64,000 nt of DNA from Cloeon dipterum (taxonomy: Eukaryota; Arthropoda; Insecta; Ephemeroptera; Baetidae), in assembly GCF_949628265.1 (NCBI RefSeq), contig NC_088786.1, positions 27,239,681 through 27,303,680 of the forward strand, written 5' to 3'. Positions 1 to 64,000 of the stretch are shown here, piece after piece; positions within the stretch are counted from its first letter, which is position 1, and each line of letters begins with the position of its first letter. The position numbers and the translations under genes are program-made. The notes beneath the pieces are model-generated. The model was not told the origin of the DNA, did not search any database, and saw only the letters and a program-made list of their open reading frames with translations.

Positions 1-299
1 TGAAAAGTTAAAATTTCATTTGGTCGTAGCAATCGAGATTTTTTTTAGACCAGAGAGAGTTTGTTCCAAGAAAAGGATAAAGTTTTAAATGCGTTTTTAT
101 GGCAATATTTTGTATATGAATGTATTGAAATCAATATGACAATGACGTAAATGTAAAAACGGCACGGCTAAACTGTAATCTATTTCTCCGAAATTAGTTC
201 AAATTTAAATGGGTTTGGAGTAAATTTCAGAACCTTTTATCTCTCATTTATGCTTCCACAAGGAATAAATGGTGCTATTTTCCACTCTTTCATTTATAG
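1..299 (+). other. Intron upstream of the first visible BTB exon
   Basis: AT-rich, non-coding sequence that ends in a 3' splice site (AG at 298-299) directly before the BTB exon. The 5' part of the gene, including the start codon and the first half of the BTB domain, must lie left of the window. An ATG at 250 opens a frame into the exon, but the upstream codons do not resemble a BTB domain and run across the splice site, so I read them as intron. Confidence 0.7.
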
Positions 300-3200
300 T
301 CCATATTTTCAACGCATCTTACTGGACTCGCCATGCAAACATCCAGTCATAGTTTTGAAAGATTTGAAGGAATGGGAAGTGCAAGCAATAGTCGATTTCA
401 TGTACAAGGGCGAAATCAGCGTGAGCCAGGCGCAACTTTCGTCCTTAATCAGAGCCGCCGAGTCGCTGCAGGTACCCAAGCGGAGCAGTAATTTCGGTCG
501 AGTGTTTTAAATGGAAATTTCGGCAGATCCGCGGACTGGCGCACATGGAGAAAGAACCGCAATCAGTGAGCAGCCACGAGCTGATGGAAACAGCCGCCAC
601 CCCTGGCTCACCTTCTTCGGCACCTCCGCTGCCCTTTTCGCCAGTGCCGTTCACGGGGCCCCGAGGCCCTGAGAACGGATCCCTCCTCCTTTCCTCACCC
701 TTTTCGCCCTCACCCGCACCCCATTTCGAGCCTTCGCCAGTGAAGCAATCGCCGATGAGTGAGGCCAGTTCGCCCATCAACTGCCGAGACCACCACAGAG
801 TTTCGCCTGTTCCCAGAAGAAAACAGGTAAGACTTGTTGCAATTTTTTAATCTAAAATAATAATAACCCTGAAGGATAAAAATTAAATGTTGATTGTAAA
901 TATCAGGAGGACTTTCGGTTTTTTAATTAGTACTAGCAAAATTTAAATAATAAATTTGATTGCTAGTTCAAAATTATGGCCATCATTCACTCCAAGGGAC
1001 TTAATTACTTTTTTCGCTTTAATTTGAAATGCTGGACATTTTCCTCGGAGCTAAAAAACTTTTCCCTAATTTCGTATGACAGAAAAAAACAAATACTTTA
1101 ATGACTAATAAATTAATAGTTGGGGTACCAAGTTAAAACAATGACGTAACAAACAAAAAAGTAATGATAAATTGCTGTCCCGCAAAACCTGAGTTTCGTA
1201 TATGATGGTAGTATTCTCTTAGTTAATAATGAAATATCGGCAGCTGAACCAACCATTAAGTTCCTATTTCTGATGATTAGAGAGTCAAAGAAGGTGGAGC
1301 TTTATCAATGCCCTAAAATTTAAAATGTTTCATCAAAGTAAAGTCGTCTTTTATTCATTTCCGTGTCACTACTAGCATCAGTAAGAACATGAATGGTCGC
1401 ACCCCATGCAGCATACTGTATCTAATGTCAATTTAAAATATTATAATTTGAACTGAGTTATGACAGGACAATTTCAAATGCAAATTTTACAACTTAAAAT
1501 GTTTCCAAGTCCACGGAGACGAATATCTGACTCATACATTTTTTAAAACGAGAATATAAAAGCGATAAAGGCAGGAAACTAGCATTAAATCTAAAACGGA
1601 GAGAATCAGTAATCCGCTCTGGTTTGTCAAATTTAACCATTTTATAGCCGTTGCATTATCATAATGAAATGCCTCATCGATCAAAGCATTTAAATTGTAA
1701 CAACGGCGAGAGCGAACGTTAATTTAAAAGGTAAAAATCTGTGTGCTCAACACAGGCGAGACCGAGAAGACGATCTGGTGAAATGGTGGCACGCGACCTC
1801 AAAAAGCGGCAACCGAGTCGACCTCCGTCGCCCGACCTGCCTGAAAACTTGAGCATCAAAAAGACGCATTCGTCGGAAAAGGTGAAAAGTAGCCGCGAGC
1901 CATGACATGTGTGCTAATCTCGCTCGAGCAGGTCAACACCATTCTCAACTCGTCCGCTTCGCCGCCGACGGAACACTGCCCGGCGCCGTCGACGCTGCAC
2001 TCGCCGCCGGCCAGCGGCGCCCCCGAAAGCCCGCTGACCTCGGCCGACCTGCCGCCAAACAAGGCACCCTCGTCGCTGCCCGCCGACCTGGCCGCGAGCG
2101 AACGACTGCTCGATTTTTCCATGGGTGGCTCTCCCCACACCCTCGGCCTTCCAGTGAGTGCCCCACCTCAGTTCACATGGGTATATCATTCATTAACACC
2201 TCTGCTCGCATATCTTTTGGCTGGTTTTAAATTTACTTTGACTCAAAAGGGATTCTTCGCAACTTGCTTTTGAAAAAACATAAATTATGTACTTTTATTC
2301 TTGCAATAATCAATACAAGAAAAATCAAATAACTTAAATTAAATGAAAGTGATAGAGAACAGCAAAATACTGGAGAAACGACTACCTAGGGTTCTAATCT
2401 CTCCAAGCCTCTGATTTCAGGAGAAATTTTAAATATATATGTATAATGCTCTAGTTCTTCATGGTTTTACTTAATACAAGTAAATGGATGTTAAAGTATT
2501 TAATGATCTTTGGTACGCATTTTTTTTAAATTGAATATTCATGGTTTTTCATTGTCCATTTTCACCTGGTGCTGGCAAATTAAAAGAATGATTCAATGAA
2601 GAGACGCATTGATTTGCTTTACGCCCCATTTGTTATGCTAATTCTGAATCATTTCGCTGGCGTGTTCCACGTCCAAAGCATTTTGTTAGCGTGAATTAAT
2701 ATCGGTGTCGATTTTGTTCTCACTGGATACCAAGCTCACCGAGCAAATCGTCTTGTTTTGCAGGATGCGCAATTAGACACAGCAGGTTTTCCTGTTTTAC
2801 CCACCGTTTCTTCTATGCCACTGACTCCGCCACACAGTAAGCTATTTATTTTTTGCACTCGCGGTTCAATTGTCATACAAATAATGCAATTTGTTTCAGT
2901 GTTTTCCATGGAATCGGCACATTTAGGTAAGTGCAATGCTCATCGTGTTTTTTTTGTTCCATTCTATTTTGTCTTTTGGGAGGACCAATGTCCACCGCAA
3001 TTACTGAGAACTATCGCTCTCTATACGCGAAACAGTTACTTGCCTTTTTACAATGAGTGCGCTTCTTATTGTTGCAGGTTTATTTCCCCCAATAGATGCG
3101 AGAAATCATCTACTGCACGATTTGCCAGAACCAAGACACGATAACCCTTTGATGAATAAAAGGAAATGTGAGTAGTGACATTAAGATATGACAGTTCGTT

Positions 3201-4434
3201 AGTTTTTGTTATGGAATTTTTGGGCACATTAAGAACATGCTAACCAAACAGACAATTTTCAAAGGCCATATCAAACTTAATGAATTCTGTCTCTAATGAA
3301 CACGGGAAATGATGAAAATAGATTTCGTGAAATATATTTACCGTTTACAACTTGGAAGTAAATATTTCCAGCATTTACATTGCATGAATAAAACGGTGCG
3401 CACAGTCAGAAAATCCTGGGCAAAAAAGACCAGAAAGTTTAAGACGTTTCTGTTGATGAAGAAAATGCAAAACCTCATTTGTTTCGCTGCATGATGTTGC
3501 TTGTTGCAGTTTAATTTTGGTGCCTAGAATTTTTTCAAAATAATTAGTCTTAATTAAATCATTAATGATAAATTAAAAAAATTGATCAAATTTCTTGAAA
3601 GATCCGACTTTTGTCATAGAAACAAAAGTTGTCCTTTTTTAGTGTATTTTAAGTATCTTGAGATATCTTGTCATGATTCTTAAAATTTGTCTGTAAAAGT
3701 GCACGTATGACTCAAATGCAGTTTTAAGGAAAACAAAAAATGCAACGGATGGTGTTAATTTTTCTTTGAGTTTGTAGAAAAGGATTCATGAAAACTTACA
3801 AGATTTCTGATATTTATTGTTGTATTGTTATTCAATTCTCATGTGTTTTCGATTTGATCAAATGAAATTTTTTCGCAACATGAATTTATTCCCTTGCAGA
3901 TTCATCCTTGAAATTAATATGTTTCTCTGTATGATGTCAGTTCGCCCAAAGGGGCAGCACAGCGCGCCGCGAGGCGGACCGCCGCGGTCGTGGACCAACG
4001 CCGAGCTTACCGAGGCGCTGCAGCATGTATGGAACAAGAAGATGACAACGTCCCAGGCGTCGCGAATCTTCGGCATACCATACAACAGCCTGCTGATGTA
4101 CGTGCGTGGCAAGTACGGCAAGTCGCTCAAGCTGGAGCAACTGAAGAAAGACTGCGAGGTGCTGTCCGGGGCGCCGCCGCCGCCCATCGGCCGCGACTCC
4201 AAAATGCCCCCCGAAGACCCCCTCGCCAACAACAACCCGCCGGACACGACCGACCTCAACTTCAACCCGTACACCAACTTCTACTCGGACTTAGCGTTCC
4301 CCATTCCAGTGAGCATGATCCACTTGTTGCCCCAGTCCGAGAAGAACAGAGAACTGGCGGCCGAGGAGCGAGCCAACGCGCTCGACCTCGTCACCGGGCT
4401 GATCGACACATCGCTGCCCAAGAAGTCCATGTAA
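300..4434 (+). CDS. BTB/POZ - Pipsqueak HTH transcription factor, 3' part (5' end outside window)
   Basis: Nuclear DNA-binding regulator of the BTB-psq class (bric-a-brac / BtbVII-like in flies). Coding exons by splice sites and phase: 300-471, 527-826, 1756-1881, 1932-2153, 2764-2836, 2900-2926, 3078-3167, 3941-4434, giving about 500 residues here. Exons 1-2 give the C-terminal half of a BTB domain (SPYFQ, HPVIVLKDL, FMYKGEISVSQ, AESLQIRGL), which mediates dimerisation. A long Ser/Pro-rich linker follows. The last exon opens with a Pipsqueak helix-turn-helix (RSWTNAELTEALQHVW, TTSQASRIFGIPYNSLLMY, RGKYGKSLKLEQL), the DNA-binding module, and ends in SLPKKSM. Introns of 50, 55 and 63 bp and a 27-nt microexon are unusual; the 50-bp intron contains a TGCTAAT branch-point-like sequence. 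All eight junction phases are consistent. The exact orthologue (BtbVII versus bric-a-brac) is not settled. Confidence 0.9.
827..1755 (+). other. BTB-psq gene intron (929 bp)
   Basis: GTAAGA donor directly after 826 and an AG acceptor at 1754-1755. The interior is AT-rich and I see no ORF, RNA gene or repeat in it. The introns at 2154-2763 (610 bp) and 3168-3940 (773 bp) of the same gene are equally featureless. Confidence 0.7.
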
Positions 4435-7400
4435 TGTCTGCACAAATATTGTCTTAGAGTTAGGTGAGAGTCCCATCGTTTCTGACCGTGGTGCTAACCG
4501 ACTGGTTTCCGCTCCGTCTCCTTCCCGGCGCCCAACAACGGTGAACGCATTTTCTCGCGACACTTCTTGCGGAAACCAGGGTCAAAGCGTGCGATCGATG
4601 ATTTTATGATTATGATTTCTTGCTGCCCAGAACGTAATTGGCGAGACGAGTGCAGGAGAGGAATATTTTCAATCGACGTACTTCAATTACTCTTGGGATC
4701 ATCCAGAATAATCAGCATTACCTTAGAAGACTGAGCCACACAATTATAATATATTACGTAAAATGTCGCTGTTCAAGTAATTTTGATTTTCCGGTTTATT
4801 ACAGCTCTGTTGTTACGTTTTGCCGGCAATTATATTAAGCGTTCTCAAACTTACACACAACACACAAAAGATTACAATAATGATAATAGTCTAATAAGAA
4901 AGAGAAAAAGTTCCTGCTTATACAAATCAGTAGATCTACACAAAAGCAAAAAACAGACAGACAAACAAACAGATTCAAACACCTCAACCGTAAACTGAAC
5001 AGCAAACTACTATTGCAAATACTACATTTTATATTTAAGAGTTTAATATAACACGCAGCTCTCTATGTTAATTCATTGACTTAAGTAGTGCCTACATTTT
5101 TTACATTCCATTCTATTTAGTACGATGTAAAGGAGTATACTGACCGAAAAATCTCAAAGTGAAGCACATAGTTCGATCATTCCTCATTAAGTAAATGCAA
5201 TGCGGTTGTCGAGTGCATTGTCTAGTTTACAGCAAATTAATTTGCACAACTGCATAGTTTCAATCTCTCTGACAGCCTTTGAATTTATAAAGATTCTTGT
5301 GAAACAGAAGTTTTTGATTGAATTATCAAGTTCTAATTGTGTCGGCTTCACTTTGTGCGAAAAAGCATTAAAAATCACGTCATGCAGCAGCGGCAACATC
5401 TCATTCCGAGAGAAAGATAGTTGCCGTTTCTCGGAAGAAAACGCGCAGGACAAAAGTTTCCAAAAAAAAAGAAAGACAACAAATTTTTACTCTGGTGTGC
5501 ACAGGTCACGTTTAAATATTAATAGTTTTTAACTGCTAATATCTAGGCTGTAGGTATAATAAGATACTACGCAGAGGAGAAAGCCTAATATTCATATACA
5601 TTTGTCAGAAAGGTTTGATTTGAGATATTTTTGGTAACATTGGTGATAAACAAATCCTTGCTTAGAGAGGAGACAACTACATATGCACACTGAATATTCC
5701 TGTGTTATTTGTGATATAAGGTCACCTGCGTGCAAGAGTAAAAAACAGGCGCTGTGATATGGAAACTTTGTCTTGCTTCAAAAACGGGCGGTTTCGTTTC
5801 TGGCAAGCCGGGCAAAACAAGTGCATATTTACACACGATAGGCGAACCGCGTTGCCGGCTGGGCCAAGGAGCGAACCGCATTTTCCAGCTGGAAAATTTG
5901 CGATGTGATAGCAAAAACAAAAATAGTTTACTGCATTCCCCACCCAAGGTTCACACGTGTTTTTATTATTTAACCGTTGGACTCTTAACTCAAAATCTCT
6001 TAACCTTCGGTTTCCGTTACGAATTTTTCTGCTTTCGTGGGCAGCATTTTAGAAACAGACAGATTCAAAATTTACCCTTGAAGGAAAATGATATCAGTGT
6101 GTAACTACCAAAAATTGTCGCCCAAATTGATGGGGTATAGTGATGTGAGGTGCGTGTTTTTATGAACTATCAAATAAGTGAGAGAACGAATGAGAGATTT
6201 TTGTTTTAAAAAATTGGTCCACTTAACTGGACTCGTTCTGTTGATCCGTTTGTGACATTTTGATTGTTTCTCAAGTGCGACATGAGAGTTAATTGATTTA
6301 GGGTAAGGAACAGACGAGGCTCTTGTTTATTGTTTTAGTGAGATATAATTAAGTAGTTCTGCGCGGAGTCGACTGTTTGACTGTCGAATGGCAAAATTCT
6401 CTCAGCAAGTATTTTACAGATTTTAGGAGACGATTGGCTGTGAGTTGATCTATATTATGCTGTCAAACAGGGGCTCTGCGATCGATATTCATTTAGATGC
6501 AGTACTTATTGAAAAAGTGGGAAGTAATAAGAATTAAAAATCATACGCTAAAACTGGAATCTCTTACCTCAAATGCGCGCACGGAGCGCGTAATAATTCA
6601 TGGAAAAAGTATTGTATTCAAACTATTCACTTGTTACACACACTCAAAGAAGACGCGTTGCGAAAAGTGTACATATTTTCATCAAGACGAAAATTATTTT
6701 CTTTGAGAAAGAGAAAAACGGGAGCGTAGGCGTTAAGATAAAAAAAAATACGAAACTCACACATTTAAAGGGATTCAGGGTACTCTCCTAGCTGTACGAA
6801 GTGCGAAATTAGAACAAAAGATCATTTTAACCTCAGGAATTGTCACAAACAAAACCAAGTGTTATTCTTTTTATAATTTGCGCCGAAGCAGCATCAAAAT
6901 GCGGTCGAAAGGATATTTTTCCCGCCAAACGAGTGCCATCCTCAGCACTCTGGACAAAATGCAATCAAATCTCTACTCATTTTGATGCTCTACTCGAACC
7001 TTCAATGTGATTAAAATAGATGAAAAGCAGGAATATTTGTGTCCGAGTATTTATGAAATTAGCCTACATATGTTTAATCATCAGCTTCTTAGCAGGACGA
7101 AAGGGGGAAGATCGGTTTGGCAGACGAAAAGTGAATGATATTATACCATTCTTCCGCGCTTCAATGAGGAGAAAATGCATGAAATTCTTTACTGTATGTA
7201 TACTTGTTAACGAACGATGACACGAACAAGCGGCGGAAAACTCTAGCAGTTGTAGCGGTCTCAAAATTTTGGGTGTTTTGTAAATAATTGATAACTTACA
7301 GATGTAAAGGAAGATCGGTTTTTGTGACTATGTGTTCAACTAATGACTGTAATCTGAAAATCGGTGTTTCCACAAACGCAGTGTCCGTCGTCGGGGACGT

Positions 7401-7625
7401 TGTCCCGCAAAGCAACAAAAATCAGCAATAATCGATGAAATTCAGACGTTTACGGTGGTCTCACAATTCGAAACAAATAATGGCGAAATTAAATTTTTAT
7501 AAATAAATAAATATATGGACGCGGTCGCTGAAAATCTGTTACCTCAGATTGGAATTTGTTTCACTGTTTTTGTTTTCATGATGGTATATGTTCTGAAAGC
7601 TGTGGATATTAACAATTAAATGATA

Positions 7626-7631
7626 AATAAA
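7626..7631 (+). terminator. Possible poly(A) signal of the BTB-psq gene
   Basis: AATAAA hexamer about 3.2 kb after the stop codon and just before the convergent MTRES1 tail. Other AATAAA copies exist near 7500, so which one is used is a guess. Confidence 0.3.
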
Positions 7632-7726
7632 ATTTAAACTTCTTTCATTCCACCATTGAAGGTATTGGTCAATCACCCTGGTTGAACTCGAATAGAAAGT
7701 CTGCATTTTTAAATATAAATCAACAA

Positions 7727-7732
7727 TTTATA
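7727..7732 (-). terminator. Possible variant poly(A) signal of MTRES1
   Basis: TATAAA on the minus strand 23 nt after the stop codon. No canonical AATAAA is visible on that strand within about 120 nt, so this is the nearest variant hexamer. Confidence 0.25.
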
Positions 7733-7754
7733 GTTTCTATTTACGCTTGCAAAA

Positions 7755-8665
7755 TTAATTCTCATCTTTCGGCACAATGAGTTTAGAGTGCTTAACGTAG
7801 TGCAAATTAAGTCTTTCTTGGTCCTTCTCATGAGCACCCACTAACTCGACACGGCTGATCAAATTAAACTTTTCTGGATTGCCCGGACTTGGTCCTTGCT
7901 CAAGGTCGATTATATCACCAATCTTCAGCTATTAAATTTAATTCTTATAGTAACAATGAACATCCTTGAATCATTTCAATACATTACCATTTCACTTTTC
8001 TTTTTCAGCTTTTCATCATTCACTCTAAGCTTTCCTTCGTAAAATAGAACTTCCACTTTACTGAAAAATTAGGATGGAAATAATTAATAGCGTTCTACTT
8101 TTTATATATATCCAATAACGTACTTTCTAGCTAGGTTGAAGCATGTTTTGACCACAAGATCCGCCCGTAAAGAGGCAACCACAGCTTTGTTGACCTTGTC
8201 TTGGCCCTGATGACTCTCAGACTGATCTTCGTCATCACTCTCTAAGTCATCCACAATTTCCTGCGGACGCAAAAATGATTTTTATAGTCTCAGAACAGAG
8301 CGACCACTCACGACACTCAAATTTAGTGTTCATGCTAATGAATTATAAACGATTAAGTAAGAGTATGTATGGATTGCACTTACGTCCTTTGGCGTGGCTT
8401 TTCTCTTTCTCCATCTGACTTGGATAAGACTGTGACATTTCAGCGGCTGTGTACAGACTCTCAGGAACTCAAAGTTTGTAAATCCTGCTGTGCAGACAGC
8501 CTGACTCGGTTGGAGAAGTTGATTTGTCTTCAAAACATTGATTCCAAACCTTGACAGGTTACGACGTGCTAAAAGCAGGTTTAGACTGGATGTTGCGACC
8601 TTTCTGGAGGCCATAGCAGAAGCTTGTAATCCGAAAAATGCCAAATTATTTAGGGAGAAACGCAA
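7755..8665 (-). CDS. MTRES1: Mitochondrial transcription rescue factor 1 (S4-like RNA-binding protein)
   Basis: Mitochondrial RNA-binding protein of the MTRES1/C6orf203 family, which in vertebrates supports mitochondrial transcription and ribosome quality control. Exons on the minus strand: 8665-8384, 8260-8124, 8060-7988, 7928-7755 (phases 0, 2, 0 at the three junctions), giving 221 residues. The N-terminus (MRFSLNNLAFFGLQ, then Ser/Arg-rich) looks like a mitochondrial targeting peptide. After an acidic linker (DDLESDDEDQSES) comes the S4-like domain: VASLRADLVVKT, NLARNKVEVLFYEGKLRVN, KLKKKSEMLKIGDIID. This closely resembles the vertebrate protein in its LARNKVE and FYEG-LR-N-EKL motifs. 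The gene shares its upstream region head to head with COX7A. A second in-frame Met (at MASRK) could be an alternative start. Confidence 0.88.
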
Positions 8666-8909
8666 TGGTTCTTTTTCAGTATGTAGTGTTGATGTTTCCT
8701 TTCAATGTGGTTGCCGGCAAAGTTTAAATGGCAAAATATGGGCGGGGTATCACTCGGCGGCAGCTCGAGTTGAAAACTCCCTTGGTGAGTTGGTAGTGTT
8801 CTGCTTGCTCGCTCGTTCCTTTTCCTTTGCTCGTTCTACTCCGCCCCCTGATCGAAAAAGGCGACCTTGCAACAACTGTTCAGCCGATTTTCAGCTCACT
8901 TATTGAAAA
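8666..8909. promoter_or_regulatory. Bidirectional promoter of MTRES1 and COX7A
   Basis: Only 244 bp separate the start codons of two divergent nuclear genes for mitochondrial proteins. The interval is more GC-rich than its surroundings and has no clear TATA box, as expected of a housekeeping bidirectional promoter. Both 5' UTRs must lie here or in upstream exons. Confidence 0.65.
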
Positions 8910-9684
8910 ATGAGTCTTCTGAAGGTAAAATTGCCATAGGGACAGTAATTTTTACGATTTTTGTTCACGTCCTGGTGCTTCTAGGGTCTAATGGATCATA
9001 ATTGTAGTCATTCCTTGTTCTTTTTAGCAGAGTGTCAGTGTCGTAAATTTAAGTCTCCGTCTGTTTTTTGAAGTTCGATCTCCTTCAGCCTGAAGGCGGC
9101 AGAACTTCTTTTGATTTTAAATTAATTTAAACCTTAAATATTCACAATCTTGTGAAAAAAATTTCGTGGAAAATCAGGTCCGTTTTTAATACGCAAATCA
9201 ATTTTTGTTCTTATCATTTTTCCTCTTCGTAATAACTTAATTATAGCTGACAATAATTAACGTAGATATGATGTACTTCACCGAGAAAATATTTTTTACT
9301 CTTTAGTATATAATTATATTTTTACAAAATTAAATTAAATTGATCAACCCTCACATTTGTTTTTTTACAGAACACCACCCTTGTGGCCCAGGCGCTCAGG
9401 CGGGTATCCACTTCGTCCGTCAGGAGGGAAAAGATCCAGTACTCTCCCTTGAGCCCTAAGGTCAAGGCTGCCCAGGAAAAATTCCAGGTTCTTCTTCTCT
9501 AGTATTCTATTATAACTTTTATACTAATCTGTCTTGAATTTAGATTCCTGATGGCACCCCTGTCCACCTGAAGGGAGGATTTACTGACCAGGTCATCTAT
9601 CGTACCACCGTTCTTCTCAGCTTCGTTGGACTTGCAATGGTCGGACAACTTATCTACACCATGAGTTTCCCCAAGAAGCAGTAG
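8910..9684 (+). CDS. COX7A: Cytochrome c oxidase subunit VIIa, mitochondrial
   Basis: Nuclear-encoded small subunit of respiratory complex IV in the inner mitochondrial membrane. Exons 8910-8924 (only five codons, MSLLK), 9371-9487 and 9544-9684, all phase 0, giving 90 residues, usual for an insect COX7A precursor. The N-terminus has a presequence (ALRRVSTSSVRREK). The conserved core follows: QEKFQIPDGTPVHLKGG, then FTDQVIYRTTVLL and one membrane helix (about LLSFVGLAMVGQLIYTMSF), ending in PKKQ. The second intron is 56 bp. It is transcribed away from MTRES1 and converges with IPMK. Confidence 0.93.
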
Positions 9685-9714
9685 TTGATCCTTGTTGATT
9701 AATATGTAAATAAT

Positions 9715-9720
9715 AATAAA
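9715..9720 (+). terminator. COX7A poly(A) signal
   Basis: AATAAA 30 nt after the COX7A stop codon, in a short AT-rich 3' UTR. Confidence 0.75.
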
Positions 9721-9798
9721 ATTGCACCACACAGGTGTCTAATAGCATTTATGCCACATTAACAATTCCAAGATTCTTTTGGTTCCCCGAAGACACAA

Positions 9799-9804
9799 TT
9801 TATT
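9799..9804 (-). terminator. IPMK poly(A) signal
   Basis: AATAAA on the minus strand about 115 nt after the IPMK stop codon. It is only about 80 bp from the convergent COX7A signal, so the two 3' ends are very close or overlap. Confidence 0.65.
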
Positions 9805-9920
9805 TGACATTTCCAGTTCAAAATACAATATTGGTACTATGAACATTCATAAAATAATAACCAGAAATACATTGACAATACGTTATTGGAATGAATCAAG
9901 ATATTTTTCAATAATTGATT

Positions 9921-11037
9921 TTAAACAGCAATGCTGTCAAGTAATTCTACCAGTTTTTCCACCCCAGCAATGTAGTTTAAGTCTTCTTCTCCATTGGCAG
10001 GATAAACATGCGCAAAATCTATCATAGTGACAGTCGCTGAAGGGAAGTTTGACAGTTCTTTAGCATCATAAGCTATCAGGATGGAGCTAGAATAAAAATG
10101 AAAATGCCGCTGGCTCTTGAACCACTTGACGATTTTCTTCAGTCTTTCTAAAATGTGCAGGAGAGTTGCTCTCCCAGACTCGTGGGAGAGGTTGAAGAAG
10201 GTTTTGAATGCTGCAATTAAATATTTCAGATCCTTATTCTCAAGATAATATTGTATTAAAATTTACCTTCAACTGTCCCATCGATGGTCAGATTCTTCCC
10301 AAAATCTTTACCATATTTCTTGAACTCTGAGGTACTTGCGTCATAAACTTGAAAACCAGGGATACAAAAACTATAATGTTGCTTAATGACTGCGTATTTT
10401 TCCTTAAATATAACAACAACATGATAATATTATTGCTTATATTCATATTTTTAGTTTTACTTGTTCCCTTTGTCTTTTGGCTTCCGTAGCATATGGGTCC
10501 CATGTTTGCTTTCCTATTTTGATGTCCATAACGCAGGGCTGAGCCATCCCATGAGTCACATTACTTAAGACAATGTAATTTACTCCTGGAAGTATAGAAT
10601 GGTCCTATTTTCACTGCCATTTAGATATTTATTAGGAAAAAGGGAGTGTTTTCCTTTTTTTCCTAGCATTTAAGTAACTAATTGAAATGAATTTCTTTAC
10701 TTGAGTCATTCCATGAAAGAATCTCGGTTCCATAAAACTCGGGAACTAAAGCCTTCAACTCCAGCAGTAAAGGGTCTTTTGTCGAAGTCACTCTGCGGTA
10801 AAAGTCGATTTCTCTATTTCCATGTTGCTCTTTCTCTACAGGCTTCAGCACGTATCTGCCACTCTTGACGAGGAGACCTGATAAAAAATTGTTCTGATCC
10901 ATACTCTGTAGCTAAACTAGATTCATACCGAAACTGTAGTTCTTGTTGTCGCAGGAATGACCCGCGACCTGGGTGGACAAGTGTGCTGTTCCTGACGGAA
11001 ACTCTCCATGCCCATGGGTGCCCTCGTCAGCGTCCAT
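9921..11037 (-). CDS. IPMK: Inositol polyphosphate multikinase (IPK2 family)
   Basis: ATP-dependent kinase of the IPK family that phosphorylates IP3/IP4 to higher inositol phosphates in nucleus and cytosol. Five exons on the minus strand: 11037-10929, 10877-10701, 10585-10461, 10402-10267, 10210-9921 (junction phases 1, 1, 0, 1), giving 278 residues, normal for an insect IPMK. Visible hallmarks: GHSCDNKNYSFGLLVKSGRYVLKP at the nucleotide-binding N-lobe, LVPEFYG, the family signature PxxxDxKxG as PCVMDIKIG followed by QTWDPYAT, KRQREQ, FCIPGFQVYD, the SSSILIAYD strand, and MIDFAHV carrying the metal-binding Asp, followed by NGEEDLNYIAGVEKLVELL. All catalytic motifs appear intact. The ATG at 11037 is the first in frame with a plausible short N-terminal tail. 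Confidence 0.92.
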
Positions 11038-11583
11038 TCCAATGATTTGGTACGTTCAAATAGCTAAGAACACCTTTCCCTGCCGCAGTCTTAGGCCGCA
11101 ATAACCATACGTGAGATTTGCTTGTAGCCAACTTTGTTATCAATTTCAAAATTATTTTAAAGGCTATCCCACTATGTACTTGAAGCAAGTAGTGCCTTTA
11201 GTGGTTTTAGGGGCGTGTCCTCCCACTTCTGCAGTTTGAACTTTGAACACAACAACCATATATGAGGGGTGTGGCTATCAATCATTACTTATTCCTTCAA
11301 AAATTCGGTTTTGAAGCCTGCAGCGAGTCCTATTTTTACAACAGTTTTCTTAAAATTAATTAGATACTAGCCATTACTAAATTAATTATGTAGCCCACAT
11401 AATAATAATATAAATATTTCTTTCTTATGCTTATCTTTCAAATGGAATTAATAATAATAATTTTGATGAAGGGTAATTTTCAATTAAGTAAGGCGATAAT
11501 TCATTTATTTATATGCCGACATTTATTTAAGAAAGAAGGATATATTGGTTGATTTACCAGCAGTAAATGTAGATGAAACTCAT
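11038..11583. other. IPMK 5' region / RpS29 3' UTR interval
   Basis: Holds the IPMK promoter and 5' UTR and, at its right end, the RpS29 3' UTR. A minus-strand AATAAA at 11522-11527 lies about 60 nt after the RpS29 stop codon and is its probable poly(A) signal. I see no further gene. Confidence 0.6.
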
Positions 11584-12946
11584 TTAGTCCAACTGTAACA
11601 GAAAATAATTTGATATCAATTCTTGAGTCCGAGTCTCATAACTTTTTCATGGTGAGAATGATTTGAGTGAAAACTGAAAACTTAACTACTTGATATTCTT
11701 ACAAAAGAAGCTTGAGCAATATACATTTAAGCATAAAAATTTGAGTAGATGGCTTTAAGAAAGGGCTTCAGGGAGTTAAAATTTGAAAATCAAAATTCTC
11801 TGCAGTCAATCCTGCGGTAATAATTTTGTTTTTCAGGTGAAAAATGGCTGATGAGGTTGTAATAGCCGCTTTTAAGTTTGGGAACCTTAGATTTAGTTTT
11901 CTTTTTAGAAATTTCACATAATTATTGCCACACATCCTTAGCCATATTGGTGGCAGAGAATTTTTGCTCTTAATTAAATTAAATTATCGAACGTGACTAA
12001 TTTTTTCTTTTTTTCTGTAACAGTATAATAAATATCAATACTGTGTAAATTCATTAATTTATCACACACAATATTCATCTTAATATGAACTTTTTATTGA
12101 GGGTGAGAAGAGAAGTATCGTAAAGAAATTATTTTTTCTCATTCAACGATCGAGCATGGCAAAAAATTATATTTTACTTTTTAAACCAATTTTGATATAA
12201 GTGATCTATTCTATTTCACTCATTGTGTGAATGGATAAAAATATATAACTCGGCAGACTCTCCGCACAAAATGTGTGCGAGGAAGCACATTATTTATGCC
12301 TGCGTGTACACTACTATGTATTTAAACAATTCACGCACGTCGTTACTCACAAATCGTGTTTAGTAAGAATGTTAGTAAGGAATATAAGTTAAATTATACC
12401 TTCTTGAAGCCAATATCTCCAGCATATTCCCTGAAGCACTGTCGGCAGAGGTTCAGGCCGTACTTCCTGATGAGACCGTGCCTGTTCGCACACGCCCGAC
12501 TGAAAAATAATGATATTTATTAGCTGCATTGGCATACCAGACGATTGAAATATTGATTTAAGTATTCAAGCAGAAGTCTGAAAATGTCTTCCTGTTGTAT
12601 TATTCAAAGCTGCTCAATGTTTACAGGACATTATTGCAAGCATGCTGAGCATGCCAGTGCGCAAGTGTGCCAGAGCAATGCCCAGGCTTCATGAAAACAC
12701 AACATCAATCTACAAGAATAAAATGAGTTTTCCAAAATTTGTCAGCTTAGGCGAAGAGTTAACTGCATTTATCACTTAATTTCCTAAAGAGCATTTCAGT
12801 ATGTTTCTATTGTAACACGTGTCGAAAACAAAGTGTGTTGAAGCATGCCGACATTGGTACCTTGATTTTGGATTAAATACTCACCAAGATCTAGATCCCT
12901 GACCATATTTGCGGGGGTGAGAGTACCAAATGTTTTGGAAACCCAT
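11584..12946 (-). CDS. RpS29: 40S ribosomal protein S29 (uS14)
   Basis: Small, zinc-binding component of the 40S ribosomal subunit. Three exons on the minus strand: 12946-12885 ([20 protein letters not shown]), 12499-12400 (the CxxC zinc pair [15 protein letters not shown], then [17 protein letters not shown]), and 11592-11584, a final coding exon of only two codons plus stop (LD). Total 56 residues, the standard eukaryotic length. The phase 2 junction recreates the first Cys codon. Both zinc-binding CxxC pairs are present. It is expressed divergently from Ada2b. Confidence 0.95.
11593..12399 (-). other. RpS29 intron 2 (807 bp)
   Basis: Long AT-rich intron separating the zinc-finger exon from the two-codon last exon. 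Ribosomal-protein introns often host snoRNAs in animals, but I found no convincing C/D or H/ACA motif pair here. Confidence 0.6.
12500..12884 (-). other. RpS29 intron 1 (385 bp) with a GC-richer core
   Basis: Intron 1 contains a stretch (about 12640-12710) that is distinctly more GC-rich and self-complementary than the rest, with repeated GCATGC- and TGCC-type words. This is where an intron-encoded snoRNA could sit, but no H or ACA box is clear, so I do not call one. Confidence 0.4.
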
Positions 12947-13584
12947 TTTCCTAGAGTTCAGATGTTAATGGAATGAAATATTTAAGATTTCTCTCAAAAA
13001 GATTTCAATGGCCGCGGTTGCCTCGATGCTAGCATGCGTGAGAGTGGGAGAATCACAAAAGTAGTGAAATGATGACGTAGAGGCGCTGGTGTAGCTGAGC
13101 GTGCGGTCATTTTAGAATTCTATCAAATTTCAAGGAGGTACTCAAGAGAGTCCTAAATGGCTATATGCACGCTACAAAAGAAAAACACAGTTTGGAAGGG
13201 AAAGAGAAACCTTTGGCAAAATATCAATTTATGTGACAAAAGATTTGTTATAAATATGAAATTATTGTTGAAAGTAAGCTCGAAAAGTTATAACAATTTC
13301 AAGGCAACGCAAAATATTCTTTTCAACGCATTGATGTTTTACATGCGCATATCGTGAAAATAAAATATTAGAAAGATTTACTCATTTTGTTACGTGTATT
13401 TAATGACTGCTTCCATTATCCTCGTCAGCTTTGCTTTTGCTTGGTATGCGGGATGCGGGAAACAATCAATCGCACCAACGGTTTCCAAAACAATTTGACA
13501 CTTTTAGTTCTTTTTCTGAAAAAATTGTCCGTCCTTTGCTTTCCTCATAATTTTCTCTCATACTTGGGTATTCGTTAAAGAAAA
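12947..13584. promoter_or_regulatory. Divergent promoter region of RpS29 and Ada2b
   Basis: 638 bp separate the start codons of RpS29 (-) and Ada2b (+). A short ORF (13157-13357) is AT-rich and unconserved. No TATA box is evident for either gene. A TGATGACGTAG word near 13070 resembles a CRE/ATF site, unverified. Confidence 0.5.
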
Positions 13585-16500
13585 ATGACTGGTAAGTTCC
13601 ACGGATTTTGCAAGGATGAATGAGTTCTGAGCAGTTTTATGCATTGTAATCAGCCTTTAAAGTCCTTTTGTTGAGCTAGTTTTACGTGCACATCGATTAA
13701 TGTACATAGGTGGGTACGTGTAAACAGCACGTGATATAAATATGACTGTACGTATATGTACTTGAACTTGTGATTACGTCCATAGAGACAACCAATGGGC
13801 TGCCGGTAAACCCTCTAATAATACCTTTAATGTTATTATATTTAGTGTCAATTTGAGAATTTCAATTTAAAATACATCATTGAGATATTCATTATGATTA
13901 TGTATAAATTACTATTTAATTATAAGGGAAGAGAAATACGAAAATTAATTTTTTTAATTTTACATAATAGCAAAAAATGCGTTATTGTGATATAACGGAA
14001 TTTTTTCTTTCAGATATATTTGCTAAACATTCCTGCACCTATTGCCAGCAAGACATTGATGGACTTCGAATTAAATGCGCATCGTGCTCAGATTTCAACC
14101 TTTGCTTGCAAGTATGTATGTTAATGTATTTTGCAATGGAACCCAGATTCAGACTAAAAATTTGTCAAGTCAAATAATTGTTCACAAAGCTGGCTTGAGA
14201 AATATGTACTGTGTCAAATTTGCCGCAAGATTAGCATTTCATGCATGTTGACTTCAAATTAATTGCATGGAAATGCTGCATAAACAAGACATATATATTA
14301 TCTATTAAATAAATTGCCTCTCTTTAGCTTTAAACTATGAGAGATTATGACTTACGTATATATGCCATTTTGCTTTATTTTAACTTCAATTTTAAATTTC
14401 AGTGTTTTGCGTGTGGTGCTGAAATAGGAAGTCACAAATTCAACCATCCCTATCAATTTATGGTAACACTCTTGACCTCTTGAGAACTTCAATCTACCTA
14501 ACATTTCCTGTTGATACCAATTTTAGGATTCTGGAACAATAAGCGTTTTTCAGGGCAAAGGCAGTTGGTCTGCCAAAGAAGCAATGCGATTGCTAGACGC
14601 AATCGAGCAATTTGGTTTTGGCAATTGGGAAGACATAAGCAAGCACATAGAGTCCAAAACTCCGGAAGGTGACTGAACTCTTGTGATAGATACATAGATG
14701 CTTGACTCTAAACTTTGAATTCATATTGCAGAGGCTGAAGAAGAGTATGTGACTCACTTTCTGGACGGGAACATTGGGAAGTTCACCTGGCCCAGTGCGC
14801 TCAATTTTCGTCCAACTCTAAAAGATGTCACCGAGCCTTGCGAGGGCAAGAGCTATCCATTTGGAGGGCCACCTTTAGAAATTACTAAAGAAGAAGCTAC
14901 TCTTCTTGGCTACATGCCCCAAAGAGATGACTTCGAAAGGGTACAATTTGCCTTGAGAGTTTTGATCTCCTTGATGCTTATTCCTTGTTAAGGAGTTTGA
15001 CAATGATGCAGAGACATTGGTCTCGTCTCTTGCAGTTGGTGTTGAGGATGATGAGCTTGAGTCAGGTGAATACATTATTTTTGCTATATATTTTTTAAAG
15101 AGCTTTCTAAAGACATCAATACGTGAACTAAATCCTTAAGAGATCATAGGCATGGAGGAAAATTCAATTTATTGTTATTAAGCTTTTATGGTATTCATCA
15201 AAGTCAAATTTATGTACATATCAATCAATTTTGCTGAGAAAAAAATTAGAAACAGTATTATTATGAATTTTTGAATTGGTCGCCATTGCAGCGGATAGGC
15301 GCTGATCAAAGAGTGGCATTGGCAACAGCTTGTTTTAAGGCTGGACAGGATTATGTTCACCTGATAGTTGGCACTTGCAGATTGAGTCAAACATTGAACC
15401 AGCCCATTGCTTGTATTGTTAAGACATTCTCAGGAAGCAATGGGAGATAATTGAGCATTTCTAGGATCTAATGCTGGCTGCCCAATGTCAGAGATGGCAA
15501 AAGGTGGTTAGTTAAGTGGCTCGAAATTCTCAAATAGCTCAATGGGCTGGGAGGCGCACCACCGCCAACTCGCCACTTGCTGGTTTTCGCACCTTTCCAG
15601 CAGCTTTAGGGACAAATAATGTCAGGCGTTTCAATTAAATTCGGTTCAGGGAGGAGAAAAGTTAGCCACATTGGGCCCAAGCTCCTCTGCGGCCACTCGG
15701 GCCCAAGGTTATCTGCTCAGCGGTGTTAATGGTACCCATTGAACTCGTAGCCCACGGGATATGCAGAGCAGAGGTTAAAAAATTTAAAAACCTTCACGTA
15801 GACCAACAATTACAGCCATAGTTGGCGCATAAAAACGTACATATTTAGAAGTAATGACGCCACATTTTATTGGTCACTCTTATTTCCAACGCTTGTCTGC
15901 TAAAAAGGCAGCTTTCCAAATGTTCCATATCCCAGCAAAGCTCCAATTAATTATAAGAAAAAGTCCCAAATATATTTTTTGACGTTTATAATGAAATATT
16001 GTGAATAACTTAATTTTTATTGAAACCGTATTGATTTATACATTGCAACTCTAGCTCTCAAGTTGGCGCAAGTTGACATGTACACAAGACGACTGCGTGA
16101 AAGAGGCAGACGCAAGAGGATTTCAAGGGACTTTTCTCTGGTTACCGACTTCTTCAATGCGGCTCGAAAAGACAAGCCAATTCAAAAGAAAAAGATGTCA
16201 AGACATGAAAAGTAACAACCGATTGTAGACGAAAGTTCTGCAAAATATTAATACTACCATCAATCATTGCAGGGAATGGAGGGAATCTTTGAAAATATTT
16301 ATTCAATTCCACACAAACCAAGAATTCGAAACTCTGATCTCAAATCTTGTGAAACAAGATGACCTGCAACTCAGGATCCGTGAGCTGGTAAAATATAGGA
16401 AAAACGGCATCACCAGGAAGGAGGAGTGTGTCCACTTTGAACAGCAGAACACGAGACGCCAACTTTGGGGAAAAAGTGTTGTAAGATATTATTTGTATCT

Positions 16501-17187
16501 TTTGCATATTCTTATACATTGAATGACGCTATGGAATTCAGTTGTGTCAAAGCTAGACCTATTTAGTTTACTCGCTATTTGACTATTAGTGGAACTTGCC
16601 AAACAAGAACTGATATGTGTGTTACTAGGATAGCAGTCATCCCATCCACTCAGCTCAGTCAATTTCATCCTCAAAAATAGAGTAAGTACAAACCTTCTTT
16701 CTGCATGCATTACTTTTGAAGCATAAATTTATTGGGTGCGTTTGTTACTGTCGGCTTGTCAGTCTCTGCTGCTGATATTTTTTATTATTTTCTTAGATGA
16801 AGTTTGAGTAAAGTCGAAAAAATTTGATCGTTGCAGCGAAAAAAGAGGCGGAGGCGGCTCCTTCTCCATCGCAAGAAGGTTCAATCACCACTCATTAAGA
16901 TCGGACGATAGCTCGGACGAAGTGATTGGACAGGAAGCTTCCAGTGTCCAGAAAATGCTTTCTAAGTCGGAGTCGGAAGTAAATGTCAGTTAAACATGCG
17001 TCAGCCGTCGCATTAACACAAGTTTGATTTACAGCTCACTGTGAAACTGGGATTGATGCCCATCGAGTTCATTTCCATAAAGACAAATATTCTGCAAAAT
17101 ATCCGTGACCGCAACAGCACTGAAACGTTCAACTCTTCTTGCCCAATTGTACAGCATTGTGCTGCCAAAAATCTGATATCAACGTAA
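13585..17187 (+). CDS. Ada2b: Transcriptional adapter Ada2b (SAGA complex)
   Basis: Nuclear adaptor that couples the Gcn5 acetyltransferase to SAGA. Exons: 13585-13591, 14014-14111, 14403-14462, 14527-14668, 14732-14940, 14993-15065, 16055-16211, 16273-16480 (318 codons, all phases consistent), then 16837-16978 and 17035-17187. ZZ zinc finger about residues 8-55 (CTYC, CASC, CLQCFAC, H-F-H). SANT/Myb domain about 66-112 (SWSAKEAMRLLDAIEQFGFGNWEDI). Then LGYMPQRDDFEREFDNDAETLVSSL and the ADA-box region (RDFSLVTDFF, ELVKYRKNGIT), all typical of ADA2B. The last exon (LTVKLGLMPIEFISIKTNIL) matches the C-terminal SWIRM-like module. Exon 9 fits this module only in a frame one base off from exon 8; read in the exon 8 frame it stops at 16911 after a very basic tail. 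Either two isoforms exist or a small exon or indel is missed. Confidence 0.9.
15066..16054 (+). other. Ada2b intron 6 (989 bp) with a GC-richer insert
   Basis: The middle (about 15280-15780) is more GC-rich than the other introns, contains no ORF, and holds short repeated words such as GGGCCCAAG (near 15675 and 15707). It may be an old transposable-element fragment, but I recognise no family, terminal repeat or target-site duplication. Confidence 0.4.
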
Positions 17188-20028
17188 TCAGTGTACTGAA
17201 GTCATAAAGAGATTTTATTTTAGTCATCTCATTAAATATCGTTTTGATTTTTGAAACACTGATTTGATTTCAAACCAGCTAGAGTTTTTCTTCATCAACA
17301 GTGCGCTCAAATTATGCTTTACAGCCACCGATGATCAGGTTTAGTCTAGTTTTTTCATTTTATTTAAGCTGTGCAGGACTTTTTACACATCAACAGAGAA
17401 AGCATCTTACTGTTAGTGCTGGATTAGTTTAAAAAGTTATTAAATACTAGAGTTACCTGAATCATTTACTGCTCATTATTCATTTGCGGATATTTTGAAG
17501 CGGAGATTCATTTTTAAAAAAAATGGAATTTTCAGCCCATGGGGCTATCTAGGAGGGACCATTTAAATAAGGAAGTTCTGTTATGTGTATGCAAAGCCAA
17601 GAATATAATTATGTATTAGACACTTTCGTATTATTGCTCTTTTGTAACTGTCTTGTTGATGTGTGCGTCTATTGGTACAGGGTATATTAAGAAAAAGTTT
17701 TGGTTAATGATTATTGTGAGCGTCTGTATCTAAAGTAACTTGTTTTTATCCAATGACCACTTTCATTTGTGGAAAATCCATTCATATATTCCATTGAATC
17801 TTGCAAAACCAGAAACCACATGCTCAGTGAGAATTCATGTTGGTATCAAATTATTATATTGCTGTAGGGATTTAATTTCATGAAATCTAGCTTGCTTCAT
17901 GCTGCATTAATTCATTTTTAACCTACATTAAGAGTGCACAGTTGCGTTTTTTTCTACGACAAATTCAATACATTACATAACCATTTTTAGTATATTAATA
18001 TGATTGAACACGAAAGTTTTCTCAAAAGGAAAGTAAATGGGGCAAATCCCACCTAAGTTTAGATCAGGGAAAGGTCAAAGGTGCAGTGCCTTAATAATTT
18101 GTCCAGGTTCTTTTAGTGTGCATAGGGGCTTTAGCGTTGAGAGGCAGACACTGGGAGAAGGGGAAAGTGGCCAGCTCATCCTGGGCCATGTGTTCTTTCC
18201 ATTTCCAATGAAAATGATGTTTAATAGTCATTGGGGGCGAAGTAGGAGTAACACCCCTCAACCACCTGAGTATCTGTAGGCTGGAGAAGCTTGTAATATT
18301 GCTATCATCTTTACGTGAGAGCGAAAAGAAGCTGTGAAGCAGATCAAAATTCTCATAAGTGACCACAAAATTAACTTGGCTCATAATTTTTCTCTATCTA
18401 GAATAGGTTTCAACTGAATAGGAAAAAGTTGACAGTTCTTACAATCCCATTTTTTGTGAATTTCTGTTGCACCTGGACTAAAACTTTCGCTCTCCATGAG
18501 CTAAATATAAATTTAAAAAACACTCAAGTGCTTATAAGTGATAATTTTAACTGATGACCTTTAATTTTGTTGCTAACTATTAAAACAATTATTCTTAATG
18601 AATTTTTCTTTTACTAACGTAAATAAGTAAGCAAAAACTATGGGCAACACTTAGTTAAGCTATATTATAGCACAACTAAACGAGACAAGATTTAATCGAA
18701 ATGGTGGAAGTATTTCCCGTATTCTGAAATAGTTAAAGTAGCTTTTGCTAGTTTTTGAAAATTAAAATCCTCCAGATTTGGAATTGAAGTGTGCAACCCT
18801 GAAAATGCCAAGCAAATTATCCAGATATCTCTTTCACGACGCAAAAAGCCCTTTACGAATCAATTCATTTGTGCGTCATTTATGCTCATAATAATTGGTT
18901 GATGTCATCCACAGTTTATGATTATTAATGTAGTTAAATTAAAAATTATTTTTCTTGAATATTTATTCATAGGCAACAAGTGATTAAAAGTTTTCAAAAC
19001 TAAATTAAATACGATAGCTACGCAAATAAATTTCAGAAGCATTTTGATTAAATGCTCTGTGGTGATTGCATGTCAAAGATAAATTTGTGCTGAAGAGTTA
19101 ATTATGCTAACAAATTAGAAAATAAATCTTACTCAACTCAGCCACGATTTCAATTCAATGAGCTATTATCGCGAGATGTTTTTAAGATTCTCACAAATAT
19201 TTTTCGCGAGAATCCTTGAATTACCCTGGACCTTTGAGCAGCGCGTCGTGACTCGGTAATGATGCCTGACTCGGGCTGACTGAGAATTAAATGAAACGAG
19301 AGCCAGAAGCGACGAGTCAAAGGCCCTGGCCGCGGGTTTATTTACGACCGCTTACAATTCAAATCCAATAATAAACACTCGGCAGAATTTTGAAACCCAA
19401 CTCCAACAACCTGGCGCGCTAAGGTTTTCCGGATTTCAGCAAAATCACGGTTTGCGCAAGAGACCTGGTGCCGCAACCATCGATGTCGATGAATATAAAA
19501 AGAAGACAATAGGCCGAGATGCGCAGGCAGACGGGATAATTGCAAGGCATAGGGCAACTGAAGGTGGAAAGTTTGTCAGCGGCGTGCACTCAAATGAGTG
19601 AGCGCTTCTCACATTCACAAATGCGGACGGCGCGATCATTATCTGCGTGGCGTCACAATTAATTCAAATTGATTTCGAGTTGGCTTGTGTGAAAACCCGC
19701 CGCCATTCGACCAACAGCAATTTAGCCAAGTAAGCTATGGCTCGAAAATTGCCAAACTGCGGGCGATCGGCCTTGGGGCTAATTCGTTTCAAAGTACCCT
19801 TCGGGAGAGTTCCATCCGTCTCCTGCTGCTTTAAGATCTAATATGACTGCTGCACGGTTAGGGAGGAGAAAAATGACACAATCTCTTTCGTGTTTGTATT
19901 AAATAATTATATTATATTGCTTTGCATTTTAACATTTTGAGTATGTACACTTTTATCTGACAAGTCTTATTGGCATCATGCTGGAGCAATACAATTGTAA
20001 CATACATTGGATGCTGTTGCAGTCGCGC
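17188..20028. other. Intergenic region between Ada2b and cuticle gene A
   Basis: Convergent intergenic DNA, AT-rich with an isolated GC-richer island at about 18030-18290 that has open frames on both strands but no recognisable protein. It also contains the 3' UTRs of both neighbours. I see no RNA gene. Confidence 0.5.
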
Positions 20029-21528
20029 TTACTTCTTCTGGTCAGTAGGGGGAAGGGTGGCAAGGTAGTCAAGAGCGCGCTGGATAGCGGCAGGGATGGG
20101 AGGGGGAGTGGGAAGGTGGTCGCCACGGGGCTGGAATCCGTTCTCGTCGGCAACGTAGGTGACGGTGATGCGCTGGCCATCGGGGGCGGTGTAGCTGTAG
20201 CTTCCCTCAGCAACCTGGGTCTCCTGGTCGGGGACGCCAAGGTTCTTCACGTAGCCCTTCTCGTTGGCCACGATCTCGTTGCCGGTCTCGTACCTGTGGA
20301 GAGAGAAATTTTCGGTTTAACATCTAAATTTGGGAACAAAATAAAACGTTGGGTATAACTAATTTGAAAGGGAAAAAGCTAGTTTGTATTTTGATAAAAT
20401 AGCATATCATTGCAAATTATTGGACTAAATATTTTGGAAATTTGTAATTTTAACGCCAGGAGTAAAATATGTAAATCAGTCAGAGAATTTTCTACAGTCC
20501 TAATATGTATAAATATATACACTTACGCCCATTCGTAGGAGCCATCGTGGTTGACACCTTCGTTGTCGTAACGCAGGATGGGGATGGGGGTGGCATCCTG
20601 GGGTCTGGCGCTGACGGCGACGAGGGCCAGAGCAAGGCACACAAGCTAAAATGAAAGAGATACACGTTAAGGCACATATTGCAAAATTTATCCCATCACA
20701 CGATTTTGACAGTTCGCTTTTCCGAGGCATGATTTATTTAAAAGCCGCGAGAGCAGCAGATAACTCGTGTTTAAAAAGATCGTTAGCTGCTGCGCCTTCC
20801 GCGAATGGGAATGGATATAACGGTAGTGAATCAATCCATATTGCGGAGCACAGGCATTCGATACCGCGTGCACAGAAATTGCGTGTAAGCCGGCCGCCCC
20901 ATCGCGTAATCCCTTTGTTGCATCAAATGATCATGCGAATTTCGCACATTCATTTGTTCAACACACGAGATGCGGTTTGAAAGTGCGCAGACGGGCTGAC
21001 TTTTGCCCGAGGTGTCAGTGGGACAAGAAAGAAAAAGCAACGTGCAACCGAACCTCGCTCCGATGCAATGAGTCTCTCTCACAGAAACACTCCCGTGCGA
21101 CACCAATGCGATTACAAAGACGTGCGAGATGAATGTGTCTGTATGAACTGCGCCCACGCCGTAAAGATGAGTGAATAGCGTTGCGAAAAATAAAAGTTGC
21201 CATTCAGGAAGTAAAAGGCGCTTTTGAGAGGGACGTTAAAATTAATTTTGAAAATGTTCGGGGGAATATGCAAAATGGATTTGATTCAAGTTTGAGTGGA
21301 AACGCGTTGCACTACCGCAAGTATCTGGGAAAATTAATAAAAAATGATTCTGAGTTGAAAAATCGAAAAGTTGGAAAATTGCCGACTCAAAAACCGTGAG
21401 CGTGGTGGCAAACGCGGAGATTACGGAAAATTCCAAAATCACGAGAGCGGTGCGGGAAGTCACTGGGAAAGCGGCGGTGTGAGCACTGGAAAAGGTAATC
21501 CAAGCTGCGGTGTACGCACCAATTTCAT
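20029..21528 (-). CDS. RR-1 cuticular protein A (chitin-binding type 4)
   Basis: Secreted structural protein of the exoskeleton that binds chitin. Exons on the minus strand: 21528-21520 (MKL), 20645-20527 and 20293-20029, giving 130 residues. Signal peptide [16 protein letters not shown], cleaved before RPQDA. The mature protein has [23 protein letters not shown] and the extended Rebers-Riddiford consensus of the soft-cuticle RR-1 subgroup ([38 protein letters not shown]), then [14 protein letters not shown]. The tiny first exon was found by looking for a phase-0 ATG exon upstream of the signal-peptide exon; ATGAAATTG followed by GTGCGT restores a perfect signal peptide, and a TATA box lies about 70 bp upstream. 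Closest relative in the window is gene B. Confidence 0.9.
20646..21519 (-). other. Intron 1 of cuticle gene A (874 bp)
   Basis: Separates the 9-nt first coding exon from the signal-peptide exon. The ORFs in it are short and unconserved. First introns of arthropod cuticle genes commonly interrupt the signal peptide in this way. Confidence 0.7.
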
Positions 21529-21597
21529 GATGAGAGCGGGTGTTGTTGACTGATGTACAACCAGATAGAACTAACTACTCAGTCAGCTAGCCTACCA

Positions 21598-21605
21598 TAT
21601 TTATA
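21598..21605 (-). promoter_or_regulatory. TATA box of cuticle gene A
   Basis: TATAAATA on the minus strand, 70 nt upstream of the start codon. This is a reasonable distance for a short 5' UTR. The matching initiator is unclear. Confidence 0.5.
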
Positions 21606-24600
21606 CCAAAATCGCACTACCACAGAAGGTAAATGTTTGTTGCCTGATCGTATTGCTTGTAAATATATTTCTTATGTAAAAAAAGAAGCTCCACGCGCGC
21701 TCGAGTGGGGGAGTGACATCTTCAGCGCGGCCGCGGCGGCGGCGGCTACAATCGACTCCCACCATGACATTCGAAATTCCTTTTGCAATATTGCGGAGCA
21801 GTAAAAGCTAATTATGCATTTGCCAGAGTGTTGTGTGCGTGTGTCACAACAACAACAATAATGCACGCACACACTCGAATTCGATTCGCTGCCGGCGAAA
21901 AATTATTCGCCCTTTTCCACCGGCGCGCACCACGATCGGGCCAGATGGTCCATTGCGGGTCGCGGCATGTTGCTTCACTCGATGACCGCGCGTCTGGCCG
22001 TCACTTTTATTGTTGCTTAAAATATTCAGGTCTTTTTCACATAAATGCTGCCTTCCCAAATTGGCTCGTGCCTAGGGATGCGTCTTTGCAGTTTTTTTTT
22101 AACTATCTGGCCTTAATTGTGTACTATGAGGCGGCCTTACTTCGACGAAGAGTTTCACACACTCCAAACTTGCGTCTTCGATTAATTTCTGCATTTGGTT
22201 TTACAAGGTGCTATTAAAATGTCTGCGAATTCGTATAATAATATGCTCTTTACTTTTCGAATTACCTTGTATGCTGTGCGGGCCTTGAGATGCTCACTAT
22301 CTCTGGCTGAACTAAGGACTCTCTGCAGCGGCAAAATCGCACAATAGAGCAATTTCACCGCTATGTTCGAAAAGTGAGTGATTGTTTTCGGAAGGCGAGC
22401 TTTCCAGCACCTAATAAGCGGTGAATTTTTACGCGCAGCAATTTGCAAACCATAATTTGGCGCCACACTTGCGGTTTCTTAAATAGTTAAATATTTCGCC
22501 TCGTTTGTGCATCCGCGATTATATGCTTTTGTGAACCAGGAAAAGAAGTACGAATAACCGCATTGAAATTTTAAACGACGCAATCACTACAACGAGGAAA
22601 GAAAAAAATAAATCTCTTTTAAACTGCCAGGCTTTGATTAGGCTAGCGATATTTTCTGCGAGTGAAAAGCGAGTTTTCCTTGGAGGCGTTTGTTAATTAA
22701 GCAACTAAGAGCAAACAGATTGATATAATTAATAGGTAATATCGTTTCTTAGCGCGTCGTGCTCGCTGTTAATTACCTCATCAATGTAATGCAAACCAGT
22801 TTGCAAGTGTTGCGGATCGCGTCAATGAATTCGCCGCACGATATTATGAATGAAAATCGTGCTATTGCAGACACGCCCAGATGTAAATCATGCGAGCCGT
22901 CAAAGGATGGTCTGGAATGCTCAGTTCATTATTTGCTTTCTAACTATGTGTGCTCTAATTGATTGTGCTCAAATACGGAAGCGTCACTAACGAGTCGCAG
23001 CGCGTTCTCTTTGAATGCGAAATATTCGTTATTTATTTCCACAAATTGCTTCTTTTGCAAGTGCGTATTCTAACGAGACTGACATTTTCAGCAGGACGAG
23101 TTTGACCATGTGTAGATTGTTGTTTTGCATAAGTTGAAAAATAATTGGCGATTAATTTAGCATGATGTAAGGCTTTTCTCATAAACGCAGGCATCGTTGT
23201 TTAACATTTTGCGTTAATTAATTATTCATACCACCGAGGTCTCGTGCCATATTTCAAAAAATTTGCGACTTTCACGAAGCGTGAAAAACGGTGGTGGAGG
23301 AAGAGGATGTACTAAGGGTTGCGCTGAACAACAATTTATCGCAATTTATAACACCGCAGCTTCCTGGTTGCTAACCAAACAAGTTTAGCGAGTTTGTAAA
23401 AAGCCGAAAGGACAAAAGGAAGGTACGCGCATACGCCAAATTGACTTCTGAAAGATTTGCCGCCGCCGCTCCATTCCGCGTGACATTTAGAAGTGAAAAA
23501 GGGCGATTCTCCGCCGCGTGTGCATACAACAAGCGGCTGCTCGGCGAAAAGAAGTCATTATGTATTCATTTTTTAGGTTTCCTGGCATATTTGATGTGTG
23601 ATGTAGCGACACGAAAGATGGTTTTTTGTAATAAAATACGTTGTGTGATCTGCGAAGGTCGTCTAGTGCGTAAACGGGAAGGGTCAGAGGTGATCGGCGC
23701 GCCTGCATGCACGGCGAGTAGATAATCCTAGTCGATGCCGGCTGGCCACTCACAATAATACCTGTTCGCTGCAGTAGGTGACCAGCCGGTTGGCAAAGCG
23801 ATAATCGGGTTTCGTGTTGGCGTGGAGGATTACTGAAATTCAAATTCAGCCGTAATCGCGTAATAGCCCTTAAGCACATAATGATGCTCCTTGTGCGTTG
23901 TAGGCTGCAAAAAATGGCATAGCAGCTGTGTTTCGTCGCTCGACGGACTTTTTGTATGATTGGCGAAAATTGCGCCCGACAAATTCAATGACCGTCACTG
24001 CGCAATTTTTCGCAATTAACGATCTGGAAAGGTATCAAACACTCGTTTGCAGCGGTCACGTCGGACGAAGCTGCGAAATTTTAATTTGCAATTAAATGTT
24101 TGACCTCACGCTTGTTTGCTAACAACGCAGGTATTAGGTGCGAGATGTTTTTGAACAATCATCGTCTGCCTGCGGTGTCTCTCAGCTCTCAGTCCTGAAG
24201 ATAGAGGGGGCAGCTATGAATAATTTTTTAATTTCGTAATTTTCATATATATTATATGAGTTATCCTTAAGCAAATGAAAGTAAATATGTGCGCTGAAAG
24301 TTCATTTGGCCGTCATCGCGTTTCGAAATGCATCACTTTGATCAAAGAATGCTTGGAAATTTTGCAGGAAAAGTCACTTCATTACTTTTAATGTGCTTTA
24401 TTGTTAACGCGTGATTCACAGTGATTATGCACCAACATCTTCATCATATTAAATTATAAACGATACTGAATTACCATAAAAATTGAGCGTAGATTCTCAT
24501 CATGAATTAGAATGTATCATGGTGTGCAGCCAAGAAGCAGGAATAGGAAATTATATTTGGCGCGAGGCTTATTTTGGTGGGCATTTGAAGGTTAATGAGT

Positions 24601-25472
24601 TGGAAGTCACTGCGCGGATTTTGGTAACAATACTAATTGGCTTGCTCGGCTGAGAGAAAATGAAGCGATGCAAAACAAAGAATACTCCGCGTGCATAGTA
24701 ATTTCGCAAATTGCTTTCGGTTATTCGCTACTTAAATTGCAATTGCATGCTGGGAATCCAGCGAAGGGTCAATCAAACACACAAGAAAGGCATCAGTCGC
24801 ACACGGTAATTGGGATATTGACCTCGACATCAAATTTCGCCTTTGATCGAGAATCTGCGTGGCAATCTGATTATACACCTTGTGTGCCGACCGTGCTTCT
24901 TCGTGTGTGAGTCTGTGACATTTCACAAAATAGCACTCAAGCGGAGCCATCTGCATCTCCCGAAAAGTTACAGCCAAGGTTCTCCTCGGCTGAAAAATAA
25001 AAGGCGAGATGACTGGTTGACCAACCAAGAGCAGCATCAAAGAAAGTGAGTGCGCGTTTGACCGGCCAGCAGTCCCTTGCTGTGTGTGGAGATGCTTGCC
25101 TGCTTCTCTCGCGCCGGTGACGCAACTCGCAGCACACGGCTAATGTCAAGATGAACTTGCCAGATTACATTAGCCGGCCTGCACCTTTCCGTGACATTTA
25201 GAAAGAAAGGGAATTCGTTCTTCGGGCTGCTCATCCAGCCGCTGGCTCAATGTGAACGTGTGCTTGTTTGTAAAAGCCGGTTGACTCTTTTTTTTGCGTT
25301 CAGCTCAGGTTAATAATGATACCAAGAAGCGATTTTCGGTTCGACTGTATTAGGAACACATCAGTTTTTATTGCTTTTTCCTTACAAAGATAGAGAAGTT
25401 TTTTACATAAGATTCAACGGATGACATGAGGGGTGTTTGATTGACCTAATATATGTATAGTTATTGATTCAT
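21606..25472. other. Intergenic region between cuticle genes A and B
   Basis: Nearly 3.9 kb without a supported gene. It should contain gene A upstream regulatory sequence and the gene B 3' UTR; a minus-strand AATAAA at 25367-25372 lies about 100 nt after the gene B stop codon. There is a short GC-rich trinucleotide tract (GCG/GGC) near 21725-21748. Nothing else recognised. Confidence 0.55.
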
Positions 25473-26579
25473 TTACTTCTTCTGGGGAGGAAGGGAACGG
25501 ATGTAGTCAAGGGCGCGCTGGATGGCTTCAGGGATGGGAGGGGGAGTGGGAAGGTGAGCTCCTTGGGCCTGGAATCCGTTCTCGTCGGCCACGTAGGTGA
25601 CGGTGTAGCGCTGACCATCGTCGCCGGTGTAGCTGTAGCTTCCCTCAGCAACCTGGGCCTGGGTGTTTTCGGGATCGTCGCTCTGGATGGGCTTCACGTA
25701 ACCAGACTCGTCGGCCTGGATGCCATTGGCCGTTTCGTAACTGCAATCGTAAAAACGCTTGTCAAATATTTGCCCGTGACAGATATGAGTGAGCGAAGAG
25801 TGGAAAAGACTTTCTGTGACGTGAATTATGCGAATTCGCTCGAGTGAATGAAACGACCTGCTGCTTTATGGCCGAGGAGGAAAGTGAAATTTCGCGGCTA
25901 TCCCATTGTCGGTTTATGTGTCGAGGTTTTAATAAAAATAAAAATTATTTGACTCTGTAATTTATGGCCGTACAAAAGTGATGAGCAAACTCTGTTAAAC
26001 AAACCAGTATTGCGTAGTGGCCAGAAGGCATATCTTCAAAGCGAAGGAAAATTATTGCTTTGAGTTAAGAACCCGACGCCCATTAATTTAGAAAAATGAC
26101 CGCTCATAATATTTGTCACCATTAAAATCAATGACTGACAAAAGGCAAATTAAATGCTCGGCAAACAATGCATTATGGAACAACATAATCACAGAGTCTG
26201 TCACGCCAGATGCGCGATCAATGAAAAATTGGAAACCAAAAAGGTCGAAGTAAAGGGCACGCGATGGTAAATCGCGATTAACGTGTCAACACCCGAAAGG
26301 TAATTACCCAAATTTGTAAGATCCATCGAAGTTGACTCCCTCGTTGTCGAGACGAAGGATGGCGATGGGCTCCTCCTTTTGCTGGGGGCGGGCGGAGGCG
26401 ACGGCCAAAAGGGCCAGGCAGAATGCGTACTGTGGACCAAATTAAAAATCACACTCAAAATCGAAAAAAGCCGCTGGAAAATGAAAAAATGCGACTTTTC
26501 TGTGACTGAGGGGACTCAGTCACTAATGGAAAAGACGAGGAGCTTGTGTGCGGAGCAGCTCTCCTACCTTGTACACCAT
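25473..26579 (-). CDS. RR-1 cuticular protein B (chitin-binding type 4)
   Basis: Secreted chitin-binding cuticle protein. Exons on the minus strand: 26579-26568 (MVYK, 12 nt), 26429-26308, 25740-25473, junction phases 0 and 2, giving 133 residues. Signal peptide [17 protein letters not shown]. The mature part begins [20 protein letters not shown] and carries [21 protein letters not shown], then the RR-1 consensus ([38 protein letters not shown]) and [18 protein letters not shown]. It is clearly a paralogue of gene A: same exon plan, same phases and a near-identical C-terminal module. A TATA box and an AATAAA signal flank it at suitable distances, so it is an independent transcription unit. 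Confidence 0.92.
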
Positions 26580-26626
26580 TGTGTATTGAAGATGAAAGTG
26601 TCCTGACTGCATATCCCCATGAGCGG

Positions 26627-26634
26627 TTTATATA
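26627..26634 (-). promoter_or_regulatory. TATA box of cuticle gene B
   Basis: TATATAAA on the minus strand about 50 nt upstream of the start codon; a GCAGTCAG initiator-like word follows about 30 nt downstream. Confidence 0.65.
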
Positions 26635-29600
26635 CGGTTAAAAGTGCCTCTCCCACCCCACCCTTTTTTGCTGATCATCTTGAATTAGCGCTCTTAGTTA
26701 GAATCTATATTAAAAGCTCTCGTGCGACCCACCTTTCGTTTAAGCCACACGCAGCGTCTCTCTATGGTCAAGTCAATTTGTCATCAGGCCTCTCTCTCAC
26801 TATAAAGCTTCTAATTTACAAGGTTTTTCACGCCGAATGCGAATGATGGGCTCAAATAATGTTTCACTTTTAGAACGGGTTATTGCCAAAGTCACTCGCT
26901 GCTTGAAATGTAAATTTTGAGCAAGAGTACCATATGGGGTCACACTAGAACGATTTATCTATCCTTTTGTCCGGGCTATTTCTCTTTTATTGCCAAACGC
27001 GTAAAATATTAGCGAGCAAACACGAAAGGCTCGCAATTGAAACCACCGTGGTATTTACTGTGATCTGCAGCCTTTCTAAGAAATATGCAATTCAACTTTC
27101 GCCGTGCATCCAACGAGGCATCCTTTATTTTAGGAAAAAAATTACAGCGTGCATTTTGCGAATTTACGAAAGGGCTACTCTCGGCCGCCAAAAATAGCTA
27201 GTATGTTTGGAGAGCACATTTTATCGCCAATATAGTAAATCAAGGCTGCGAGATGCTCTGCCTGTTTGTGTTGACCATGATTGAAGGTCGGCTCATCAGC
27301 TCACAGAAGATTTTCCCAGCGGATGAGGCACTTTAGGCGGACATTTTGACGCCAAAATAAACACCTTACACATGGCTAAATTTCGACTCACGCGATGTTT
27401 CTTGTCCATGTAAAGGTGTCGAGTGCAAGAGGAAGATTTGCAAAAAGCTGCCAACATGCAAAATCATCACTCTCGCGTAGGATACAAGTACGCATTGTAT
27501 CTTTTGTGGCCGTGTGAGTTTAAACAAATACAAAAATTCAAATGTCATAGAAGGCCTATTAATGCAATTCAGCTGAAATTTCTCCCTTCAGTCAATTTCA
27601 CTTTGCAAAATAAAAAATTAATGGCTTTTTAGTACAAAAAAATACAATTATTTAGAAATCTAAACAGTTTATTTAATGCTGAATAAGATGTATGATGAGA
27701 TAAGCATTACTGATTTTAAGCATGGCAACCACCAGTAAAATCAAATTATTTTAGTTTTACGTCATTTCAAATAAATGTGAGTTTTGGCCACTAGTTAATT
27801 CATATAATGAGATCTATTTTATTTTTAAAGAGTCAGTATAACTTGATTTGACTCTAAATTTTTCTATACTTTTTAAGTTGCATTTTTAAACAACGATTTG
27901 TTGCTATTATGTAAAATCGTTTTAAACGCCGCGATAAGTCAAGAAAATGCTAATATTTAACTGAAATCTCTTAATCATGCACGCGTTCAAAAACTCTCTC
28001 TTTTTCCTCTTGAAAGACTAAAAAATGAAGAAATGTCTCCCGCTGGCTAAAATGCCCGTGTCCTTTTTAAACCAGTACATCACCTTTTATTTTTTTATGA
28101 AACTAGACACACGGCACACAAGTTAGCATTACTCGTTTAAGCAAAAGATATTTGAAACCAAACGCCGTCCAAAAACGGCGCTCAATAAAATGTCAATAAA
28201 ACTGGTTTTCTCTAACAATTATTGATGAATGCGTGTGAGTACATTTATGACACGGCAATATTCTCTCATTCGGCACTATTAAACAGTCATTAAATACCAT
28301 TTTTACAATATTGTAGTAATGCACGCACTTGTAGGCGCAATAATTGACTGCTTCATGAGTGAATTATTACGATTGCAAACTGATGAACGTGTAATAATTG
28401 TCGCTGCAGCGGCCTGCCCGAGTGGTAACACCGGTGCGTCTCTAAGTAAGGGGACTAATTATTCTCTGTCGGCAAGGTCGGCCACTAGCTTTAATAAGAT
28501 GCAATGCTGCTCGAGATTGACTGTCAGCTGTTCACCTTTACGAGTCGGCTGGTGTGATGCTTCGCGCTGCTGAACTAAATTCGAGCTATATATAAATTGT
28601 CCATTTTATCGACCTGGCTGTCGTAAAGGAAAATGCTAATGTATGCGCGCGACAAGTGATTGTTGCCTTTCTAATTGAAAAAATTGATCCGTCGCCTAGC
28701 GAAGCATCAGCGGAGAGGCGTTGCAAAATTTGAAATTGCCTAGATCCGAATCATCATTGACAGATGCAATCTGCCGTAATTTCAAACGAACCGATTGACA
28801 GCCCCGAGGAGTACTGATGAGAGTGCAATATGGAAAGTGAAGAAGGTTGCGCTTAATAAATGGCCGATCTGGATCGCCGAGAACTGGTTGGACTAATTTT
28901 GCGTTTGTTGAGGATGGTCATACCGCGTAAATCGGCCACTAGGTTACGATTTCGGCGTGATTTACAGTTTATTTTGTCACCTGCCACGGCCTGGGGTCGT
29001 GCCTCTTGATCAATGCAAGGACAGTACAAAGGCCATTAACGACCTGTTTTTTATGCACGTGAAATCGCATTTTACGAGCCTTAACCGGCGATGTATTCTC
29101 TGTAGCATTTTGAAGCGTTCTAGATTAGATGTGCGACCATCATCATTACCTTCGATGCCTTCAGCAATCTGGTTTATTTATGTAATTACCGTGTTTAGCT
29201 CGCATTGAGTTACGCAATAATGGTTATTTTAGTTCAACTGAATTAGAATAGGTATGTAATAAACGAGAAATATTATATATATAGGAACAAAAACAGGTGC
29301 ACATTGTACACTTTATTTAAATGCAACCACATTAATCGCATATACATTCTTCTCCACGATGCACGCTCTATCCTTGTATTGCTGAAACTAGTCCAAAAAA
29401 TCGTTAAAATAATTTAATTGTAAAAACTTAAAAAAGCGATATCACAGATCTTAATTTCTACCTTGCAAAATGCAATTATAACGTCTAAATATGCTTTTTA
29501 GTTCTAATAAATTTAAACTAAATCTGATCGCTATAGGGAAGACGTTCAAAGCAACACATTCGAATTCTTGATAAATTTAAAAAAAAAATGTTGAGGCGCA

Positions 29601-31082
29601 GAGTAGATCGGAAAATGTTATTCTGAGTTTTGAATTTTCAATGAATGCCTTCCCGGCAAGTCTAATTCATTTTGATTTTTAAATTAACAAGGTTTGCAAG
29701 ATGTACAATTTGTTACATTTTTTGTCTCTCCATGATAAAATAGAGCGAAAAACATCCACTTTCGTAATTTATTAAGTAAGCTTACAACTTTAAATGGTAC
29801 ACAACATATCATCGTTGGTGCTTGAATAAATTCAGCTTTCATTTTGTTACCAGTCAGGTGTTTATTCTCACACACATAAATTACATAATGCTCGTATAAT
29901 AATTTGATATAAGACGTACAAAATATTCAATAAATATATGGTGATTCTAATACAACCAAGCAGTCATTTTCATTCTGTTGAATAATTATTTTTAGTTAAA
30001 TCCGATCAATTTCACTCATCGTCAGGAATGATTGATATATTATTACGTGTTTGCTCCACAAATGTAGAGACAGAGGTAAGTTGGGTGACTTTTCTGATTT
30101 TGTTTGTCTCAGTTTCGCATTTCATCCTTCCAAGGCTACACGTCAGCAGCCGGGATGATTGGCCTCAATTTTGAAACTCGAGTTTTCTCATTTCTCTGCG
30201 GTTTGAAATGCAACTGAATTCGGTGAGCAGCATCAGCTTGAGTTGCTGCAAAGACGTACACGTGCACAGTCATGGGGAAAAGAAAAAGAAGGCACAGCAG
30301 ACGAGAGATGAAAGTGGAATTTTATTAGCATTTTATTTCCCCGAACAATCGCGATGTGAATACGCTAACTCCTACGCAAAGTCTCATTAGAAACCTCGCA
30401 CTAATGGCATTCTCTAAGGGTCAAAGAAGAAACAAACTAAATCTACGCCCGTCCCGTGTTACATTTCATTTATCGCAGGCGCGCAGTTAGCATGCAAAGA
30501 AGTAAAAGTGCATCTGGGTGCCGCACGCACGTGAGTTTCCTTTCAGAGGCCGGCGTAATAGTAGCTTTTGTCATACATGTTTGCCGATCGCGGCGATCTG
30601 TTGCCGGCAGGTGCGATTTCACGGCACCGGGGTCAGCTCAAATTATTATAATAAAATCCCATAAAATCATCACCGGCGTGAAAATTATTAATTGCATGCT
30701 CGCATGCGGCGCGAAGGCGGCGGCGGCGGCGGAGTCGAAAGCGAGCGCATCGTTTTGGTCACGGTTGCGCAACCCGCGAAATATCGGCGGCGGCAGTCGC
30801 CTGTCTGCAATTATCATGAGGGCGATCCTTGACATTTGGAGCGAACGGAGCACGATTTTGCACGACCAATTATTATGTATGCGCCGCGTGGAATTTACGA
30901 GTCTGCCTGCCGTGCGAGAGGAAGGAGAAAAGAAAGGTGGTCTTCTTTTTTTATACAACTGTTTTTGCGATTTTTATTTTTTTGATTGCGATTGGTAACA
31001 CAAATACAGGGGGTTTCGCCTCCCCGGCTGGCGGGGGGCGCGACGGTCTCAGCTCCGGCCGCCGCCTCCTTCGTCGGTCTGC
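26635..31082. other. Intergenic region between cuticle genes B and C
   Basis: About 4.4 kb without a supported gene, mostly AT-rich, with short GC-rich triplet tracts (GGC/GCG near 30717-30732). A minus-strand AATAAA at 30973-30978 is the likely poly(A) signal of gene C. A 180-codon ORF (30456-30998, +) has no recognisable domain and is probably chance. Confidence 0.55.
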
Positions 31083-33616
31083 TTACTGTCTGAAACGGCC
31101 GCCGGCGGCCGCCTGCTGCTGCTGCGCGAACCTGATCTGCTCGATAGCGTGCGCAGGCAGAGGAGGAGGTGTGGGAAGGTGCAGACCCTCCGCCCTGAAA
31201 CCGTTCTCGTCGGCGATGTAGTTGACGGTGTAGACGATGCCATCAGGGCCGGTGTACGAGTAGGAGCCCTGCGCGACCTGGGCCTCGGCTTGGGTGCCGG
31301 GGTTCTTCAGGTAGCCTTGCTCTTGGGACTGGATGCCGTTGCTGGTCGAGTAGCTGAAAATTGAAAGCAATTTATATCGATGAATTCTCTCTGAATTCTA
31401 ATGTCGATTTTTTTACTTTGTGTTAGGGTGGTGTGTTGGATTAAAATAAAATTTTGCTTTTACTATTATATGCCTCTAATTTTAGAAAGTAATTATTGTG
31501 ATTTTTTATTTTCGAGTTCTACGTGTGATGACTTGTTTTGGAGAAATAAACTTATTTGAGTGATAAATATTTGTAAGAGGTGGTTCTTTAAAAATATTTA
31601 GAGGAAAATCATGAAAGAGAGTATAAGAAAAAGGGACGGAAAAATAGAAAACTTGGTTCTAGGGTGAATAGAAGTAAAAAATATTTAAATTTATTGCTGA
31701 AGTCGAGATGACAGCCCAGTATGTTAAGAAATAGTGGGAAATTAATCTCTCTCATCATTACAAATGTACAGTAAAGCCAACTCGTTTTGAGCTTTCCATA
31801 TGTTTGAGTATTTTTAGTCAGCAACTGGTAGAAAATACAGGTGTATAGGGATTTAGATCAGCGGATTTAAGTAAGAAATTAAATTTTTAAGAGCTGAGAA
31901 AAATACAAAATTAATACAAATTAATTCAAGCATCAAAATAGAATTTTCATGAGTGTTAAGGAAGAATTGGAAGAGTTAGTTTAAAACGGACCCAAGGCAA
32001 AACAAAAAAGATGTAATTTTAATTTCTATTTTACATCTATGTACAAAAATGAGAAGGAGAAAGGTGATTTAGCTCTGCAGTTGGTCAGAAAATTTAGTAG
32101 TGCAAAATATTAAATATTTTTAACAAAATTTACAGAACTTTACAATTTTTGCGTGACAAAATGGTTTGAAATATTGGGTGTGAAACTATTTTTCTTTTTA
32201 AATAAGAACCGGTGGGACAGCGTACCTGTATCTGTAGTCACCGTTGATGCCATGGTCGTTGTTGTAAGTGAGGATGGCGGCGTTGGCTTCAGGGGACCTG
32301 TAGATGGGGGCAGCGCCGATGGGGTTGGGCCTCCTGTTGAACTGGGCCGAAGCCACGCTCAGCAGGCAGGTGCAGATGAGACAGGTCTGCAAAGAGAAAA
32401 TCAAAATCGTGACAGGTCTACCGCATCTCGTGACCGCGTGTTCTTGATTGCACTTTTCCAGAGTTTGCCAGAGGCGTTACACCGCGCTGATTGCAAACAC
32501 CGTAATTGGTGCACTGGCAGTTAATAGAGAATTATGATGCAGCATGCACTTTGCGGTACATCAGTATCGGTGAGAGGAAAAGTGTTTTTACGGTTATTGA
32601 CTCATCTTCTCGCACCAGATGATTTTCCATCTCGACTTGCAGGCACGGCGTGCAAATGGAATTTAGAAATGCGCAAACAAATCCAATTTCCTTTGAGAAA
32701 TTTGCGCGAAAACAATTTTCACCCCTTTCGTCGCGAGCATATCGGGTGCTGAAAGGAGTGATAAATTCGTAATAATTTAGTATGCCTTTCACAAGAGACA
32801 TCATGGAGCGAAAACCGTGGGAGTGAGGAAATGAAATATTGCGTATGCAAATTTGCAGAGCCGAATAAGTAGTATGCTCTCTGTATGTATGTACCGTACC
32901 GAGCGAGCAATTTCACTGAGCGGGCCCCAAAATGAATTCGTCGCGTGGAAAGATCGAAAAGTCGCGAGCTCAAAATTAAATGTTGCGAAATGTCGCCTTA
33001 AAATTGGCGCGCGAGAAAACGCGGCTGGTATAATTATTAAGTAGCAGTGACCCTATTTTGAGTTGTGACATTGAGAGAATGTTGAAGCAATTCTGCCAAA
33101 ACAAAAATTTCGTGCAGCTTTACTATTTTGCAACTTGTTGCAGAGAAATATATAAAATGTTTTTGATAAAAAGTCGATCAATAGCTGAACAACATTGGAA
33201 AGTTTTGAACCAAAATCAAAAAGTGTCTGAGATGGATAGATAGATTGCTTCAAAATATGAAAATATGAATTAAAAATTGACTGAAAGTGCAAAAAGTTCA
33301 AAATAAAAAGATGTAGTGCAACAGATCAGAGCCGCGTAACCAAATTAAAGAAGAATTAAAAAAAATCTCGAAGTTAAAAACGCCCCAGTTGCAGTGGAAA
33401 TCCAGCTGGGTTGATGCAACTGGAAGCAGTTTCAAAATCGATCGGTCTCACCCAAGCAGCGAAATTGAGAGTCGGAAAATCCAAAAGCTAGTAGCAAACG
33501 CATTCAGCAGGCAGAGAAAAGTTGCACGGGGCGGCGCACACATTTTCCAGCCTGCTGGGAAAGCGAGCGAGCGAGCGAGCTTAGAGAGCAGCGCGCAGAG
33601 CACTTACGATCTTCAT
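31083..33616 (-). CDS. RR-1 cuticular protein C (chitin-binding type 4)
   Basis: Secreted chitin-binding cuticle protein, the most diverged of the three. Exons on the minus strand: 33616-33608 (MKI), 32386-32226, 31353-31083, junction phases 0 and 2, giving 146 residues. Signal peptide MKITCLICTCLLSVASA, mature start QFNRRPNPIGAAP. It has AAILTYNNDHGINGDYRYSYSTSNGIQSQEQGYLKNPG, then the RR-1 consensus (GSYSYTGPDGIVYTVNY, IADENGFRAEGLHLPTPPPLP), and ends in a Gln/Ala-rich tail (AQQQQAAAGGRFRQ). The long introns (845 and 1221 bp) contrast with gene B. The exon architecture and phases match A and B, pointing to an old tandem duplication. Confidence 0.92.
33562..33580 (+). repeat. Short (GAGC)n tandem repeat
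   Basis: About four and a half copies of GAGC within intron 1 of cuticle gene C, close to its first exon. Confidence 0.7.
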
Positions 33617-33664
33617 TGTTGAGGTGTTGGTTGAATTTGACATAACATTTGAAGCAGCTCGGCG

Positions 33665-33672
33665 CTTATATA
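33665..33672 (-). promoter_or_regulatory. TATA box of cuticle gene C
   Basis: TATATAAG on the minus strand about 50 nt upstream of the start codon, the same spacing as in gene B. Confidence 0.6.
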
Positions 33673-36600
33673 GTGGATCGTGATACACATAAATTCAGGC
33701 GAGACAGCCTCGGGACAGGGAGGGAAGGGTGTTTCTCTGCGCGAAGAACCTACGGACGGGCCGGGACTCGATCCCCACCTGCCTGCCTCGCTTGCAACGC
33801 ATGCAGGGAAGTCAATTATTCGACCGGGTTATTAATAATAATAGAGAAGAAGCAGAAGAGAGCGAGCGCCTCCCCGTACAGCACTTTTATTTTATCTCTC
33901 TCACTCTCAATCTCAATGTTACGTGCAATTTTTGCAGTTATGAAACACACTCTCAGCCTGCCAGCATCACGCCGCGTGCACGAGATATTATTAAAGCTGC
34001 AGCAGGCGAATTACACGCCGAGCTCCATTTTTTGCCGCACTCGATGCGTGAAATAAATGTCGCTGGGCCGCTGAACAATACGCTATTTAGCTTTAATTTC
34101 GAGAGAGGAAGCTCGCGCCGCTGATAAAGCTGTCTGCTAATTATTATTACTCTGCTCTCGCGCGTTGTCGGTGTTTTTATATTTCTTTGCACTCGTCGGA
34201 CAGGAACACACTCGCGGATGCTGCTGCCCGCGTGCAATCGCGAAACCTTTGATGCAACACACGCCTGGCATTTCGGATGAGATAAAATTAAGCGTGAAAT
34301 TCATGATCGGCCTGGAATGCACTGTGCGAATCCTCCGCTCTCCGAGTTGCATGATGTCGCTCTTTGGTGTTCGCGATGGAAATGGAATTCGCGGGCTTTC
34401 CTGTTGAAATTACGCCCGTGTTAAATTTCAAGTCTAGCGAGGTGTCTGGTCATTTATTTTATTACAACATGCGCACGCCGACTGGGCACAGCAAATTTAG
34501 GGATTTTCCTGTTGCGCATAATTCTGTGAAGCTCTCGGCAAGTGCTATAAATTGAAAATTAATATTCTTCCTCTGAGTGTAATGTGAGCCTTAATAAGGT
34601 AACAATTATAAATCGTTGTCACGTTCCTGTTGAGAATCATTGCTTGCGCGTTAATAGAAGGTTACTATGACATTTTTATTCAACTGATAAAGAACACCAG
34701 CGTAATTTCAAGAACGATAGGGAGTTCGGTATTATAAGTAGCTTAATTAGTGCTGATTTTGCTAATCACCGTGAAAATTTTGACATGCCGTCAAACAATG
34801 CAGTTTATTACCCTTTTCGTAAGTTCACACGCTACGGATTTCGTTGAGACAAAAACAGAGTAGCAGCGTAAATTGGGCCAAACGCCTTTTAATGAGCCAT
34901 TTTAACGCTCCTTTGAAGGCGAAGTTGTTAATTACAGTGATACGCGTCTAATTGTTGAATAATTGCTCATGTGCATTTCGTTTAAGAGCTTGTTGAATTA
35001 AAAAAGCGTCTTGCAGAATGAAGCACTTTGCAGCTGCTTGAAAAAAGTAATTGCTCTTTTGTAAATAAGCAAACAAAAAACGACGAGAGTGAAATGAAAC
35101 ACGGACATGATATTTTAATAAGAGTAGGAGTCGCTCCATAAATTATGTTTCATCGTGATGGCAACTTTTGTCGAAATTCCATTAAATTCTGCGTTGCAAA
35201 ACTTACATAATCGAGGATCTGTGGAACTCGACCTGCCAACCTTTCATGAGCGCATTATTAACAGGTAGTCGCAGCACCACATCCACAGGCGGCAGAAGCA
35301 CCATTCGCAATAAATTTTCAGGAATTAAAAACAGCTTTCCGACTTGAACATCTGGCCTAATAATTATTATTCTGGAAAAAGAAACGAAATCCCGTCTGAC
35401 TAGTTTCAGCATATTTGGCATCTCTCTCTCTTTCTCTCTCTCATCCCTATTTTATTGCGCCGTCCTGTCGAGGCGCTCCTTATTTCAAGTCGTGTCTTGT
35501 GCAACACTCACTTTATTTGACGCCCATTCATTGCGACTGTGGGACATTTAAATTCGCGGAGGAGGTGCGATCTGATATCTTCCCAAAGTCTATCGCGTTT
35601 TCTCCGCCAAAACAAACGATTATTTTCCAACTCGCTTACGCAATACCCTTGTTTATTTTTTATCTGTGTAAATTGCACGCCTGCTGCCTGCAGAGATGCA
35701 CAATGACGAAAGACAAAAGAAAATTTGTGCTACGGTTTGCTCTCGAGTGAGTGATGCCAACTGCAAGCCTCGTTTTCATTCAATTAAACGTGTCATATCA
35801 GAAAATTAATCTTACTATTAAGATTTCTCGTTTAGTTACGAGTATTTAATTTCATCCAACATACATATATGCCTCCATAATTTACTTTAGACGCCAAGTT
35901 AAGCTTTTTCCTGGTTTCTAATGAGCTAGATATTTAGTTTATTTGAAATTCAAAAGTGGGTTCAATTGTTTTCTAAACGTTTAGAAGGTGAATATTGACT
36001 TATTTAAAAGCTCATTTTTATGAATTAAAATCAGTGTCTTTTTTGATGAAGCGGTCAATTAAACCACTAACATTTGAACCTCCTCAAGTAAAAATCAACT
36101 TGGTGTTCAATTAAAAATTAGCAAGCTATATTTTACTTTTCTAGAACGGTAAATTTTCTTGTACTGACTAAGATAAATTGGTAAAAACACAGGTGGTCAA
36201 AGTTTCGTGTTATAATATTATGCCTCAACATTGACACATTTCTTGAGCTGCCTTAAAGTAAAAAATGAATCCATCAGAATATAACCAGGTGCTTGCTGAG
36301 GCAGAGTTGCAAAATTAAAAGATTTTACACCTCGTAAACGTCAACACACGACTTCTTAAAAGTAAACACAAAACTTGTCAGACAATGACAATGGCTGAGA
36401 CACGCGATTCTCGCGTGCCTAACTCCACGCGAATGTAGACAATCGTAACATTATTATAAATAAAACACCTGAGCAAAATTACGGTGGCATTGTCACCGCG
36501 GCGTACGGTTTGACGAGCACGCGTCGCTGTTTAGAATTCAGACTCGAGGACTAGGCAAATTAAGAGCACTTCCCAAGCATCCGCCCGTGGCAAGGAAAGG

Positions 36601-37574
36601 TAAAATTATGCCAAAGTAGGCACACGCCGCCTTCAAGGAATGCGTGTAGTTTGCGAGCAGCTCAATTAGCGCGCCCTTTAATTTCTTTCGCGAAAAGGCG
36701 CCTATAAAACACCGACTCGCACACTTCGTTTTCCAAGTGCAGACACGGCACTCACGAGCACAAAGGAACAACTTTTGAATGGTCCTTCCTTGCGAGTTAA
36801 ATTTAATTAAGGAACGATCGTTCAAAATGAAGCAGCAGGTTACTTTGCATTTTTACTCGTTTCGCCTTTGTTTAACGAGGCATAAAATTAATTCTCAGCT
36901 CTTGTTAAAAGAATGTTTTGAGGGAATATCTTTGCTAAGCCGCGTAATTTTGAATTCAAAAGCGTCTAGAGCAGGATCAGCACGTCCTGTATATTTTTAG
37001 AAGTATCAAAATCAAGATTTTATCAAGTAATAGAGTGGATGATTTTTTAATAGTATTTTTAATACTTCACTCTCAATTCCACACAACACTTCCTCTGCTC
37101 GCATGAAAATTTGAGAAACACGTGAAGTACAAATAATTCATGAAAGATTCCATAACCCCCGCGCGAACGGGTAAAAATGGGAATATTAACATAAATATTT
37201 CAACTTACGAGGAGTACTTCTAGAGAGGAAAATAAAAATAATAATTTTGTAATCAACAAGGATGATGTATTTTTATTAATTTCCTTCTCAAGAATGCAAC
37301 AAACCTAAAGTGATAATTTTTTCTCGAGAGTTACAAGAAGTCTTGTAAGAGTTCTAAAAATGATTAATCGAATTTATGCAAACATTCGAGTGACCGCACA
37401 CAGTTTCAACATATTGCCTCAATGATGTGAGGGATACACTATTGGTGTACAAGAACCAAAATTAAGATTAGATTAACGAACCGTTAGTATTTTAAAAATT
37501 AATCGTCAACTCCCGTGAAATCAAGCCAAAAAGATATACATATGGTTGAACCTGATTTTTTTAGTGACAATAGC

Positions 37575-37698
37575 GTCCTGGTAGCGGAAAAACCGCGCAA
37601 CTTTCAACAATCAAACGCGAATTGCAAGAAAAGGGCAACAATCAACTCGACAGTGAAAATTTGGGTGTTTGTTGAAAGTTGCGCTATTTTACCAGGAC
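37575..37698. repeat. Imperfect inverted repeat (about 36/30-bp arms, 58-bp spacer)
   Basis: The left arm (37575-37610) and the right arm (37669-37698) are reverse complements apart from one short insertion and a few changes. Shared blocks are GTCCTGGTA and GCGCAACTTTCAACAA. The left arm also contains its own small palindrome GCGGAAAAACCGC. A transcript would fold into a long hairpin. It could be a small non-autonomous transposon (MITE) or a structured RNA; no clear target-site duplication is visible. Confidence 0.6.
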
Positions 37699-38895
37699 TA
37701 TAGGTAAAATCTAGATTTTCATTGTTACTCAATCGTATTTTATTCTTTGTACACTTTGCGCTGGAGATGCTGTACAACAGTGTTCATTCTTGGACTGTAA
37801 AAATATTCTACTACTTACTTAAAGGCCTCCCTGAATTGCTTTTATAACCAACAATTGAATTAATTAAGTGTTATAATGGCACCACATTTACATTTGAATA
37901 AGCAGAAGCTCTTGCTTCCAATTAAAAATGACAACAGCCGTGCGCTTCAGGGAGCTTTAAACAGTTTTTATCGTTTTTGTGTGAACTCCAAATTAATTTT
38001 AAAAAACGTGACCACAGAATAGATTGAAAAATTATAATATTCAGAATACAAGGTAATATTGCCTATGCCTTTTCATCACGACATAAAATAGCTTTCACCA
38101 GTTTTTATTAATGTCCAAACAATCTATATTATTAAATTGCACAGTATCAAATAATTTAGCCAACCGTCTCGCTGTGGAAACTTGGTTCACGACTAAAAGC
38201 GAGGTTAGCTCCTTTGTGGGTGTGTGAAATATAGGAAGATGGCCGAAAATGTCAAATCAAAGCAACTTTCAATATATTGACTATGCAAATTGTGAAAGAA
38301 GCTAAACTCCGGTAAATATGCGAGAGCGAAAAACTAGTTTGGCTAGTTCAAAACGCGATCCTTTCACGATATCTATGAAATTTTGAAGCACGTGTCAGAA
38401 GGATGAAAATTCACTCTGACGGTTACGCACTCACTAATTTAACTGCCGTCAACGATCCCTCATTAATTACTATTTCCATTTGCTCACACTGTTTCGCACG
38501 GTGTTTTATTTCATAAGCCAACATATCACGACGACGCTTCCTGCTCATTATATCAACGCAAAAATACGAACAAACGCGCGCGTACACGGTGCTGTTTGTA
38601 AAAGCGCAAACAAAATCAATTTGGAGCGTTTCGCTGGTGCAGTTTATAGGCACTTTTGCCGGCACATCCCGGCGTGATTTCAATTATTACACAGCAACGC
38701 GCGCGTCAGCACACAGCAGAGCAGCGCCGACGACAAGCAGGAGGGGTTGAAATTCAAGGGATGTTATTACATTATGTAAATGCGGCGAGATTATTTGGAA
38801 ATTTAATGTGCCAGCGACAGAGAGAGGAAGTTTCATGGGCGTGATGCCTAATAAATTGGTGCTATCAGATAAAGAGATGGTGTGGAGAGGGATAC

Positions 38896-38918
38896 AACAC
38901 ACACACACACATACACAC
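38896..38918. repeat. (CA)n microsatellite
   Basis: CA dinucleotide run with one AT interruption. Confidence 0.8.
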
Positions 38919-41900
38919 ATGCTCTCACGCCACACGCTAATCAATAGCCGCCTGATATGTGCCATGTATTTCTCGGGCTGGGAAACATGCGAAAACGCCC
39001 GGCCGTCGTTTCGTTTCACGCAGCCAGCTCTCGCCTCCGTGTAAACGGATACATATGTGTGTGTGTTCGAACGGTAGCGCGCGCCCCCCTGCAAGATAAG
39101 GAGCCGCACACGAATTTCGCATAAATATTTAATTGTCGGAGAAGCGGCGGCCTTTTCTAATTGATTCTGCGCCGAGCCGACCAGGGCTGTTCTCTTGCGC
39201 TGCTTTTCTCCCTCCTCCGGCGCGGCGTTTGCTATAAAGATAGCGTCACTCACAGCCACTGGCATTTACATCTTTGCCAATAATCTGCGCGAGTACTGCT
39301 GCTGCTGCTGCTGCCGCTGCTACAAATTGCATTACGCGCCAGCGAACGTGCTGTGTGCTTTATATCGGTTTTTTGCCCTTTTTTATTCCAATTTTTCTGC
39401 TCTTAGCCGCTCGCTCGAAAAGTTCTTTTGTGCAGATATCGTTGCTCAGATTTTTTCCTTTAAAGTTACTGTGGTTTTGGCAAAATATTAAGGATTTAAC
39501 ATAACGCGTCACAAATATTATTTTATCTTTTGTCTAAAAGCAAGTTATTTTTAGATTTTTAAATGCAACATATAACATCCCTTAATTTGGTAGTGCATTT
39601 TTAGCCTGCAGTTTTATTTCCTTTCCCGTCGTTCAGAGCAACCAGAATAAAATTTTCCCCCTCTACGTATATGTTGCGAAAAAAACATTTTATAATCTGG
39701 TAAAAACAGCGATGGTGCTTTTTTGGTTCTTCTCTCCTGCTAGCGAGCAACTCGCGTCCCAATACCATCGCGAACGAATAACATGGGCTCACGAGCCTCA
39801 TTGAATGAAGCCCACCGGGATATTTGATTGAAACCCTAGACATTCGTCCCGTGAAATTAATTCACGCATGTTGGAGAGGTGCAAACCAGCAAGTCGCGAG
39901 TCGAACGGCTTTCCCAATCCTCCTGAATCCCAATGGACTCGTCACTGCAATGAAAGAGACTCAAACGTAGGCGCAAATCAGTCTGCACTCGACCCCAAGC
40001 ATCGCTCGGATTCTCATGCAGCAAAAGTGTATGTAAAACTCGCGCTCAACAATACATGAAAAATACTCCAAATTATTTAAACGTTTACTACTTGATCGTT
40101 TTTACTTTCGTGTTTGAAGACTGCATTGTTATTTGTTTTTGTTTTCTTAGGTATAGCAGGTTCGAAATAGCATTTTTTTAAAATATAGGTGAACGAAAAA
40201 ATTCAATCGCCATACAGTACATCACAACTATGAATTTGTCGAGGGAGGAAAACAGTGAGAAAAGGCAGCTCCATGTTTAAACTTAATTTAGAAGAGCGAA
40301 GCCGAATATCAAATGTGGTAGAGAGGGACCAAAACCATTCTATGCAGTTTTTCTCTACATGGAAATATTATTAATTAAATTTTCCCGATGCTTGTTTTCA
40401 TTTAATAAGTTTTATTTAAAGAAATAAACTTGAATTTTGTCCATTTTATTCAATCGTAACAAAAACACATATATTATATCATAAATGTAGGGAAACCTGA
40501 ATTATTTTCACTATATTATGGATATTTGATGCGACGGGGTTTCAATCAAGAGGTATTTTATGTGATTTCTTGCTGGTGTATGTGTTTTTCTTCTTATTTA
40601 ATTTCATAGAAAGGGCACGCAGAAACGTGTTCTCCGCAGAAAAACCTGTTAGAATTGCGAATTCCACTATGAAATCTCTTGCCTGGTGGAGTGTTCACCG
40701 TGATCAGCAAGGTGAATTTTGTCAGGGTTAGATTTTGCACCAAGTGTCTGGGGATGACTATAGGGTTTTTTTGTTTTCTTATTTTACAATTATTTATATT
40801 TACTATACAGTTTTCCTTCAAAATTCAAAATCCAAGCCAATATGAAAGATTGTTATTTTAACACCCGAGCTGTTGGTTAATTACGAATGTAAATCCGAAT
40901 GTGAAACACGATGTTGACTCTCGGTTTCTCGCAAGGAGCGACGACTCGACATCTTTAGAACATGCTGGAAACTGAAACACGTTTGTGTAAGTAGGATTTA
41001 AATTGAAATCCATGCTCCATCATGTCCAACTGAATAGTTTCTCTCCATTATGCATCACATTAAGCTCGGCTTTGACATTTAAATAAGCATTTCATTGCTG
41101 TTATGTGCATTGCAGAATTTTATTGCATAAATAGACTCGTCTCTTATTACGACCTACGCTTCAAGGGATCTCAAACATTTTTGTGTAAGTGGCCACGTCG
41201 AGCTTTGGACGCGGCGCACTAAATAGAGGACTAGTCCATAAGCGAATGTTAAATGAACTTCAATCCGTGTTAATGTGTCTGTTTCGACTCTTTCCATATG
41301 CAGCAGCCCTATTTGCATCGTGTTTTTCCTTTTTAAATCGATTGCGGCAACGAGAGCTGGATTATAATTAACGAATGAAAAGCGAGCGGGCGCCGCGCGC
41401 AAAACACGGGCGGATGCGGTGTGTTCATAATGCAATAAAAGCCAAAAAGGCGTGTGAGCGCAGCAAAAATCGATTTCTATCAAAATAGTATATTGCCAGC
41501 CAAGCGACGACTTACTTGGAATCGCGCGCCCAGCACGGAGGAAATGCCGCTTCGCCCCGTGCGCTCGCATGACGGAGCACAATTTGCATGCTGACATCTG
41601 ACCCCCGAAAGGCTGGGTGTAATTATTCCCATTATTTCCGATTTGCGTACGATCGAAAATGAAAGTGGCAAGACACAATATTTTGGAGCCGGCCCAAAAG
41701 CCCAAAAGAGGGAGCACCCAGTGCACGCGAGGAATCAACACGTGTAATTTATGCAAAATTTCCTGGTCGCCGCAAAATCGTTGGACGCGCCGAGATCTCG
41801 TCGGGAAAGGTCTTTCATGTTGCACCGTCACCGCGTACAGCACGAATTTCGCCGATTCATTTGCACATAGTGACCCAACCAGCGGTGAAAGAAGAAAGGG

Positions 41901-44900
41901 ACTTACACTTTTCTTCATTTTTCATTGTTTGTTCAGTGGACATTAATCGCAGCAGGATGGACGGTAAATAAGTGGCGAAAGATGAATGAATCATTGCTTA
42001 ATGTATATGCGTGTACTTGCGCACGTTTGCGCAACGAACAAAATGTTAAATTGAAATGCAAATGACTGATGAGCCTACTTAACATTTGAACCGACGTCTT
42101 AGACAGCCTCTGTGCTAATTAAATGAAAATGTTGTGACATGTAACGGAGGTAGTCTACTTTTTAAACAGTGAAAAGAAATAATTACAGGTTTGGACGTTC
42201 TTGAGAAGTTTTTAATTGGCAATAATTAATCATCTATTGTTGCTGTGAATTGTTGCTTTGGAATAATAGCCATCAACATTTACTTCGGTGAATAAATATT
42301 TGATAAATGAGTAAGGAGATTTATTTAAAGAACAAATATATCTAAATTGAAAAATCGACACGAAATGTGGCTAGCTTAATTGTTAATAAGAGAAGAAAAT
42401 AGTCACTTTCCGCAGTCGCACCGCAAAATGACATTGGCTTTGTCTCTATTAGGAATTGCTTCTCTGAAAGGATAGTATTATTTGTGGCTTGTTACATTTA
42501 TGAAAAAGGATTTTTTTCACTGGAAAAATAAGTGACATGCGATTCACGGAATTCATCACTTGTCTTATTCTCTTGGTTTCTACGTTTGCTGATGAGACCT
42601 CATCAGAAAAATCTGCTTGAGAAAATTGTGTGAATTTTGTTTCCTGTTTCATTTGCTTTCAGTCAGTGCGAAAAAAGAGACTGAAAATTTGACACAATGA
42701 CAAATTAGAATATGAACCAATTTTGAGGTTACCTTAGGACGCAATTACACAGTTAATATATTCGCAGAGAAGCAGAAGGAAGTAAAAATAAATTATCAAA
42801 TGCTTAAATTTTCACAAATTTAAATCTAGTCACGAGCATGAACTTTTTACAAATTTTTGAACACCTGATAAATTTTATTTCAAAACAACCTATTATGATG
42901 TGTTCAGTGCTAGTTTATGTAAAACATGAAACTTCACTTGTCCGTTGAAGGGAGTGTGTTGAAATGTTTTGGCAATTCATATTAATAATTTAAATCAATC
43001 TCGTACACAGTTGAATTTTTACCGCAAGTTAAATACAGTGTATAGTAATGTAATGGAGAAATGGACCATCAACTATCACAGATCACAGCTATATGCTTGA
43101 ATTGATTTGGCTCCTGTGCTCATTTTAATTCATGCAATTATTAAGCACCGCGCTCTTCCTATAATTACTGTAAATAGTACAAAGGTGCTGACTTTTGTAC
43201 AGAGCGTGCACGTAAAAAACATTAGGAGCAAAATTACTCATGACTTGTAGGAAAATAGCATCTAAGCAAATTGTTTTACGATCGAATTGCACAGCATGTT
43301 ACAGATTGCATCGATCTGTTCGCGGGCAATAAACCGAGGTTTACCACCGTCGATTACGAGCTTCGGTCAATTTGCATACGACGCGCGGTGGCGGCGGCGG
43401 CGTCAGACGACTCGCTCGCTCGCAATACCGTCACACGCGGCGGCTGCAGCGGTGATAGATTAATATAAAATAAGAATAGGCGGGCGCAATAAATCGAAAA
43501 ACAAATAGCAATTTTTCGCGTTCCACTAATTTTTAACAGGAAGATGCGAGGCCTTCAAACAAAAGTAATTATAGCATGGCAGTGGAGTGAATCTCTGCGG
43601 CGCGGCGTTGTGAAAAGCAGCGGCCTTTCTCCCTTTCTGCAGGCACTGACAAAATCTCGCCTGGCTGACCTTCAACCGCTCCCATCCGAAAGTGAAAGAT
43701 GGCATGGGATGCGGACTAGTAATGTGAAAGGTCATGCCGCCGCCGCCGCCACGGAGCTGACAATTGCCGGTAGAGTATTAGAGTTACATAATTAACGCGT
43801 GCGATGCGATAAAATTCCATCAATCGCTCGCTCGGCTGCTGCAACGTATACTTTGCATCACAGCGACCGCCGCTGCCGCCACGGCACCTCGCAATCTCGC
43901 GAGCCGGTCGGAACCCGCAAAACGGATTTTATGCGTGGTTTCTGCCAAAAAGTGGAGATGGGATCGTACCACCCACTCTTGGATGACCTTAATCTCGTGA
44001 TCTTTCGGCAAAGCGAACGTGCAGTAACGCGCGGTTGTCGCGCGGCGCAGTAATCACGATTCAAGGACCGAAATCGCGGAAAAGTAGCGGCTCCTCGCAC
44101 CTGAATGGAAATCCCTACGCACCGCGCTGCCGGCCTCCCAGGAGTTTTCATTGTGCGAAATTTCCTCTCCCCGACTAAATGACTCGTTCATGCAAATAAA
44201 CAAATGGTGCTTTGTGATCACTAGATACTTTCGAAAATCCCTTGGGTTCTCGTTACTTCCTTTTGGATTTCTACTGGAGAATCTTATTTTCGCGACTGCT
44301 GTTCTTTATTGCACTCTTTATTCCATATAAGCCTGCGCATCAAATTTGTTTGCTGTGGGAAATCACGATTTGCGAAAAAGCCCAAATGCAAAGTTTCCTT
44401 TTTAATCCACTGTTTCATGAACGAGCGTTGTTAGAAAAAAATATGCTCGTCTATTAAAGTCGATTTGAAGACTTTCATTTGCTCGCTCAGTAATTTCAAT
44501 TCGAGGATGATATACATGCATGGCTGACGCAGAACGTGCTGCGTTATTGTGCACAATTATCTGCCTCTCGCCGCCAGTCGAACCCCCAGTAAAAGAGAAA
44601 TGACGAGTTCGCCTGTTGCAAAATCCCATCGATTTCAATGCCGTTTAGGTCAGCAGCGCGCCTACGTGGGTCTTTGACAAAAAAGTTGCAGAATACGTTT
44701 TTTTGTGGAATATATGAGTGCGACATTAGTTTTGATCTGGCGTGTGCTGTTTTCCCACAGGCAACGCTGAGCACTGCAGCGCGCAGGAGATCCGTATTTT
44801 TGTCGCCCAAACGCTGATATCCTGTCGTTATCGTGGTTGTGAAGTGCGTTTTCACGCCGCTGCTCCATTAGATGTGTTTGATCAAATGAGACATTTTCGC

Positions 44901-47900
44901 CCGCAAAACGTGAAATTTTTCAAAAAAACAGGCAGGTCTGTAAGGTACGTCAATTTTTTTAATTACAATATTAATATATTATACTCTTTTGCTTGAGTTT
45001 TGAATACATTGCATGACGAGCAACCCTAAAGACACTTATTTTGTAACAATTAAAGTAGTATTAAATAATTATAGAAAAGAAAGAGAGAATTTTTGTTGTT
45101 GTTAATTCTCGCTTACATTATTCACATATCATATGTAAACGAACATTCTGTCAAATAGGAGGAGAAGTCAGGAAATAATATCAGTTGAACGAGTATTTTG
45201 TTTTTAGTGTTCTTTGTAAATTACTTCTTTCTTTACATATTTGTTATTTATTCTCCATTCCAGTGCACAAGCTAATACAATATCCATTGACAAAACTTCT
45301 GCGTGAAATATATACAAATATATGAAGTAACAAATTAAAAATGTCACTAAGAGTCAAATTTTACAAACTAAAAATCAAATCAACATTTATAGTAAAAAAC
45401 ATGTCACAGGTTTACTTCAAGAGTAACTTCAATAAATTATACAGTGTTCTTTTGTTCTTGGTGATGTAAGAAGGTAATTTTGTGATTATAGAGCGTTGTT
45501 ATCAAAGCAAATATTCCCACAAATTATTTATTAAACCTGCGGTATTCAGGATAATGTTTATTTGTAAGTCAAATTTGCTCATTTGCGGAAATTTGAAAGT
45601 TTTTCCTGATGGACCTCGATTACATCAAGACTTCTTTGAAGCAAAAAAATCTGTCAAAGATGATTTCTCAAGTAAGTTAATTTAAACTTTCAGGAATTCT
45701 ATCAATTGCAAAGGAGTGGTTGCAAATTTCAACAAAAATATATATAGTAGATCTAATTTCTATAATCTATTCCAGAAAGAAGAAGATACTCATTTGCTAT
45801 CTACCTCAAAATCTATAGTAGATGGGATTACATGATATTGTTGAACCTTTGACGGTTGACCTATAGTTTTAATTGACTGCTTTTCAAATTATCGTAATTC
45901 TTCATCCATTCTCCTGCTCTTTGTTAGTCTGAATTGAATACCAGGTGATTTTCTCTATCGTGAGCCACGGCGCCCTCTGCGGAACTTTCACAGCAAAGAC
46001 GATCTCTAGAACTTTGACTTTACTTAACATAAGATGCGGATTTTCAAATGCCGGCTGCTTTTACCGTCGGTATTTTTATGTCACTTCTCCTACCCCGACA
46101 CTAAAAACCAACTCATTTTTCCGTTGCGCCTGTTCACAATGGATAATTCACTCGGCGTGTGTGTTATAACGACGAGCGTATATATTCCAGCGAAATGAAT
46201 GAACCCACAATCGAGTGCACTACTTTATTACACACACGTCCGCGTTGCAAGCAAAAGCCGTAATAATGGTGGCGCGTTGCATCCGATTGCCGCAACTATT
46301 CAGTTTCAGAGCATGATTTATCAATCGCGGTCGAAACCAGAGTGCAGCCATGCTGCAGCAGGTCGGAGCGGTGTGCGGGTGGAAGCGACGCTGCCTGGAT
46401 GCGCAGCTCGGAGATAATTATCTCGGTGCGGGCGATAAGGAAATTAAGAGAAAAAGGTCGATTCCGAGAAGATCTCTAGGCTGGGGCAGCATGACGCGTG
46501 CATTCGAGCCGGCTTTGTCATGTTCTCCGTGACCTGGGGATTTGTTTTATCGCGCGCGCGAGGCGTACAGCACCGGTCGGCTACTTTCACTGCAGGCTGG
46601 GCCGTGGATGCTGCACGCCGCTGGAGGATGCTCAAGATTGGGTCGAACAACTGATGGTCATCAACACGCCATAAACGTCAAGAAGTTGTGCAGCATTTAT
46701 TTGCCGAGTGTATGGAGCGAGCGCCGCCTCTCCGGCCGCCGTCGTTCGTTCTGCAGCGCGCGTGCTGCTGAAAATGTTAAACTTACCTGCAGGCCTAGAG
46801 TGGTATTCATGCTGCAAAAGAGGAGACCGACCAACCTTTCGCCAGTCGACCGCCGCCGCGGCATCTTCGTAACCTTTAAAGAGCTCGCGCGCCACCGCCG
46901 CTTGTTATGAAACATTGCGTTATTTTATATATACACACACATCTATATACATGGGGTCGTTAATAGATCTGGCTGCGATCGAGGCACATTCTCCGCGATC
47001 ACATTTCTGACGGATGATCGACTGCTCCTTTGCCTTCCCTCTCGTTCGTTTCGTGAATGCGCGCGGTTTGCACAACTTTATGGTTCCGAGAAGTTTTGAA
47101 ACGACCTTCAGCGCGTTTTAGATTTTGGTCGGCGACTCGCATGAATTAAAGGTCACGTGCGACGTTTTTATATATACAACACCCAACAAAAGCAACTTCA
47201 ATGTGGCGTTTGATAATCATTTTCCGCAGAAGGCCAACATTATTTTGTGGATGAGGTGGACCTTAACCACTGTCTCTTGCTATTTGAAACGTACGAGACT
47301 ATAATATGGTTTCCTAGAAATGCAACATCAAGTAATGATAGCCTCAAAATATCTAGTGTTAATAGGTGTAGCGTTTTTTCTAGAAATAATTTCCTTTCTT
47401 GGCTTGACACCAGAATCGGCGTTTGCGGTTTTCTTTGTATATTTAGATTTTGAAGGTTACTTGATTTATTTAAGAAGCCGGCTGGAGATGCAAAAGTTTA
47501 CTACATGTAATTACAAAGTTAAAAATTTAAGTATCTAAATGCTGAATTAATAAAGCTGCAATTAACCGTACAATAGATAAAAGTGAATAAATTTTTCATT
47601 GAAAAAAATAGACTGGACACTTTCAAGGAATGCAAAACGATTTTAGAAAACACTCCGTGCATTCTTAGAAAGTTTTATAAATTACCATAAGATAGTTTTG
47701 AAACATTATATTTATTGCGATTTAATTGGGATTTAATCAGCTAAAAGCTGGATGGTTTTATTACTCATTTAATTTATCCCTATCACGCATTTATGCTTTG
47801 GTTAAATAGTATAATTGTCCTATCTGCTATGAAACGTTAATGAAACCTGCTAACTCATTAAATATTATGACACAAATTTGAAGCCATCATCAGCAACAAT

Positions 47901-49259
47901 GCGTACTCTCTCGATTTAGTAAAGAATGATTAGAAAAATTTCAATTGAAAGATTTCCCCCGTGTATTAACTATTAAATGCACGCAGCATTAGATAAAAAC
48001 CCGTTAAGTTGATTCACAATAAAAAAGTTATTCTATGCAGCTGCCATCGACATAAAACAAATCAAGAATTCTCGTGGTGGCCACGCATCAAACCTAATCC
48101 AAGTACGAGATTGAGTGATATATATGGGGGACATTGAACCGAAAAGCCGGAGCTATTGGATAATGCAGCAAAAATGCAGGATAAAAGTGGCTTACACACG
48201 TATGGGAAACGAAATCAAAATGCAGAGAGCGAATAAGTTTTACAGAAAAATGCCAGCGCAGGGAATGAGTAAAAAGTTGACTGACTGACTGACGTGTCAC
48301 GGAGTGATCACACTGGCGGAGCGGATAAAAACGGAGGCAGGGAATAAATTTGCATCTTGGCCTCCGCGAAATGCGATCAATCTCTCTCTCTCTCGCTGCA
48401 CACGATTCAAATTCAAACCGAGGGGAAAATTCAAATTAGCCTGCCAGACATAACACTAGCAACGAGAGCGCGCCGCGAGTTCATGCTGCATTCACAGACT
48501 AAATGAAATTAAATCCCGAGTGCGCTGATCAGAGTGAATATATGCGCGCTGTGTGCTGAGCGAAATCAAAACACTCGAAATCGTACAGAGTTGTAAAAGG
48601 TTTTTCTTAATGACTTTTGCCCGACCAAACGCGCGCAGGTTGTAACCGAGTTTTATTGGGAGCCAGGTTAAACTCGTATAATGTCATAATGAGAAAAAGT
48701 ACTAAATATCCAGCTCGCCGCCGTTAAGGATTTATGGTGATTTTTATCACAGCCGTTTGGCCGTTTTTGACGTTAAGTCGGCCCGACGAGAGAGAGAGAG
48801 AGATCACAATACACTGTCTCACCCACGATTGTGTGCGTGCATACGGACCCAGGAATTCAGAGAATCGCAGAGGGCAGCCCCCCGGCATTTGAATAAAAGT
48901 ACGCTCGGTGAATCTGGAATTTTCACGCGGTAATGTGCATATTATTTCAAAAGATGGGAGCAGGAAAATGTGCATCGCAAAATGTGGGCGCAGTGACGGG
49001 TAGACAATGTCGCAATTCCGCCGCCGTCGTCGTTGCCGTGAATATACACATTCGAGAGAGAGGAAGATGCTGCATGGGAAAATTCATGGGCATGCACTCG
49101 CTCTTCTGGCTCTTGCTACAAGCATGCCGCTGATTTATGGCTTTGGTTTCTTGCCCAAAGAGCGAGACTAAAGGGTGCCGAAAGAGCTGCATACACTTTA
49201 TCATTAGTAAAGATCGTGTCCGATGAATACGCCGCCACGAACGATGAAAAAATCGAGTC

Positions 49260-49470
49260 CTCTTATTATGCCGCCAGGGTTTTGGCCTTCGATGCAATAA
49301 AGATGCCGCTTACTGCTGCTGCACACATTTATTGCACTCGCTGCGAAACTTATAAATAAAGTTACATGTTATGTGTGGCTCCTGCTTGCTGATTGCGTCG
49401 GAACACGGAACATTTCTGCAAAACGCATTTGTTTCACGCCTGCATTAATGTGTATCTTTTAACCCACTCA
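49260..49470. repeat. Duplicated non-coding element, copy 1
   Basis: About 200 bp that recurs in the same orientation 2.8 kb to the right. A 46-bp core (49274-49319) is identical in the two copies; the rest is recognisable but diverged by substitutions and small indels. Inside are inverted GCAATAAA boxes (49294-49301 and, as TTTATTGC, 49328-49335) 26 bp apart. No ORF is conserved between copies. Confidence 0.75.
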
Positions 49471-52083
49471 TTTGCCGATTTAATACTGTTTCTTTTTTTC
49501 CTCCAAAACAATTAATCACATAATATAATACTAAGCTAATTTGTAAAAAATTAAAATCACGAGTTGCCCCTTACAAATAGAAAAAATAAAGTAACACTGA
49601 ACACTGTACTTTCCCTGTAATTTCTGTAATATTTAAATTGTATGACGTTGCGGTGTTCAGGAATATTATTTATCGATCTGAAATTTAAAAAAAAACACGT
49701 AAGAAAAATTAGGCATTTTTTGTAGCGTTATCAAACCACTCGTTGAAACTTGAAGTATCTTATTAATCATTATAGTAATCAGGCATTGGAAAAAAAGAAA
49801 ATCAAACCTATCTGGGGTCACTTAATTCATAAATAGAGATTGGATGCAGTCGGACGTTTTCGAGGACCATTGATTCAGGATTATCTGCACCTCATACTGT
49901 CATATGAATTTTGTCACGGAGGTAAGGTACTACTGATGAGACATGTGGGGCCGAAATAGCAAACAGCAAACTGTGCAGAACGGGAATTTAACATTATTTT
50001 TTACAATAATTGTTAGTTTAAATTATTGAAGGGTGGCACTATTCGCACTTAAATTAGGGGCTGGGGGTCACGGCATACATGCCTCATTTTGACTATGTTC
50101 ATTAAAATTCGGAGAGGAATGTTACAAAATTTTATATTTAGACTATTATCACATAGGGTGTGAATTTAGGGGTTGCAGGGCTCTTTTCATGCTTTTTATC
50201 CTATCCCCACTGAAATAAGGTGAACTTCAATTTTATTCAGTATTAAAACTCACTTATTGTTAGAGCCACCCATTCCTGATTTGTTTGGCATAGTAAAAAA
50301 TATTTCTGAATTATCTAATTAGTTTAAATGGCAATGCAACACGCAAAACTCGAACGTTTATTTAAATTAAACCTAAACAGAAAAGAAAAAATTATACGCG
50401 CAACATAATTTCTAAAAAAAACAATTTCAGCAAGCACGCATGACACAGGAAAAAATCATCAAATTTACTTAGATATTAAAAATGCGTGTTTTGATATATA
50501 TTTGAAAATTTCTGTCAGGTCAGTAATGGAATTTCTTAATAATTTCATCTTACAAAGTCTCACTAATGTCGAAATTTTAATCCCAAATGTTTCAAAGGTT
50601 GTAAAAAAACCATTGCGTTTCAGCCGTTACAAAAACTTGAAATTATGTTGACATGGATTCCCCTATTAAGGAAATTTCATGATTACCTGTTTTACTACTA
50701 AAAAGACATCTTTCCTAAATTCTTGCGTCAAATTTACTTTATTTAGTTGAGACACACCTGTTTGGTCGGTCATAGAGTTCTAAGACGCAAAAGCGTTTTA
50801 TAGCGCTCGCACTTGTTTTCACCTTGACACGTCACTTTTACGGTGACGCTCGACCTTTGGTCCAGCTTAAAAATACTATTGCTCACTGTGTTTTATTCAC
50901 GTTTTTGCATTCAACATTCAACTCCACCCACGCCAAGTTTCAGTCGCATTATGCAATCCCCAAAACAAGTTAGGCAACATCGATACAGTGGCGTCGCGCA
51001 GGTTGCATAAATAGCATGCCGACCGACCGCAATTTAACAAATGACGTCGGAGTGCTGTTTAAGGACGAACGGCGCTTCCTGATTCGATTGCCGGACATTT
51101 AAATAGCTGCTTGCAAAGGTCAGGGTCCACTAACACATTCCAAACATTGAGGCATGATGTACCTGGAACAGTCTTCAAACGCTGCAGTAAAATAAATTTC
51201 ATGAGCATCCCATGCTCAAAGAGGAAGAGCGCCATTTGATGTTCTCTCTTTTCAAAAAGAATAAATTTGCAACACACATGATGTACTCTTCGTCGTCGGC
51301 CGTCGCGCTACAGACAATTTAAATAACCTCGTTTCCTAACACATTCATGCAAATGCGAAAATTGAAAAATTCCACATAACCGCGTATGCTGCAACAAGCG
51401 CGCGCTTTCATCCTCTCGCAACGCAAAGTGTGCCGCTCGCGCAGATGATGTTTTTGATACAAAAAACGAACGCGAGGGAACAAAAAAGAATTGTTTCTCC
51501 GGCACCGTTCGTGGATTCGTCGTCTGGGCCGGATTGAAGCACGGCGGCGCGCATAAACCCATCTTTATTGTACAAATTCGGTGGTAATCTGCTCGGCACA
51601 CGCGCCGGCGAAACAAAACGCGCATTATTATAATGATTCGGTGGCACACAAAGCGTCTGGAATCGCGACGGCGGCACTATGGTATGGTACTCGGCGTGGC
51701 GGCCGGCAGCTGACTATTGTTGCCGCCCTAACGCGAATTTTCATTTTCGCTCGATGAAACCTCGGCTGCAAACCTGCTCGTAAACTTCAAACAAATTTTG
51801 TTTGTTTTTCTTCAACAAACCCATTGATTCATTGTAAAACTCAGGATACTCAGATTTGAGGAATTTTTTTAAAAGGATTATATATCGTTGGCAGACGCCA
51901 TAACGAAGGCTTTCATAATTTTTCTGTTGAAATTAAATGAATCTTCCTCGGTGTATGTAGCGACCTTTTAATTTTTCATCATTTCAAAAATAAAAGTTTC
52001 CTGCTCGACTAGTTTCAGCTGCTGGTTGCAGCCCTAATCCATGAGCTTCCCGTCCCGTCTGAAGGCTGAGGATAACTCCTCGG
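49471..52083. other. Sequence between the two duplicated elements
   Basis: AT-rich, no supported gene. Only short ORFs, for example at 51308-51677 (-) in a GC-richer patch, without recognisable domains. Confidence 0.5.
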
Positions 52084-52280
52084 TTATTAATATGCCACCA
52101 GGGTTTTGGCCTTCGATGCAATAAAGATGCCGCTTACTGCTGCCGCACGCATTTATTGCACTCGCAGCGAAATTCATAAAAAAGTCAGATGCCGCTTCTG
52201 CTTGCTTGCGACAGAATATGGAACATTTATGCAAATGCATTGTTTTACGCTTGCATCTAAATGCGTTTTCAACCCCCTGT
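52084..52280. repeat. Duplicated non-coding element, copy 2
   Basis: Second copy of the element at 49260-49470. The identical 46-bp core is at 52098-52143 and the inverted boxes are at 52118-52125 and 52152-52159. The box spacing is the same as in copy 1, although the flanks have diverged, which suggests constraint on the core. Confidence 0.75.
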
Positions 52281-54709
52281 TACTCCAATTTGTTTCAGTT
52301 TAGTTTAGTGTCGACATATTCACAAGTTTGGTTTAGTTTATAGAAGAGGGAGCTCATTAATTAGGGCTGCATTCAGCAGCCGAAGAGTTGAGCAAGAACT
52401 TTCTGTAGAAATATACGGAAAAATAAACAGATCGCTATGATACACCGAGGAGCCTGCACTTAATTTTTAATTGGGAAGGTCATCAATGTGCTGTTATGAA
52501 CCACGATTTTCTATTATAATTAATGGTTTATTTAATTAAGCTTAACTTACCCTGAACTTTCCTAAAAAATTCCAATTTTTTAAGTGAGAATTCTTGAATG
52601 CCAGCACTAAATTCAATTTCAAATAAAAGCCAAGAAACATTGGTGGAGCCTATTATTTAATTAGTGTTTGTATCTACCACATGATCATTCCTTTTGGTTT
52701 AAAATATCCCGAATATATCCCTATTTGGCAATAATTCATAAATTTTAAAAGAAATTAGACTCTTGAGCGATTTCGTTTAAATTTAAAAAAAATATATATG
52801 GAAGATTAGGTAATCTCTGCAGTTGAAATAGTTATGAAATTCGATAGGGGTTTAAGTACGTCCAACAAGAATTTTTAGAAAAGATTTTATAAATGAAATT
52901 TTGTGCCTTTCTCAACCAAAAATAAATAACCGTACCTCTAAACCCTAACACTAACCCCTTCCTCCCCCTATGAAAGTGCCCCCCTTGATGGTAAAAAAAA
53001 ATACTTTTTCTATATGAAACCGGATCCGATGTCGCTTTCAGAGCTCAACGTTCACACAAACTCCATTGGAGTGTGAGAGCAAAAGCAAATTCCTGGCGAA
53101 CAATTGGCGTTGCGGTTGGCTATTGGGAAGTCGTTGAGCGCGGCTCGTCCATAGTTTGCTGAGAAATGCGTGCGTTTGTCTCGGCAGAGAGCACAATGTG
53201 CCCTTCGTCTGGCGACCAACACACAGTGTGCGTGTACGTCGGGAATTTATTTTGCTGATTTTACAAACATTACTATCGATTTTCCTCCCTCGCTGCTCAC
53301 TCACTCTCCGGCTGCCTGCGCGTACGCTCTCTCTGGTACATGGAAACGCCGCCTCCGCTGCCGCCGCCGCGGCCGCACCAGTGTAAATGTCACACACATG
53401 CGTTTTATTTCATTTTTTTCCTGCCCGGCATTTCGGACCGATTAAATTTATTATCTCGTCCGCTCGCTCTCGAGCCAGCCAGCCAGCCGGCCTGATAAAG
53501 CCGCGAGCGCTGGGCATAAATCGCCGAAAATGCGCGACTTTTTCGCCGGGCGCAAAGAAGGAAAAGAAGCGACGAGCTTGCAATTTATTCCAAGGATTTG
53601 GCCCAAGAGAAGGACGACGTGCGAAGTGTGCGCGCCGGAATCAACAGGCAGTTAGCAGCACTGGCTAGTCCAAAGGAAAAAAATAATCATGCTCGCGCTT
53701 ATCTGCGTGCAGTGTGTACTATGGGCGCGCGAGAAGTGCCGCTGGCGATAAGCTCGCGTCTTCCCCTGGATTGCGTGTGTGTGTGTGTGTTGCTGGTTGC
53801 TGCACCGCCACACACTAGAACTTTAATCTCGAAATTAAGTCCGAAACATGTCCACAGACGCGATTGCTAACACGGGAAGCATTTCATTATCATTATCCCC
53901 TTATTGAAATTTCAAATTATTATTGCGGTTTGATTACGACATCGGCCTGGCAACGGGATTTGTTTTACCAATATGCCGGGTTTTGAAAGCTCGAGTGTGT
54001 TGAGCAACCGTGTTACGTTTTTCCAGGCTTCGATTTTCAACACTCTGTGGTGTTTCGACCACCTTGCCTGCCACGCCCTCAAAACCACAGGACGTGGCAC
54101 TGCCACATTGCGAGCAAGTGATTAAAATGTTAGATTAATTAGTTTGAAAAGAAATTAGGAATCAATACATTCACTTGACAAGAAAAATAAATTGGCGTTT
54201 AAATAATCCAATTTACTTTGTTTAATGCTTCACACTCCTTCCTGTGCTTAACTTAACAGTGGAAGTGCGGAGATTTAAATTTCCCGACTGTATTTTACGC
54301 TCCAGGCGAGTCTGAAAAGCAGACAGAGCGCGAAATCAACGAAATTCATTAACTTCAAAAACAAACAGCGCAGAAAAAACAATTTTACAAGAGAATAACA
54401 AATGCGTGTGCACTGGAACACAAGTGACGTCAGTAATATTTCCACACAAACATATTTGCACTTTTTGTCGCATCTCCTCTCTCTCTCTCTCTTCTCATTC
54501 TGTCCAACGGAAAAAGCCAAGCGAATCGATCACGGCAACGGCACACATCGTGCCTCGTACTTACACGCATAATTAGCTGCCACACATGTACACACTGCGC
54601 GCAGATTAATCTTAAAGGAAAACAAATACACACAATCGTCGTCATTCATGATATTTGAAGGAAAATTCCAAAGGCGCTGCTACGTCATCGTCATCCCGTC
54701 CGTTGAGCG
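52281..54709. other. Desert sequence downstream of mir-184
   Basis: No supported gene. It becomes GC-rich with CT/CA tracts from about 53.1 kb, with a GCC/GCG triplet run near 53350-53375, a (GT)n run near 53775-53790 and a CT run near 54476-54492. On the minus strand this is downstream of mir-184 and may belong to its primary transcript. Confidence 0.45.
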
Positions 54710-54793
54710 TCTCTCTCACAAGCCCTTATCAGTTCTCCGTCCAGTTATGCATGTCACACAAGACCAGAGAATGGTAAGGAAGCGTAAGAGACA
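54710..54793 (-). ncRNA. mir-184: microRNA mir-184 precursor
   Basis: The minus strand at 54743-54722 contains the complete 22-nt mature miR-184-3p as I know it from flies and vertebrates (starting TGGACGGAGAACTG and ending in AAGGGC). The opposite arm at about 54779-54757 (CCTTACCATTCTCTGGTC) pairs with it and resembles fly miR-184-5p. The loop is about 13 nt (54756-54744, TGACATGCATAAC). The stem continues below the mature duplex (TCTCTTAC against GTGAGAGA), as needed for Drosha processing. miR-184 is an ancient bilaterian microRNA with roles in eye, nervous system and germline. It sits alone in a gene desert, so it must have its own primary transcript. Confidence 0.96.
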
Positions 54794-55027
54794 TGGGGCA
54801 GGCGTGCAGGCGGCTGGGCGCTGGTCTGAAATCGCAAATCAATCGCAGCACAAATCGAACGAATACATACACACGCAATGAGAGCAGAATGAGAAAAGAA
54901 CGCGAGAGCGAAACAATCGGCGCGCGTATACATGGGAATTGGGAGATAAAGCAGCGAATAAAGCAAGCAAGCAGCAGGCAGGCTGTGTGCTCGCTTGTGA
55001 GTGTGTATCGCTCGCTCGTTTTTCTTT

Positions 55028-55060
55028 TCTCTCTCTCTCTCACACACACACTCACACACA
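55028..55060. repeat. Compound (CT)n(CA)n microsatellite
   Basis: CT run followed by interrupted CA run, about 300 bp upstream of the mir-184 hairpin on the minus strand. Confidence 0.8.
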
Positions 55061-55129
55061 TACAAAAAGCGGCCGAGCAGCCACATGTGTGCGCCGCTAT
55101 TGACGAGCGCTTTCTCACTTCCCTTTATT

Positions 55130-55600
55130 CTCTCTCCCCATCATCCGTCGGCGGGGCCCACATGCACGAGGGGCGCGACCCGCACGCCAAACGACGCACG
55201 AGCGAACGGCCCCCGACGCCGGGGGCCCGCCGGAGGCCCCCGTCGGCCGGCGAAAGGGGAGTATAGAGCGCACAAAGGCCGGCAGGGCGCAACCCCCTAA
55301 GATATAGACACCCGAGGGCAGAAGCAGCCCCGCCTATGCGAGCCGGGGCCCTGCGAGGGCCCCGGCCGCCGCCCCAGTCATACTTACGACGGCCTCTCGG
55401 GGCCCGGAGCACTGCGGCCGGCGGGTGCGACGACGGAGAGCGGCTGAAAGACGTCGAGCCGCCGAGAAAATCGTTAATTCTGCCTAAAATGGAGGGCTCG
55501 CTGCTGTGTAATCGTGACGTTGCGTTAGGAAGTACTCGAACAGGGAGGCGCATTGGCACCATGGCCGGAAGCTTCGGATTCTGCGCGGCCAAATTTTAAA
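55130..55600 (-). promoter_or_regulatory. GC-rich block with strong minus-strand 5' splice site; possible first exon of pri-mir-184
   Basis: A CpG-rich island in otherwise AT-rich DNA. On the minus strand it contains a near-consensus 5' splice site (GTC before GTAAGTATGA, boundary at 55388/55387), about 600 nt upstream of the mir-184 hairpin. An ORF runs through it (55592-55125) but ignores the splice site and has no known domain. I infer a non-coding or 5' UTR exon of a minus-strand transcript, with mir-184 in the following intron. No TATA box is seen here. Confidence 0.4.
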
Positions 55601-57340
55601 TAGTATGTGCAGCAGCGTTCCACTTGCGCGCCACGCTCGGCCGCCGTCGGCGCCCGCTCCTCCACCGACGGGGGTCGTTCAACCGCGCGCACTCGTGCGA
55701 ATTTCGCCGAACAAACTCTAGTCGATTCAAAAATGCCGGTCACAAAAGCCGATATTAAAGATTCCGAATAATTCTAAAGGAAAATATCCTGAAATTTTGA
55801 AACTCTGAAAACGAATTTTCAGGCCAGGAACAGGAGGAGCTGTTCTGTTCCTTGCGACTTTGAGCCTGAATTTTTCGCAATTAGGCAAACCGGAGTGCAC
55901 GCCTCTCGAGGGGGTTGCCTGATTTTGCGTTTCCAAGGAGCAACCGGTTTGCTCTGCACTCACACACACGCCGTCGGCTGCTCCTTAACTAATTCTCCTG
56001 TGCACACGGCACACGTGTCGCATTCTGATTACTGCTCTTTCTCGCGTTTGCTCTCGGCGCGCTAGCAAAAGGAATAATAGGACGGGTGAAAATAAAAATG
56101 GACGGACGCTGTTTTAAAAATTTAGCACTGGATGCGAGTGCTAAGCCAGAAACTCTTGTCGTGGATAATAATTTATAGACTGCGCCAAAAGCAGTAAAAA
56201 CAAGCACACACACACATACGTTCATGCACGCGTTTCTACTTTTGTTTCGTCCGCTTATTGCTTTCGGCTAGGGACCTGGGCGAAAAAATGCAGACGTTTG
56301 CGAAACACGGAAGCTTGGCCTGCATGAGTAATTGGTTATGATTCAAAATTTATGCTCTCGTACGTGGCCAGTATATTTTTGTGATAAATAATATGGCAAT
56401 AATTCACTAAGCTCTTTGAGGAAATTTTTAAACCTCTCGCGCTTTCATTTTGATATCGTAAATGAGTATAATAGGCATCCGTGAAGCGGTTGCGCGCATT
56501 TTTATAGTCACAGCGCGCAGTGGGAGCCTCAATTCCATTTCATCAGCAGTAAATTGAAGGAAGGAAACAATGAAGGCAAGGGGAAGTGATAAAATGGTCT
56601 TTCCTGCTCGCGAGCGCACATTCTAAAAGCTAAGAAGGCTTCTCGTCCGTTTTGTCCAAGCCGTCAAATCCAAATACGTACCAAAATACACATCAACCTC
56701 TTTTTTCCAATTGCTTTCACTGAGAGCAATTCTCCTCGTTTTTGCTAAATAATCGTGGCGTCCTGCTCTTTCTCAGATTTCATCTGGTAATACAATCCTG
56801 TCAGCCCTCGAGACATTTCCAATTTGTTTGTCAAACCTAGAAATTTTTCAATGCGTTGAGAAATATAATTTTTAACAGGCTTATTAATTTACTCCTAAGA
56901 AAACATTTATGACCGGCGTGCACTGCATTATTTAACAGGAAACTATATGGGCGTGCCTGAGCGCTGATAAAAATTTAAGTATAAATTTTTAATATCTATG
57001 AACACGTATTAGGGCTGTTAATACTTTTAGTAAAATGATTTTTCCTAATCAACTCTACTTTTTACTGAATTTTGAAAATACTCCACACAGTTTAGATCTT
57101 TTTAAAACCAAGCTACTACAATCTCGTTTTTGTTCAAATACTTCTAACTATATATTTCCTCAGCTGCACTACACTATGGCTTGAGTATATTATTTTACTT
57201 TGCACGCTCTGTTGGGCGTGGAGATAAGGGAGTCTGTTGGATTTCTTTCAGCTTGCAATTTATTTGCAGATGCTGTTCGAGATACCTTATCAGGAGAGCG
57301 GAAACATATTTTATTTGCTACAGATCAAGATGAGGGAGAG

Positions 57341-57343
<3 letters not shown>

Positions 57344-57382
<39 letters not shown>
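57344..57382. repeat. (GA)n microsatellite
   Basis: About 19 nearly perfect GA units, followed by a shorter GA run to about 57398. GAGAG words are also binding sites for GAGA factor in flies, so this may be regulatory. Confidence 0.85.
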
Positions 57383-57385
<3 letters not shown>

Positions 57386-57872
57386 TGAGAGAGAGAGAAA
57401 AAGCAACGTACTTTACACAGGCTTGACCGTCTCCGGGTCTCCGGCTCGGTTGTTGCAACAAGTATACAAAACGTGAGAGAAAAATGAAGAGTTGGCTTAG
57501 CTGGATGGGGAGCAAGTTCTACGAGTCTAGCTAGCGAGCAAAAAAATCGATGGGTGCCGCATGCAGGGCGCAGAGACCAACCAACGTTTACTTACATATC
57601 TGCGGCCAATTTTCGCACTCTCCGAAATTAGCTTTTCGCAAAGCCTGCCATTTTTACTCTGTCTCTCTCGCTCTTTCGGTCTGAAATTTGCTCCGCTCTC
57701 AGTGTCTCTCTCAATATCTCGCTCGTTCTCTCAGTCAGTCAGCAGTAAGTGTGAGTGTGTGCTCCCTCTTTCTCAGCGCAAAATCAATTTGGCCTTTGTC
57801 TGCTCCGGTTGCCTCCTGCGGGTAGTGTCGCTGCTGCCTGTGTCATTTTGCTCCGCTCCCGAGATGAGCATG

Positions 57873-57883
57873 CCCCTTTTATA
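57873..57883 (-). promoter_or_regulatory. Strong TATA box, candidate distal promoter of pri-mir-184
   Basis: TATAAAAGGGG on the minus strand, close to an ideal core-promoter TATA box, with no protein gene starting downstream of it. Transcription from about 57.85 kb on the minus strand would run into mir-184 3.1 kb later. Function is inferred from sequence and position only. Confidence 0.4.
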
Positions 57884-59512
57884 GACCCGGCAGCCGTTGC
57901 CATGGAGACTCGCGCATGACCCTCCATCTCGGGCTGAATATCGTTCTCCTGTGTATATAGCACCGTTTGCTGGAGGGATGCTAATGCCCTAAACCGTGGG
58001 TGGGTCGGTGTATGTGTGTGTGTGATATACCTATTGGACTCTCGCGCGCGCTTGCCGAGCTGCACGAAGAGAGAGTATGGAGCGCGGACGGTGTTTTGCC
58101 ATTACTCTTTCCTAGCAGCTTTCAGGCCTCGCTTGTATAGCTGCTGCTGCTTCTTCAATTCAATCAAGAGAGAGCTCGCAAATTAATATGTTTGCCTCCC
58201 TCAAACTTAACCGTTATTTAGCCTACCCAGCTGTCTCATTTTCTGTAAAGATAGTCCAGGCGCTAGTTTTATTTGAATAAAAATATCCAGTTTGAGGTTT
58301 TAAATATTTATTTGTTTGTGCGTTTTAATCAACAACAGGCTCTTTATAGAGAGAGCAAAAACACAAAAAGCTCGGCTCACTGAAGAATTGGCCAGCATAA
58401 ACTATTAAAAAAGGGCAGAAAATAAAGTTGAACGATCGATAGAAAATATTTTACACAAGCTTATTTACAGAAAACTGCTGTTTGCATGAAATAATTTTTC
58501 GTTACAATTTTAAATTCATGAATAGGTAAGCAATATTTTTCAATTCCAAAACACAATGTTTATTTATCACTTATAATTTGTGTAGTTACAACAGAATCAC
58601 GTTAAAATGCTCGCAATTGTTATTGTTATGGCAAATATCTAAAAGAGCATCATATATTACACTTTAGCTTTAAATCTGATGTAGACCAGTTGTAAGCAAG
58701 CGATTTAATATAAATCCCTTGTTTGGTAACAAATTTTATGTTACTATTGATGATAAAAATTTGCGTTAATTGGCAGCTATTAATTGTGAATTGCGAGAGA
58801 TGAACCACAGGTCTTAATTTTCACTTTTTTGAGTCTGTAAGTTATTTTATATAGATAAATTCGTACTACCGTTAACTTTTAGTTAAATAAAGGAGAGATT
58901 AAATGGAATATATCCGCCCACATGTCTTTTACTGCCTCTTCTACCAAGTATTGATTATTTCAACCAATGTTCTCTCGCTGTAAACACTCGTGTAGAACTT
59001 CGTGATCAATAATTTAGCTACAACTCTCTTATTCCTGCAGCATCAATTGTTTTGTACGCTGAATCAAGACGAAGATTTCATTTCCAGGATCGGTTGTAAT
59101 GAAACACAGATGTAGGATCTTTTTAAGAATAGCGCAATACAGTTCATTGATTGGCATTCGTAGCAAATAAAGAAGCATCATAGTTTCATTCATTGTATAA
59201 GTTGTTGAAAATTTTAGTTGCCTTGATACAAGAATATATTATTTAATAACCGTAAAGCTTACAATAATATAAATACTGTGAAGATTATCATCTCAGGAAT
59301 AATAAAGCAGTGCTAAAATTGCTTTTCGCTCACATGACTTGATCCAATAATTTAAATTCTTAAACATGAAAATGCTGAATAAGTTTTAAAAAGAATTGGA
59401 TTATTATTATTATGCAAGGATAACAGTAAACCGCACTTCCCCCAACCACAACAGCATCAATCTATTTTTACATCTCAATATGCATCAAATGTATAAAATT
59501 GCAGCAAGTCTT

Positions 59513-62500
59513 TCAAGATAAGAATGGGTTGGGCACACTGCTCGCGGGAGCCGGCTTGGGGAAGCTGGACACTGGAGCCCACGGGTCGTTCATTTGGCCA
59601 GACTGCTGCATCATCTGGTTCATGCTTGGCTTAGGCTGCGTTGCTGGCGATACTGCCGCAAATGGGTTCACTGGGGCAGCTGCAATCGGATTGTAATTAG
59701 CTAGAAGAGCTAGAAGTAAGCAGAAAAACAACGCATCCATTAGTTAGTGCAAAACGGAAAATAAGAGGACACCACAAACACACAATCCAAAATTATATCA
59801 CGAGATCCTGCTTTTGCTATAGATTTTATCATAGTTTCAAAGCAAAATAGAAATGGTGCAAATTAGTCCATGCTTTTAACTGTCAATCCCATTAAAAAAA
59901 TAAATCAATTTAAAACTTCAAAAGTTATTTTAAGAGTCTTAAAAAGAGGTATTATGTATGCATGCCTGTAAATTTTAAGTGAACGGAAGAATGACCAACC
60001 AATTCATGCATAAAATTTGCGCCTAGATTCAGGTATTCTTTGATTGCACAAGTTTAGAATTGTTAGTAATTTTCAAGCCACCTTTATAAAAAAGCAGCAA
60101 TTTATTTACCTTGGTTGGATTGCTTTGCTGGGACCAAATTGTCCAAATTAACAAGTGCAAAGTTTTCACCCAAAAATGATTTGGGAAGATTTGAACTCGT
60201 CGATGGGCCTGATGTCGTTGATGTACTGTTTGGCAGAGCATCGATAAGATTTTGCACTTGGAAAGGATCAGCTTTAACAGGAGCGAGATCAATTTTATAT
60301 GTTGTGCACCATTGGAAGTATGAAGCATTCATTACCATTATTGTTCTTAAGCATATCAAAACTAGTGTCGTTATTGCTTAAGAATTGGTTGGAAGGTGAG
60401 GGCGACCACGGATTTGCATTCGAGATGGCCGGTTGCCAGGCGTCTAGTGTGGGCCCTGTGTACACAGTGATAAGTAACGCTAGCGACTCAGTAAAACTGC
60501 AAAATATTTACCACTTGTGTTCCATGGGTCATTGCTCGGAGGTGGCGAAGACACAGCCCAAGGATCAGACTTCTGTTAAATAAAATAAGTAAACGGTTAG
60601 AGTTGTGAAATAGCATCACAATGTATTTACACAAAAATTTGTAACAACCGTGGACACAGCAAGGTTGCAATTTTTGTGTTAAATTATTTCAAAATGGAAA
60701 AAAATATTAACTGAGACAGTATAAAATCGTCACTTCCCCCAATTTTATTAATTCTACTCAATTATTAACCTTGCGCTTGCAAGGAATGCATGCAAAGCAA
60801 TTATTTTATTATATTTCAAAATATATTGTGATTCTAGATAAGCTTTGCTGTGCGTAAACATAATCATCCCCATGTTTCGAGAGTTTATAATCTTTTTGGC
60901 AGAACCAATCATCAAATGAGAGAGTAACTCCAATGATACAAAGATGTGTTAAACAGCGTCAATTAAAAAAGATGATGGGGATGTTACATATTTGGCAAAG
61001 TTGATGCAATATTAAGTTAATGTTGAAGCCATCCTCTTTATTTTGAAATTGATTTATTTTTAACGTTGTTTTTTTTTTAACTAATCCAACTGTCTTAATA
61101 AATTTATATTTTGTGAACTTTAGCAAGAGCATACTGAAGAAGTAAGAACAAATTTTTATAAATTACATCCTTCAGATTGGAAACTCAATGATAACGAAGT
61201 TTTCTTTAAGTAAGCGACCACAGCACAGGGTTCCAATATCATCACAATTGAAGTATCTAAGAGAATATATGAAAGACCCAGACTTTCAAAGGGTTACATT
61301 CATTTGCTGTACAGGTATTTTCACGAGGCATGAAAGTTTACACCAAAAATGTTTCAAAAACAAAAAACAACGTTACAGCTCACAAATTAATTATTATTGT
61401 TATTAATTTGAAGCTGCTGACTAAAAATAGTGAGCATTTGTAGCAGTATACTTAGAGCGTAGAAATAATGCTGTGCACGCTTTTGACTAATAAATTAGTG
61501 AAAGATGCCAATGAAGGTAGAAGCACTCAAGTTATTCATAATTATCAGAAGAAATTAAATGTAGCTTCCTTGGTGAGAAGCGAACTTTTTATTTCTACAG
61601 CTAAGTCTTGCTCTACTTGTTTTGCAGCTAGTAGTTGCAGCACTAATTCAAGAACGTCCTCTGTTATCCTCAGCTCACAGACGGGACAGGAAGCTCGTGA
61701 ATTAGAGCTGCAACCAGTAGCCGAAACTAGCAGAGCAGGACATTTCTGTAGAAAAATAAATTTTCTGTGGATAAATCTTGGTGCAGTTTTGAGGAAACTG
61801 CATTTAATTTCTTCTGAAGATAAATTAAGCACTCACACAGATTGAAATAGTATCATCTTACCTGTGAAGGCTTATTCGCGGAATCAAAGTTTAAGTCAAA
61901 AGCATCAGCAACAGGTTCTGGGCTGATGTCTAACAAGTCCAGCATATGACTCTGAGGCGTTGGAGAGCTAAACAGAGAAAGAAAAATAATTAATTTAGCT
62001 TAAATATGTAGAGCAGACTTCAAACCTCGGAGACGTTGGCCAGGCACTAGCGGAAGCTTGTGCTTGAGGCTGCTTGCACTCCTCTTGGCTTTGAGATAAA
62101 GCCAGTTGGAGCCGAACGTCATCACTGCGCTTCCGCGCTTCCTCCTGGTCCGCCTCCTCTCTGGACATGGCGAGGGCCAGCTGCAGCTGAAGCTCCTCCT
62201 CGCCGATGGTCTGTGGACGGGCATTTTCCAGCTCTGATGAAACAGAAGAATGCATTCGGTTTCGACCTATAATTAGCAAAGCGCTTTTAGCTTTAAAAAA
62301 ATGGGGGTTAGGTGCAGCTGTTTACCTCTCTCGTCCGTAGTACTGTGAGCCTGGAAAATTGTCAATATTAGTATGGCAAATAGAGGAATGATTGAAATGT
62401 CTAAGATTACTGTGGAAAGCAATACATCTGCAACCACTCTGGACTATAAAAATGTTGTGTCGTTACAACACAATTTTAACTTTAAACAAAAAAGATTTTC

Positions 62501-63803
62501 CTACAAACAACAAAATTCGCTAAAAAATGAAGCTGGCAAGAGTCTATGAACTATTGATGTGACCGGCTCATACTTACAGGAGTGCCTGACGGGCTTTCCA
62601 GAAATTCCTGGAAGGAGTGAATTAGAACGTTTCGCCCAAGGCAATCTTAATCTTAATGGATGAAAAGCATGGATACAAGAGAAGTTCAAGACAGAAACGT
62701 GATTAAATAGAGCAGAGGTGGGAGTATCGAAATATCGCATGTGTTGAAGATGCAGACAGTCACACAGTGGAACTGAAGCTAAATGACAACTCACGACATC
62801 ACTGCTGAGACTATTCTGAGCTTGGGCTAGTCGCTCCTTGGCTTTCAAGGCGCGAACCCTTTCATTCTTCAGTTTCTCGTCGTCCTTGAGCAAAGATACC
62901 AACTGCTTTGCTTTCTCCCTCACGTTAAGGCCCTGGTCATGGCTTTCTTCGATGTGCTGGAAGTCTCTCAGGGTCTGGATGACGAAAATATTTTCTTTGC
63001 ACTGACTGGCCACCTGCGAGGAGAATAAAAGTTCAGTCGTGACTCCCAGAGGGAAAGAAAAGGGCTCACCTTCTCAGATCCTGTCTTGATTAAATATTCA
63101 AGGAGCATCAAGGCTTTGTACACATGCCGCCAGTTCTTGCCATGATCGTTTAGTCTCTTCCAAACCATTTGCATTATTTCGGTGAAGGCAACAACATTAT
63201 AAGTCAGGTCGGCAATTTCGGACATGATTGTTGAGGAAGGACCCCATGGGTCGTTGCTTGTGGCCTCTCGAACTTTGACCTGAGGGTAAAAATTAATTAT
63301 GAGACAGATAGAATTTGATGACAGCAATACTCTGAGGAAACATGGCAATTTTAATTCATTATTTTAGTTGTCTAAGAAAATTAAATACATAATAATACAT
63401 TATTTTTGTCCCAAGATAATTATTTTAATTGGATATTAAGGACAAAATTTTACTTTCTTCCAGACAAGATTAAGTTATATATTTTTATTTTAAATTTCAA
63501 TTCTAAGAAAACTGTTGGTAGTAATTTCCCAGTTAAATAGCTGAAGCAACTCAATACTCAAACTGTATTACACATCGGTGTTTTGAAAAACACCAGAAAG
63601 TTCTACTTGATGTAAATTGCGGCTGAGTGCATTAGTCAACCAGTTCTCTTATCGCCTTCCTCTTGATGACAAGTACAGGGCATAGAATGAACGGAATGAG
63701 TACGCAAACCAACCTGAGCATCCGAGTAATTGTGGGCTAAATTTTTCACTGTCCGCCGAATTCCGGCGACGTTCACTTGAATGTCTGCTTTCTTACTCCC
63801 CAT
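59513..63803 (-). CDS. lqf: Epsin (liquid facets), endocytic clathrin adaptor
   Basis: Membrane-bending clathrin adaptor for endocytosis of ubiquitinated cargo, notably Notch ligands in flies. Eleven coding exons on the minus strand: 63803-63714, 63279-63070, 63013-62795, 62607-62578, 62350-62326, 62266-62026, 61967-61862, 60572-60512, 60455-60336, 60271-60110, 59700-59513, giving 483 residues with consistent phases. ENTH domain about residues 10-150 (NVAGIRRTVKNLAHNYSDAQVKVREATSNDPWGPSS, then the invariant helices to LVSLLKDDEKL). UIM1 about 214-231 (EEELQLQLALAMSREEA) and UIM2 about 238-253 (SDDVRLQLALSQSQEE). Clathrin box MLDLLDI. AP-2-binding DPW motifs (SDPWAV, NDPWNT, NDPWAP), FLGENFALVNLDNLV, and EH-binding NPF motifs (VNPFAA and C-terminal NPFLS). 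The ATG follows a 3' splice site directly, so the 5' UTR exon lies upstream. Confidence 0.95.
60573..61861. other. Epsin intron 7 (1289 bp) with unassigned ORFs
   Basis: This is the largest intron of the gene. On the minus strand 61832-61545 an open frame follows a possible acceptor (TTTTCTACAG) and reads KCPALLVSATGC, SCPVCELRITEDVLELVLQLLAAKQ and then an early stop; its Cys pairs and Leu-rich helix look protein-like. On the plus strand 61107-61320, two short stretches flanked by splice-like sites encode QLKYLREYMKDPDFQRVTF. I recognise neither. They may be alternative exons, a nested gene or a decayed insertion. Confidence 0.35.
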
Positions 63804-64000
63804 CTGGAAAATAAAGCATTTGGCTAGAAATCAATTCTGCTTGCGTAACAAGTGGGGTATCAAACGAGATTTATATATGCGGCTCTGAGTTTGCATTTGT
63901 GTGGCTACAGTCGTGCTAGAATATCACACAAAGCACATGAGAGATGAATTTACAAAGCAACGCGGCAATTTGTGCAATCAAATAATCTGCTCGTGACGTG
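63804..64000 (-). other. Epsin upstream intron
   Basis: The ATG at 63803 directly follows TTTCCAG, so this sequence is most likely the intron between a non-coding first exon (outside the window) and the first coding exon. Confidence 0.6.

Follow-up and report, generated by a model that had tools for sequence, protein, structure and literature searches.

An intact mir-184 locus on the minus strand of a protein-gene-free gap in Cloeon dipterum

Introduction

The microRNA miR-184 is reported to be abundant in honeybee embryos, in mosquitoes and in Tribolium oocytes, and the Drosophila primary transcript (pri-miR-184) is described as a substrate of the Microprocessor in S2 lysates (PMC4550278). 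The gene is stated to be single copy in PMC4714849. As to its transcriptional control, a study on Anopheles gambiae (mir-184, AGAP028779) describes a neuronal reporter that, once inserted at mir-184, was expressed in the midgut, which the authors credit to nearby cis-elements, so that local cis-regulatory activity can be inferred at that locus (PMC12032250). For the hairpin arms, comparison can be made with Thrips tabaci tta-mir-184, with honeybee ame-mir-184 and with the Rfam family RF00657 as a whole.

The Cloeon dipterum hairpin described here is like the RF00657 family in matching the family model over its full length, in carrying the 3p sequence in the 3′ arm and in having been found in one copy, as also described for mir-184 in PMC4714849. 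It differs from the family in the 5p arm, whose sixth position is a C that gives rise to a C.A mismatch and whose 3′ part is altered. The 22-nt 3p sequence is that of the published tta-miR-184c of T. tabaci, and the 5p arm of thrips is similar, with 6 of 22 positions different; the honeybee arm, taken from a primer that carries a 3p label in its source, is also similar, with 5 of 22 different. Cloeon dipterum thus adds one clean mir-184 locus, with its borders mapped, to the comparative record, which alone changes nothing of what is known.

Identity and fold of the hairpin

The features of the hairpin, in coordinates of the window (i.e. the whole 64,000-nt stretch of C. dipterum DNA that was analysed), are as follows.

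54710..54793, minus strand: pri-mir-184 hairpin with basal stem (Rfam RF00657, fold)
54722..54743, minus strand: miR-184-3p, likely guide strand (22/22 identical to tta-miR-184c; ends by homology)
54744..54757, minus strand: terminal loop of 14 nt, separating the arms
54758..54779, minus strand: miR-184-5p, likely passenger strand (pairs with 3p in the fold; 22-nt ends assumed from bee and thrips)

RF00657, the Rfam model of mir-184, matches the minus strand at 54712-54791 with 61.0 bits (E 8.9e-11; model positions 1-86 of 86), to be compared with a curated cut-off (gathering score) of 54.1 bits, and is the sole Rfam match of the window above the gathering score. The window contains the exact 22 nt of miR-184-3p a single time, at 54743-54722, and the runner-up 22-mer on either strand has 8 mismatches; the number of perfect 22-nt matches expected by chance is approximately 7e-9 (2 x 64000/4^22). 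Both the seed of miR-184-3p, GGACGGA, and the conserved body are present, as in members of the mir-184 family.

The minus strand between 54695 and 54805 folds at -37.1 kcal/mol into a long stem, in which the 5p arm is paired with 3p, plus a basal stem; shuffled sequences averaged -28.6 kcal/mol (z -2.67) and none of the 200 shuffles equalled the native fold. Structure alone is not diagnostic for mir-184, because this genome abounds in long stems, with 30 pairs or more in 86 of the 3746 windows of 100 nt taken from 31.4-59.5 kb and in 238 of 10576 in the background (8 regions scanned out of 20 fetched); the identification is based on the sequence match and not on structure. The first-pass annotation had read the locus as mir-184 on the minus strand, with a complete mature 3p sequence, a pairing 5p arm and a basal stem, and had proposed a fold of the reverse strand as a check: this reading holds for identity and strand as well as for the coordinates and the assignment of the arms, and the fold is that of a stable hairpin.

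In primary transcripts, UG and CNNC motifs help Drosha. Here, a basal UG begins 14 nt before the 5p arm (-14) and a CNNC begins 17 nt after the 3p arm (+17), both being short, chance-prone motifs. Taken at the level of the sequence, it is well supported that the locus is an ordinary, intact mir-184 gene, that is to say a new instance of a very old, well-known gene-silencing microRNA.

Copies in the genome

The genome searched amounts to 190.1 Mb in 10 contigs, and 56 of the 16033 first-look candidates were scored with the mir-184 model. Within this scope, RF00657 has one match genome-wide, namely the window locus itself. The 22-mer was found, with up to 3 mismatches, in two places of the genome, and the reversed-pattern control in one. 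The candidate second copy at C1:7444286 has 3 mismatches, one of which changes the seed, and none of the four frames folded there resembled a mir-184 hairpin, so that it was rejected. A second, better-conserved mir-184, a case that had been raised at the outset as bearing against the locus, was thus searched for throughout the genome and none was found among the candidates scored. Outside C. dipterum, the 22-mer has 0 matches in the viral contigs of public collections; the single 19-mer match among public genome contigs, in an archaeal MAG, was set aside, approximately 1.9 being expected by chance.

Expected processing and silencing

The best explanation overall, to which a probability of about 95% is given, is that the locus is the single mir-184 found in the genome, that it is intact, and that it is expressed as an independent minus-strand non-coding transcript with canonical processing and silencing. 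With the sequence, strand, fold, position and one copy found as described above, the steps of processing, strand choice and silencing would, by analogy with the family, follow the usual order. Thus, transcription of the minus strand would produce an independent, non-coding primary transcript, Drosha/Pasha would cut the basal stem of pri-mir-184 and Dicer-1 would take off the terminal loop; miR-184-3p would then be loaded into Ago1 as the guide, and the Ago1-bound miR-184-3p would be expected to repress mRNAs matching the seed GGACGGA.

The protein-gene-free gap and its borders

The DNA around the hairpin is delimited as follows.

33617..59512, no strand: protein-gene-free gap of 25,896 bp (cuticle ATG at 33616, epsin TGA at 59515-59513; no convincing Pfam match inside for the ORFs scanned)

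Both borders, the cuticle ATG and the epsin stop, are gene models built from the sequence. The first coding exon of cuticle gene C is small and reads ATGAAGATC, followed at its end by GTAAGT, at 33616-33608 on the minus strand, with TATATAAG at 33672; epsin, on the minus strand, ends with NPFLS and then TGA at 59515-59513. The size of about 26 kb that had been attributed to the gap between the two genes is, therefore, correct, the gap being moderately large for intergenic DNA. Its description as having the hairpin in the middle is not: mir-184 lies instead near one edge, at 82% of the gap, 4,720 bp below the epsin stop, the distance to the cuticle ATG being 21,094 bp. Among the literature matches listed, none describes an insect mir-184 as a neighbour of epsin or as located in a gene desert, which is not proof of absence.

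The gene content of the gap was evaluated by scanning against Pfam 150 of the 189 stop-to-stop open reading frames (ORFs; at least 60 aa, ending at or above 31 kb), longest first and all of at least 66 aa. Ten families were matched at E<=0.01, and the convincing ones are Chitin_bind_4, in the cuticle exon at 31086-31397 (75 bits), and the ENTH domain of epsin, in ORFs within 62504-63363; a UIM match, below cut-off, is found in epsin at 61998-62321, and an ANTH match (E 0.0014) is located on the ORF that carries ENTH. Phage_CI_repr, DUF3915, Atrophin-1, BCL_N and DUF7462, with single-protein E values of 0.002-0.008 in a scan of 150 proteins, were taken as chance matches. A CCAP neuropeptide gene was considered for the ORF at 44547-44867 (minus strand) and rejected as chance, the Pfam CCAP score being 18.6 bits versus a cut-off of 27; the CCAP mature-peptide motif did not turn up in any of the window's six frames, and a CCAP match over the cut-off is found elsewhere in the genome (on C3).

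With regard to RNA genes, two of the four rows returned by Rfam at E<=5 for 31.5-60 kb were bacterial sRNA families far below their cut-offs, the others being mir-184 and its own antisense (25.1 bits). No tRNA was found in the window with ARAGORN (bacterial code). That the hairpin is the only clearly functional element of the gap, as first proposed, agrees with what Pfam (150 of the 189 ORFs) and Rfam returned, but such scans cannot prove it.

Regulatory DNA in the gap

From the size of the gap the first-pass annotation had gone on to suggest a regulatory landscape dedicated to mir-184, a reading that accords with the finding of no other convincing gene within the gap in the Pfam ORF and Rfam scans, but that is regarded here as rather unlikely. 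Gap size does not support it, because the hairpin is near an edge, repeats occupy the distal part and 26 kb does not look, in our judgement, exceptional for a 190-Mb genome; furthermore, the regulatory DNA of the cuticle gene and of epsin would share the gap. The dispersed repeats are found at approximately 39740-40080, 49845-50204, 51906-52081 and 52343-52471, with many genome copies of 71-90% identity, the copy counts being lower bounds from the matches kept. Those at 51906-52081 and 52343-52471 match single places in opposite orientations, like the arms of an inverted-repeat element. When the region of 54-59.5 kb was searched against the genome, it matched simple repeats or its own place only, in a search that leaves simple repeats and highly frequent words out of account.

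The enrichment over background of two hexamers would also be consistent with a landscape across the gap. GAGAGA occurs 80 times in 31.4-59.5 kb, on both strands, versus 33.9 expected, but the count is inflated by the array at 57332-57398, without which 58 occurrences are left (18 plus, 40 minus). This array, upstream of mir-184, is made of approximately 33 GA dinucleotide units. GTAAGT occurs 19 times in the same region versus 7.2 expected from a 200-kb background, a 2.6x excess (8 plus, 11 minus) that might reflect spliced non-coding transcripts. A spliced primary transcript was considered as the source of the GTAAGT excess and rejected: both strands carry the word, approximately 5 hexamer pairs are equally or more enriched (3954 hexamers tested) and one of the minus-strand occurrences belongs to the splice site of the cuticle gene itself. 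TTTCAG, the word for a 3′ splice site, shows no enrichment (14 occurrences on each strand versus 14.1 expected).

The reporter at the Anopheles mir-184 locus, with its acquired midgut expression (PMC12032250), may also be quoted for a landscape, but the result carries no information on the 26-kb extent. By analogy, it makes a local cis-regulatory region near the hairpin plausible. The size of the regulatory region is suggested weakly, and its extension to a dedicated landscape of 26 kb is a guess. Were related genomes to have blocks of conservation along the gap, the locus could contribute to delimiting the regulatory region that underlies the strong mir-184 expression of insects.

Candidate promoters upstream of the hairpin

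Two candidates were noted between epsin and the hairpin.

55150..55750, minus strand: GC-rich patch that may act as promoter of pri-mir-184 (500-bp GC up to 0.67)
57876..57883, minus strand: TATAAAAG (TATA box), alternative candidate core promoter, weak

A promoter located upstream of the hairpin by no more than a few kb, in the GC-rich patch (55.15-55.75 kb) or else at the TATA box (57.88 kb), appears most likely, as weakly suggested by composition and by a TATA match at background frequency. The GC-rich patch lies 0.4-1 kb upstream of the hairpin and reaches its maximum, a 500-bp GC of 0.67, around 55.15-55.65 kb, the genome GC content being approximately 41% (200-kb sample); a value of 0.67 over 500 bp was reached in 9 of 3820 background windows, all of them in one of the 20 regions. 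TATA-type boxes are not enriched, with 2 in 28.1 kb, both strands, versus 3.2 expected. The inverted repeat at 55342-55366, within the patch, is the only perfect one of the window (stem of at least 11 bp, loop of 3-8 nt).

Since the epsin gene shares the strand of the hairpin and terminates 4.7 kb upstream of it, mir-184 might instead have no promoter of its own and be excised from transcripts that read through past the epsin 3′ end. This is judged improbable: both promoter candidates intervene between epsin and the hairpin, and the Anopheles locus shows cis-regulatory activity of its own (PMC12032250), neither point being decisive. With regard to the preferred independent transcript, a seed-match site of 8 nt, TCCGTCCA, is found on the same strand 1.3 kb upstream of the hairpin, at 56106-56099 (minus strand), and may be in the primary transcript. 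The same word at 54736 (plus strand) corresponds to the complement of mature miR-184; in the background, the word occurs 7 times in 200 kb, both strands.

The 5p arm and the opposite strand

The 5p arm of C. dipterum, CCUUACCAUUCUCUGGUCUUGU, was compared with the honeybee primer that resembles a 5p arm, CCTTATCATTCTCCTGTCCGGT (table of PMC8466209), and with the star sequence given for Thrips tabaci, CCUUGUCAUUCUCGUGUCCGGU (PMC6053560). In the primer table of PMC8466209 the label ame-miR-184-3p stands on the 5p-like sequence, and the labels may be swapped. As far as these published sequences go, bee and thrips differ from each other at 2 of 22 positions, to be compared with the 5 and 6 that separate C. 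dipterum from bee and thrips, respectively. The C at position 6 is unpaired in the fold, facing an A, and the isolated 5p:3p duplex of C. dipterum (-17.2 kcal/mol) is weaker than those of bee (-27.0 kcal/mol) and thrips (-24.8 kcal/mol). To speak of a diverged 5p arm, as had been done with reference to a fly arm, is fair when the bee and thrips arms are taken for comparison, the change being moderate; the 3p arm is indeed intact, with 22/22 identity to the published tta-miR-184c.

The iab-4/iab-8 locus is a precedent for the production of sense and antisense microRNAs from the same DNA. For mir-184, prediction in silico from both strands of a transcriptome is reported for the wheat stem sawfly in PMC5630980, and the plus strand of the C. 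dipterum hairpin folds at -30.2 kcal/mol, with the 5p change giving a G.U pair. However, this fold is no better than those of shuffled sequences (z -1.02, 29 of 200 as good) and the plus strand scores 25.1 bits with Rfam versus the cut-off of 54.1, which makes a second microRNA precursor on the plus strand very unlikely. Equally far-fetched is a bidirectional locus, in which the 5p change would weaken the sense stem and the antisense hairpin would yield a second microRNA with its own targets. Finally, a decayed, non-functional mir-184 with its 3p retained by chance, for which the duplex weaker than those published for bee and thrips could be invoked, may be dismissed as extremely improbable, since 3p is perfect, the RF00657 match is full length and over the cut-off, no better genome copy was found and the changes lie in the passenger arm.

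Other features of the window

Three Chitin_bind_4 cuticle exons are found on the same (minus) strand, approximately 5-6 kb apart, at 20032-20316, 25476-25865 and 31086-31397. A BTB domain (172-507) and a Psq-type HTH domain (3811-4431), both on the plus strand, possibly belong to one gene, and IPK and ADA2-ZZ Pfam matches lie within the left 31 kb of the window.
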